Positions 1-49,383 of a DNA stretch of 49,383 nucleotides are shown one piece after another. The notes below the pieces were generated by a model. It saw only the letters and a list, made by a program, of their open reading frames with translations, did not search any database and was not told where the DNA came from. The translations under genes were made by a program, and so were the position numbers. Origin of the DNA: an uncultured Alphaproteobacteria bacterium (GTDB taxonomy: Bacteria; Pseudomonadota; Alphaproteobacteria; Sphingomonadales; SMXR01); NCBI GenBank assembly GCA_937126915.1, contig CAKZLM010000097.1, positions 1 to 49,383 of the forward strand, given 5' to 3'. Position 1 is the stretch's first letter; the number at the start of each line of letters is the position of its first letter.

Positions 1-294
1 CATGTTCGACACGCCGGGAATTTCAACCGGATATTGAAAGCCAAGGAACAAACCCTCTGCCGCGCGTTCATGCGGGTCAAGCTCAAGCAGGTCTTTACCG
101 TTAAAGGTTACACTGCCTGATGTAATCTCATATCCCTCACGCCCAGAAAGGGCGTTGCCAAGGGTTGATTTACCTGCACCATTAGGGCCCATGATGGCAT
201 GCACTTCACCAGCATTAATGCTTAAAGACAGGCCTTTGAGAATTTCTTTGTCGCCTACATTTACATGAAGGTCTTTAATTTCTAATAAACTCAT
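1..294 (-). CDS. sufC: Fe-S cluster assembly ATPase SufC (partial, C-terminus outside window)
   Basis: ABC-type ATPase of the SUF iron-sulfur cluster assembly machine; it works in the cytoplasm with SufB and SufD as the SufBC2D scaffold. Only the first 98 or so residues are present. The N-terminus reads MSLLEIKDLHVNVGDKEI, and a clear Walker A motif GPNGAGKST lies at about residues 38-46, followed by LGNALSGREGYE and the Q-loop region FLGFQYP near residue 87, a typical SufC signature. The signature (C) loop and Walker B lie beyond the window. The ATG at 292-294 has a strong AGGAAGAAG ribosome site just upstream. It starts 15 bases after the sufB stop, so it is the third visible gene of a leftward regulator-sufB-sufC operon. 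sufD and sufS would be expected further left. Confidence 0.95.
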   Translation of the reverse strand, partial: MSLLEIKDLHVNVGDKEILKGLSLSINAGEVHAIMGPNGAGKSTLGNALSGREGYEITSGSVTFNGKDLLELDPHERAAEGLFLGFQYPVEIPGVSNM

Positions 295-309
295 TGCTTT
301 TCTTCTTCC

Positions 310-1779
310 TTATCCAACACTGCCTTCAAGGCTGATACCCAACAATTTTTGGGCTTCAACAGCAAATTCCATCGGCAGATGCTGCATCACATCTTTACAA
401 AATCCATTAACGATTAGGGCCACTGCTTCTTCTTCGTTAAGACCACGCTGCAAACAATAAAACATTTGATCCTCAGAAATTTTTGAGGTTGTTGCTTCGT
501 GCTCAACTTGGGCGGTGGGGTTTTTCACCTCAATGTATGGCACGGTGTGCGCGCCGCATTGATCGGTCAGCAACAGGCTGTCACATTGGGTGAAGTTGCG
601 AACATTTTCTGCACTTGGTAAAATTTTCACCAAACCACGATAGGTGCCTTGGCTTTTTCCACTGGAAATGCCTTTTGAAATAATGGTCGAACGGGTGTTT
701 TTACCCATATGAATCATCTTGGTGCCGGTGTCGGCTTGTTGATAATTATTGGTCAACGCCACCGAATAAAATTCACCAACGCTGTTATCCCCTTCAAGCA
801 CGCATGATGGATACTTCCATGTAACCGCTGATCCGGTTTCAACTTGGGTCCAACTGATTTTTGAGTTTTTACCCTTACAAAGGCCACGCTTGGTGACAAA
901 ATTATAAATGCCGCCCTTGCCGTTTTTGTCCCCTGGGTACCAGTTTTGAACGGTGGAATATTTAATTTCGGCATCATCCATGGCGATTAACTCAACCACC
1001 GCGGCGTGCAATTGGTTTTCATCCCGCATGGGGGCAGTACAGCCTTCCAGATAGCTAACGTATGATCCCTTATCGGCAATGATCAGGGTGCGTTCAAACT
1101 GGCCTGTGTTTTCGGCATTGATGCGGAAATAGGTCGATAATTCCATTGGGCAACGGGTGTTTGGTGGAATGTAAACAAAGGTGCCATCAGAAAACACCGC
1201 TGAATTGAGGGTGGCGAAAAAATTATCGCGCATGGGTACAACGGTGCCAAGGTATTTTTGCACCAACTCTGGGTGTTCATGCATGGCTTCTGAAATAGAC
1301 ATGAAAATCACACCAGCTTTTTTCAATTCTTCTTTAAAGGTGGTGGCCACGCTTACACTATCAAAAACCGCATCAACAGCCACTTTAGGCGCACCCTGAA
1401 CACCCGCTAATACTTCCTGCTCGCGGATCGGAATACCTAATTTGTTGTAGGTTTCTAAGAGATCAGGATCAACTTCATCAAGGCTTTTCGGGCCATCTTT
1501 TTTCTTTGGTTGGGCGAAATAATAAGCGTCCTGATAATCAATTTCAGGGTAATCGACCAGGGCCCAGGTGGGCTCGTCCATTTTTAACCACGCGGCATAG
1601 GCCTTAAGGCGATAATCCAACATCCATTGCGGTTCTTCCTTTTTGGCAGAAATAAAACGCACGATGTCTTCGTTCAAACCTTTAGGCGCGAACTCTGATT
1701 CGATGTCGGTGCTAAAACCATATTTATAATCGCCAGTGGCTTCGTCCACTTGTTGGCGGGTTTCCTGATTGGCAGCCAA
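310..1779 (-). CDS. sufB: Fe-S cluster assembly scaffold protein SufB
   Basis: SufB is the scaffold subunit of the SufBC2D complex on which Fe-S clusters are built. The 489-residue length is normal for the family. The conserved beta-helix core is recognisable, including [20 protein letters not shown] around residue 373 and the stretch [20 protein letters not shown], which carries conserved cysteines. The C-terminal part [20 protein letters not shown] is also typical. The start appears to be TTG at 1777-1779: it reads TTG GCT GCC AAT, is preceded by AGGAG at a good 6-base spacing, and no ATG lies nearby in frame. It sits 23 bases after the Rrf2 regulator stop and 15 bases before sufC, so all three are probably one transcript. 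The weak TTG start under a strong ribosome site could tune SufB output. Confidence 0.97.
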
Positions 1780-1802
1780 GGGCCACTCCTTTTTGTTTCA
1801 GT

Positions 1803-2288
1803 TTAAGCCGTAGTTTCGGGTCTGTTGTTGCCTGCAATCGCTGATCTTACTTGCCTGCTTAGGCTGTCAGGGGATTGCGGCATGGTAATGTCTTCTAGCG
1901 AAACCCCATGAAGCGCGTCTTTGATGGCGGCATTAACGATGTTCCAGCTAGTGCGCAATTGGCACAGGTCAACAATGCTGCAATCTTTGCTGTGTTCTTC
2001 ATGGGTGGTGATGCAATTGGTCAGGGCAATGGGGCCTTCGATGGCTTCAATCACCTCTGCCACGCTAATGTCGCTGGCTGGGCGAGAGAGCTTAAAGCCG
2101 CCTTTTAGGCCGCGGTGCGATTCCAAAATGTCGGCCCGGCCAAGGGCACCCAGAATTTTACTAATGGTTGGAATGGGTAAAGACGTTGCGTCAGACAAAT
2201 ATTGCGCGCTAACCAGTTGGTTTTTTTCGCGCGCCATCTGGCTTAGCAAAACAATTGCATAGTCAGCTAAATTTGTCAGTCGAATCAT
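1803..2288 (-). CDS. Rrf2-family suf operon regulator (SufR/IscR-like)
   Basis: Rrf2-type winged-helix regulator, 161 residues, at the head of the suf operon. The N-terminal helix-turn-helix reads MIRLTNLADYAIVLLSQMAR and continues through LPIPTISKILGALGRADIL and the wing SHRGLKGGFKLSRP. Three cysteines at residues 92, 103 and 109 (spacing C-x10-C-x5-C) are placed as expected for Fe-S ligands in this family. The protein probably senses cluster status and represses its own operon. An ORF extends 12 codons further upstream, but the ATG at 2286-2288 has a GGAG site and matches the usual MRLT/MIRL start. It resembles the family called SUF system Fe-S cluster assembly regulator more than classic E. 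coli IscR. Cluster ligation and autoregulation are inferred from family and position. Confidence 0.9.
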   Translation of the reverse strand: MIRLTNLADYAIVLLSQMAREKNQLVSAQYLSDATSLPIPTISKILGALGRADILESHRGLKGGFKLSRPASDISVAEVIEAIEGPIALTNCITTHEEHSKDCSIVDLCQLRTSWNIVNAAIKDALHGVSLEDITMPQSPDSLSRQVRSAIAGNNRPETTA

Positions 2289-2344
2289 GCCAAAAACTCC
2301 ATCGATTTGTGAGAAAATCCGCAATATTCTGCGATTTTTTACAA

Positions 2345-2395
2345 ACCATACCGAATTAGTAGGGTTTATGTGGCAATTATCAGCCGCAATGTCAA
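2345..2395 (-). promoter_or_regulatory. Candidate promoter and operator of the suf operon
   Basis: On the minus strand a TTGACA hexamer lies at 2395-2390, upstream of the regulator gene. Downstream of it, where the -10 region or transcription start should be, is an imperfect inverted repeat: ACCATA (2345-2350), 9 bases, TAGGGT (2360-2365), with 5 of 6 positions complementary. A dyad over the start region ahead of an Rrf2 gene fits autoregulation. I see no convincing -10 box at 17 bp spacing, and the site does not match the E. coli IscR type 1 consensus, so this is tentative. Confidence 0.35.
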
Positions 2396-2553
2396 TTCTT
2401 ATCTTGAAAAAGCATAAGGTTTTTATAGGCTTTGGATGGTTTTTTTGATCTTGATATGGCTAACACTTCATGATCTAAGGCTTGCCGAAGACGCTTAAAC
2501 GCGGTTTAATAAGTGTGAGGGTAAATAATAAGCAAGAAAGCTTTGGGGTAAAG

Positions 2554-4578
2554 ATGCAAGTTTCACGCAGTGATATGATGGATATGTGGCGCACCATGGT
2601 GACAATACGCCGCTTTGAAGAGCGGTTGGCGATTGAATATCCCAAAGGCGACATTCCCGGTAAAATTCATCTTTATTTGGGTCAAGAAGCCGTTGCTACA
2701 GGTGTGATGGCGGCGCTTGAGGATGGTGATAAAATAGCCTCAACCCATCGTGGGCATGGCCATGCTATTGCCATGGGCTGTGACCTTGAGGCAATGATGC
2801 AAGAAATATATGGCCGTGCCGGTGGCATTTGCGGCGGTAAAGGTGGTTCGCAACATATTGCTGATTTATCCAAGGGTATGCTGGGCGCTAATGGTATCGT
2901 GGGGGCCAACGCGCCGATTGTTTTAGGGGCCTCTTTAAGCGCTAAGGCATTGAAAACAAATACCATTGCGGTTTCGTTCATGGGCGATGGTGCCTGCAAT
3001 CAGGGCGGGGTGATGGAAACCCTTAACATGGCGGCGGTTTTAAAGGTGCCCATGGTGATTGTGGTTGAAAGCAATGGCTATGGCCAAGCAACCCCCACCA
3101 AGGCTGTTACCGCTGGCGAGGGCATGGCAGCCCGCGCCACGGCCTTTGGCTGGAAAACATATTCGGTTGATGGGGTGGATGTGTTTGAGGTGCATCACGC
3201 TATGCAACAGGCCCGTGATTGGGCACTTACTAAGGGGCCGGTGTTGATCGAGGCCGATGTGCCACGTTTTTCAGGCCATTTTAGTGATGATGAGCAAGCC
3301 TATCGCCCCCACCATGATGGTGAAACATCTGAGGCTAACTTCCTGCAGCAACACAGAAATTGTCTTGAGCTGTTCCACCAAAAGGTAACCGAGGCTGGCT
3401 TAATAGACCGTGAAGTGCTGGATGAAATTGAGGCCGATGTTTTTAAAGAAATAACCGCCATTCATCAAAATGCGGTGGCGGCCCCCTTGCCTGACATAGT
3501 AGAATTAACCACCAATGTGATCTTACCTGAGTCGGACATAGAGTTGGATAAGACAACTAGTGAAAAATCCGAAAAAATGAGCATTCGCAGTGCGTTAAAC
3601 AGTGTTTTACACCAAGCCATGGATGGGGATGAACGCATCATAGTGATGGGTGAGGATATCGCTGGCGGCGGCGGTTTGGTGGAAACAGAAGATGCTTGGG
3701 GTGGCCCGATGGGGGTTACCGCAGGATTGCTTAAAAAGTTTGGGCGCACGCGGGTGATTGATACACCTATTTCGGAAACCGCTTTTCTTGGGGCGGCAGC
3801 GGGGGCGGCCTTAACCGGGTTGCGCCCTGTTGTGGAATTGATGTTTGTTGACTTCATGGGTGTTGCTTTTGATCAAATCCTCAACCAAGCGGCAAAGTTT
3901 CATTATATGTTTGGCGGGCGCAGTAAAACCCCGCTGGTGATTAGAACCACCATTGGGGCGGGCGGTGGCTCGGGTGCCCAACACAGCCAAACGCTTTATA
4001 ATATGTTTACTGCCGTGCCGGGCTTAACCTGTGTGATGCCAAGTAATGCCTATGATGCCAAGGGGTTACTAACCACCGCCCTTAAAAGTGATAATCCGGT
4101 GGTATTTTTTGAAAATAAAAATCTTTATGATGATGAAATGATGGTGCCTTTGGGCGATTATGCCATTCCGTTTGGCAAGGCCAAAGTGGTTGAGGCGGGG
4201 TCAGATCTCACCATTGTTGCCTTTTCTGCCATGGTAGGCATTGCAAAAAAGGCCGCTAATGAATTGATAAAACAAGGTATTTCGGTAGAAGTGATTGACC
4301 CGCGCACCACACTGCCCTTGGATGAGGATGCAATCTTAGAAAGTGTTCAAAAAACTGGCCATTTGGTGATTGTTGATGAAAGCGGTGCGCGCTGCGGGGT
4401 GGCGGGGGATATTGCGGCGATGGTGGCGGATAAAGGCTTCCATCACTTAAGAGCGCCCATTAAACAAATAACACCGCCGCACACGCCTATACCGGTTGCA
4501 CCAAACTTGGAAAAAGCATGGCTACCATCGGTCCAAAGCGTGGTTGATTGCGTAAACCTGATATTAAACAAGGACTAA
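2554..4578 (+). CDS. Fused 2-oxoacid dehydrogenase E1 (alpha and beta subunits in one chain)
   Basis: Thiamine-diphosphate-dependent E1 with the alpha and beta subunits joined, 674 residues from the ATG at 2554. The alpha half (about 1-320) carries STHRGHGHAIAMG, GGKGGSQHI and the ThDP/Mg motif starting GDGACNQGG near residue 143 and ending ESNGYG. The beta half begins near residue 340 (SIRSALNSVLHQAM) and has VMGEDIAGGGG, PISETAFLGAAAGAA and the C-terminal transketolase-like domain. The alpha part looks like acetoin or pyruvate dehydrogenase E1. No lipoyl E2 or E3 gene lies nearby, so the substrate (pyruvate, acetoin or branched-chain 2-oxoacid) and acceptor are unknown. A TTG at 2482 could extend it by 24 residues, but that stretch does not look conserved; the ATG follows GGGGTAAAG. 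The next gene, 37 bases on, is a membrane cytochrome b. Confidence 0.88.
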   Translation: MQVSRSDMMDMWRTMVTIRRFEERLAIEYPKGDIPGKIHLYLGQEAVATGVMAALEDGDKIASTHRGHGHAIAMGCDLEAMMQEIYGRAGGICGGKGGSQHIADLSKGMLGANGIVGANAPIVLGASLSAKALKTNTIAVSFMGDGACNQGGVMETLNMAAVLKVPMVIVVESNGYGQATPTKAVTAGEGMAARATAFGWKTYSVDGVDVFEVHHAMQQARDWALTKGPVLIEADVPRFSGHFSDDEQAYRPHHDGETSEANFLQQHRNCLELFHQKVTEAGLIDREVLDEIEADVFKEITAIHQNAVAAPLPDIVELTTNVILPESDIELDKTTSEKSEKMSIRSALNSVLHQAMDGDERIIVMGEDIAGGGGLVETEDAWGGPMGVTAGLLKKFGRTRVIDTPISETAFLGAAAGAALTGLRPVVELMFVDFMGVAFDQILNQAAKFHYMFGGRSKTPLVIRTTIGAGGGSGAQHSQTLYNMFTAVPGLTCVMPSNAYDAKGLLTTALKSDNPVVFFENKNLYDDEMMVPLGDYAIPFGKAKVVEAGSDLTIVAFSAMVGIAKKAANELIKQGISVEVIDPRTTLPLDEDAILESVQKTGHLVIVDESGARCGVAGDIAAMVADKGFHHLRAPIKQITPPHTPIPVAPNLEKAWLPSVQSVVDCVNLILNKD

Positions 4579-4615
4579 GACAAAAATCTGAAGGTTGATT
4601 TAAGGGGGATAAATC

Positions 4616-5263
4616 ATGGTAAAAATTACAGTTTGGGATTTGCCGTTACGCTTGTTTCACTGGCTGTTGGTGGTTGGGGTGTTTGCTGCATGGTACACCG
4701 TTGAAAACAATATGTTAGATGAACATGTTCAAGTGGGCATTGCCCTTTTCAGCTTGATGGTCTTTCGCTTGTTGTGGGGCTTTTTTGGTTCAGAAACAGC
4801 ACGTTTTTCACATTTCTTAAAGTCTCCTGCTGCAGCCATTGCAACCCTTAAATCTTTATTTGTGAAATCTGACGAAGCCCCGCAAATGGGTCATAACCCC
4901 TTAGGCGGTTATGTGGTTATTTTGATGTTGCTTGCGGTGTTGGCGCAGGCCACCATGGGGCTGTTTGCCAATGATGACATTTTCACTGAAGGCCCTCTTT
5001 ATCATTTGGTTGGTAAAGATACCTCGGATGCCATCAGCTGGTATCACATTCGCTTTTTCAATGTCATATTGGGGTTGGTTGCCTTGCATTTATTGGCGAT
5101 TGCTTTTTACCAATTTTACAAAAAGCTTAATCTCACCAAACCGATGATCACCGGCAAAAGCGACCAGCATGATGGCTATGACACCCACTGGTCACCGATG
5201 AATTTTATCCTGTGCTGTGTGGCCACCTATGCCTTTGTTTGGGCCATTTTGAATTTGCTATAG
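4616..5263 (+). CDS. Cytochrome b561-type membrane protein
   Basis: Integral membrane cytochrome b of the bacterial b561 / Ni-Fe-hydrogenase b-subunit type, 215 residues. It opens with VWDLPLRLFHWLLVVGVFAA, the classic first helix bearing a haem-ligand histidine, and continues with GHNPLGGYVVILMLLAVLAQ (second histidine), SWYHIRFFNVILGLVALHLL (further histidines) and a last hydrophobic segment at the C-terminus. Four to five transmembrane helices are evident. Such proteins pass electrons between the quinone pool and a partner protein, often a small cytochrome c, but no partner is adjacent. The start is ATG with AAGGGGGATAAATC upstream. It ends only 3 bases from the convergent serine hydrolase gene. 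It may be co-transcribed with the E1 fusion; a functional link is speculative. Confidence 0.85.
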   Translation: MVKITVWDLPLRLFHWLLVVGVFAAWYTVENNMLDEHVQVGIALFSLMVFRLLWGFFGSETARFSHFLKSPAAAIATLKSLFVKSDEAPQMGHNPLGGYVVILMLLAVLAQATMGLFANDDIFTEGPLYHLVGKDTSDAISWYHIRFFNVILGLVALHLLAIAFYQFYKKLNLTKPMITGKSDQHDGYDTHWSPMNFILCCVATYAFVWAILNLL

Positions 5264-5266
5264 GCT

Positions 5267-6583
5267 TTATTGAACCACATCACTGGTTGATAACTGGCGT
5301 GCTAATTTTAGCAATTGGTGGCTACCAAATTGTTTGTCATCGGTACCAAACCACGCCACCACCATCTTGTTTTTGGGCGAGACATAAACCCCTTGTCCAG
5401 AATAACCGCCCTTAAACATGTCGCCATCAGCCCATATCATGTCCCACTGCCAACGACTGTGCAGCGGGACATCTCCGTCAAACAATCGGTCATAATTTTC
5501 TTTGGCCCGTTCAGAATATATCGGGCGGTGGGCATCTTTTAAAAAGGTGAGGTGGCTTTCTGGCATGGTCAGCCATGGGCCATTATTATCTAAGAATATG
5601 CTGCCAAAGCGGGCGATGTCAGTAAGACGCGCGTTTAAGCCACCAGAGGCATAGGCCTCACCATATTTATTGACGGTCATCATGCCGTCAGCCTCAGCCC
5701 CCATCGGTTGCCAAATCAAATCGGACAGCGCTTTAGACAGCGGTTTGTTGGTCACGGCCTCAATGATAAAGCCAGCGACATTGGTGTTGGATGAGGTATA
5801 TTCGGTTTCCTCCCCCGGCATGCGGTGGGCGCGCATGGTGGTCAATAACTCCATCAGTGGCGGCACGTCTTTGCGCACTTGTGGCACTATGCCAAGGCTT
5901 TCTTCGGCGCGGTAAACACAGGCTTCGGTATTTTGATAGCCATCACCATCACGGCAATCAATGCCTGAGGCCATATCAATAACATCTTGCAGGATGCGGT
6001 CCCCCCAAATGCTGCCATCCAATTGTGGCAGGTAGGTTTTAACGGGGGCTTGCATGTTAACCTCACCCATTGCTTCTAATCGTGCTAAGGCGGCGGCGGT
6101 TAATACCTTGGTGACCGACCAAGCATAATGGCGATCCAATGGCCCCATGGTTTTATAACGTTGATAGGTAATTTTGCCATCCTTTAACACCATCACACTG
6201 TCAATATGATCATCCCTGCTGACATAATCATCAAATGACATGGTTTGACCATCATAGGTGATTTGCCAAGTGCTGATGGCCTTATTGGGTGCCGCTTCAA
6301 GTGGGCGGGTTTGATTGTGGTTGATGGTGCTGTGTGGGAACAAGGCAGGGGTTTCGCGCCAGGCAAAACGGCTGGGTTCACCGCCTAAATCAAATTCAAC
6401 ATGTTTATAGGTTTTAAACATCTCGCGCTGATATTCAAGACTTTCACGGCTGGTGTCTTCTTGCGCCATGACAGGAAATGCGCCAAGGCCCATAAGCACC
6501 GCCGATAAGCCAGCAACAAGTTTGAGCTGCTTATTGATTTTCATATTGCCTGCCATTGAATTATCGGTGTCTTTTTTAGACAT
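5267..6583 (-). CDS. Exported serine hydrolase of the beta-lactamase/class C PBP family
   Basis: Serine hydrolase (PF00144-type fold), 438 residues. A signal peptide is visible (KLVAGLSAVLMGLGAFPVMA), so it should act in the periplasm or on the outer envelope. The catalytic S-x-x-K appears as SVTK in HYAWSVTKVLTAAALARL near residue 157, and the second motif as Y-x-S-N in TEYTSSNTNVAGF near 261. HSRWQWDMIW near 377 and the late GYSGQGVYVSPKNKMVVAWF complete the family pattern. Family members include esterases, D-aminopeptidases and 6-aminohexanoate-dimer hydrolases; true beta-lactamase activity should not be assumed. An AGGGA site precedes the chosen ATG; ATG codons 9 and 13 residues later are alternatives. 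It is divergent from the M19 gene across a 112-bp gap. Confidence 0.88.
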   Translation of the reverse strand: MSKKDTDNSMAGNMKINKQLKLVAGLSAVLMGLGAFPVMAQEDTSRESLEYQREMFKTYKHVEFDLGGEPSRFAWRETPALFPHSTINHNQTRPLEAAPNKAISTWQITYDGQTMSFDDYVSRDDHIDSVMVLKDGKITYQRYKTMGPLDRHYAWSVTKVLTAAALARLEAMGEVNMQAPVKTYLPQLDGSIWGDRILQDVIDMASGIDCRDGDGYQNTEACVYRAEESLGIVPQVRKDVPPLMELLTTMRAHRMPGEETEYTSSNTNVAGFIIEAVTNKPLSKALSDLIWQPMGAEADGMMTVNKYGEAYASGGLNARLTDIARFGSIFLDNNGPWLTMPESHLTFLKDAHRPIYSERAKENYDRLFDGDVPLHSRWQWDMIWADGDMFKGGYSGQGVYVSPKNKMVVAWFGTDDKQFGSHQLLKLARQLSTSDVVQ

Positions 6584-6695
6584 AAAACTTTTTCCCTTTT
6601 AGAAATTTGTTGCCGTTCAACTCAGTTGATTATTGCCGCAGATCAATTCCCTGTCTATGGTTATTAAAGCGAATATATATGCGAGGGGAACAAAC

Positions 6696-7847
6696 ATGAC
6701 ATTAAAAACAAGACGCACCGTATTAAAAGGCATTGGCGCCAGCTTATTGGCAGCACCGATGATCAATAAAGGCGTGGTGGCCTATGGTCCCATGGCCCTG
6801 CAAAGCATTTCAACCAAGGCCATTGATTTGGTTGATAGTTCATTGGTTATTGATGGCTTGTCGGTGATGCGGCCCTTGAACAATCTCTTTCCAAAAACCC
6901 CTACCGATGACACCATGATCATCACTGATGAGCAAATAGCCAAATTACGTGCAACGGGTACTACCGTTTGGCATCCTGCTGTTGGTTTGGGTGGGCCTAA
7001 TGTGCGTGAAACGGTTTATCGCTTTTTTGCCCAATTAAATGCCCGTGTGGCTGACCGTCCCGATGCTTTTATGCGGATTGATAGTGCGGCTGACTTAGCG
7101 ATGGTTAAAAGCAGTGGCAAAATTGGGGTGGTTTTGGGCGTGCAAAATTCTGATCATTTCCAAAGTGTCAACGATGTTAACGCTTTCCATCAAATTGGTC
7201 AGCGCATTTCGCAGCTTACGTATAATAGCCAAAATCGCATTGGCAGTGGCTCAACTGACCGTGTTGATGGTGGTATCAGTAGTTTTGGTGCGGCCATTGT
7301 CGCCCGCATGAATGAGGTTGGTATGGCGGTGGATGTGTCCCACTGTGGGGATCAAACAACCCTTGATGCCTTTGACTTATCTAAAAAGCCTGCGGTCATC
7401 ACGCACTCGAATGTGCGGGCCTTGGCTGGTGGGCATGTGCGCTGTAAATCTGATGACGCCATTAAGGCGGTTGCCAAAGCTGGCAGCGTGATGGGCATCA
7501 CAGGGGTGCGGATGTTTGTGCGTGAAAAAGAACCTACAAATCTGCAGCATTTGTTGGACCATTATGATTATGTCCGTGACATGGCAGGGATCGAGCATGT
7601 GGGCATTGGTTCTGACATGGACCCAGACGGCTATGATGATATGGATAAACCTTACAAAGACGCCCTCAAGGCCAATTATGATCCTAAATATGGCTTTCGT
7701 GATAAGATTGACACCGATGGCTTTGATAGCCCGAAAAAGATTTATCATTTGGTTGATGGCTTATTGTCGCGGGGTTATACCGACGAGCATATTAGGTTGG
7801 TTCTCGGGCAAAACTTCCAACGCGTCCTGAGCGATATTTGGGGATAG
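6696..7847 (+). CDS. Exported M19-family (membrane dipeptidase-like) protein with altered metal site
   Basis: Protein of the renal/membrane dipeptidase (peptidase M19) family, 383 residues, TIM-barrel fold. The N-terminus TRRTVLKGIGASLLAAP is a twin-arginine-like signal, so it is probably exported. Recognised parts are VDVSHCGDQTT (zinc histidine), ITHSNVRAL, VGIGSDMD and the family ending LGQNFQRVL. Two usual metal-binding elements look altered: the early H-x-D of DGHND is replaced by VIDGLSVMRPLNN, and the bridging glutamate region reads LGVQNSDHF with glutamine. It may bind fewer metals or act on another substrate. The ATG at 6696 is preferred over an upstream TTG because GAGGGG precedes it and the signal peptide then begins correctly. 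A bidirectional terminator follows. Confidence 0.85.
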   Translation: MTLKTRRTVLKGIGASLLAAPMINKGVVAYGPMALQSISTKAIDLVDSSLVIDGLSVMRPLNNLFPKTPTDDTMIITDEQIAKLRATGTTVWHPAVGLGGPNVRETVYRFFAQLNARVADRPDAFMRIDSAADLAMVKSSGKIGVVLGVQNSDHFQSVNDVNAFHQIGQRISQLTYNSQNRIGSGSTDRVDGGISSFGAAIVARMNEVGMAVDVSHCGDQTTLDAFDLSKKPAVITHSNVRALAGGHVRCKSDDAIKAVAKAGSVMGITGVRMFVREKEPTNLQHLLDHYDYVRDMAGIEHVGIGSDMDPDGYDDMDKPYKDALKANYDPKYGFRDKIDTDGFDSPKKIYHLVDGLLSRGYTDEHIRLVLGQNFQRVLSDIWG

Positions 7848-7851
7848 ATAT

Positions 7852-7888
7852 AAAAAAGGCCACCGACAAAATGGGTGGCCTTTCTTTC
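7852..7888. terminator. Bidirectional intrinsic terminator
   Basis: A 7-bp stem, GGCCACC (7858-7864) with GGTGGCC (7874-7880) and a 9-base loop, is followed by TTTCTTTC on the plus strand and preceded by AAAAAA, which is a T-run on the minus strand. It lies between two convergent genes and probably stops transcription both ways. Confidence 0.85.
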
Positions 7889-7906
7889 ATTTCGTTTTGA
7901 CAAAAA

Positions 7907-8581
7907 TTATTGTTTTAGGATGCGGTCAAATTTGTGGCCGCAGGTGGCAGGAATGGCACCCACAACCCGAACGCCGTTCATTTTCTCAATTGGGATATAG
8001 CCATCCAAGCCTTTTGATAAAAAGCGCATCAGGGCAGGCAAAACCGAATTAATTGCCACATTATTAGAAAACTGATAGGCGGCATATTCCTTGCCAAAAC
8101 CACCAGATGTTAAGGCAGAGCCCAATTTGTTGTCATGGATAATGTTGCCGTCACTGTCTTTTACCGTGATGCGGCCCTCAACACGGGCTGGGCAATTTCT
8201 AAACAAGAGAACGCGGTGGCGCGGTACTGAAATGTCTTCTAATTCCACATGAATGGTGTGATCACCAAGGTCGTGGTTGGCATCGATCAGTAAGCGACGG
8301 GTTACGCGGTTGACCAGTGTTTCAAAGTCTTTCTTGCCGCAATAGCCAACGGTGGCAAAAATCATCTTAGGCATGATGCATTGCATTTTGCCATCAACCA
8401 TTTGCGGTTCTTCAATGTGAACGGTGCGCAGGCTCACTTCATTTTCAGCCAGTTGTTCATTATATTTTTTCATACCGCTGGTTAGCCCGACGGTAATATC
8501 CGCCAAGGCTGTTTGTTGGGCCGCTTGAGCACCGAATAATGCAAAACCCAAAAGGCCCGTTTTCAGTACTGCTTTAAGCAT
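7907..8581 (-). CDS. Exported protein of unknown function
   Basis: I do not recognise this 224-residue protein. A signal peptide is visible (LKAVLKTGLLGFALFGAQAA, cleavage probably near AQQTALA), so it should be periplasmic or envelope-associated. The mature part has paired cysteines that could form disulfides (QCIMPK, GYCGKKD, NCPARVEG, ATCGHKF), a segment LLIDANHDLGDHTIHVELED and a central GRITVKDSDGN stretch, suggesting a beta-rich fold. The start at 8579-8581 is chosen because GGGAG lies 9 bases upstream; an ATG 5 codons earlier overlaps that ribosome site and is less likely. Neighbours are the M19 protein (convergent) and a TraB/GumN gene on the same strand 172 bases upstream. No function is proposed. 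Confidence 0.75.
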   Translation of the reverse strand: MLKAVLKTGLLGFALFGAQAAQQTALADITVGLTSGMKKYNEQLAENEVSLRTVHIEEPQMVDGKMQCIMPKMIFATVGYCGKKDFETLVNRVTRRLLIDANHDLGDHTIHVELEDISVPRHRVLLFRNCPARVEGRITVKDSDGNIIHDNKLGSALTSGGFGKEYAAYQFSNNVAINSVLPALMRFLSKGLDGYIPIEKMNGVRVVGAIPATCGHKFDRILKQ

Positions 8582-8753
8582 CAATGTGTCTCCCATAATG
8601 ATGAGTGTATTTTCAATATCATATCTAGGTGTCGAACCCTATAAAGTCAACGATAAGCGTTATACTATAACAGAACTGTGATGGATTACTGTGGGGTGGA
8701 CAATGAGGATAAACTTAAATCGACGTCATCTTCCTAGCGCAAAAAAACTCTCG

Positions 8754-9668
8754 TCAAAACCTCTCAATGCGATAGCCTTTTTGTTTGAGCATGTTGATGA
8801 CGCTATATTGTCCAATCAGGTGTGAGGTGCCCACTGCCACCATGTGGGTGCCGGGGGTGCGGAATAATTGTTCAATACCCGCTAGCCAATTGCGGTTGCG
8901 TTTAATCAACAGGCTTTCATAAAGAACTGGTTCTGCCAATAAGGGTTTGACCAACTTTTCATTCATCACCGCTTCGTCCCCGCTTAACCACGCCACCTGC
9001 ATTTCATCCACCGTTTCAACCGAGGTATCCATGTCAGCCATGGTTTTTTCTAAGAATTTAACTTGCCATTCTTCGTCTTGATCGCTGAAGGTTTTTAATT
9101 GATCCATCGCCATTTCTAAGCCGCGAATGGGAATGCCGCGTTCCTCTGCCTCGCGTGTTAAAACACTTTCAACGCCGGCATTACCGTCATAGCCATTGGC
9201 CTGCAATGACTGGGTTGCCAACATAATGGCGGCATACCATGGCTTAATTCGGTCTTTATGGGTGTCGGGCAAGCCAAGATTGGTCCAACTTTTGGCATAA
9301 TAAGCATAGGTTTCTGGCGGTAACACATCTTTGATGCTGCCACGACGATAAACCCCCACTTGTTGAATTAAGAAACTAAGGGTGCGTTCGTTCATCTGTC
9401 GGTTGTCGGCTTCAAAGGTTAGGGTCGTTAATTGGTCCAGCACTGATTCTAATTCTGGCGTCATCCAGTTAACCTCAGGCCTTAGCAGGTGAAATGTGCC
9501 GAAAAAATAAACCGTTGATTCGCCCAAGCTTGCCTTCCACAGGGCAGGTTTGTGCCAGTTGTCATCTGCCCTTGCCATCTGTGCCAGCATCAACATCAGG
9601 GCACCGACAAGCAGAAGCGTTTGAAGAGGTTTTCTTAATATATTGTTTTTATTATATTTTTCTGACAT
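8754..9668 (-). CDS. TraB/GumN family exported protein
   Basis: Member of the TraB/GumN family, distant relatives of Tiki-type metalloproteases, 304 residues. A signal peptide or anchor is visible (LQTLLLVGALMLMLAQMARA). The family marks are all present: STVYFFGTFHLLRP near residue 50 (GTFH, possible metal ligand), NAGVESVLTREAEERG in the middle, the NRNW motif in LLIKRNRNWLAGIEQLF, and MVAVGTSHLIG near the C-terminus (second conserved GxxH). Function in bacteria is poorly defined; many are predicted membrane-bound or periplasmic hydrolases. AAGGAACCTCA precedes the ATG. It stands divergent from rpmI-rplT with a 185-bp gap holding the rpmI leader. Confidence 0.88.
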   Translation of the reverse strand: MSEKYNKNNILRKPLQTLLLVGALMLMLAQMARADDNWHKPALWKASLGESTVYFFGTFHLLRPEVNWMTPELESVLDQLTTLTFEADNRQMNERTLSFLIQQVGVYRRGSIKDVLPPETYAYYAKSWTNLGLPDTHKDRIKPWYAAIMLATQSLQANGYDGNAGVESVLTREAEERGIPIRGLEMAMDQLKTFSDQDEEWQVKFLEKTMADMDTSVETVDEMQVAWLSGDEAVMNEKLVKPLLAEPVLYESLLIKRNRNWLAGIEQLFRTPGTHMVAVGTSHLIGQYSVINMLKQKGYRIERF

Positions 9669-9790
9669 TGAGGTTCCTTGATCGCTGTCTTTATATATAT
9701 CTGGGCAACATCATACAGGTTTCCAGTGTGAAACATCAAGATAGGGCTTGCAATAATAGAACCAATTCATTATAACGCCCCCTCTTATTG

Positions 9791-9820
9791 GGTCGTCTGG
9801 CAGGGCATGCCACGTCGACC
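9791..9820 (+). promoter_or_regulatory. Hairpin in the rpmI-rplT leader
   Basis: GGTCGTCTGGCA, a GGGCA loop and TGCCACGTCGACC form an imperfect stem: 5 bp, a T-T mismatch, 1 bp, a bulged C, and 5 bp next to the loop. It ends 33 bases before the rpmI ATG with no T-run after it, so it is not a terminator. L20 and other ribosomal proteins often regulate their own operons through leader RNA, and infC, the usual first gene of this operon, is absent here. A regulatory leader is plausible but inferred. Confidence 0.4.
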
Positions 9821-9853
9821 TTAAAGCAGTCATTCCAAAAGAAGGATACGCGA

Positions 9854-10054
9854 ATGCCCAAGATGAAAACAAAAAGCGGTGCCAAAAAGCGTTTTAGCTT
9901 AACCGCCACTGGTAAGGTCAAAGCTGGCCAAGCTGGTAAACGTCACGGTATGATCAAACGTACCAACAAACAAATCCGCGACAAGCGCGGCACCACCACC
10001 CTAGCCGGTGCGGATGCCAAATTTGTTGTGAAAAAATTCATGCCTAACGGTTAA
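9854..10054 (+). CDS. rpmI: 50S ribosomal protein L35
   Basis: Ribosomal protein bL35, 66 residues, very basic. It begins [20 protein letters not shown] and continues with [19 protein letters not shown] and a C-terminal [10 protein letters not shown], matching the family from end to end. The reading frame is open 22 codons further upstream, but the ATG at 9854 gives the family start and follows AAGAAGGATACGCGA. rplT begins 20 bases after the stop, the common rpmI-rplT pair. Unlike the usual infC-rpmI-rplT order, the gene upstream is a divergent TraB/GumN gene, so translation initiation factor IF-3 must be encoded elsewhere. Confidence 0.98.
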
Positions 10055-10074
10055 GCTAGAGAAAGGAACGCAAC

Positions 10075-10440
10075 ATGGCACGTGTTAAACGGGGCGTCAC
10101 TTCTCACGCTCGTCACAAAAAAGTAATCGCAGAAGCTAAAGGCTATCGCGGTCGTCGTAAAAATACTATTCGTATTGCTCGTCAGGCAGTTGAAAAAGCA
10201 GGTCAGTACGCTTACCGCGACCGTAAAGTTCGCAAGCGTAACTTCCGTTCACTTTGGATTCAGCGTATCAACGCTGCATCTCGTATGCACGGTTTGACTT
10301 ATGGTAACTTCATGCACGGCTTGAAATTGGCTGGCATCGAAGTTGATCGTAAAGTATTGGCTGACCTAGCCGTACATCAGATGGATGCTTTTGTGGCGCT
10401 GGTTGAGCAAGCTCAAGCAGCCCTCGATAACAAGGCTTAA
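10075..10440 (+). CDS. rplT: 50S ribosomal protein L20
   Basis: Ribosomal protein bL20, 121 residues, binds 23S rRNA early in large-subunit assembly and in several bacteria represses its own operon. It starts [18 protein letters not shown] with the typical [20 protein letters not shown] segment, [20 protein letters not shown] and [33 protein letters not shown] precedes the ATG. Codon choice looks tuned for high expression (many GTT, CGT and GAA codons) compared with neighbours. A strong terminator-like hairpin lies 46 bases after the stop, before pheS. Confidence 0.98.
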
Positions 10441-10485
10441 TTTTTTTAAGCATAGCATCTTGCTCAATTGAATATTTCTGAAATT

Positions 10486-10514
10486 GGGGGCTTCCACAAC
10501 GAAGCCCCCTTTTC
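10486..10514 (+). terminator. Intrinsic terminator or attenuator between rplT and pheS
   Basis: A perfect 9-bp stem, GGGGGCTTC (10486-10494) and GAAGCCCCC (10501-10509), with loop CACAAC is followed by TTTTC. It lies 43 bases before the pheS ATG. It either ends the rpmI-rplT transcript or lets part of it continue into pheST, as an attenuator does in E. coli; no phenylalanine-rich leader peptide is visible. Confidence 0.85.
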
Positions 10515-10556
10515 TATTTTGCGTTTATCACTTTTATTAGAAAACGGATAAATTTT

Positions 10557-11633
10557 ATGACTGATTTGTCAGCACTGGAAAAAGACGTTCTTGACGCCAT
10601 CGCTTCGGCGGCGAGCTTGGACGAGTTGGAAACGGTTCGTGTGGGGGCCATTGGTAAAAAAGGCTCAGTCACAGGATTGACCAAGCAACTGGGCGGTATG
10701 AGCGTTGAAGAGCGCAAAGAATATGGCCCAAAATTTAATATGCTTAAAAACACGGTGGCGAAGGCGATTGATGAGCGTAAGGCGGTTTTGGAAAAAGAAG
10801 CCCTTAATGCGCGCCTACAATCAGAAACAGTTGATGTGACCTTGCCGGTAAATGGCTTGGATCAAGGCAGCATTCACCCCGTGTCACAAGCTATGGATGA
10901 ATTGGCAGAAGTTTTTGCTGACATGGGATTTGCCATTGCTGAGGGGCCAGAAATTGAGGATGATTTCCATAATTTCACCGCCCTTAACATTCCACCAGAG
11001 CACCCTGCCCGCCAGATGCATGACACCTTTTATTTGCCAGAAAATGCTGATGGCGAGCGCAAGGTTTTGCGCACCCACACCAGCCCTGTGCAAATCAGAA
11101 CCATGAAAAACCAACAACCGCCCATTCGCATCATTGCGCCGGGTCGCACCTATCGTTCTGACAGCGATGCCACCCACACGCCAATGTTTCATCAGGTTGA
11201 AGGGTTGGTGATTGATGAGGGCACTCATATGGGCCACCTAAAAGGCACCTTGGAAGCCTTTGTGAAAGCGTTTTTTGAGGTTGATAATGTGACCATGCGT
11301 TTCCGTCCGAGCTATTTCCCTTTTACTGAACCATCAGCAGAAGTGGATATTCAATGCAGCTGGAAGAACGGTGAATTGCGTATCGGTGAAGGCGATGATT
11401 GGTTAGAAATTTTGGGATGTGGCATGGTCAATCCGCGTGTGATTGAGGCATGTGGTCTTGATTCGGCTAAATACCAAGGCTTTGCCTTTGGCTGTGGAAT
11501 CGACCGTTTGGCGATGTTGAAATATGGCATGACCGATTTGCGTGCCTTCTTCGACAATGATTTGCGTTGGATGAAACATTATGGCTTTATGCCGCTGGAT
11601 ATGCCCACAATTGCGGGAGGATTAAGCCGATGA
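10557..11633 (+). CDS. pheS: Phenylalanyl-tRNA synthetase alpha subunit
   Basis: Catalytic alpha subunit of the (alpha-beta)2 phenylalanyl-tRNA synthetase, which charges tRNA-Phe in the cytoplasm; 358 residues, normal length. An N-terminal coiled-coil region ([20 protein letters not shown]) is followed by the class II core: [26 protein letters not shown], motif 2 region [20 protein letters not shown], the phenylalanine pocket [18 protein letters not shown] and motif 3 [19 protein letters not shown]. The stop overlaps the pheT start by four bases (ATGA at 11630-11633), so the subunits are translationally coupled. Confidence 0.98.
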
Positions 11634-14038
11634 AATTCTCATTAAGTTGGTTGAAAAGCTATCTAGAAACCGATGCGGATCTAGACATAATCGTTGAAAA
11701 ATTAACCGCTGTTGGCTTGGAAGTTGAAGAAGTTTCTAACCCCGCTGAAGTATTAAAAGACTTTTACATTGCCCATGTGGTTGAGGCGGTTCAGCATCCA
11801 AATGCCGATAAATTGCGCCTGTGTAAGGTTGATACAGGAAAAGAAATTGTTCAAGTGGTGTGCGGTGCGCCCAATGCCCGCACGGGGTTGAAGGGTGTGT
11901 TCGCGGCCTCTGGCACTTATGTTCCGGGTGTTGATTTCACCCTCAAGCCGACCAAAATTCGCGGTGAAGATTCTAACGGTATGTTGTGTTCTGAACGTGA
12001 ATTGCTATTGTCTGACGAACATGACGGCATCATTGACCTGCCAGCAGACGCGCCTGTTGGGGCATCGTTTGTTGATTATATGAAGCTGGATGATCCAGTG
12101 ATCGAAATTGCTATTACACCCAACCGTCAAGATTGTTTGGGGGTTTATGGCATTGCCCGTGATTTGGCGGCGGCTGGTTTAGGCACGCTTAAACCGTTAA
12201 ACGTACCAACCCTTGATGGTGCTTTTGACAGCCCCGTATCGGTTGACCTTAAATTTGATGATGCCACGTCTGATGCCTGCCCGATGTTTGTGGGTCGTTA
12301 CATTCGCGGTGTAAAAAATGGTCCAAGCCCCAAATGGTTGCAAGATCGACTGAAATCTATCGGGCAAAAGTCCATTTCGGCGTTGGTGGATATTACCAAT
12401 TTCATCAGCTTTGATTTGGGTCGTCCATTGCATGTTTATGATGTTGATAAATTAAACGGCAATATTCATGCGCGCCTTGGTCAAAAGGGTGAAAAATTCC
12501 TTGCCCTTGATGGTAACGAGTATGAAGTAACCAGCGACGATTGTGTCATTGCCGATGATAAAGGTGTTCTTGGTTTTGGCGGTGTGATTGGCGGCGAAGA
12601 AAGCGGCTGTGATGAAAACACCCAAAATGTGTTTCTTGAGGTGGCTTATTTTGATCCTGTTCGCACGGCCATGACGGGGCGCACGCATCAACTTATCACT
12701 GATGCGCGCTATCGTTTCGAGCGCGGTGTTGACTGCGCCTTTTTACCAGATGCAAATGCCATTGCCAGCCAAATGATTCTTGATCTTTGTGGTGGTGAAG
12801 CTAGCAGCATGGTGGTTGCGGGTGCCGAGCCAGCGTGGCAAAAATCGGTTAACTTCCGACCTAGCCGTGTTCAAACTTTGGGCGGGATGACCATTGATAC
12901 TGATACGCAAATTGGCATTCTATCATCGCTTGGTTTTGCGGTTGAAAGGCAGTCTGACGATTTGTTAGTGCTGGCTGTGCCGAGTTGGCGTTCTGACATT
13001 GTTGGCGAAGCCGACATTGTGGAAGAAGTTTTGCGTATTCATGGCTATAATACTATTCCTGTGGCCTATCTTGAGCGCCCTGATAGTGTAGCCCATCCAA
13101 CCTTGACCATGGGTCAAAAACGTGCCCGTGCGGTGCGCCGCCAAATGGCCGTGGATGGGTTGAACGAATGTGTGACATGGTCGTTCATCCCAGAAGCACA
13201 GGCAAAAGCCTTTGGCTGGTCTGACCCAATGTTGAAATTGGATAACCCGATCAGTGTTGCTATGGCAGTGATGCGCCCAAGCTTGTTGCCAAACCTTTTA
13301 ACGGCGGTAAGCAAAAATGCTGATCGTGGTCAAAAGTCTATTGCTTTGTTTGAGGTGGGTAACCAGTTTGAAAATGACACCCCAACGGGGCAAAGTTTGA
13401 TTGCCGCAGGGGTGCGCGCAGGCCTAAAGGCAGAGCGCCATTGGCAAGGTGGTCATCAAGCCGTTGATGTGTTTGATGCTAAGCGCGATGCTTTGTCAGC
13501 ACTTGCAGCGGCCGGTGCGCCGGTTGAAAACTTGCAAGTGTTCCGTGAAAGCTCTGGCGCTTATCACCCAGGTCGCAGTGGTACACTTCGTTTGGGCCCT
13601 AAAAACATCTTGGCTTATTTTGGTGAATTGCACCCGGGCTTATTGGTTGATTTGGATGTCAAAGGCCCAGTGGTTGGTTTTGAGATTTTGTTGGAAAATA
13701 TTCCAGCGCCACGTGGTAAGGGTGGAAAGACCAAATCAGCACTGGATGTCTCTGACTTGCAAGCCGTTGAGCGTGACTTTGCTTTCTTGGTGAAGCAGGA
13801 GGTTGAGGCGCAAAATCTGATCAAAGCCATTAAGGGTGCGGATAAGAAGCACATTACCCGCGTTGGTTTGTTTGATGTGTTTGCTGGTAAAGGCATGGCT
13901 GATGATGAAAAATCATTGGCGTTAAGTGTGCGCTTAGAGCCAAGCGACAAAACCTTCACTGAGGAAGACTTAGAAGCAATTTCAGGCAAAATTGTTGCCG
14001 CAGCAGAAAAAGCCGTGAGTGCTAAATTACGCTCATAA
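11630..14038 (+). CDS. pheT: Phenylalanyl-tRNA synthetase beta subunit
   Basis: Beta subunit of phenylalanyl-tRNA synthetase, 802 residues. It begins [19 protein letters not shown]; the EMAP-type tRNA-binding domain follows ([18 protein letters not shown]), then the B3/B4 editing domain ([40 protein letters not shown]), B5, the catalytic-like domain ([17 protein letters not shown]) and the C-terminal FDX-ACB anticodon-binding domain ([20 protein letters not shown] to the end). The ATG at 11630 overlaps the pheS stop; the open frame extends 21 codons upstream inside pheS, but that is the out-of-frame pheS tail. A GC-rich terminator follows 27 bases after the stop. Confidence 0.98.
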
Positions 14039-14065
14039 AAAAGTCGCTACAAAAGATCAAGTTAA

Positions 14066-14091
14066 GGGGGGCCTTCGGCGCCCCCTTTTTT
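14066..14091 (+). terminator. Intrinsic terminator of pheST
   Basis: A G-run and C-run stem (GGGGGGCC, short TTC loop, GGCGCCCCC with one bulged G) is followed directly by TTTTTT. It lies 27 bases after the pheT stop. Confidence 0.9.
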
Positions 14092-14177
14092 GGTAGATAA
14101 AATTTTACTTTTCTTTTAGCGCAGAAAAGGTCAAACTATTCTGCAATATCAGCTTTCAAAAGGGTTGGAGATACGAC

Positions 14178-14474
14178 ATGGGTGATAGTAGACGAACAAC
14201 TCGAATTGCGGTGGGTAGAGACACTCAAATCGAGCATGACGGTCAAAATTATGATGTACGGATAACCGATATTTCATACGGTGGCGTTCAGGTTATGACC
14301 GATGTTGATATTCCTGTGGAATCAGAAGTAAAATTAATTGATGCTGAAATGGGTGAACTAGAGGGGTTGGTGGTTCGTAAATTTGACGGTGGCTTTGCTG
14401 TTGCTGCCCGTCCGGGGGAATCCATGGCCACCTATGCCTTGAAAGCCATTACGTTAGATATGGTGAAAAAATAA
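14178..14474 (+). CDS. PilZ domain protein (probable c-di-GMP receptor)
   Basis: Single-domain PilZ protein, 98 residues. Both cyclic-di-GMP motifs are present: R-x-x-x-R at Arg5-Arg9 (SRRTTR) and D-x-S-x-x-G at Asp31-Gly36 (DISYGG). It should therefore bind c-di-GMP and pass the signal to a partner protein, for example in motility, adhesion or polysaccharide control. The ATG lies after AAGGGTTGGAGATACGAC. A 6-bp inverted repeat GCAGAA/TTCTGC (14121-14144) lies upstream and could be an operator. The methyltransferase starts 34 bases downstream, so the two may be co-transcribed. The chemoreceptor a few genes on fits a motility theme, but no direct target is visible. Confidence 0.9.
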   Translation: MGDSRRTTRIAVGRDTQIEHDGQNYDVRITDISYGGVQVMTDVDIPVESEVKLIDAEMGELEGLVVRKFDGGFAVAARPGESMATYALKAITLDMVKK

Positions 14475-14508
14475 TTTGCTTTTTTAGTGAGTTGGGGAAA
14501 ATTGCCTG

Positions 14509-15522
14509 ATGGCTACAAATACCAAAAAAACAAAGGCACAAGACGATAAAAAATTGCCTTTAAAATTGCGCATCAAAGCCTGGTGGGAGGGCTATGATGA
14601 AGATGAAATTGCGGCTAAAATAAAAACTAAAAAGCCTGCTGATGAGGGTGAATCGAAACCACCATCTGAAGAAGCATCGGCAGAAGAAAAGAAAGAAGAG
14701 GTTGAGGAAGAAACTGGTCCTTGGACCAGCATGCGGACCGATGTTTCACAATTAATTTGGGGTGAAGGTTATTGTGGGCCGGGGGGTAAGCAACAAATTG
14801 TTGGTATGACCAAGCTTTTAGCTTTGAACAAGAAAATGACTATGCTTGAAGTGGGTGCTGGAATGGGTGGCCCAGCACGCGTTTTGGCAGAAAACTTTGG
14901 CGTTTGGGTTGAGGGGTTAGAGCAAGCTGAAAAAATGGTTGAGATTGGTAACCAAATTTCAGAAAAAGAAGGCCTCTCCAAAAAAGTGTCGTTAAAGGCT
15001 TTTGAGGAAAAAGCTTTTGATCATTTAGACCGTAAATATGATCGTATTTTCTCGAAAGAGTGTTTTTTCCAATTTACACAGAAGAAAGTTATTCTGGAAA
15101 CTTTATTTCAGAACCTTAAGCCCGAAGGCTTGATGCTGATCACTGATTATACCATTGAAAACGAAGGTGTGGTTGGCACAGAAGACTATCGTCAATGGCG
15201 TGATGGTGAATATCGTCGCCCCTATCCCATTACCAAAAAAGAGATGGAAACCTTACTGAAAGATGCAGGGTTTGTGGTGCGGATTTCTGAGGATATTACC
15301 GATCAATATTTGCAAATGATATCAGCGGCTTGGAAAGGCGCAGATAAAGTCATTGCGGGCTTGGTGCAGGAAGAAAATGGCACCAAAATGATTGATACGT
15401 TGTTGCGTGAAGCCGAATTTTGGTCACGGCGCACCAAGATGATGGAAAGTGGCCAATTAAAGCTCTGGCGTTTCTTGGGTTATCGTCGTGAAGAGGGTGC
15501 CAAAATGATGTCAAATTGGTAA
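14509..15522 (+). CDS. SAM-dependent methyltransferase with charged N-terminal extension
   Basis: Class I methyltransferase, 337 residues. The S-adenosylmethionine site is MLEVGAGMGGPARVLAENFG at about 112-131, preceded by LIWGEGYCGPGGKQQ, a lead-in seen in phosphoethanolamine, sarcosine and related small-molecule methyltransferases. The later FSKECFFQFTQKK and LKPEGLMLITDYT match motifs around the catalytic loop and strand 5. The first 70 or so residues are unusual: lysine-rich (NTKKTKAQDDKK), then a low-complexity acidic stretch (EEASAEEKKEEVEEETG). The substrate is unknown; a lipid head group or another small amine is possible. It follows the PilZ gene by 34 bases, and lepA starts about 100 bases downstream. 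Confidence 0.82.
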   Translation: MATNTKKTKAQDDKKLPLKLRIKAWWEGYDEDEIAAKIKTKKPADEGESKPPSEEASAEEKKEEVEEETGPWTSMRTDVSQLIWGEGYCGPGGKQQIVGMTKLLALNKKMTMLEVGAGMGGPARVLAENFGVWVEGLEQAEKMVEIGNQISEKEGLSKKVSLKAFEEKAFDHLDRKYDRIFSKECFFQFTQKKVILETLFQNLKPEGLMLITDYTIENEGVVGTEDYRQWRDGEYRRPYPITKKEMETLLKDAGFVVRISEDITDQYLQMISAAWKGADKVIAGLVQEENGTKMIDTLLREAEFWSRRTKMMESGQLKLWRFLGYRREEGAKMMSNW

Positions 15523-15625
15523 GCTGTCTTGTTCCTTTTTGGCCTAAAGTCTTTTTTTACTGAAAAAGCTGTATCCGTTGCATTCTTTGCTTGGCAGGCT
15601 GTCAAAGCAATGATACATAGCGCTC

Positions 15626-17428
15626 ATGTCAAAAATTGAAAACATTCGCAACTTTTCTATTATCGCCCACATCGATCATGGCAAGTCAACCTTGGCGGAT
15701 CGACTAATCTCCTATTGTGGTGGCTTAACCGATCGTGAAATGACCGAGCAAGTGCTGGATAATATGGATATCGAGCGTGAGCGTGGCATTACTATTAAAG
15801 CCCAAACCGTGCGCTTGAATTATAAAGCCGATGATGGAGAGACTTATCAATTAAACCTGATGGATACGCCGGGCCACGTTGACTTTTCTTACGAAGTGTC
15901 GCGTTCTTTGGCGGCTTGTGAGGGGTCTTTGTTAATTGTTGATGCGTCACAAGGGGTTGAGGCCCAAACATTGGCGAATGTTTATCAAGCCATTGATAAT
16001 GATCATGAAATTATCCCTGTTTTGAACAAAATTGATTTGCCAGCCGCTGAACCAGAACGGGTTCGCCAGCAAATTGAAGATGTTATCGGCCTTGATGCCA
16101 GTGAGGCTGTTCCGGCCTCAGCAAAAACAGGTGAGGGGATTAAAGAAATTTTGGAAATGTTGGTTGAGAAACTACCAGCGCCAACGGGAAATGCTGATGA
16201 TCCCTTGAAGGTGATGTTGGTGGATAGTTGGTATGACCAATATTTGGGCGTGGTTATTTTGGTGCGCGTTAAAGAGGGCGTTCTTAAAAAAGGCATGCAA
16301 ATTAAGATGATGGCCTCTGGCACTGTTCACACGATTGAACGGGTTGGTATCTTTACCCCAAAAACAGAGACCATTCCGGCGCTTTACCCGGGTGAAATGG
16401 GCTTTATTACGGCGGCTATTAAAGAGGTGTCGCAAACCCAAGTGGGTGACACCATTACAGACTTTAAGCGCCCAACAGAAAAACCGTTGCCGGGCTTTAG
16501 GCCTGTGCAATCGGTGGTGTTCTGTGGTTTGTTCCCCATTGATGCCAATGATTATGAAGACCTGCGCGAAAGTCTCTATAAACTGCGTTTAAATGACGCC
16601 AGTTTTGAATTTGAACCAGAATCATCTGCCGCACTTGGCTTTGGGTTCCGCTGTGGTTTTTTAGGCATGTTGCACTTGGAAATTATCCAAGAACGTTTAT
16701 CGCGTGAATTTGATCTTGATCTTATCACCACCGCCCCCAGCGTTGTTTATAAAGTTCATATGACCGACGGTTCAATGAAAGAACTTCATAATCCTGCTGA
16801 TATGCCCGATGTTGTGAAAATTGATCACATTGAAGAGCCTTGGATTGAAGCAACAATTTTGGTGCCAGATGAATATTTGGGCGCGGTTCTGAAATTATGT
16901 GAAGATAAACGCGGTGAGCAACAAGAGCTAACCTATGCTGGTCAACGCGCGATGTTGGTTTATCACCTGCCTTTGAATGAAATTGTTTATGATTTTTATG
17001 ATCGCCTAAAGTCAGTGACCCGTGGTTATGCCAGCTTTGATTATCAAATGGTGGGACACAAAAAGGGTGATTTGGTGAAAATGGGTATTTTGGTGAACGC
17101 CGAGCCGGTTGATGCCCTGGCCTTGATGGTGCACCGCGATATGGCCCAAACTCGGGGTCGTATGTTGTGTGAGCGTTTGAAAGACCTGATCCCACGCCAA
17201 TTGTTTAAAATTCCTGTGCAGGCAACGATTGGCGGCAAAGTGATCGCCCGTGAGACCATTTCTGCTATGCGCAAGGATGTAACCGCTAAATGTTATGGTG
17301 GTGATGCCACCCGTAAAAAGAAGCTGTTAGAAAAACAGAAAAAGGGTAAGGCGCGTATGCGTCAATTTGGCAAGGTAGAAATCCCTCAAGAAGCCTTTAT
17401 TGCCGCTTTGAAGATGAGTGACGAATAA
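15626..17428 (+). CDS. lepA: Elongation factor 4 (LepA), ribosome-associated GTPase
   Basis: Translational GTPase LepA/EF4, 600 residues, the normal length. It binds ribosomes and has been linked to back-translocation and to 30S biogenesis. The G1 motif is AHIDHGKST at about 14-22, followed by [14 protein letters not shown] (switch I/G2), DTPGHVDF (G3), [13 protein letters not shown] (G4) and SAKTGEGI (G5). The LepA-specific C-terminal domain is seen in [20 protein letters not shown], ending near [13 protein letters not shown]. The ATG at 15626 gives the standard start [20 protein letters not shown]; the ribosome site is weak. Confidence 0.98.
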
Positions 17429-17650
17429 AACGCTTTGATATGAGCTATTTTTCTACATGCGAGACGCATAATGTTTAAGAAGTGTTAACGATTGCGCATT
17501 ATGTTGGTCGCTAAAGATTCTGATTCTTTCTTCTTGCATCAAGTAACATCTTATAGAATGATGTTTTTGGCATTGGTTGTAGGGGCAAACAATGTGCAAG
17601 AATGAAGAAATTAGTGGGTTAAGCTTTACTAAGAGAGAGGCTAATTTTCT

Positions 17651-19882
17651 ATGTCGATAAAAGATAATGTAAATAAAGTTATGGGTGGAAGACAACTATC
17701 TTCGTTGGTCACTGTTCGAAACTCTCTACTTGCTGTTGTAACCTTTTTAACGCTTATTATTTTGGCGTTTGAAATTAACAATGCCATGACTGCTTTAAGC
17801 GAGCGTGGTGCATCAAATCGATTTGTGAATGTTAATCGTTTTTCTGATGCAGTATTAGACCTGACCCAAGCGGTGGGTAATGAGCGGGCCTTAAGTCGCA
17901 CGGCTTTGGGCTCCAGTTCACCCGTTAACAACGCTGTTAAACAAAAGGTCTTAGAAGTGCGCAACCGCATTGATGGTATTTGGTCGCGCATTGATAGCAG
18001 TCTTGAAAATGTTCCAGATTATGGTGGTAAAGCAGAGGTCATTCGCACCTTCCGTGATAGCACAGATGCCTATATGCAGGCACGTGCCGCTTTTGATACT
18101 GCCAGCAGTATAGTGAGCGATGCGCGGGCAGAGGGCGTCTCTGCAACCATCGCTGACAGCCAGCAAGCCTTGATGGATGCAGCACAAAAATTACGTATCA
18201 CAACTGAGCGCAATTTCCCCTCTACGGACCCAGAGCTTAACGCTAAGCGTCAATTGAAAAACTTGCTAGCGATCATGATGGTGCAATCATCTGAAGAATG
18301 GGGTGGTCTTGGGTCAGCGCTTGCCAGTGGTAATGAAATTTCTTTCCAGTTAGCAGTTCAGTTGCCGGTTGTTTATGGTCGTGCCTTGGGCGCTTGGGAT
18401 CAAGCGAAAGATTTGCTTAATTCTGACCTTATCACCAGTGATTTGAACGCTGAAGTTGACGCAATTAACCTTGCCTATGTTGATGACTTTACCATTTCAA
18501 AAGATGATCTCTATGCCGCCTCTGAGGAAGGTGAGGATTATCCTTACACGCAAATTGAGTGGATCAATTTATCAATGGATGCCACCAATACCATGGCGGC
18601 TTTAAGCGATGCTGTGACTCAAGAAATGGCCGAAGTGGCTGACGCGCGTCAGGCAGAGGCGACGTCGTCATTTATTACTGCCTTGTTGCTTTTGGTTGTC
18701 GTGTTAGCTATTGCTGCTTTATCTTATTGGTGGGTTATCTTTAAAATCGTGAGGCCTATTAATACTTTGAGCGACAACATGATTCGTCTTTCTGAGGGTG
18801 ACAATGATGTTGAAATTACAGGTGCTGAACGTCAAGACGAAATTGGCAAAATGGCGCAATGTGTTCAAGTGTTCCGCGATAATGCGATTGAAAAAATTCG
18901 CTTGGAGGAAGAACAGAAAGAAGCTGAAGAGCGTCGTCTTCAAGTAGAACGTGAAGAGGAAGAAGCGCGTCGCTTGAAAGAAGAACAAGACCGAATCAAA
19001 GAGGAAGAGCGTCAAGAACAAGCCCGCCAAGAGCGTCGTGAAGAAATGCTTCGTTTGGCAGCATCGTTTGAAGAATCGGTGATGGGTGTTGTTGATGGCT
19101 TGTCTAACTCTGCCAGTGGTATGGAAAGTGCGGCAAAAGAATTGGCGCAAATCGCTGAAGATACCTCTTCTAAGTCTTCGTTTGTGTCTAAAACCAGTGA
19201 GCAGGCTAGCCATGGCATTGAAATGGTGGCAACTGCCACTGAAGAGCTTTCAGCATCGATTCGTGAGATTAGTAGCCAGATGAATGAATCAAGCAACAAC
19301 TCTCGCGAGGCTGTGGCACAAACCTCAAGTGCCGCGGATGAGATTAGAAGCCTTGAAAGTCAAGCAGAGCAGGTTGGTAATATTGTGAACCAAATCTCTG
19401 AGATTGCAGAGCAAACCAACCTCTTGGCCTTGAACGCAACCATCGAGGCGGCTCGTGCTGGTGAAGCAGGTCGTGGTTTCGCGGTTGTGGCAAGTGAAGT
19501 GAAAGCGCTTGCGACCCAAACGGCAACTGCGACCGAGGACATCTCTCGTCAAATCCAAACCATGCAAAGTGCTACTAAGCAGGCGGTTGAAGCAATTGGA
19601 ACCATCCAAGGCCAAATCTCGCACATTGGTGACAATGCGATCACAATGGCGGCTTCAGTTGAACAGCAAGACGCGTCGACCCAAGAAATTGCCCGCAATA
19701 TCACTGACGTTTCTGCTGGTACACAAGAGGTGAGCAGCTCAATTCGGGATGTGAACGAGGGGGCTGTGACAACGGGTTCTGCTGCGTCAGAGGTATTGGC
19801 TTCGGCGCAAGCTTTAACCCAACAGTCGAGTACCTTACGTAAAGAAGTTGAAAACTTCTTAGAGACCATTCGTAAGGAATAG
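17651..19882 (+). CDS. Methyl-accepting chemotaxis protein
   Basis: Transmembrane chemoreceptor, 743 residues. TM1 lies at about 24-41 ([15 protein letters not shown]), then a roughly 295-residue periplasmic helical sensor with no recognised ligand, then TM2 at about 340-362 ([20 protein letters not shown]). A HAMP domain ([20 protein letters not shown]) leads to a long charged coiled coil (about 415-470, rich in Glu, Arg and Gln), then the signalling domain with hairpin tip [20 protein letters not shown] near 590-610, where CheA and CheW bind. Methylation helices flank it. No C-terminal CheB/CheR docking pentapeptide is evident (it ends FLETIRKE). The 222-bp gap upstream probably carries its own promoter, and a terminator follows. 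Confidence 0.95.
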
Positions 19883-19913
19883 GTCCGCTTTTTCTAAAAG
19901 CCTTTAAAACAAT

Positions 19914-19954
19914 AAAAGCCCCTCCGTGTCGTCATGATGCTGGGGGGCTTTTTT
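19914..19954 (+). terminator. Intrinsic terminator after the chemoreceptor gene
   Basis: AAAAGCCCCTC (19914-19924) pairs with GGGGGGCTTTT (19942-19952) through a 17-base loop, and the T-run continues to 19954. It lies 31 bases after the chemoreceptor stop. Confidence 0.85.
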
Positions 19955-20385
19955 ATGGCGGGCTTGATCTGGCAGGTAAGCCATGGCGATCAAGAACAAA
20001 CAGCCAGTCATAATGGGCTCACATGATAGCTGTGATCAATAGATTGCTGAGGGCGTTTTTAAACTATTTATGGGGATACCTCAGCTGCTGTTCCCGCTGC
20101 TGGTCAAGTTGCTGGCGATGGCTTGGCTCCTTAGTGGCGATTTAGGCGTTTAAGGAACATAATAATATAGTGATTAGACTAAGCGCTGTGGACTGATAGG
20201 CTTGATTGTCAGGGTGTGATGGCTCTGGGGATCAGGTTTTAAGGAGGGCAGTGCCTTCAAGGTTGCTGACATCTAGGAAAATTATACCGATATAGGTCTG
20301 TAGTTAAGATAAGCGCCTTCCATTTAGCACCATGGTTGGAAGGTGTGGGGGGTATAGGTATAAAGGGGGGATGGGGTTTAGGCAT
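19955..20385. other. Intergenic region with two inverted repeats, no supported gene
   Basis: This 431-bp stretch lies between two terminators facing from either side. No reading frame here has a good start and composition. Two structures stand out: CTTGATC (19963-19969) with GATCAAG (19988-19994), with TGGC/GCCA pairs inside and an asymmetric bulge; and CCTTCCA (20316-20322) with TGGAAGG (20337-20343). Neither has a T-run. It could hold a small RNA or be decayed sequence. Confidence 0.5.
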
Positions 20386-20416
20386 AAAAAAAGCGCCCTC
20401 AAATGAGAGCGCTTTT
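20386..20416 (-). terminator. Intrinsic terminator of the TonB-domain gene
   Basis: AAAAGCGC (20389-20396) pairs with GCGCTTTT (20109 offset: 20409-20416), with an inner CTC/GAG helix and an AAAT loop. The seven A residues at 20386-20392 read as a T-run on the minus strand. It lies 24 bases beyond the stop of the leftward gene. Confidence 0.85.
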
Positions 20417-20439
20417 CTAGAATTCGGTATCAATCCAAA

Positions 20440-20814
20440 TTATGACAGACGCCATACGATAGGAATGATGAAAGTCAAGTCAGCATCGCCAGCAGCAGCT
20501 GGAGGTGTAGGAAGTGAGTCTACAGAACCCATGATTTTGTCAAGCTGACGGTCAAGAATGCTCTCGCCAGTAGCTTCAGCAACTTCGTAACCAGCCAATG
20601 AACCGTCACGAGCAACAGTTAGTTTGATTTTAGCAGAACCCTCGATGTTGCGAGAGATGGCAGAACGTGGGTATTTCTGTTTTTTAACAACAGTTTTTGC
20701 AACTTCACGACGCCAGTCGCTAACTTCGTCAGCAGAAACAGTTTGAGCGCCGAAAGTAGCAAAAGTTACAGCACCAACAACAAGAATAGCAAAAGCTTTG
20801 AACAGGTTAAACAT
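20440..20814 (-). CDS. Exported TonB C-terminal-domain protein
   Basis: Small exported protein of 124 residues: a signal peptide (FNLFKAFAILVVGAVTFATF, cleavage near VSA-DEV) followed by a TonB C-terminal-type domain. The domain is recognisable in KKQKYPRSAISRNIEGSAKI and LTVARDGSLAGYEVAEATG, with the closing ADLTFIIPIVWRL strand. It lacks the membrane anchor plus long proline-rich linker of real TonB proteins, so it is probably a periplasmic TonB-like domain protein and not an energy transducer; no ExbB/ExbD genes are near. The ATG at 20812-20814 follows AAAGGATC at good spacing; a 17-codon upstream extension was set aside because it begins in unlikely sequence. A dedicated terminator follows, so it is a single-gene unit. 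Confidence 0.82.
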   Translation of the reverse strand: MFNLFKAFAILVVGAVTFATFGAQTVSADEVSDWRREVAKTVVKKQKYPRSAISRNIEGSAKIKLTVARDGSLAGYEVAEATGESILDRQLDKIMGSVDSLPTPPAAAGDADLTFIIPIVWRLS

Positions 20815-20969
20815 CACGATAGATCCTTTGATAAAATTCTTTTTTTGGTTCCCAGCCCAACTCATTCGTTTTCAGGACCAGCAACCTTTGATGTGTGTAA
20901 TATAATGGCCATCGGTAAACACCTTTTTAAAAAACATGGTTAATATTTGGTTAATTCGTAGAAAAATGA

Positions 20970-20999
20970 CATTTTTGTTAAAAAAAATAACAAAAAATG
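20970..20999. repeat. A/T-rich inverted repeat between tonB-like gene and tRNA-Ser
   Basis: CATTTTTGTTA (20970-20980) and TAACAAAAAATG (20988-20999) are complementary apart from one bulged A, around an A-only spacer. It lies in the 316-bp gene-free stretch 20815-21130, which is otherwise A/T-rich and holds the divergent promoters. It may be an operator or a terminator-like element; no protein can be named. Confidence 0.45.
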
Positions 21000-21031
21000 C
21001 CAAAAACCCTTGAATAAAAAGGATTTCTCGC

Positions 21032-21059
21032 TTGCGAAAAAAATGACTGTGGGTATAGT
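21032..21059 (+). promoter_or_regulatory. Candidate sigma-70 promoter for tRNA-Ser
   Basis: TTGCGA (21032-21037), a 16-bp spacer and TATAGT (21054-21059) lie 71 bases upstream of the tRNA, on the same strand. The match to TTGACA/TATAAT is fair. This is the only good candidate in the gap. Confidence 0.45.
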
Positions 21060-21130
21060 GCGGCCTCATTGCTGTTCTTAAATCTTAAGAAAAACTCTCA
21101 TTATATATAAAGGGGGTTTTTACAGCACAT

Positions 21131-21218
21131 GGAGCGGTGGCCGAGTGGCTTAAGGCGCACGCCTGGAAAGCGTGTTGGGGGCAACCCCTCCAGGGTTCGA
21201 ATCCCTGTCGCTCCGCCA
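21131..21218 (+). tRNA. tRNA-Ser (anticodon GGA)
   Basis: An 88-base serine tRNA with CCA encoded. The acceptor stem GGAGCGG pairs with TCGCTCC (one G-T wobble), the anticodon stem CACGC/GCGTG encloses loop CTGGAAA with anticodon GGA at 21165-21167, and the long class II variable arm (GTTGGGGGCAACCCC) is typical of serine tRNA. The T arm has GGTTCGAATCC. It reads UCC and UCU codons. Confidence 0.98.
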
Positions 21219-21444
21219 TTTCTTAGTGATTCTCTTAATTAAATTACAGATTTTTTTTCAATTTCAAAGGCCGGCAGGGGATGGGGGCGTGTACCCATCT
21301 TGCCATATCTGCCACGGTTGCAGCCGTTGCCATCGCCGGACATTTTGTTGCAGGTAAATGGTCGGATTTAATCTTGTTATCGTACCATAGATACCTATGA
21401 TAATGGGAAATTAAAAGTGGATTGAGGGTAAGGAGTAAAACTTT

Positions 21445-22443
21445 ATGGATTCGATAACACAGGCGGCATTGGGCGCTGCCATTGGCGGTGCTTTGGCCCC
21501 ACCAAAACATCGCCGTCGCGCCATGGTTACTGGTATCGTGTTAGGAACCCTGCCTGATTTAGACGTTTTTCTTGATTATGGTGGGCCGATTGAAAACTTT
21601 ACCTATCACCGCAGTTTTACCCATTCATTGCTTGTGTTGTTTCCCTTTTCAATTTTGTTGTGGGCCCTGTTAAAGCGATGGTGGACCCCTGTTAGCCAAG
21701 CCCCAAAGCAATGGCTGTGGATTATCACTTTAGCCCTTATTACCCATCCTTTAATTGATGCCCATACCGCCTATGGCACCCAACTATTTTGGCCTATTGA
21801 TATACATCCTACATCATGGGCAACCTTGTTCATCATTGACCCTCTTTATACATTACCGTTGTTATTTGCGGTGATAGTGGCCCTTATTCGCCCATTGGGG
21901 GATTTTGCTTTTAAGTCATTGAAAGTGGGGTTGGTCCTTAGTACGCTTTATGTGGTGTGGTCTTGGGTTTCCTTAACATTGGTGCAAAACAATGTTGCCG
22001 CCGCACTGGAAAAACGCGGCATACCTGACGCACCGTTCTTTATGACGCCAACGCCCTTTAATACCTTGTTATGGCGTATCGTGGTGATGACCGATGAGGG
22101 CTATATGGAAGGCTTTGATTCTGTTATTCTTGACGAGGGTGATATTAAGTTTCGCTCTTACCCATCTAATGTAAATAGTATGTTAGAGGCGAATGAGGTT
22201 TGGGCGGTTGCGCGGCTACAGTGGTTTACTAATGGATTTTTAAGAGCCCGTGTGGAAGACGATTCTTTGGTGCTATCTGATTTGCGTATGGGGCAAGAGC
22301 CGACCTATGGCTTTACTTATAAAGTGGCTGCGCGTGACACACATGGCTGGAAAACCATTCCTGCAGAGCGCCAACCTAGAGTGATTGACGCCCGATCGTT
22401 GGATGATGTTTGGCAACGCATTTGGGAAAATACCGATCCTTAA
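21445..22443 (+). CDS. YdjM-family inner-membrane protein (annotated as metal-dependent hydrolase)
   Basis: Integral membrane protein of the YdjM/DUF457 family, 332 residues. The N-terminal motif DSITQAALGAAIGGALAPPK, then GTLPDLDVFLDYGG, YHRSFTHSLLVL and THPLIDAHTAYGTQLFWP carry the conserved Asp and His residues on which the metal-dependent hydrolase name rests. Four or five transmembrane segments follow (for example LYTLPLLFAVIVALI and GLVLSTLYVVWSWVSL), then a soluble C-terminal domain from about residue 210. No substrate is established for the family. AAGGAG sits 9 bases before the ATG. It is convergent with the next gene, 14 bases apart. Confidence 0.85.
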   Translation: MDSITQAALGAAIGGALAPPKHRRRAMVTGIVLGTLPDLDVFLDYGGPIENFTYHRSFTHSLLVLFPFSILLWALLKRWWTPVSQAPKQWLWIITLALITHPLIDAHTAYGTQLFWPIDIHPTSWATLFIIDPLYTLPLLFAVIVALIRPLGDFAFKSLKVGLVLSTLYVVWSWVSLTLVQNNVAAALEKRGIPDAPFFMTPTPFNTLLWRIVVMTDEGYMEGFDSVILDEGDIKFRSYPSNVNSMLEANEVWAVARLQWFTNGFLRARVEDDSLVLSDLRMGQEPTYGFTYKVAARDTHGWKTIPAERQPRVIDARSLDDVWQRIWENTDP

Positions 22444-22457
22444 GCGATGAAAACCCC

Positions 22458-24707
22458 TTATTTAGGTGGCACGATATCCACATAGGGGCAGCCCTGCTGT
22501 TTGATCCATTCAACTCCTTGATCAGGGTTTTGGAAATATAGTGCCCTAATGCCGGGTTTAAACATGTCGCGCTTGGCATAATCTTGCAGTCTAATTTGGA
22601 AAGTGGATTTGGCATCCATTTCCTCGCCCCTAAAGAAGAAATAATCGCGGTCTGTGTAGCCTAAGGCACGGGTCATTTCACTGCGGGTTAAGGGGCCAAC
22701 CTCGTGAATTTCACCAACCACCACAGGGCCAACTACTTCGGCGCGCCATCTGTCTTCTTGTTTGCCGGGACACATTGATTCTGTATTAACCTTACCATTG
22801 GCATCAACAGAATAATCAACAACATAAAGTTCTAAGGTGTTAACTTTGGTACAGCTAATGGCCCCCCACCCCTCATCAGGGTTATCTTGCCATGGGATGC
22901 CACAGCCATGATTGGGGCGTCCTGTGATGGTGTTCATCACACCAAATTTTGACGCCGCATATACCCGAAAATCACGCAATGGTGGGGGTGCCTTTTCAAG
23001 AGTATTTTCGCCGTCATTGGCACCATCATCTGTATTTCTATCTACGTTCGTTTCACCTGCACCATTATTGTCGGTGCCTGTTTGGCGGTCATTGGGTCCT
23101 GGGCGCCGTCTTTCACCACGCTCACCACCCTGATTGCGTTGATCACGACGTTGGGCTTCTTGTTCAGCCTCATATTGTTGTTGGCGATACTCAATAGTAT
23201 CATCGGATATAGTGTTTTTAACGGTGCCATTCTCGTTAAACATCATGCTGGCATCGCCTGTTTCTGCGGCGGCTTTAGCATTTTCGATCATGCCTTGCAG
23301 GTCAGTGTTGCGTATTTCATCAAAGCTGGGTGCGACACCAGCACCCACATTACCAGACCCCACATTAGCACCGCTGCCACCGCCAAGTGCTGATTGCATT
23401 TGTTGCATGGCATAGGCCCGTTGGCGGGCTTGGTTTCGTTGCTCCATCATCCTATCTTCAAGGGCCATGGCACGCTCAACAGCCTCAATATGGGCGGCGC
23501 GTTGTCCGCGTTGAATGGCGTCTGTTAGTTCTTCATCCACTTGTTCAAGGCGTAGTTCAAACACACGGCTAACATCTTCAGGCGCAACGGTGGCATAGCC
23601 TGAAATAAATTTTTCCATTGGCACCCATTGGCTGGACACATACGTGCCATCATTAATATCCCATTTTGCCACCTGTTCGATCACTTGTGGGTATAAGGCT
23701 TGATAGCTGGCATAATCAAATTTGTTCCATACACTAATGGTGCAATTGGCGTGGCTATCAAGGCGATTAATAAAGTTTTGGTAGGACGCTGCTGTGATGA
23801 CACCGTTCACATAATCAGGCCTATCTGGCATTTTGCCACAGGCAGTGAGCAATTGTTCATAGGGCGCAATGGGCACAAAGTTTTCTTTCAGCCATGCGAT
23901 CACTTCTTTGCGCTGTTCGTCCTTTTGTTGGTTTTCCCCAAATAAATATGAAATAAGGGTTGGTGCATTCTCTATGGCATCTAAGGCTTCTTGCCCAAAT
24001 AACTGACGGTTATAAATCTCGTCTAACGTCTTGCCTTGTTTTTTTGCGTCTTCAGGGGATAAGCTATAAAGGGATACGGGTGTCGTATGAAACATATGTG
24101 GCCGATTTTCTTGTGTAGCATCGGTGGCTAACGTCCAAAGACGGTTAAACTTCGTCCAATAATTTTCACTTAAGGTACTATAGTAATAAGCCAAATCGGG
24201 AGACCAAATCCAATCAGTGGCAATGGCTTTGCCCATGTCTGTGTCGATCTCTTTAAACTCATTGCCACGCAAATAAGCTAAGGCAATGCTTTCAAATTTA
24301 TCCTGCGTATCCCTTAAAGATAGGTATAGGGATAGAAGTTTATCTTCAAGAGCCTCAGACCGCTCAGTGACCCCAGGGCCATGGAGAAATAAACGAATAG
24401 CAAAGGCATTGCCCACACGGCGCACAAGGATTTGACTGTGATACCACCCAATTTCTCTCCTGAACCATAGCTCATTAGGGCTTTCATGATTGCGATTAGG
24501 AAAATTGATTCCCTCACTCTTTCTATTGTATAAAGGAATGTAGGGCATGATCATGCTAAAATCATTATCTTGAAAGGGGCCATTGTACAGAAACGGCCCT
24601 TTGGGGCTGATGTATATTTCAGGATAATCTTCTTGTGCATTAAGGGATGTGACAGGCATCAAAAACAATGCTGTTATCATGATGAAAATGTTCTTAAATA
24701 GTGTCAT
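22458..24707 (-). CDS. Large exported protein of unknown function
   Basis: I do not recognise this 749-residue protein. A signal peptide is clear (FKNIFIMITALFLMPVTSLN). The first 390 or so residues are globular and rich in Tyr, Trp and Asn (for example ATDWIWSPDLAYYYSTLSEN). A coiled-coil/Gln-Arg-rich middle follows (EAVERAMALEDRMMEQRNQA), then glycine-rich and strongly charged low-complexity segments (GGERGERRRPGPNDRQ, DRNTDDGANDGE). The C-terminal 180 residues form a separate globular unit with cysteines (GCGIPW, ISCTKV, ESMCPG, QGCPY) that may pair. The ATG at 24705-24707 follows AAGGG at 10-base spacing and begins the signal peptide directly. Its divergent neighbour at 24827 is also a small exported unknown, 119 bp away. 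Envelope location is inferred; function unknown. Confidence 0.8.
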   Translation of the reverse strand: MTLFKNIFIMITALFLMPVTSLNAQEDYPEIYISPKGPFLYNGPFQDNDFSMIMPYIPLYNRKSEGINFPNRNHESPNELWFRREIGWYHSQILVRRVGNAFAIRLFLHGPGVTERSEALEDKLLSLYLSLRDTQDKFESIALAYLRGNEFKEIDTDMGKAIATDWIWSPDLAYYYSTLSENYWTKFNRLWTLATDATQENRPHMFHTTPVSLYSLSPEDAKKQGKTLDEIYNRQLFGQEALDAIENAPTLISYLFGENQQKDEQRKEVIAWLKENFVPIAPYEQLLTACGKMPDRPDYVNGVITAASYQNFINRLDSHANCTISVWNKFDYASYQALYPQVIEQVAKWDINDGTYVSSQWVPMEKFISGYATVAPEDVSRVFELRLEQVDEELTDAIQRGQRAAHIEAVERAMALEDRMMEQRNQARQRAYAMQQMQSALGGGSGANVGSGNVGAGVAPSFDEIRNTDLQGMIENAKAAAETGDASMMFNENGTVKNTISDDTIEYRQQQYEAEQEAQRRDQRNQGGERGERRRPGPNDRQTGTDNNGAGETNVDRNTDDGANDGENTLEKAPPPLRDFRVYAASKFGVMNTITGRPNHGCGIPWQDNPDEGWGAISCTKVNTLELYVVDYSVDANGKVNTESMCPGKQEDRWRAEVVGPVVVGEIHEVGPLTRSEMTRALGYTDRDYFFFRGEEMDAKSTFQIRLQDYAKRDMFKPGIRALYFQNPDQGVEWIKQQGCPYVDIVPPK

Positions 24708-24826
24708 CGTTGCTGCCCTTATCCCCATAGTGATTTTTGTTTGTCCTTGAAAAACAATAGCTCATGTTTATAATACTACATGTCTTTAATGTGGTTTCAA
24801 CCCAATTCAGGCGGAAAGGGGGCGTT

Positions 24827-25270
24827 ATGTGGTTAAGAATTATTATTGCAATTAGCTTAACGGCTGTCTTTGCGCTGCCGGTTATGGCGGAAGAAAAGGT
24901 TCCTGCTATATTGCCTGATACAGAAGTGGGTAAGATTGAATATCATAACAATATCTACGCGACGACCAGATTATTCATGCATCGTTGTGGTCGTAAAAAT
25001 GGCGACAAATGGGTGATGATGGATGGAAAAAAAGACATTGCAAAAGTAAAAGAGCGTCGGCAATGGACAGGTGAGGTATCTGTTGGTTGTTATATCTTGA
25101 CCATTCGTCGCAATACAGGCTGGTTTGATTATGAGCAAAATGATTATAAAATAAATGTTCGCCCACAATCACAGGGTGTTTTGCGTGTCTCTATTGAGCC
25201 GCGCCAATATTCACCCGAGGTGATTATTCAATTCGTCTCGTCTGAACCTTATTTCGGACGCGCTTATTAA
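24827..25270 (+). CDS. Small exported protein of unknown function
   Basis: Protein of 147 residues with a signal peptide (MWLRIIIAISLTAVFALPVM, cleavage near AEEK). The mature part is small, basic and beta-rich in appearance: YHNNIYATTRLFMHRCGRKN, VSVGCYILTIRRNTGWFDYE and EPRQYSPEVIIQFVSSEPYF, with two cysteines that could form one disulfide. No family is recognised. The ATG at 24827 is preceded by AAAGGGGGCGTT; a 21-codon upstream extension would not give a signal peptide at the N-terminus. It is divergent from the large unknown and convergent, 15 bases apart, with the beta-propeller/PHP gene. A role beside either neighbour is possible but unsupported. Confidence 0.72.
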   Translation: MWLRIIIAISLTAVFALPVMAEEKVPAILPDTEVGKIEYHNNIYATTRLFMHRCGRKNGDKWVMMDGKKDIAKVKERRQWTGEVSVGCYILTIRRNTGWFDYEQNDYKINVRPQSQGVLRVSIEPRQYSPEVIIQFVSSEPYFGRAY

Positions 25271-25285
25271 GCCGTCCTAGCTCCT

Positions 25286-27796
25286 TTATTGATAGCCTTC
25301 CAACTTCTCACGCGCTTGCTGATAGCGGGTGTATAGTTTTGTCATTGGGGTGTCACCATAGGCAGCACGGGCGCGTTGTTCGGCATGATTTATGGCACTG
25401 ATTAGGTCTTTCGCTGCCGCTGAACGAGCACTCTCATTGATGCTGCCTTTCTCGCCAATCCATAATGGCTGGCTGTGGGCAAAGGCGGTTCGGTGCATAG
25501 CGGGCCATGGGTCTTGGGTCTCTTGGCTGCTGTAGGTTCGCGCCGCAATCCAGCCGCCAGCGGGTAAGGTTACCGTGCCTGTGTAGGTTTTGCTTTCCCC
25601 CGCCTTGATGGGATCTAAGGTTTCAACAATCTGGCCGTTTACAATAATCTCAACTTTATCAAGGGCGGCAAGGCTGGTGATGGTAAGTGACCAGTTTTGG
25701 CTGCCAGCATTGACCACATCACCGGGGCGTTTGTCGCTATCGACGGTGAATAATAAGGCTGGGCCTGTGCTGATAAAGCCGCGGCCCTCGCGCGCTGTTT
25801 TAAGGGTACTAACAAAGTCATCCTTGCCATCTATAATGGGCACATAATAACGGGTGGTGCCATAGGCGGGAGTGCGATAAAAGTCACCCCACGCATCGGT
25901 GCCTGTCATACCAATGATTGGTTGACCGATGTTGAGCAGTCGATACCATAATTCTGCCCCGCCCAAGGGACCATCCCATCCAGTGATGATCTCAAGGCCA
26001 ATATCAGTGTCCAATACCATTTCATTGATAAAGTCCACCGACACGCCAAGGCGCTCTGGTTCGGCAAAAATATTGTCATCTGGTCCTTCGGGTGCGCGTA
26101 CACCGGGGTGAACAAAGGTTGGGAAGGCATCAATGGTTTTGGCATATTCAATAACCTCAGCATTGGCGAGGTCGGGGTTGCCTAGCACCGGATTGCGCGG
26201 TCCCCAGAACCACGGCTCATAGGCGTCGGAAATATTGTTGAGGCCAATATGCCCATGATAGTGTGAGCGTACTTCTTGACCTTGACTGGCGATATAGTTT
26301 CCTTCTTGGGCAAGATCACCCAAAATTTCACCATCAATGCGGCGTTCCCAGCGGTTCCATGTCATGTTTCCCACTTGGTCTAATTCCTCACCCGCTTGCA
26401 GGCGTAAAGAATGCTGCGGCATGGCGCGGCTGGTACCATCGCCGTTTAAGTGATTGTGATAATCGACCGAGACGAAACCAGCTGATCGGGCATCCCAAAT
26501 GCTGTTAAGAGCAATGTTAACCTCAGTGGCACGGTCACCACGGATGGTAAAACGCTGCTTTTCTTTGAGCCTAAAAAAGCCTTTTGTGACCTCAATATCA
26601 TAACGTCCTTTGGGCAGGGTGATGGTCTCATTGCCCGCGACATAAAAATAAGCGCGGCCAGTTTGGGGGTCAAAATAGGTGGCATCTTGGGTGCCAGCCA
26701 CGGGATGACCATCGCTGGATACAATTGACACCCGCGCGGTGGTGGCTTGGCCATTTTCATCTTGAAGGGTAAGGCTGACCTCTCCACTGTCGGTGCCATA
26801 ATCCCACTGCGCAATCTCAATCACCTCACTGTCACCGCCATATGTTTTGATGCGTTTTAGGTGAAACTGGCGCTTATCATCAGCCTCGGTGAAATAAATA
26901 TATTCGCCATCAGCACTGAAAGCAGGGCTTAGGGCATAACGGGTGCCATCGGTTAGACGGTGGCGCACGCGCGGATCATTCATATCCATGGTGTAGAGAT
27001 GATAATTACCATTGGTTGGCGCGCTGTAGGTGATAAGGGGCAGGCTTTTATGAACATCAGCGGTTAGGTGATAGGTTAAGGTATCGCCATAAAGAATACT
27101 GTCTTCACCGCTGATAAAATCACGCAGGCGCAACGAGCGAATAGCGCCAACGCCGTGCATATATAGAATGCGCTTGCCACCTGAAACGCGGCGAATGTTG
27201 CGCTCGACCTGTCTGCCATCGGTGATCATTTGTTGGTGGCCTGTTGCTAAATGATGCTGCCACACATTGATAGAACCCGAGGCGCCACTGGCAAAATAAA
27301 GGCTGGCACCATCTGCGGAAAATTCAGGGTCCAAGTCCATGGCGGGGGTGTTAATTTCTTGCTCGACGCCATTATCTAGGGTGAGTACAATCAGGCTGGT
27401 GTCGGTGCTGGTATCACGGACAAAGGCAAGCTGACTGCCATCAGGGGACCAGCGTGGGCGGCTATCCACATGTGGGCTGTTGGTTAGGCGTTTGGCGATC
27501 TTGGTGTTCAGATCCATCAACCAAATCCAACCCTTGGCGGCAAAGGCAATGCTGGTGCCATCGGGCGATGGTGCGGGGTCAGTGGGGCCATTGGCAAGAA
27601 ATGGTAATTCGTGCTGCTCTAAATAAATTTGATGACCAAAATCATCCAGCTTTGGATAGCGATTGGGCATTTGAGCATGGGCGATGATTGAGCCAAAATA
27701 AGCCGCCATCACCATCAGCAACATGACAGTTTTCACCGTAACTGGTTGCCTGTTTTTGATGGTGCCTAAAACACGCAATTGAGCTAAAAACGCCAT
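25286..27796 (-). CDS. Exported TolB-like beta-propeller with CehA/McbA-type metallohydrolase domain
   Basis: Two-part exported protein of 836 residues. After an N-terminal hydrophobic segment (TVMLLMVMAAYFGSIIAHA) come several TolB/PD40-type repeats (PAPSPDGTSIAFAAKG near 75, PRWSPDGSQLAFVRD near 117, PEFSADGASLYF near 160, PAFSADGEYIYF near 292). A small beta domain resembling carboxypeptidase-regulatory folds follows (about 340-430). The C-terminal half is a PHP-like, CehA/McbA-type domain: the metal motif D-x-H-x-H in VSVDYHNHLNGDG near 445, SHYHGHIGLNN near 515, FVHPGVRAP near 560 and GMTGTDAW near 636. CehA-type enzymes hydrolyse esters or phosphoesters; the substrate here is unknown. 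The ATG at 27794-27796 follows a perfect GGGGAGG site. It is 69 bases from the SulP gene, outside the sulfide operon proper. Confidence 0.85.
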   Translation of the reverse strand: MAFLAQLRVLGTIKNRQPVTVKTVMLLMVMAAYFGSIIAHAQMPNRYPKLDDFGHQIYLEQHELPFLANGPTDPAPSPDGTSIAFAAKGWIWLMDLNTKIAKRLTNSPHVDSRPRWSPDGSQLAFVRDTSTDTSLIVLTLDNGVEQEINTPAMDLDPEFSADGASLYFASGASGSINVWQHHLATGHQQMITDGRQVERNIRRVSGGKRILYMHGVGAIRSLRLRDFISGEDSILYGDTLTYHLTADVHKSLPLITYSAPTNGNYHLYTMDMNDPRVRHRLTDGTRYALSPAFSADGEYIYFTEADDKRQFHLKRIKTYGGDSEVIEIAQWDYGTDSGEVSLTLQDENGQATTARVSIVSSDGHPVAGTQDATYFDPQTGRAYFYVAGNETITLPKGRYDIEVTKGFFRLKEKQRFTIRGDRATEVNIALNSIWDARSAGFVSVDYHNHLNGDGTSRAMPQHSLRLQAGEELDQVGNMTWNRWERRIDGEILGDLAQEGNYIASQGQEVRSHYHGHIGLNNISDAYEPWFWGPRNPVLGNPDLANAEVIEYAKTIDAFPTFVHPGVRAPEGPDDNIFAEPERLGVSVDFINEMVLDTDIGLEIITGWDGPLGGAELWYRLLNIGQPIIGMTGTDAWGDFYRTPAYGTTRYYVPIIDGKDDFVSTLKTAREGRGFISTGPALLFTVDSDKRPGDVVNAGSQNWSLTITSLAALDKVEIIVNGQIVETLDPIKAGESKTYTGTVTLPAGGWIAARTYSSQETQDPWPAMHRTAFAHSQPLWIGEKGSINESARSAAAKDLISAINHAEQRARAAYGDTPMTKLYTRYQQAREKLEGYQ

Positions 27797-27865
27797 GGTT
27801 TGATCCTCCCCTAAATCATTTCCCAACACTACAATGCTAAAACATATGACGGTTAATGAAAAGGA

Positions 27866-29626
27866 TTATTGGGCAGGGGTGTCTTCGGTGGCTTCTTTCT
27901 GGTTAAGTTCGGTGATTAAAGAATGGAAGGCCTCTGATTGACTGAGGAAGACTTTGCCTGTTAGGTGCTCTAAGAAGGTTGAGCGCTCCAAACGATCCAT
28001 TACGGGGCCTTTCACCTCAGACAGATGCAATTTGATGCCCGCTTGACCAAGGCGGAAATTGATATTTTCAAGGGCATCAAGCGCGCTGATGTCGATAAAA
28101 TTAACCGCCGATGCCATCAACACAAAGTGCTTGCATTTATGGTTTTCGCTGATCAATTTTGCAATCGCATTTTCCAAATAGCGGATGTTGGCAAAATATA
28201 AACTGCCATCAATGCGGATTGAAATAATCTCAGGATGGGTGCGTACTTTATGGCGTTTAACGTTTCTAAAATGTTCGCTTTCCCCTACTTGCCCAACCAC
28301 CGCATAATGGGGGTTGGTTGTGCGGTGTAAAAAGATAATCAAAGACAAGCTAACACCCACCGCAATGCCGGTTTCAACCCCCACTAGAAGGGTTAACAGG
28401 ATGGTGGCGGCCATGGCAAAAAAGTCACCCTTACTATAATGATAGGTATCCAAAATTGGTTTGATTTTTACTAAACCTAGCACCGCTACAATGATGGTGG
28501 CAGCAAGCGTTGCCTTTGGCAAATAATACAGAAACGGCGTTAAAAACAAGGTGGCTAAGGCAATGCCAACGGCGGTTAAAGCGCCCGCTGCAGGGGTTCT
28601 GGCACCCGCATCAAAATTAACCACCGAACGGGAAAAGCCACCGGTTACAGGAAAGCCACCACTGAAGGCAGAGCCAACATTGCTCATCCCCATGGCAATA
28701 AGTTCTTGGTTAGGGTTTATTTTTTCACGCCGTTTGGCAGCCAGCGTTTGCGCCACAGAAATTGATTCCACATAACCCACCAAGGAAATGATGAAGGCTG
28801 CAACCATAAGCTTATTGATTAGGGGCAGGGTTAACATAGGCATGGATAGGCTGGGTAATCCTGATGGAATGGCACCGACAATTTGAACGCCATCATCATG
28901 CAGCAACAAAAAGGCGGTGGCGGTGATCGAGGCAATGATGGCAATGACCGGGGCGACCTTAACAGCAATATCCGCTCCCTGAGCGCCGAAATTCACACGG
29001 GTGAGGATGGTTTTTAAATGGCTTTTGACAAAAAACAAAAACGCCATGGTGCCAAATCCAATGATGGCGGTTGGCCCATTTATTTGGCTAATGTGGGTGG
29101 CAAGAGAGCCAAGTTGTTCGGGGATGGTATGGCCCGTGATGGAAATGCCCAAAACATGTTTTAATTGGCTAAAAGCGATTAAAATGCCTGAGGCAGAGAT
29201 AAAGCCTGATATAACAGGGTGGCTTAAAAAGTTGGCAATAAAACCCATTTTTAAAAGGCCCATCACCACCATAATTAAACCCGATAAAAAGGCCAAGGCA
29301 ATGGCTGTTTCGAGATAGCCAATGGTGCCTGGTTCAGCAATCAGGCTGACCGATGTAAAGGTCATGAGGGATATAACCGCCACCGGCCCAACGGCCAAGG
29401 TGCGACTAGACCCGAACAGGGTGTACATCAACAAAGGCGCGATGCTGGCATATAGGCCCACTTCAGCAGGAAGGCCTGCTAAAAGGGCATAAGCCAATGA
29501 TTGCGGAATAAGCATAACCGTGACGATAAGGGCAGCAATGCTATCATCACGCAAAGTGCTTTTATCGTACTGGCTACCCCATTCAAAAATGGGAAAGTAA
29601 GAGCGTAATCGGTCAAGCATCGCCAT
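27866..29626 (-). CDS. SulP-family anion transporter with STAS domain
   Basis: SulP/SLC26-type membrane transporter of 586 residues. Ten or more hydrophobic helices are visible, with the signature region MLIPQSLAYALLAGLPAEVG at about 38-57 and GSSRTLAVGPVAVISLM. Further on come VESISVAQTLAAKRREKINP and the conserved glycine-rich AFSGGFPVTGGFSRSVVNFD. The C-terminal 130 residues form a STAS domain (ISIRIDGSLYFANIRYLENA; NFIDISALDALENINFRLG). Family members move sulfate, bicarbonate or other anions. It begins 15 bases after the sqr stop and ends the peroxiredoxin-regulator-blh-sqr operon. In this setting sulfate or sulfite movement is likely, with export of oxidised sulfur one inference; the direction is not proven. 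Confidence 0.93.
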   Translation of the reverse strand: MAMLDRLRSYFPIFEWGSQYDKSTLRDDSIAALIVTVMLIPQSLAYALLAGLPAEVGLYASIAPLLMYTLFGSSRTLAVGPVAVISLMTFTSVSLIAEPGTIGYLETAIALAFLSGLIMVVMGLLKMGFIANFLSHPVISGFISASGILIAFSQLKHVLGISITGHTIPEQLGSLATHISQINGPTAIIGFGTMAFLFFVKSHLKTILTRVNFGAQGADIAVKVAPVIAIIASITATAFLLLHDDGVQIVGAIPSGLPSLSMPMLTLPLINKLMVAAFIISLVGYVESISVAQTLAAKRREKINPNQELIAMGMSNVGSAFSGGFPVTGGFSRSVVNFDAGARTPAAGALTAVGIALATLFLTPFLYYLPKATLAATIIVAVLGLVKIKPILDTYHYSKGDFFAMAATILLTLLVGVETGIAVGVSLSLIIFLHRTTNPHYAVVGQVGESEHFRNVKRHKVRTHPEIISIRIDGSLYFANIRYLENAIAKLISENHKCKHFVLMASAVNFIDISALDALENINFRLGQAGIKLHLSEVKGPVMDRLERSTFLEHLTGKVFLSQSEAFHSLITELNQKEATEDTPAQ

Positions 29627-29641
29627 AATAGTGTTCAGACC

Positions 29642-30931
29642 TTATCTTGATGATGTTTCGTGCAACATGGGCGTTTGGGCTAAAGTTTTTGGTTTCGCCA
29701 ACAACTCATGTCCTTTCAACATCAGGTCAAAATACATCCAAGGCAGCAGTTTCTCTTTTAAGAACCACGCCCGTTTGGTGGGCTTTAAGCCATTAAGCAT
29801 AGAGGTTGGCAGGGTTGGCTGTAATGTGCCGCCATAGCCAAATTCAGCCAGCACGATTTTACCGCGTTCTACCGTTAAGGGGCATGAGCCATAGCCTTCA
29901 TAGATGGCCGCTGATTGACCCCCCATTAAATAGCTGACCACATTATGGGCCACCACAGGGGCTTGCTTGCGAACGGCAGCGGCGGTTTTGGCATTTGGCG
30001 CAGAAATAATGTCGCCAAGACCAAAGATGTTGCCATAATCAACATGCTGAAGGGTTTCTTGGTTTACATTTAACCAACCAGCCTCATTACTAAGCGGTGA
30101 ATTTTTGATAAAGTCATGGGCAGTTTGCGGTGGGCATACATGCAGCATGTCAAAATCAACCTCAACATCTTTGGCTTTGCCCTCGCCATCACTTACTCGG
30201 AAGGTGGCTTTTTTGTTGGGGCCATCCACCTTGATTAAGTTCTCATTAAAGTGAACATCGGCGTTATATTTTTCGATATATTTTTCTAAGGCAGGGACAT
30301 AATCAGCGACCCCAAATAGAACCGGGCCAGCATTATGGAAATGAACATCAATATCAGATAATTTGCCCTTTTTAAGCCAGTGATCGCAGGATAGATATAA
30401 CGCTTTTTGTGGGGCACCTGCGCATTTGATTGGCATTGGTGGTTGGGTGAAAAGGGCTTTACCCTTTTTCAGGTCTTGAACCAATTCCCATGTATAAGGC
30501 GCCAAATCATAACGATAGTTTGAAGTCACACCATTTTTACCAAGGGTTTCTTCTAAGCCCTCAATGGCACCCCAATCCAGCTTAAGACCGGGCGCTATAA
30601 TCAGTGCTTGATAAGCAATGACGTCGTTATCTTTGGTGATAACCTCATTTTTTTCAGGGCGAAAACTATTAACCGATGATTTGATCCAAGTGGCCTTTTT
30701 GTGCATCACATCGGCCATGCACCGTTTGGTTTGGCCAGCATTAAAAATGCCACCGCCAACCATGGTCCATCCGGGTTGATAATAATGCTCATCAGTAGGT
30801 TCGATAATGGCTAGGGAAAGCGAGCTATCACGTTTGTGCAGGCTGGCCGCGACTGCTTGGCCACCAGCGCCGCCGCCCACTATGACGACATCATATTGCT
30901 GAAAGCTATTTTGAGAGGGTTTGTTGGACAT
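29642..30931 (-). CDS. sqr: Sulfide:quinone oxidoreductase (type II-like)
   Basis: FAD flavoprotein of 429 residues that oxidises H2S at the membrane and passes electrons to quinone. The FAD-binding dinucleotide fold is DVVIVGGGAGGQAVAAS at 14-30; a second FAD contact is GNIFGLGDIISAP near 300-312. The redox cysteines expected for the eukaryote-like type II group appear as Cys170 in PIKCAGAPQK and Cys350 in GYGSCPLTVERGK. There is no obvious transmembrane segment; the C-terminal amphipathic region (AWFLKEKLLPWMYFDLM) probably docks to the membrane. AAGGAAAATAAC precedes the chosen ATG; 8 extra codons upstream are possible. It starts 10 bases after blh. The product persulfide would be handled by the Blh dioxygenase. 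Confidence 0.92.
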   Translation of the reverse strand: MSNKPSQNSFQQYDVVIVGGGAGGQAVAASLHKRDSSLSLAIIEPTDEHYYQPGWTMVGGGIFNAGQTKRCMADVMHKKATWIKSSVNSFRPEKNEVITKDNDVIAYQALIIAPGLKLDWGAIEGLEETLGKNGVTSNYRYDLAPYTWELVQDLKKGKALFTQPPMPIKCAGAPQKALYLSCDHWLKKGKLSDIDVHFHNAGPVLFGVADYVPALEKYIEKYNADVHFNENLIKVDGPNKKATFRVSDGEGKAKDVEVDFDMLHVCPPQTAHDFIKNSPLSNEAGWLNVNQETLQHVDYGNIFGLGDIISAPNAKTAAAVRKQAPVVAHNVVSYLMGGQSAAIYEGYGSCPLTVERGKIVLAEFGYGGTLQPTLPTSMLNGLKPTKRAWFLKEKLLPWMYFDLMLKGHELLAKPKTLAQTPMLHETSSR

Positions 30932-30941
30932 GTTATTTTCC

Positions 30942-31805
30942 TTATAGCGCATCAAGCGGTAATTTCAGATAGCGCATGCCATTGTCTTCGGCAGGAGGCT
31001 TTTCACCAGCGCGAATGTTAATTTGGACGCTGGGTAAAATCAGGCGCGGCATGCTTAATTCAGCATCGCGGGTGCTGCGCATTTTAACAAAGTCTTCTTT
31101 GCTGGTGCCATGACCTAGATGGATGTTGTTTTCCCGCTCTTCACCAACGGTGGTTTCATGGGCATAATGGTCGCGACCGGGGGCCTTATAGTCATGACAC
31201 ATGAAAAGACGCGTATCATCAGGCAGGGCAAACAAACGCTGCACACTGTCATAAAGGGTTTCGGCGCTACCGCCCGGAAAATCACAACGGGCTGAGCCAA
31301 AGTCAGGCATAAAAATGGTGTCACCCGCAAAGCAGGCATTACCAATGACATAAGCCATGCAGGCAGGGGTGTGGCCGGGTGTGTGAAGGGCTTTACCTTC
31401 TAAATTACCAATCATAAAGGTCTCATTGTCTTTCAATAAATGATCAAACTGTGAGCCATCCGGTAAAAACTCTTTTTCAAAGTTAAACACGTCACGGAAA
31501 ATTTTTTGAACATCTTTAATATGTTCACCAATGGCTATTTTGCCGCCTAGCTTTTCTTTTAGATAAGGTGCGGCGCTCAAATGGTCAGCGTGCGCATGGG
31601 TTTCCATAATCCACTCGACACTAAGACTGTTCTCTTTTACATGGGCAATGATGGCATCGGCGCTTTTGGTGCTGGTGCGACCACTGGCATGGTCAAAATC
31701 AAGTACGCTATCAATGATGGCGCATTTATGGGTGTCTGGGTCAGCCACTACATAAGAATAAGTAAAAGTGTCTTGATCAAAGAAATGAGTAACAATTGGG
31801 TTCAT
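30942..31805 (-). CDS. blh: Persulfide dioxygenase-type metallo-beta-lactamase-fold protein (Blh)
   Basis: Metallo-beta-lactamase-fold protein of 287 residues, closely matching the Blh/ETHE1-type persulfide dioxygenases that use one iron and O2 to turn glutathione persulfide into sulfite. The metal motif is THAHADH at 69-75, with further ligands in HTPGHTP (His145) and AGDTIF (Asp162). The segment ARCDFPGGSAETLYDSVQRL is a hallmark of this subgroup. Unlike some Blh proteins there is no fused rhodanese or DUF442 domain. It lies between the ArsR regulator (21 bases upstream) and sqr (10 bases downstream), giving a sulfide-to-persulfide-to-sulfite path. The enzyme reaction is inferred from family and operon. 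Confidence 0.9.
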   Translation of the reverse strand: MNPIVTHFFDQDTFTYSYVVADPDTHKCAIIDSVLDFDHASGRTSTKSADAIIAHVKENSLSVEWIMETHAHADHLSAAPYLKEKLGGKIAIGEHIKDVQKIFRDVFNFEKEFLPDGSQFDHLLKDNETFMIGNLEGKALHTPGHTPACMAYVIGNACFAGDTIFMPDFGSARCDFPGGSAETLYDSVQRLFALPDDTRLFMCHDYKAPGRDHYAHETTVGEERENNIHLGHGTSKEDFVKMRSTRDAELSMPRLILPSVQINIRAGEKPPAEDNGMRYLKLPLDAL

Positions 31806-31826
31806 GCGTTGTTTTCCTTCTCGTTC

Positions 31827-32273
31827 TTAATGGTCATAGCGATAGGGATCGGGATTAATTTTAAGCCTCTTTCTGCTTGTGTTAGTGACAGATGGAAGCG
31901 TTTGATCCGTTGCAGAAATGGATGATAGACTGGACGGTGGCTGTAAAGCCGATTGGTTCCCCGCTGGTAAAGCCTGATGGGACCAAGCCTGACACAGTGC
32001 TTTTAAAAGATTTTCGGATAAAGTACCGGACAATCTATAAATAATCCTTTTTGATAGGCGCTCTGTCTCAACTAATTTTTCTTCCCTCAAACGGGCCAGT
32101 TCGCGGCTTAAAACGGGTTGCTTGATGCCTGTTTTTGTTTCTAAGTCACCCACTGACAGCTCTTCATCGCCAATGGCAGCCAGCAACAAAAGGCGGTTTG
32201 GGTGCGATAATACCTTTAACACCTTTGCCATTTCGCTGGCGCATGGTTGAAACTGTTGGTGATAGCAAGACAT
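31827..32273 (-). CDS. ArsR-family sulfide-responsive regulator (BigR/SqrR-like)
   Basis: ArsR-type winged-helix repressor of 148 residues. The DNA-binding core reads AKVLKVLSHPNRLLLLAAIG, then ELSVGDLETKTGIKQPVLSR and the wing ERLSKRIIYRLSG. Position and sequence point to the BigR/SqrR group, which sense persulfide through two cysteines. Here the cysteines are Cys3, Cys11 and Cys94. From memory of the BigR alignment, the first sensing cysteine (after HPxRLxLV) is replaced by Ala32, and the second seems one helix turn away, at Cys94 in KALCQAW. A Ser/Thr-rich tail of about 45 residues extends the C-terminus. The start at 32271-32273 follows GGGGGATTAAG and begins one base after the peroxiredoxin stop, implying translational coupling. 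It probably controls this operon. Confidence 0.85.
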   Translation of the reverse strand: MSCYHQQFQPCASEMAKVLKVLSHPNRLLLLAAIGDEELSVGDLETKTGIKQPVLSRELARLREEKLVETERLSKRIIYRLSGTLSENLLKALCQAWSHQALPAGNQSALQPPSSLSSISATDQTLPSVTNTSRKRLKINPDPYRYDH

Positions 32274-32274
32274 C

Positions 32275-32937
32275 TTAATCCCCCGTACCTGATGTTTTGT
32301 TATAATACCAGTCGACGGGATTTTGTGCATTAGTCATGCGGTCTTTAATGTCCTCAATGGTAGTCGGGGGTGATAGCAGCATCGGATCGCCCGCCTGCCA
32401 CCCCTCAGGGGCTGCAACCTCGCCTTTTTCTGTCGCTACCAAGGCATTAAGAACACGTAAAATTTCATCAACCGAACGGCCCACTGTCATGGGGTAATGG
32501 ATGATTGTTTTGATAATAGCTTCGGGATTGATGAAAAAGATTGAGCGAACCGTCGCTGTTGAGACCGATGTTTCGTCAATCATGCCATATTGTTCGGCGA
32601 TCACCAGTGACAGGTCTTCAATAACTGGAAAGCTAATATCAACGTCAAAGCGTTCCTTAATGTTCATGATCCAAGCAAGGTGAGAATAAATGCTATCCGC
32701 TGAAAGGCCCAAAAGGGAGCAATTAAGGGCCTGAAACTTATCAGCGGCCTTTTCAAAGGCAATAAATTCAGACGTGCATACTGGGGTAAAATCTGCGGGA
32801 TGAGAAAACAACAGCAGCCATTGCCCTGAATAATCAGACAAATTAATCACGCCGTGGGTGCTGCGCGCGGTAAAGTCAGGCGCTTTATCGTTTAGGCGTA
32901 AACAGGGTGATGCATGTGTTGGTTGGTCATTATTCAT
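32275..32937 (-). CDS. 1-Cys peroxiredoxin (Prx6-type)
   Basis: Thiol peroxidase of 220 residues that reduces peroxides, and in principle polysulfides, in the cytoplasm. The catalytic motif PADFTPVCTSE at 47-57 holds peroxidatic Cys54, Thr51 and the expected proline. Length and the tail domain (HYPMTVGRSVDEILRVLNAL; VAAPEGWQAGDP) are those of the Prx6/1-Cys group. Other cysteines (12 and one near residue 77) are not at the resolving position of 2-Cys enzymes. ATG at 32935-32937 has AGGAA 8 bases upstream; a 12-codon extension is rejected. It is the first gene of the leftward sulfide operon, directly under the inverted repeat at 32952-32991, and is divergent from pyp. Confidence 0.92.
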   Translation of the reverse strand: MNNDQPTHASPCLRLNDKAPDFTARSTHGVINLSDYSGQWLLLFSHPADFTPVCTSEFIAFEKAADKFQALNCSLLGLSADSIYSHLAWIMNIKERFDVDISFPVIEDLSLVIAEQYGMIDETSVSTATVRSIFFINPEAIIKTIIHYPMTVGRSVDEILRVLNALVATEKGEVAAPEGWQAGDPMLLSPPTTIEDIKDRMTNAQNPVDWYYNKTSGTGD

Positions 32938-32951
32938 ATTAACAATTCCTA

Positions 32952-32991
32952 ATTTACAAAATACATAATACAAAAATATATAAATGTAAAT
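32952..32991 (-). promoter_or_regulatory. Candidate promoter and operator of the sulfide operon
   Basis: Perfect 7-base inverted repeats ATTTACA (32952-32958) and TGTAAAT (32985-32991) enclose an A/T-rich core. On the minus strand TTTACA at 32990-32985 serves as a -35 box with TATGTA at 32967-32962 as -10 (17-bp spacing), leaving a short leader with AGGAA. A dyad spanning the promoter is what an ArsR-type repressor would use. The 147-bp gap from 32938 to 33084 also holds the pyp start; a weak TTGATC/TAAAGA pair (33024-33053) is the only rightward promoter candidate. Confidence 0.45.
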
Positions 32992-33084
32992 GAAATTTAT
33001 TTACCCCCCATAGTCCGATTTTTTTGATCTGCTATGGGTTTGCCGCGTAAAGAGGTCCATTAGTTATTAATTCGGAGAGAATTT

Positions 33085-33462
33085 ATGGAAATTGTAAAGT
33101 TTGATCAGTCAGATATCGAAAATGTTTTGGCCAATATGTCCAGTTCAGAAATTGATGGTTTGGCGTTTGGTGCTGTACAGCTAGACCAACAAGGCAAGAT
33201 ATTGCAGTATAATTCTGCTGAAAGTGATATCACAGGTCGTAACAAGGATGACGTGATCGGTAAGAACTTCTTCACCGATGTTGCCCCATGCACGAAAACA
33301 CCAGAGTTTTTTGGTCAGTTTGAACAAGTGGTAGCAGGAAAGAAGGACTCGGTTCTGTTTTCATACACATTTGATTATAATATGGCGCCAACGAAAGTAA
33401 GCGTACACATCAAAAAGGCCTTAACGGGCGATTCGATTTGGGTTTTTGTAAAGCGCATCTAA
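33085..33462 (+). CDS. pyp: Photoactive yellow protein (PYP)
   Basis: Blue-light photoreceptor of the PAS fold, 125 residues, the same length as Halorhodospira halophila PYP, and alignable with it without gaps from memory. A p-coumaroyl group is attached as a thioester to Cys69 and isomerises on illumination. Every residue I know to matter is present: Tyr42, Glu46, Thr50 and Arg52 ([12 protein letters not shown]), Cys69 ([11 protein letters not shown]), Phe96 and Met100 (FDYNMAPTK). The pattern [19 protein letters not shown] opens the chromophore pocket, and the C-terminus WVFVKRI is typical. ATG follows CGGAGAGAATTT. The last stop base overlaps the ligase start, and TAL follows, so chromophore synthesis is encoded in the same operon. 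Output partner and photocycle colour are not shown by the sequence. Confidence 0.97.
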
Positions 33463-34646
33463 TGCCTTTGATCCAATCAAAATATATGAGTGCTGCTGTG
33501 ATAGATTGTATCAGGGCAGCACTTTTTGATTTAGACAAATCACACCCAGCACTAGACCACCCGTGGACAGGGGAAACCCGATTAGACAATCTGCAAGGTG
33601 GTGATGTGGCGTTGGGGTTAAAGTCTCTTGATTTGATGAATATTGCCAGTGACTTTGCTGACAAATACAGTATTGGCCTTGCGGCTTTGGATGATTTGCT
33701 TTTGTCAAAACGCACCCTTCAGGATTGGACTGACCTTGCTTGTCGGGCGATAAATTTATGTCAGGCGCAATCAGACCCAGACTTGCGAGCGCAATTGGTA
33801 TTTCAGACATCAGGCACCACAGGGGCTGCCAAACATGTGTGTCATGCATTAGATTTTTTGGATGTTGAATTAAACCAATGGCAACAGCGATTGAAAGACC
33901 GCAAACGTATCGTAAGCTTGGTGCCTCACCATCATATATATGGTTTTTTGTTTGGTGTTGCTCTGCCATCTTATGCTGACATTCCCGTTGTTCGGATCAA
34001 GCATGCCATGCCGGGGGGGCTGGTATCTAAGCTAAAGCCAGGTGATTTGGTTATTGGACACCCCGCTTTTTGGGATTTATTTGCCCGTCAAACAACCCTT
34101 CACAATCGCCTTATCAATGACGTGGTGTTTGTTAATTCAACAGGGCCTTTGTTAGAAGAGACGCAAACAGTTCTTAAAGATTTGGTGATAAAAGATTTTA
34201 TTGAAATTTATGGCTCAACCGAAACTGGGGCCATTGGTGTGCGCCATAAAGCAGATGAACTGTATCGTTTGATGCCATATTGGCAGCGTCAAGACGGGAA
34301 GTTGGTTCACGATCAAAACGGCCAGCTTTATGAGGTTCAGGATCATTTGGTATGGCAAGGTTTTGATCAGTTTTCCCTAGCGGGTCGCAAAGACGATATG
34401 GTTCAAGTGGGGGGGATTAATGTTTCGTTAAATAGCTTGGCGCGATCAATAGAGGGTTTAGAGACAAGCATTCGGTCTTGTACCGTGCGCCTAGAAAAAG
34501 CTGATTTTAAACAACAACTCATTGTTGACGTAACCACTGAAACAGGTGCCGATCAGGCCATTTTAAAACACAAGATAAGAGACTATTTTGAGCGCGCACT
34601 ATCGGTGGGCATCACACCAATCATTTTGTTCCAAGAGTACAGTTAG
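33462..34646 (+). CDS. PYP-type 4-coumarate--CoA ligase
   Basis: Adenylate-forming enzyme of 394 residues, of the short PYP-activation ligase family, expected to activate p-coumarate for transfer to PYP Cys69. The AMP-binding loop is FQTSGTTGAAKHV near 114-126, followed by a core motif EIYGSTETGAIG and the hinge GRKDDMVQVGG. Two features are odd. First, residues about 38-97 look like an acyl-carrier domain (LGLKSLDLMNIASDFADKYS), with Ser55 where phosphopantetheine would attach. Second, the chain ends in ITPIILFQEYS without the usual A10 lysine motif (PxTxSGKxxR), so it is much shorter than plant 4CL. The ATG at 33462 shares its A with the pyp stop TAA. Real CoA dependence cannot be read from the sequence. 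Confidence 0.9.
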   Translation: MPLIQSKYMSAAVIDCIRAALFDLDKSHPALDHPWTGETRLDNLQGGDVALGLKSLDLMNIASDFADKYSIGLAALDDLLLSKRTLQDWTDLACRAINLCQAQSDPDLRAQLVFQTSGTTGAAKHVCHALDFLDVELNQWQQRLKDRKRIVSLVPHHHIYGFLFGVALPSYADIPVVRIKHAMPGGLVSKLKPGDLVIGHPAFWDLFARQTTLHNRLINDVVFVNSTGPLLEETQTVLKDLVIKDFIEIYGSTETGAIGVRHKADELYRLMPYWQRQDGKLVHDQNGQLYEVQDHLVWQGFDQFSLAGRKDDMVQVGGINVSLNSLARSIEGLETSIRSCTVRLEKADFKQQLIVDVTTETGADQAILKHKIRDYFERALSVGITPIILFQEYS

Positions 34647-34654
34647 GATTTCTT

Positions 34655-36223
34655 ATGCTTAAACAGGTCCCCGCAAAAATAGCCATTGGTGAAAACTTAA
34701 CCAGTGAAGAAATTTATCATGCTGCTACCCAGCAAAAAGCTGCTGACTTCAGTCCTTCCGTTCAAAAAACCATTGAGGATTCTGAGCAAAAATTAAACCA
34801 ATGTATTGAACGGGGCCAGTTAATTTATGGTGTGAATACGGGTTTTGGCCCGTTGGCAAAATATCAAATGTCATCGGATCAAAGCAATCAATTGCAAAAA
34901 AATCTGGTGTTTCATCTATCGTCTGGCGTGGGGCAACCATACAGCGCTGAACAAGTGCGGGCGATTATGCTGGTGCGTTTAAATAATTTATCCAAGGGTT
35001 ATTCAGGGGTTTCTTTTAAAACCCTTGCTTTGTTAAAAAACATGCTTGATCAGGATATTTTGCCTTTCATTCCGCAAATGGGAACGGTCGGCGCCAGTGG
35101 AGATCTTACGCCTCTCGCCCATCTCGCATTGGCCATGATGGGGCAAGGCCATGTTTTATCTCGGGACCCTAATAATGACGCCCCTGTGCCTGCTGATCAG
35201 GCGTTAATAGAGGCTGGTCTAGCCCCCCTTGTACCTGAAAAGAAAGACGCGTTGGCTTTGGTGAATGGTACGGCGGCAATGACTGCGGTGGCCGCGTTAA
35301 ACGCTCATCATGCGGACAATATATATCATCTGCAAACACTGCTAAGTGTAATGGATATCGTTTCATCCAAAGCGCCGAAAGAAGCATATCACCCTATTTT
35401 TGCTGAGGTGAGACCACATAAAGGCATGATACATGCGTTTAACAATTTAGCGGCGTTGTTGGGGGTGGATGGATCGGCCTCATTAGGCCAAAAAGCAAGC
35501 AACAGCTATCAGCAGCAAGAAACGGCCCATCAGGCGGTATATTCTTTGCGCTGCGTTGGTCAGGAGTTAGGCGCTTTTTATGATTGTTTAGACCATCATC
35601 AAACGACTGTCGATGTTGAGATTAATTCCGTTTCCGATAATCCCTTGGTCGATAAAGCCTCTGGTGAGGTTTATCATGGCGGTAATTTTTATGGTCAACA
35701 TATTGCCTATGCCAGCGACTTTTTGGGTATTGGTCTGATTAAAATGGGTGTCTTCATGGATCGGGTGGTGGCCAGATTGTGCGACCCCTCGAAAAACAAG
35801 ATGTTCCCTGAATATTTATCGGATCAAACAATAGGCATCCACAGCGGTTTCATGGGCGCACAGGTAACCGTTTCATCTTTGGTGGCAGAGTTGCGCTCGT
35901 TGTCAACACCTGCCAGCATTCAATCGGTACCAACCAATAACGATAACCAAGATGTCGTAACCATGGGCACTATTGCGGCGCGCAAAACAGCACAAATCAT
36001 TGATTTGGTTTATTATATCATCAGCATAGAGGCCTTGATGATGGCGCAGATAGTTGACCTGCAACAAAATATTGAAGACCTGCCGTTGCCTTGTCAACGT
36101 TTGTATCAACTGGTTCGCAGTGTAACGCCAAAATTACAAGAAGATCGCCCTTTAAGCTATGAGATAGAGGCGTTAACCAAGGTTTTAAAACAAGAAGCCA
36201 TCGCTTCTTTTCTTGATAAATAG
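34655..36223 (+). CDS. Tyrosine ammonia-lyase (TAL)
   Basis: Aromatic amino acid ammonia-lyase of 522 residues; should convert L-tyrosine into p-coumarate plus ammonia to feed the PYP chromophore. The autocatalytic MIO cofactor site is Ala147-Ser148-Gly149 in MGTVGASGDLTPLAHLAL. The catalytic tyrosine region is YGVNTGFG at 58-65, and later signatures include SVSDNPLVDKASGEVYHGGN and SVPTNNDNQDVVTMG. The selectivity pair is His87-Leu88 in LVFHLSSGVG: the HL pair marks tyrosine lyases, FL phenylalanine lyases and SH histidine lyases. Position 86 is Phe where Rhodobacter TAL, from memory, has His. It starts 8 bases after the ligase with TTAGGA upstream. Histidine ammonia-lyase is rejected: no other hut genes are present. 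Confidence 0.95.
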   Translation: MLKQVPAKIAIGENLTSEEIYHAATQQKAADFSPSVQKTIEDSEQKLNQCIERGQLIYGVNTGFGPLAKYQMSSDQSNQLQKNLVFHLSSGVGQPYSAEQVRAIMLVRLNNLSKGYSGVSFKTLALLKNMLDQDILPFIPQMGTVGASGDLTPLAHLALAMMGQGHVLSRDPNNDAPVPADQALIEAGLAPLVPEKKDALALVNGTAAMTAVAALNAHHADNIYHLQTLLSVMDIVSSKAPKEAYHPIFAEVRPHKGMIHAFNNLAALLGVDGSASLGQKASNSYQQQETAHQAVYSLRCVGQELGAFYDCLDHHQTTVDVEINSVSDNPLVDKASGEVYHGGNFYGQHIAYASDFLGIGLIKMGVFMDRVVARLCDPSKNKMFPEYLSDQTIGIHSGFMGAQVTVSSLVAELRSLSTPASIQSVPTNNDNQDVVTMGTIAARKTAQIIDLVYYIISIEALMMAQIVDLQQNIEDLPLPCQRLYQLVRSVTPKLQEDRPLSYEIEALTKVLKQEAIASFLDK

Positions 36224-36314
36224 TGTTTTGGTCGGTTTTCGTTGATGCCCTGTTGTGCTTATGTTTTTAGCCGTTTATGATGGCTTAAATTGATCGTTAA
36301 AACAGGAAGATATT

Positions 36315-37739
36315 GTGCCCATAAATATAAAAACCACGCTTTGTTCACATGATACTTTATCAACAAACCACGCAGTGATTCATGCCGTTAATGTATCGCA
36401 ACTAACCGGTTTTAGCGATACGCTAGAGGGGTTTGAAAAAAACCAAGTGTCGACCCAAACAGCGGATGAGCCAAAGGCTGGACAGACAGTTCATATTGTC
36501 GGGCAAGATGGATATTTATCAAAAATCATTTGGTTGGTGGATGAGACCATTTCCGCGACATTTTCGCCTTGGCCCTATGCGGCACTCAAACAGGCATTGC
36601 CAGCGGGTGATTATAGCATTTCGGTTGAAACCTTTGTACAGCATGGCCTTGACGAAAGCGCCTTGGTTTTAGGTTGGTTGTTGGCATCTTATCAGTTTGA
36701 TGATTTAAAATCTGAGGTGCCAGCGGTGGGTGTGGCCCGCTTAGGCGTGGCAGTGTTAGAGCATTTCAAAGCCGTCATTGATGAGGCAGAGGCCATTGCA
36801 TTGGGTCGTGATTTGATTAATTTTCCCACCAATCATATGTCACCTCAGCATCTTGAAGATGCCACCAAAAAGCTGGCCGATCAATTTGGTGCAACCGTTT
36901 CGGTGATTAGTGGTGATGATCTTCTAACGCAAAACTTCCCCGCTATTCATGCGGTTGGCCGTGCAGCTGATGTGGCACCTCGGCTTATTGATATGCGTTG
37001 GGGCAAGGCTGATGCGCCTAACTTAACGTTGGTTGGTAAAGGGGTTTGTTTTGATACTGGTGGTTTGAACCTTAAAACTGGTAATTACATGACCCTGATG
37101 AAAAAGGACATGGGTGGTGCCGCGTCGGTTCTGGCGTTTGCGCACATGATTATGGCATCGGGCGCAGATGTATGTTTGCGCGTTCTTATTCCAGCGGTGG
37201 AAAATTCGGTGGCAGGCAATGCCTTTCGCCCCGGCGATGTTATTGATACCCGTAAAGGCTTAACGGTGGAAATAGGCAATACTGATGCTGAAGGACGCTT
37301 AATTTTATGCGACGCCTTAACCTTTGCCGATGAAGAAAACCCTGACCTTATCATTGATATGGCAACCCTAACAGGCGCAGCCCGTGTGGCCTTGGGGCCT
37401 GATTTGCCGCCACTTTATTGTCGCCGCGATGAAGATGCCCGCGCGTTGATGGATTTGGGCATGCAAAATGGTGATCCGGTATGGCATATGCCGCTGTGGG
37501 CTGATTATGAGCAAAATTTAAGCAGCGATATAGCCGATACCAATAATGTGACATCTGATGGCTTTGCAGGATCAATTACTGCAGGGCTTTATCTTTCAAA
37601 ATTTGTTAAGCCCGAAACAAATTGGATGCATTTGGATGTGTTTGGTTGGTCACCAAGCAGTCGCCCAGGGCGCCCAAAGGGTGGGCACATCATGGCTGTA
37701 CGGACATTGTTTCATGCGCTTAACAAAATTTTAAAATGA
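36315..37739 (+). CDS. Leucyl aminopeptidase-family protein (M17)
   Basis: Cytoplasmic M17 metallo-aminopeptidase of 474 residues, usually hexameric, releasing N-terminal amino acids. The C-terminal catalytic domain is well conserved: GKGVCFDTGGLNLK near 240, then MKKDMGGAASVLAFAH (metal and substrate ligands), IPAVENSVAGNAFRPGDV and the signature NTDAEGRL near 320. Later come IDMATLTGAARVALG and WSPSSRPGRPKGGHIM. The N-terminal domain (1-170) is much more divergent, as usual in the alphaproteobacterial branch. The start is GTG at 36315 behind AGGAAGATATT. It is separated from TAL by 91 bases with no clear terminator, so read-through from the PYP operon is possible, but its role is general peptide turnover. 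Confidence 0.93.
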   Translation: MPINIKTTLCSHDTLSTNHAVIHAVNVSQLTGFSDTLEGFEKNQVSTQTADEPKAGQTVHIVGQDGYLSKIIWLVDETISATFSPWPYAALKQALPAGDYSISVETFVQHGLDESALVLGWLLASYQFDDLKSEVPAVGVARLGVAVLEHFKAVIDEAEAIALGRDLINFPTNHMSPQHLEDATKKLADQFGATVSVISGDDLLTQNFPAIHAVGRAADVAPRLIDMRWGKADAPNLTLVGKGVCFDTGGLNLKTGNYMTLMKKDMGGAASVLAFAHMIMASGADVCLRVLIPAVENSVAGNAFRPGDVIDTRKGLTVEIGNTDAEGRLILCDALTFADEENPDLIIDMATLTGAARVALGPDLPPLYCRRDEDARALMDLGMQNGDPVWHMPLWADYEQNLSSDIADTNNVTSDGFAGSITAGLYLSKFVKPETNWMHLDVFGWSPSSRPGRPKGGHIMAVRTLFHALNKILK

Positions 37740-37853
37740 TAACGTTTCATTAACCAGTTATAAAATAGGGTGTCTTTAACAACTTTTTTCATGTATCATG
37801 AAGGGGTTGTTACAGTGAGATTTCTGTCGTTGGATTATAATTGGGGATGAGAT

Positions 37854-38204
37854 ATGGCTTGGTCTGCTGGTCATGATGTTTTGGAATTTTGGCGTGAAGC
37901 TATGGTGCGATCTGTTAGAAGTGAACACCCAGATTTGACAACGCGTCAAATGGCTATCATTTTAACGGTTTATTTAACCCCGCCACCCCACACGGTGCGT
38001 GGCTTGGCCGAAACCTTAGGCGTTGCCAAACCGGTTATCACCCGCGCCCTCGATACGCTTGGTCAAATGGGCTATTTAAAACGCAAGCGTGATGAGGCTG
38101 ATAAGCGCAATGTTCTTATTCAACGCACCGTTAAAGGCGCGGTTTATTTGCGTGACTTCTCTGACGAAGTTGAAGATGTTGGCGTGGTTGAAGGCGACGA
38201 CTAA
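37854..38204 (+). CDS. MarR-like winged-helix regulator
   Basis: Small winged-helix DNA-binding protein, 116 residues. The recognition part is VRGLAETLGVAKPVITRALD, followed by the wing TLGQMGYLKRKRDEADKRNVL with the D-x-R-pattern of MarR proteins, and the closing helix GAVYLRDFSDEVEDV. It is shorter than classic MarR (about 140 residues) because the N- and C-terminal dimer helices are reduced. The sensed signal is unknown. ATG follows GGGGATGAGAT. It stands alone between the aminopeptidase gene (114 bases upstream) and the convergent rsmB. Confidence 0.82.
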   Translation: MAWSAGHDVLEFWREAMVRSVRSEHPDLTTRQMAIILTVYLTPPPHTVRGLAETLGVAKPVITRALDTLGQMGYLKRKRDEADKRNVLIQRTVKGAVYLRDFSDEVEDVGVVEGDD

Positions 38205-38283
38205 GCGCAATCAGTTAATAAAGCTATTCATCATTTCAAGTTTAAAAATAGGGGATATGGCTCGCTATTTTGTCGTTGCTTGA

Positions 38284-39660
38284 TTAGGATTTTTTGAGCT
38301 TAACCATGAAAAACCCATCGACATTGCCGTGATCGGCCAGCATATCTGGGCGGGTTCTAAGGGCGGCATTATCATAAGATAATTGATCAAGACCACAGCC
38401 AGCGAGGGCCTTTTGCAGGGCCTTATCCATAGCTTTAGGTTTGGCATCCGCGTGACGGTCTAAAAAGGCCTCAAGTTGTTTTTCGCCTTCTTCTTGCTCT
38501 AAAGAACACACGCAATATACCATCTCACCACCGGTTTTTAACAGCGACCAGCAATTATCAAGAATGCTGGCTTGCAGCTCTGCCAGTTCTTTGATGGTCT
38601 GGCTTGATTTAATCCACAAACCATCTGGATGGCGGCGTAGGGTACCCGTGGCGCTGCAAGGGGCATCAACCAAAATGGCGTCAAAAGGGTGATCAGGTTT
38701 AAAATCAAGAATGTCAGCGACAACGATGCTGGCACGATCTGATAATTTGGTGCGCTCAAGGTTTTCGGTGACTTTTTTCAGGCGATGTTCTGAAATATCA
38801 AGGGCGGTGACATGGCCGCCATAATCAGCCAGTTGCATGGTTTTACCACCTGGTGCGGCACACACGTCTAATACCTGCTTGCCGTTTAGGTCATCAAACA
38901 ATTTGGCCGGCAGGCTGGCTGCTAAATCTTGCACCCACCAATGCCCCCCATCATAGCCTTTAAGGCTGGCAACATCACTGCCTGCCACTAATCTTAGGTG
39001 GTGAGGGGTGATCGATGTGGCGTTAAACTCTTTCGTCCATGCGTCACAACTTTCTTGTTGTTTGAGGGTTAAATCCAAAGCAGGACGAAAGGCAATAGAC
39101 CTTGCCATGGCGCGGGTGGCTTTAAGGCCCCACTGTTTTTCCCATCGGTTAATCAACCAGCGCGGTAAAAGCTTTAAGGGATCGCGTTTGGCATCGCGCC
39201 ATAATTTAGGGCGTTGTTTTAAGCTGTTGCGCAATACCCCGTTCGCCAAGCCAGATAGGTGGTTTACCTTAGGGTTTTTGTGGCGCTTAATCAGCTCAAC
39301 CGAGGTGTCAATGGCGGCATGGTCAGCGGTTTCCATGCAATAAATTTGACAAAGGCCGATTAGCAATATCAGTTCGGCGTCATGGGCCTCTTTTTTAAGT
39401 GGTTGGCGTAGCAGGCGCTTTAAGAAAAATTCCAGATAGCCCTTATAGCGCAGCACATCATAAATTAGGCTGCGCACAAAGGCTTTATCACGCGCTTCCA
39501 TACTGCTTTGTTTGTCAAACAAGGCGTTAAAACATTGATCCAACGTTTTTTGTTGCTGCAAAATAGCCTTTAACCCCTCAAGCGCCAGCTTGCGGGTTTT
39601 AAGACCAGTGTTCGATTTGTTTGATGATGATTTGCTTTCTGTCATGGGCTTAAGGAACAT
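38284..39660 (-). CDS. rsmB: 16S rRNA (cytosine-967-C5) methyltransferase, RsmB-like
   Basis: RsmB/NOP2/Sun-family m5C methyltransferase, 458 residues. A NusB-like N-terminal domain (LALEGLKAILQQQKTLDQCF; ANGVLRNSLKQRP) leads to the catalytic domain. The SAM motif is VLDVCAAPGGKTMQLADYG near 260, motif IV with one catalytic cysteine is DAPCSATGTLRRHPD near 333, and motif VI with the other is VYCVCSLEQEEGEKQ near 381. It acts on ribosomal RNA during 30S biogenesis; the exact target cytosine is inferred from E. coli. The start is uncertain: ATG at 39660 and ATG five codons later both lack a good ribosome site. It lies 46 bases after htpX on the same strand. Confidence 0.92.
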   Translation of the reverse strand: MFLKPMTESKSSSNKSNTGLKTRKLALEGLKAILQQQKTLDQCFNALFDKQSSMEARDKAFVRSLIYDVLRYKGYLEFFLKRLLRQPLKKEAHDAELILLIGLCQIYCMETADHAAIDTSVELIKRHKNPKVNHLSGLANGVLRNSLKQRPKLWRDAKRDPLKLLPRWLINRWEKQWGLKATRAMARSIAFRPALDLTLKQQESCDAWTKEFNATSITPHHLRLVAGSDVASLKGYDGGHWWVQDLAASLPAKLFDDLNGKQVLDVCAAPGGKTMQLADYGGHVTALDISEHRLKKVTENLERTKLSDRASIVVADILDFKPDHPFDAILVDAPCSATGTLRRHPDGLWIKSSQTIKELAELQASILDNCWSLLKTGGEMVYCVCSLEQEEGEKQLEAFLDRHADAKPKAMDKALQKALAGCGLDQLSYDNAALRTRPDMLADHGNVDGFFMVKLKKS

Positions 39661-39706
39661 ATTTTAACCAGAAGCGCAATTAAAAAGCTGTCACCACCGG
39701 CGCATG

Positions 39707-40654
39707 TTAATCGCGATTATGGGGGTCAAGCGACGATCGCCCTTTCCCTGCTGATGGCATACGATAACGGCTGCGCCATGTTTTAGGTTGGCGGGTTGCT
39801 TGACTGGGCGGCTTGGTGCCAGCCATTTGTTCAAGCGCTGCAATGCGATTGGCGGTGTTGGGATGGGTGGAAAACAAGCCATCCATTTTTTGCCCATTCA
39901 GAGGGTTGATAATAAATAAATGCGCTGTGGCAGGGTTGTCTTCTGCCGCTTGATTAACCACACGATGTGCCCCTGATTCGATTTTCCGCAAAGCACTGGC
40001 AAGAGCCAGCGGGTTGCCAGAAATTTCGGCACCAATTTTATCAGCGCCATATTCACGGGTGCGACTGATGGCCATTTGCACCAGCATGGCGGCAAAGGGG
40101 GCCAAAATCATCACCAATATCGCCCCTAAAACTCCTGCGCCATTGTGACGGTCGCGCCCGCCAAAGAAAAAAGCGAAATTGGCCAGCATCGAAATAGCCC
40201 CTGCAATGGTGGCGGTAATGGTCATGATCAAGGTGTCACGGTTTTTGACATGGGCCAGTTCGTGCGCCATCACCCCTTCTAATTCTTCTGTGGTTAGCAT
40301 TTGCATAATGCCTCGGGTCGCGGCAACGGCGGCGTTTTCAGGGTTGCGCCCCGTGGCAAAGGCATTGGGTTGTGCGGTTTCCATCACATAAACTTTTGGC
40401 ATGGGTAGGTTGGCACGTTGGCTAAGGCGTTGAACCATGTCATACAGGCGTGGTTCTTCAAGGCGGGTTACTTCGCGTGCACCATGCATGCGCAGCACCA
40501 TTTTATCAGAATTCCAATATGCAAAAAGGTTCATCGCTCCGGCTAAGATCAGGGCGATCAGCAAGCCGCCCTCACCACCCAGCAGCAAACCTGCGCTTAA
40601 AAAAATTGCTGTCATCGCCGCCATCAGGAGGGCGGTTCTCATCATTCCGTTCAT
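39707..40654 (-). CDS. htpX: Membrane zinc metalloprotease HtpX
   Basis: M48-family inner-membrane protease of 315 residues, which degrades damaged membrane proteins. Two N-terminal helices ([37 protein letters not shown]) precede the catalytic domain. The zinc motif is HELAH in [18 protein letters not shown] near 128, and the third ligand lies in [12 protein letters not shown]. Two more transmembrane stretches follow ([20 protein letters not shown] and the [15 protein letters not shown] helix). The C-terminal tail after [17 protein letters not shown] is Arg/Ser/Pro-rich and not conserved. Gene order htpX-rsmB on one strand with a divergent DUF1674 gene is typical of alphaproteobacteria. Confidence 0.96.
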
Positions 40655-40739
40655 CTAAGTCTTGCCTTTTGTCGTAACACATTGCATACCATTGTTCATT
40701 ATGTGGGGTGCCGCTTTGGCCCCGTCAAGAGGATGGAAT

Positions 40740-40904
40740 ATGTCTGACGAGATCAAAAAAGACCAAGCCAACACCGCCGATGACGATAAGGCAAGCGTGG
40801 CTGAGAAAGCCACAAAAAAGCCAAAAGAAATTGGTGGCCCTAAGGGGTTGGAGCCAACCCGTTATGGCGATTGGGAACGCAAAGGCATTTGTGTCGATTT
40901 CTAA
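40740..40904 (+). CDS. DUF1674 / succinate dehydrogenase assembly factor 4-like protein
   Basis: Small protein of 54 residues. After a variable charged N-terminus (MSDEIKKDQANTADDDK) it has the family signature GGPKGLEPTRYGDWERKG and ends CVDF, the hallmark of DUF1674, the bacterial counterpart of mitochondrial SDHAF4/Sdh8, which helps assemble the flavoprotein subunit of succinate dehydrogenase. The ATG at 40740 follows AGAGGATGGAAT; the longer open frame of 26 codons upstream overlaps the htpX promoter region. Function in bacteria is inferred from the eukaryotic protein. It is divergent from htpX. Confidence 0.9.
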   Translation: MSDEIKKDQANTADDDKASVAEKATKKPKEIGGPKGLEPTRYGDWERKGICVDF

Positions 40905-40968
40905 ATTGGCGCATTCCTATGGTTCATGTTAAGCTTTCCTCAAACGGTATCAATTTGGGGAGCATGTC

Positions 40969-41358
40969 ATGGGCAATAGTTACACCACCTTCATTACGCT
41001 TTTAGCGGTTTTCATTACCTTCTATTTTTCTTTAAAAGTAGGGTCATTACGTGGGAAAATTGGCGTCAATGCGCCAAATTGTGATGGCGGGGATGACTTT
41101 AACCGTGCCTTTCGCGTGCATATGAACACGATTGAGCAGATTGTGTTATTTCTCCCCAGTCTTTGGTTAGCACTGCCTGTTTTGGGTGATCTGTATGCTG
41201 CATCAGCTGGGGCGGTGTGGGTTATTGGGCGCTTGCTTTATTCGATCCAATATATGCGTGACCCAAATAGTCGCACATTAGGCATGGTACTAACCTTTTT
41301 ACCCACGGTGGTTTTATGGGGTGCGGCGATGTGGGATGTGATCCAACGTCTTTCTTAA
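40969..41358 (+). CDS. MAPEG-family membrane protein
   Basis: Four-helix membrane protein of 129 residues from the MAPEG group (relatives of microsomal glutathione transferase). It has TLLAVFITFYFSLKVGSLRG as first helix, then FNRAFRVHMNTIEQIVLFLP, the conserved loop with N-x-x-E-x and basic residues that bind glutathione in related enzymes, then VWVIGRLLYSIQYMRDPNSR and a last helix MVLTFLPTVVLWGAAM. Bacterial members are mostly uncharacterised. GGGGAG lies 6 bases before the ATG; another ATG 5 bases upstream is out of frame. It follows the DUF1674 gene by 64 bases. Confidence 0.88.
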   Translation: MGNSYTTFITLLAVFITFYFSLKVGSLRGKIGVNAPNCDGGDDFNRAFRVHMNTIEQIVLFLPSLWLALPVLGDLYAASAGAVWVIGRLLYSIQYMRDPNSRTLGMVLTFLPTVVLWGAAMWDVIQRLS

Positions 41359-41390
41359 GTGTGGTTTGGCAGCGAGGCTATTAAACCTTA

Positions 41391-42467
41391 TTAACCGACG
41401 GTTGCGATATTAATCAGCCATGACATTAAAATGACCTGTGGTAGGGTGATCAACGGCAGGAATAGCGCAAATCGCCAAGATTTTGCCATTTCTTTCAGCA
41501 CCATAATTTCGGTATAGTCGGTGGCAACGCCCGCCATCAGGAAAGCAAATCCGTTACCAGGTGCGGCGGCACGGGTCACCAAATCAGCGGCGATGGGCGT
41601 GCTGCCTTCACTGCATACTTCAATGATGGTGGCCGCTACAATAGTTAGCATTAAGCCGCCAAAGCTAGCACCAAACCAAGTTTGCAAGGTGTCGGTATCG
41701 ACAAATCCTTTGATCAATGAAGCCAAAACAATACCGAACATGATCCAACGTAAAATGGGCCGCGATCCTTTAATGCCATCAATGAAAAAGCTTTTCCAAT
41801 AAGCGCCATCAAACTGGGTGTTTTTGACGCCTTTTTTGGCATCGGCCCAAAAATTAAAATCTTCTGGAATATCAATGCTGTTAGGGTTTTCAGGTAAAAC
41901 ACGCTTTTCAACAAGGCGATCAAAAATAAGGCCAGCGATCACAGCAATCACCGCTGATAAAAGAATAAATAATAATGTTAGTTTCAGGCCGATAAGGGCA
42001 ATCAAGATAAGCGTCAAAGAAAGGCTGTTCCATGGGCTTGCCACCAAAAAGGCAATGGTTTGTCCGGCACTGGCGCCGCGTTCATAAAGCTTGGCACCGA
42101 CCATCAAAATACCGTGGCTGCACAGGTCTAACAACACACCAGCAAGGGTGGCCCGCAGGATGCCTGAAAAGCCTTTGTTTTTGCCTAAAATTGATATAAC
42201 AAATTCGCGCGGAATTTTACCCAATAGGGCCACCATCAAAATACCAATGGCTAGCCCCCACCACATAGTGTTGATCAACTCAAACACTGAATGCATAAAA
42301 TGCTGGGCGGCAGGTGTGCTTGCTATCAGATCAGTGGCGAAAAAATGAACCCCATAAGCAATAATAACTGTACTAAGCGAGCCCCACAGCAGCCAATCGG
42401 TCTTTTTCTTGGCTTCATTGCTGCTAGGGCAACAGCTTGATTGATGGATAGGGCTTTGATTGCTCAT
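41391..42467 (-). CDS. ArsP-type permease (DUF318 family)
   Basis: Integral membrane permease of the ArsP/PF03773 family, 358 residues, with eight to ten hydrophobic helices in two halves. The family signature cysteine motifs are present in the first half, LLDLCSHGILMVGAKLYERG near 115, and in the second, IEVCSEGSTPIAADLVTR near 290. The N-terminus has a cysteine pair in HQSSCCPSSNEAKKK that could bind metal or metalloid. ArsP proteins export trivalent organoarsenicals; relatives are assigned to copper/zinc efflux, so the substrate is open. No ars or metal-resistance gene is adjacent. AGGATTACC precedes the ATG. It is convergent with the MAPEG gene (32 bases apart). Confidence 0.85.
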   Translation of the reverse strand: MSNQSPIHQSSCCPSSNEAKKKTDWLLWGSLSTVIIAYGVHFFATDLIASTPAAQHFMHSVFELINTMWWGLAIGILMVALLGKIPREFVISILGKNKGFSGILRATLAGVLLDLCSHGILMVGAKLYERGASAGQTIAFLVASPWNSLSLTLILIALIGLKLTLLFILLSAVIAVIAGLIFDRLVEKRVLPENPNSIDIPEDFNFWADAKKGVKNTQFDGAYWKSFFIDGIKGSRPILRWIMFGIVLASLIKGFVDTDTLQTWFGASFGGLMLTIVAATIIEVCSEGSTPIAADLVTRAAAPGNGFAFLMAGVATDYTEIMVLKEMAKSWRFALFLPLITLPQVILMSWLINIATVG

Positions 42468-42688
42468 TCTTTGGTAATCCTATTTCACTCTCTTTTGTAA
42501 AGTATTTTTATGCGATGACAAATTGGCCTAACTCTTGATTTGTCGGTGCCTGTTGGGCACATTATCATAATCCCCGCCCATTATGCATCAAGAGATTACA
42601 GAGATGGTGCTTCAACCTGAAATCAGGGCTTTAGAAACCGAAAATACCTGTTAAACTTGTCTTTCTATAATGCCTACTTGGTGATGAC

Positions 42689-43342
42689 ATGGTCTTAAAT
42701 CAACCCACACATCAGTGCCCGCTTTGTCAGGGACAGGATTTACACCCCATTGCAGGGCATCATCCGCGCCCCTATTGGCGATGTGGCCATTGTTGGTTGG
42801 TGCATTTAGATCCAGCAGCCTTTTTAACTCCTGAGGGTGAAAAAGCCGTTTATGATGGCCATGATAACAGTGATAACCCCCAATATCGCCAGTTTTTAGA
42901 GAAGTTGTCTAAGCCAATTTTAGAAAAAATATCTTACAATTATAAGGGGTTAGATTTTGGTTCTGGACCAAATCCGGTGTTGCAGGCGCTCTTTAAAGAA
43001 GCGGGTTTTGATATTGATGTCTATGATAAATTCTATGCGGCAGATGAAAAAGTTTGGCAATCATCGTATGATTTTATCACCGCCAGTGAGGTGGTTGAGC
43101 ATCTCCATCGCCCGCGTGAAACCTTGGATCGTTTGTGGGGGGTGTTGCGTCCCAATGGTTGGTTTGGGGTTATGTCAGGGCGTTGGTTGGATGAGGCGCG
43201 CTTTAAAACATGGCGATATACCCATGATCCAACACATGTTTGTTTCTTTCATGAAAAAACCTGCCGCTGGTTGGCAGACCAATGGCAGGCAAAATTGGGC
43301 ATTATTAGCCCAACGGTTTTTTTGCTACAAAAACCCGCATAA
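42689..43342 (+). CDS. Methyltransferase with N-terminal zinc ribbon
   Basis: Class I SAM-dependent methyltransferase, 217 residues. A zinc-ribbon at residues 10-36 has CPLC and CGHC pairs. The SAM-binding glycine motif is GLDFGSGPNPVLQALF near 87-102, followed by an acidic residue in FDIDVYDKFY and FITASEVVEHLHRPRETLD, the pattern of small-molecule and ubiquinone-type enzymes; the late WRYTHDPTHVCFFHEKTCRW is a typical family ending. The substrate is unknown. The ribosome site is weak (TTGGTGATGAC). The 221-bp gap upstream to the permease gene carries no other gene. The stop is 2 bases from the convergent acs stop. Confidence 0.88.
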   Translation: MVLNQPTHQCPLCQGQDLHPIAGHHPRPYWRCGHCWLVHLDPAAFLTPEGEKAVYDGHDNSDNPQYRQFLEKLSKPILEKISYNYKGLDFGSGPNPVLQALFKEAGFDIDVYDKFYAADEKVWQSSYDFITASEVVEHLHRPRETLDRLWGVLRPNGWFGVMSGRWLDEARFKTWRYTHDPTHVCFFHEKTCRWLADQWQAKLGIISPTVFLLQKPA

Positions 43343-43344
43343 CC

Positions 43345-45297
43345 TTATTTATTTAAACGGTTTTTGATTAAATCATCAACCACAGCGGGTTCAGCTAATG
43401 TGCTGGTGTCACCGAGGTTTTCATAATCATTAGCGGCAATTTTACGCAAAATACGACGCATGATCTTGCCAGACCTTGTTTTGGGTAAAGCAGGCGCAAA
43501 TTGAATAAAGTCAGGGCTGGCGATGGGGCCAATTTCCTTTCTCACCCATTGCACCAATTCTTTGCGGGTGTCATCGCTGGGGTCATGGCTATGGTCTAGG
43601 GTGACATAGACATAAATGCCTTGCCCTTTAATGTCATGGGGGAAGCCAACAACCGCTGCTTCGGCAACCCCTTCATGGCCGACCATGGCGCTTTCGACCT
43701 CAGCCGTGCCAATGCGGTGACCTGAAACATTGATCACATCATCAACGCGGCCAGTGATCCAATAATAGCCGTCTTCATCACGCCTGCAGCCATCGCCGGT
43801 GAAATACTTGCCTTTATAGGCTGAGAAATAAGTATCAATGAAGCGTTGGTGATCGCCATAAACGCTGCGCATTTGCCCGGGCCAGCTGTCAGTGATGACT
43901 AAATTGCCTGACGTAGCGCCTTCCAATACTGTGCCTTCTGCATCAACCAGTTCTAATTTAATACCAAACAAAGGCCGTGTGGCGGATCCCGGTTTTGTGG
44001 CGGTGGCCCCTGGTAGGGGGCTAATCATAATGCCGCCAGTTTCGGTTTGCCACCATGTATCCACAATCGGGCAGCGTTCATCACCCACCGTGCGATGATA
44101 CCAAAGCCAAGCCTCGGGGTTGATAGGCTCGCCCACAGTGCCAAGCAACCTTAAACTTTTACGGCTGGTTTTTTTAACAGGCTCATCACCATGGGCCATC
44201 AGGGCGCGTATGGCGGTGGGCGCGGTATAAAATATCTCAACCTTGTGTTTGTCAACTACCTGCCAAAAACGGCTAGCATTCGGATAATTCGGCACGCCTT
44301 CAAACACCAAAGATGTGGCGCCATTGGCGAGAGGGCCGTAGACGATATAACTATGTCCCGTAATCCAGCCAACATCGGCGGTACACCAATAAATTTCGCC
44401 GTCTTTATAATCAAACACATATTGATGGGTTAGCGACGCCCAAACCAAATAACCGCCAGTGGTGTGCATCACACCCTTTGGCTTTCCGGTTGATCCAGAG
44501 GTATAAAGAATGAAAAGTGGGTCTTCTGCATTCATCTCCTCAGCCGGGCAGATGTCGTCTGCGGCTTTATAGTAATCATGATACCAACAATCACGATCTT
44601 CAATCATGGCAATAGGGTTACCTGTACGTTTAACCACAATGACGCTGTGAACCTTAATGTCGCAATTGCTTTCTACCCTTTGAAGGGCGGCATCAACATT
44701 GGCTTTAAGGGGGATGGTTTTGTTGCCGCGAATACCTTCATCTGCGGTGATCACCACGTCTGATTGGCAGTCAATGATGCGCCCTGCAATGCTTTCAGGG
44801 GAAAAACCGCCAAAAATAACCGAATGTACCGCACCAATGCGGGCACAAGCCAGCATGGCATAGGTGGCTTCTAAGATCATCGGCATATAGATGGTGACAC
44901 GGTCGCCCTTTTTGACGCCGCGATCTTTTAAGATATTGGCAAATTTTTGTACTTCTTTGTGTAGGTCGCTGTAGGTAACCTTTTTGCTGTCATTGGGGTC
45001 ATCACCTTCCCAGATCAACGCTACATCATTGGCTTTTTCGGGTAGATGACGATCAACACAATTGTGGCATACATTGGTGGTGCCATCTTCAAACCATTTG
45101 ATACTGACACCCCCATCAAAGTGGGTGTTTTTCACCTTTGTATAGGGTTTGAACCACTCTATACGCTGTCCTTCACGGCGCCAAAAACCCTCAGGGTCAT
45201 CAAGACTTTCCTGATAAAGCTTTAAATAGCGGTCATTGTCGCACAAGGTATTTTTTAAGGTGTTTTCAGGTACCGGAAAAAGCATGCTTGCGGTCAT
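43345..45297 (-). CDS. acs: Acetyl-CoA synthetase
   Basis: AMP-forming acetate--CoA ligase, 650 residues, activates acetate to acetyl-CoA. The N-terminal region ([20 protein letters not shown]) is followed by [20 protein letters not shown], the phosphate loop [20 protein letters not shown] near 265-285, [20 protein letters not shown] and the hinge [20 protein letters not shown]. The C-terminal lysine motif [14 protein letters not shown] near 608-621 holds the lysine that is often acetylated to control activity. The ATG at 45297 was chosen because GGGGG lies 8 bases upstream; ATG codons two and four residues earlier also exist. It is divergent from the EamA gene, 82 bases away. Confidence 0.98.
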
Positions 45298-45379
45298 TAT
45301 CATTTCCCCCAATGATGATACGTGTTTTTCTTATTGCGCTTAGTTTGAAATAAGCCTTATGGTTTTTCAAGGGTAAACT

Positions 45380-46282
45380 ATGAAAGGGTTTATGGAGATG
45401 GAAACAAAGGCGCATCCATGGGCGTTATTGTTGTTGGTGTTGGGTGCAGCGGCGATTGGGTTGGCACCCATTTTTGTGCGTCTTACCGATGTGGGGCCTA
45501 CCGCCTCGGCCTTTTGGCGCACGTTTCTGGCGTTGCCGTTTTTCTTCGCTTATATGCGTTATGAGGCCCCCAAATTGCCCGATCAAATGCCCGCTTTGAG
45601 GCATGATTATCGCGATCTTATCTTTTGCGGCAGCCTTTTTGCTATAGAAGTAACGCTTTGGCACAGTTCCTTGCAATATACCACGGTGGCCAATGCCACC
45701 CTACTGTCTAATATGAACCCCATTGTGGTGGCGCTTTTGTCTGTGTGGCTTTTTAAAGAAAGTCTTAGCAAGGTATTTTTTGTTGGCTTAATAGTTGGCT
45801 TAAGTGGTGCTTTTTTCCTAGCAGGCGCCAGCTTTGAAGCGGGTGGCACACGCCTTTTTGGTGACTTTATTGGCGTTGTCACAGCCATATTTTATGGTTT
45901 CTATCTTTTGACCGTGTCGCGGTTAAGGCGACGTTTTTCGGTTGGGGTGGTGATGTTTTGGACCTGTCTGATGACAGCAATATGGTTATTGCCAACGGCT
46001 TATTTTTTTGGCGAGCAAATCATACCAAGCGATAGCCAAGATTGGCTTTATATTATCGGCCTTGCGATGATTTGTCAGGTCGCAGGTCAGGGCTTTATCA
46101 CATTTGCTTTTGCGCATTTGCCAGCGGCATTTGGGGCCTTAACATTGTTGATCCAGCCAGTGGTTGCCGCAGCCATCGCGTGGGTGTTGTTTGAAGAATA
46201 TTTAGGTCCCATTGATGCAGTTGGTGCAGGACTCATATTAATTGGCATTGTCTTAGCCCGCTTAGGAACCATCAAACGATAG
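45380..46282 (+). CDS. EamA/DMT-family transporter
   Basis: Drug/metabolite-transporter superfamily membrane protein, 300 residues, with ten hydrophobic helices in two EamA repeats. Opening helix ALLLLVLGAAAIGLAPIFVR is followed by the conserved T-x-x-S-A-F-W-R segment (DVGPTASAFWRTFLALPFFF). The second repeat begins GDFIGVVTAIFYGFYLLTVS, with AFGALTLLIQPVVAAAIAWV and FEEYLGPIDAVGAGLILIGI near the end. Substrates of this family are usually amino acids, nucleosides or other metabolites and cannot be told from sequence. AAGGG is 6 bases before the first ATG; ATGs at codons 5 and 7 are alternatives. Confidence 0.9.
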   Translation: MKGFMEMETKAHPWALLLLVLGAAAIGLAPIFVRLTDVGPTASAFWRTFLALPFFFAYMRYEAPKLPDQMPALRHDYRDLIFCGSLFAIEVTLWHSSLQYTTVANATLLSNMNPIVVALLSVWLFKESLSKVFFVGLIVGLSGAFFLAGASFEAGGTRLFGDFIGVVTAIFYGFYLLTVSRLRRRFSVGVVMFWTCLMTAIWLLPTAYFFGEQIIPSDSQDWLYIIGLAMICQVAGQGFITFAFAHLPAAFGALTLLIQPVVAAAIAWVLFEEYLGPIDAVGAGLILIGIVLARLGTIKR

Positions 46283-46600
46283 TCTCTTACAGGTTCATCA
46301 ACAAGAAGATAAAGTATAATGATATCAGTATGTTGCTGTAATTTTCTGCGCCAATAAAGTTAGTTTAAACAACTTTTTTAGGGTGTGGCGGCAACAATGA
46401 TGGTGGTTTTGCTGATTTGGGCGCGATCAAATTTATAAGCTAAGTAATAAGCAATGAGAGGCACTTTGTGACTGAAGAATATATTGTCGTTATTGGTTCA
46501 TTTTAGGGCGCGATCAATAAGTGGCTATGTTCATTCCCTGATCTAGCAACAGCCGTTAGGCGAGAAATGTAACTGGCTAATTTGTTGGTGACTTGGGCGA
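46283..46600. other. 318-bp gap with a 12-bp direct repeat and an interrupted short frame
   Basis: No intact gene is supported. The 12-base sequence GGGCGCGATCAA occurs twice in direct orientation (46419-46430 and 46506-46517), 87 bp apart. A GTG frame with an upstream GAGAGG starts at 46468 and is described separately. The stop codon of the leftward YciI gene lies inside GGCGATTAATCGCC at the right edge. Confidence 0.5.
46468..46572 (+). pseudogene. Possible decayed small gene with in-frame TAG
   Basis: Starting at GTG 46468 (GAGAGG 6 to 11 bases upstream), the frame reads VTEEYIVVIGSF, then TAG at 46504-46506, and continues in the same frame as GAINKWLCSFPDLATAVRRE before TAA at 46570. The amino acid composition after the stop still looks coding, suggesting a short gene broken by one point mutation. 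No family was recognised, and chance cannot be excluded at this length. Confidence 0.2.
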
Positions 46601-46900
46601 TTAATCGCCTTTCAGCCATGAGCCAATGACCGCATTGAAGGGTCTAATTTCGGTGACATCCACCAAGCCATTTTGTACATAGGGGTCATGTTCTGTGAAC
46701 AGTTTGGCAGCGGTTTCACTATCGGCGCGAATGATGATATGGCTGAATTTGGGTGCTTTATCGGCTTCGCTATCTTTCATTGGCCCTGCCACCATCAAAC
46801 GATCACCGCAGTCTTTCAAATATTGAATATGCTGGGGTCGCACGTCCATCCGTTTTTCGCCAACGCCTTCTTTGAATGTGTGGGTAATGGTGAAATACAT
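46601..46900 (-). CDS. YciI-family protein
   Basis: Small ferredoxin-like-fold protein of 99 residues. It has the YciI pattern: RPQHIQYLKDCGDRLMVAGP, with the conserved His and the G-P turn, then SHIIIRADSETAAKLFTEHD, P-Y and the ending VTEIRPFNAVIG. Family members are mostly uncharacterised; a conserved His-Asp pair suggests catalysis or ligand binding. The start ATG shares its A with the gpsA stop (TGATG), so the two genes are translationally coupled; this gpsA-yciI arrangement is common in alphaproteobacteria. Confidence 0.92.
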   Translation of the reverse strand: MYFTITHTFKEGVGEKRMDVRPQHIQYLKDCGDRLMVAGPMKDSEADKAPKFSHIIIRADSETAAKLFTEHDPYVQNGLVDVTEIRPFNAVIGSWLKGD

Positions 46901-47892
46901 CAGATGGTCTCCTTCGAAAACGGACGATTGAGAATTCCGCGCAGTGCATCAATAACATCGCGGTTTTCATAACAAATTTCATACACAGCTTGGGCCAGCG
47001 GCATATCAAGGCCATTTTTGCTGGCAATTTCATGCAAAATCCCTGCGCTATGATAGCCTTCAGCCACGGTTTTTCGGTTTTTCATAATATCTTCAATGCT
47101 TTCACCCTGCCCTAAGGCAAAGCCCAATGACATATTACGGCTTGAAGTGGATGAGCAGGTTAAGATTAGATCACCCAAGCCAGCAAGGCCGGTTAAGGTT
47201 TCAAAGCGGGCGCCTTTCATTTCTCCAAAGCGGGTCATTTCATGCAGGCCACGGGTGATGGCGGCTGCACGGGCGTTTTCACCCATTTCCATGCCAGAAA
47301 TAATACCACAGGCAATGGCCAGCACGTTTTTGACAGAGCCACCAATTTGTGCACCGATAACATCATCGCTCCAATAAGGGCGGAATTCAGGCCTTCCAAT
47401 GGCGTGCGATAAACCTTTGGCAATTTCGATGTCTTCGGCGGCGATGGTTACGGCGCTGGGTAGGTTTTTAGCCACTTCATGGGCAAAGGTGGGGCCAGAT
47501 AACACGGCAATGGGGTTTTTGGGCACAACCTCTTTCAACACTTCAGACATCAAGTATCCAGTGGTTTTCTCAATGCCCTTAGCACAGATAACCAATGGCA
47601 CATTGTCATCCAAATGAGCTTTTAAATCAGTGGCGACAGAGCGCATAAATTGCGCTGGGCACACCATCAAAACAAAATCAACACTGGCTAATTCAGCAAT
47701 GTCATTGGTGGCAAAAATATTATGATGAAGCGGGATATCAGCCAAAAAGGTGTGGTTCATGTGGTCAGTGTTAATGTCACGAACTACATCGTCTTCTAAG
47801 GCCCAAAGAACCGTATCCAGATCAGCATGGGCCGCAGCTTGTGCTAGGGCTGTACCCCAAGCACCACCGCCAATAACACCTACTTTTTTCAC
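46900..47892 (-). CDS. gpsA: Glycerol-3-phosphate dehydrogenase [NAD(P)+]
   Basis: NAD(P)-dependent enzyme of 330 residues that reduces dihydroxyacetone phosphate to sn-glycerol-3-phosphate for phospholipid synthesis. The Rossmann motif is GVIGGGAWGTALAQAAA at the N-terminus, followed by VICAKGIEKTTGYLMSEVL, AVLSGPTFAHEVAKNLPSAV and the catalytic-lysine region GGSVKNVLAIACGI. The substrate segment MTRFGEMKGARFETLTGLAG and the late SRNMSLGFALGQG are family marks. The start is GTG at 47890-47892 with CAGG just upstream. It runs into yciI. It lies 70 bases downstream of tsaD on the same strand. Confidence 0.98.
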   Translation of the reverse strand: MKKVGVIGGGAWGTALAQAAAHADLDTVLWALEDDVVRDINTDHMNHTFLADIPLHHNIFATNDIAELASVDFVLMVCPAQFMRSVATDLKAHLDDNVPLVICAKGIEKTTGYLMSEVLKEVVPKNPIAVLSGPTFAHEVAKNLPSAVTIAAEDIEIAKGLSHAIGRPEFRPYWSDDVIGAQIGGSVKNVLAIACGIISGMEMGENARAAAITRGLHEMTRFGEMKGARFETLTGLAGLGDLILTCSSTSSRNMSLGFALGQGESIEDIMKNRKTVAEGYHSAGILHEIASKNGLDMPLAQAVYEICYENRDVIDALRGILNRPFSKETI

Positions 47893-47962
47893 CTAACCTG
47901 TCCCTTCATACCCAATATGTTCTTGTTTGTTACATATAGTGTGACTGTTTTTTGTTTCAAAT

Positions 47963-49114
47963 TCAAGCCTTTGCACCTTTTTTCCCATAACCGATAACGG
48001 GTTCGGCTGTGTGGTCCAAGGGCCAACGGGCGCGAGCCTTGGTGTCTAGGCCATGGTTAATGCCTTTTTTGAGGTAAGTCATGCCTGCCCATGCTATCAT
48101 GGCGCCATTATCGGTGCATAAGTCAATAGGCGGGGCATGGAAGCGAAAGTTTTTCTCATCACATAGGGCCATGAGGCTGGACCTGATGGTTTTGTTGGCG
48201 GCCACGCCACCAGCCACCACAAAAGGCAAGGTTTCATCTTGCGGGATATTGACCCGATCATCTTTTTTGACCGCTAGATCAACGCCGCGCATAAAATCCA
48301 TGGCGCGTTTGGTGCGATCTATGAGGCAATCACAAATAGCCTGTTGGGTGGCGGCGGAAAGATCAGCAATGTCTTGTGTGTCAGGGGCTTGCTTTTCTCT
48401 AACGATATCCTCGATGGTGCGACGCACCGCCGTTTTAAGGCCAGAAAAAGAAAAGTCTGCGCTGTGGCTGCCAATCATCGGGCGCGGTAGGGAAAAGCGC
48501 GTTGCATCGCCCTTAAGCGCCGCTTGTTCAAGCTTTGGCCCGCCCGGAACGCCTAATTGCAGCATTTTAGCGGTTTTATCAAAGGCTTCACCGACCGCAT
48601 CATCAATGGTGGTGCCAATGCGGGTATAATCACCAATGCCCGATACTTTCATTAATTGGCTGTGCCCACCAGAAATAAGCAGCAATAAATAAGGAAACTG
48701 GATGTCTTCGCTTAACATTGCTGATAGGGCATGGCCTTCAAGGTGGTTAATGGCGATGAAGGGAATGTCTTTGGCCATGGCGATGGCTTTTGCAGTCATT
48801 AATCCCACCATCACACCACCTATCAGGCCTGGGCCTGCAGTGCCTGCAATGGCATCAATGTCGTTAAGGCTTACATCCGCTTCTTTTAGGGCCGCTTCAA
48901 TAAGGTGGTCAACATGGTCAACATGGGCGCGCGCGGCAATTTCTGGTACCACCCCGCCGTAAGCTTTATGCTCATCAAATTGGCTAAGAATTTTATTGGA
49001 TAAAATGCTGCCATCGCTAGTAACAATGGCAGCCGCAGTTTCATCGCAGCTGGTTTCAATGCCCAACACCAATTGGCGCTTCTTTTCAGGATGTTTAGCG
49101 GTAGGCTGTGACAT
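47963..49114 (-). CDS. tsaD: tRNA N6-threonylcarbamoyladenosine transferase subunit TsaD
   Basis: TsaD (formerly Gcp), 383 residues, the catalytic subunit that makes t6A37 in tRNAs reading ANN codons, working with TsaB and TsaE. The opening [16 protein letters not shown] is the signature nucleotide-binding strand. Metal-binding histidines are in [13 protein letters not shown] near 120. The phosphate-binding pieces [20 protein letters not shown] and [15 protein letters not shown] are typical, as is [16 protein letters not shown] near the C-terminus. A KKGAKA tail extends past the conserved GYGKK end. GAGCGAAATA precedes the ATG. It is divergent from hemC, the alphaproteobacterial order. Confidence 0.98.
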
Positions 49115-49226
49115 TATTTCGCTCTGGTTTTGCTGTTAAGGCAGTTGCAGTTGGTTTAAAAACAAGGTAAGCCGTTATGACAAAAGATATTTATTTTGGC
49201 AATGGGTGATCCTTATTGCTTTTACC

Positions 49227-49383
49227 ATGAGCTTTTTACCACAGGAAAGTGTCGGCGTGCAGACAAAAATTCGATTAGGAACCCGATCAAGCCCTCTTGC
49301 CCTTGCTCAGGCTGAGGAGGTGAAGGCGCGTTTGTTGGCAGCTCATGATCATTTGTCATCTGACGATATTGAATTGGTAGCCA
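49227..49383 (+). CDS. hemC: Porphobilinogen deaminase (partial, 5' end)
   Basis: The first 52 residues of hydroxymethylbilane synthase, the third common step of haem synthesis. The hallmark IRLGTRSSPLALAQAEEVKA is unmistakable. The rest lies beyond the window. Two starts are possible: ATG at 49227, with no clear ribosome site, or GTG at 49257, in the same frame and preceded by AGGAAA at about 10 bases, which would give a start just before KIRLGTRSS. It is divergent from tsaD. Confidence 0.93.
   Translation, partial: MSFLPQESVGVQTKIRLGTRSSPLALAQAEEVKARLLAAHDHLSSDDIELVA

Follow-up and report, generated by a model that had tools for sequence, protein, structure and literature searches.

Loading of the chromophore of photoactive yellow protein (PYP) is usually drawn as a path that leads from a lyase through free coumaroyl-CoA to Cys69. 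The stretch of DNA analyzed here (the window, 49,383 nucleotides, which is contig 97 of an alphaproteobacterial draft genome of 2.79 Mb in 176 contigs) holds pyp beside the genes for a coumarate ligase and an aromatic ammonia-lyase, and a sequence-only reading had seen in these three genes a complete, self-sufficient PYP module. Does this one operon hold all that its photoreceptor needs, and how might the chromophore be loaded if one of its parts is deficient?

The pyp operon and its photoreceptor

The three genes form a co-directional, adjacent triad in the order pyp-ligase-lyase, an operon of the Halorhodospira (H.) halophila type as judged from the gene order on the contig (Table 1). The ATG of the ligase gene at 33462 overlaps the pyp stop codon (TAA, 33460-33462) by one base, and 8 bases separate the ligase stop (TAG, 34644-34646) from the lyase start; the coordinates of the single tight operon are thus those that the sequence-only reading had given. 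None of the three genes contains an internal stop codon. Promoter and terminator scans at the operon performed no better than on shuffled sequence.

Table 1. Features of the pyp operon and its surroundings, in window positions
Feature	Positions	Strand	Details and basis
pyp (photoactive yellow protein)	33085..33462	+	125 aa; TIGR02373, 175 bits; PDB search, E 1e-51; residue table against H. halophila PYP
pCL (coumarate ligase)	33462..34646	+	394 aa; TIGR02372 match; alignment with 11-15 relatives
Acyl-carrier-protein-like N-terminal region of the ligase	33489..33761	+	Relatives' profile against PDB; motif table
VPRVQLG, possible frame-shifted remnant of the ligase A10 motif	34628..34648	+	In the lyase frame, upstream of the lyase ATG
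TAL (tyrosine-type aromatic ammonia-lyase)	34655..36223	+	522 aa; PF00221; motif test; tree
Stretch between lepA and the M17 leucyl aminopeptidase gene	17429..36314		18.9 kb; synteny of G002, G003, G005, and G007

The protein scores 175.1 bits against the equivalog model TIGR02373, above the cut-off of 143.05. Its best solved relatives in a PDB search are H. halophila-type PYP structures (E ~1e-51), and it is 64% identical to H. halophila PYP1, which bears out its description as an H. halophila-like PYP; judged by its sequence, the match to the PYP family is far beyond chance. The residue table confirmed that all seven residues named beforehand (Tyr42, Glu46, Thr50, Arg52, Cys69, Phe96, and Met100) are kept in the 125-residue protein. 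Among them are Glu46 (codon 33220-33222) and Cys69 (codon 33289-33291), whose loss on alignment had been named as a refuting outcome; neither is lost. When the lists of conserved PYP residues in PMC12826048 (9 in the pocket and 15 further ones) were applied, 8 of the 9 pocket residues were identical, Ile31 being Val as it is in Niveispirillum and Indioceanicola, and 14 of the 15 further residues were kept, with Gly86 replaced by Lys. The window PYP would be expected to show absorbance near 446 nm and a photocycle like that of H. halophila PYP. No donor was named from the PYP tree because most of its forks are unresolved.

The ammonia-lyase

The lyase matches PF00221 (E 6.5e-147) and carries the MIO triad Ala147-Ser148-Gly149 (GASGD) at 35093-35101 and the selectivity pair His87-Leu88 at 34913-34918, the tyrosine-type HL pair that had been recognized earlier. 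Its best-scoring models were general HutH models, yet it stayed below their cut-offs, and we therefore compared TAL with HutH directly by motif, setting the window lyase, three other PYP-linked lyases (those of G033, G008, and Indioceanicola), and Rhodobacter (R.) sphaeroides TAL, the sequence of which was used with the MIO triad written out, against 11 HutH-type lyases. HL, GPLA, and TNxxNQDVV are common to the former; the 11 HutH-type lyases, the host's own included, have SH and TSxxQEDHVSM instead. The host HutH sits between genes that we recognized by eye as urocanase-like and N-formylglutamate amidohydrolase-like. In a tree with long branches, the TAL and HutH clades split with support of 100/100, and the window lyase falls on the TAL side, where it joins the G033 lyase at 90/92. 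From the separate motif groups and the fully supported clades, it follows that the host has a HutH of its own and that the pyp-linked enzyme is, on sequence criteria, a tyrosine-type lyase. In the mechanism that we propose, this TAL would make p-coumarate from tyrosine, the ligase would activate the p-coumarate, and the product would become bound to Cys69. A tyrosine-type lyase was absent at E <= 1e-30 from G018, G560, and G657, all of which have pyp and the ligase.

Probable damage to the coumarate ligase

The ligase is of the PYP type and adjoins pyp in the operon, as the sequence-only reading had said; the completeness claimed for the module did not stand, since the C-terminal end of the ligase is gone. 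The P-loop SGTTGAAK (33810-33833) and the YGSTETG motif are kept. In alignments of the window ligase with 11, and later 15, PYP-linked ligases, it stops some 22 residues short, without the C-terminal A10 lysine motif LPRTxxGKxxDW that all 15 others keep. TIGR02372 matches it (E 1.4e-61) with 208 bits, under the cut-off of 334.7, and only to position 363 of 386; seven other PYP-linked ligases also score under this cut-off (242-323 bits), the window's score being the lowest. AMP-binding_C (PF13193) was matched to its end in nine of nine relatives scanned, in eight of them above cut-off, and gave no match in the window ligase. Lys replaces the Asp of the DSL motif (D54K) that is invariant in the 15 others, and two more conserved sites, upstream of the deletion, are changed (A355V and F356D). 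Altogether the window ligase departs at 7 of the 32 positions invariant among the 15 others, every other member departing at 3 or fewer, and it is the most divergent of the set (26-33% identity, compared with 32-60% among the others). With the lysine tail, Asp54, and these invariant sites altered, the description of the module as complete and self-sufficient is not supported.

In the acyl-CoA synthetase FadD13, 96% of the activity was lost when the corresponding lysine, which there stands in the context PRNPTGK, was replaced (PMC2793005). A ligase that lacks the A10 lysine therefore leaves chromophore loading to residual activity or to another ligase, unless the contig is in error. No second ligase of the PYP-linked type was found in the host genome. 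Eight further AMP-forming ligases are encoded outside the window, one of them of the benzoate-CoA-ligase type and just under its cut-off, and host enzymes such as this one might act in trans.

How the end of the gene was lost is suggested by the sequence between the ligase and the lyase. VPRVQLG (Table 1) resembles LPRTxLGK without its lysine and is possibly a frame-shifted remnant of the A10 motif, of the kind expected after an old deletion; the loss of some 16 bases would account at once for the missing tail and for the shift in frame. The chance expectation of such a pattern in the stretch searched is 0.001-0.002, a value that applies to a pattern chosen after it had been seen. Restoration of the tail by stop read-through or frameshifting was considered and rejected, as neither frame yields the GK motif. 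We regard it as improbable that the deletion is an assembly artefact and that the 3' end of the gene is complete in the organism. The ligase end does come from one fragmented assembly (176 contigs), the single genome of its species, and a remnant in another frame would fit such an error, but the error would have to have dropped about 16 bases, the lysine is absent in the other frame too, and D54K, A355V, and F356D are all located upstream of the deletion. Our preferred explanation would be an old deletion or frameshift at the 3' end that removed the A10 lysine segment and damaged the ligase.

The remaining readings concern what such a ligase can still do. That the operon works fully, with a truncated ligase that is active enough and a missing lysine that is dispensable or replaced, seems to us somewhat unlikely, even though the open frame with its P-loop and YGSTE motif argues against a long loss of function. 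A weak ligase may suffice because each PYP needs its chromophore only once, and the intact PYP pocket and lyase active site suggest continued use; to be set against this are the absence of a lysine tail that is common to all relatives, the D54K replacement, and the divergence of the protein from the rest of the set. The opposite reading, in which the module is decaying, the ligase was lost first, and PYP is now present in its apo form or about to be lost, is unlikely. It would account for the ligase damage, for the lyase branch, which is the longest in its tree (2.46, compared with about 0.8-1.9), and for a PYP branch of 0.45, compared with 0.16-0.31 in close relatives. However, the branch of the host HutH is also long (0.98), so that the host may simply evolve fast, the three genes are free of internal stops, and both PYP and the lyase keep their catalytic and pocket residues. 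The account that we consider probable is an H. halophila-type pyp operon with a competent-looking PYP and lyase and a damaged ligase, in which the chromophore would most likely be loaded through weak residual ligase activity or another host CoA ligase and the signal would be passed on in trans. The module as a whole may be decaying.

A carrier-like N-terminal region in PYP-linked ligases

In PYP-linked ligases, the N-terminal ~100 residues do not match the start of the AMP-binding domain, the Pfam match beginning at about profile position 140-170. In sequence, this region resembles acyl carrier proteins and has an invariant serine. A profile of it built from 15 ligases, with the window ligase left out, returned carrier proteins for all of its best 60 matches in PDB (best E 3e-4), and a column-shuffled control alignment returned no carrier proteins and one unrelated chain. 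PP-binding (PF00550) gave a weak match in 6 of 12 members (best E 0.008), NCBIfam carrier-protein models gave weak matches in several members (best E 0.001), and a profile-profile comparison with three carrier proteins gave E 1e-4 over 69 columns with a probability of only 58%. All 15 ligases match TIGR02372 in their N-terminal region, and the carrier-like domain therefore belongs to the family as curated. Single-sequence structure predictions were too poor for use (mean pLDDT 45 and 37).

The Asp-Ser of the G-x-D-S motif is invariant in the 15 other ligases, and the window ligase has Lys-Ser at this place (GLKSL, K54 and S55). We put forward tentatively, as a possibility that falls short of probable, that the carrier-like domain bears phosphopantetheine on its serine, accepts p-coumarate from the adenylate, and passes it straight on to Cys69, so that the chromophore would travel on a tethered arm and not as free coumaroyl-CoA. 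The window ligase would then represent a naturally occurring variant with changes at both key sites. A literature search by titles and abstracts found no relevant link between PYP and carrier proteins or phosphopantetheine.

Genomic setting and distribution

Besides the pyp operon, the 18.9-kb stretch between lepA and the aminopeptidase gene contains sulfide-oxidation genes and an MCP gene (17651-19882, with HAMP and MCP signal domains). In four relatives from the family (G002, G003, G005, and G007), the M17 aminopeptidase gene comes immediately after lepA; the junction is a variable site, because other genes occupy it in G001. A horizontal island defined by composition was rejected, as GC and GC3 of both the operon and the 18.9-kb stretch are unremarkable. 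Divergent from pyp, at 29642-32973, lie sulfide:quinone reductase-like, persulfide dioxygenase-like (Blh C-terminal half), ArsR/BigR-like, and peroxiredoxin genes. A sulfide-regulated pyp promoter was rejected: ATTC-N8-GAAT, which we take to be the operator pattern of such ArsR/BigR-like regulation, is not enriched and is absent before pyp. Elsewhere, the pyp-ligase pair of L036 (G412) adjoins htpX and an rsmB-like gene, and the same genes lie 2-5 kb downstream of the window pyp operon, which could be either a shared neighborhood or coincidence.

PYP is patchy, as had been claimed. Among eight genomes of the host's family it occurs only in the window's own, and at E <= 1e-8 the genomes with PYP numbered 11 out of 399 for the order, 9 out of 385 for the class, and 5 out of 398 for the phylum, each count including the window's genome. 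A single-sequence search of genome contigs gave weak PAS matches only. Several PYP-like genes with other arrangements came to light. Two small-genome alphaproteobacteria encode long proteins with C-terminal PYP domains (L040:4884-6770 of G416 and L041:7505-9262 of G547) in which residue 46 is Gln in place of Glu, as in a naturally occurring E46Q, and the one from G416 also contains an MCP signalling domain. Gas vesicle genes (PF00741) adjoin pyp and the ligase gene in L033 (G008) and L039 (G657), which suggests light-linked buoyancy control. On plasmids of Caballeronia, Methylobacterium, Sphingomonas, and Rhizobium (L127, L128, L129, and L130), short genes annotated as phosphonate transporter, PAS, or hypothetical each lie beside genes for a diguanylate cyclase and a PYP-type ligase, and several of them are weak pyp matches.

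The PYPs in PMC12826048 are from bacteria only, and none was found in GenBank phage records. The IMG/VR contig IMGVR_UViG_3300044827_000006, a putative phage, encodes a PYP-like protein (L145:9342-10420; L144:3261-4339) with Glu46 and Cys69 kept, Phe42, and an N-terminal CPWC..CPAC. Its ATG shares bases with the stop codon of a gene for a CI/LexA-type repressor, and a NinG-type endonuclease gene is near; a light-linked prophage switch is conceivable on this contig.

Signal output

No output gene touches the pyp operon, in keeping with the earlier remark that the output partner is not obvious. MCP domains were matched 14 times in the host and GGDEF domains likewise 14 times (some of the matches being pieces of one protein); CheR, CheB, a MotA-like protein, and flagellin are encoded as well. 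Given these chemotaxis, flagellar, and GGDEF genes, phototaxis and c-di-GMP output are both possible, and a signal that acts in trans through chemotaxis or c-di-GMP would be plausible. A rhodopsin search of the host gave no match, and control genomes gave none either.

Discussion

The pyp-pCL-TAL operon of H. halophila has been described (PMC12826048). The window operon shares its gene order and adjacency, its PYP is 64% identical with all key residues shared, and it differs in that the ligase lacks the C-terminal lysine motif and the host is an alphaproteobacterium. The alphaproteobacterium Indioceanicola profundi carries the same triad order on plasmid NZ_CP030128.1, in an operon of pyp, pcl, aromatic lyase, hypothetical, and GGDEF genes; its PYP and lyase are 64% and 42% identical to those of the window. 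Unlike the window, it has a complete ligase, a GGDEF gene in the same gene run, and, as annotated, a 178-base gap between pyp and pcl. G033, of the same GTDB order as the host, likewise has the order pyp-pCL-TAL and the lyase closest to the window's in the tree (90/92), but its ligase is complete and its flanking genes are different. Because the triad is known from H. halophila and annotated in Indioceanicola, the window operon is a further case of a known arrangement. The starter pathway of aryl polyenes and flexirubins (TAL and ligase, e.g., FlxA/FlxY; Pseudoalteromonas cluster L131) similarly combines an aromatic lyase with an adenylate-forming enzyme that is related to PYP ligases over the ligase part. 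The aryl-polyene-like cluster L131, however, has no PYP, its carrier proteins are separate genes, and its ligase is without the carrier-like N-terminus.

TAL was present in 7 of 113 predicted pyp operons (PMC12826048), and the window locus is one of few complete gene triads; through the single gene that is broken, it tests which ligase parts are required. The most valuable result, in our view, is the carrier-like domain with its invariant serine, a family-wide inference that is testable in well-studied systems. It opens the way to a specific and inexpensive test of how the chromophore is delivered, and the production of holo-PYP could be improved by it.
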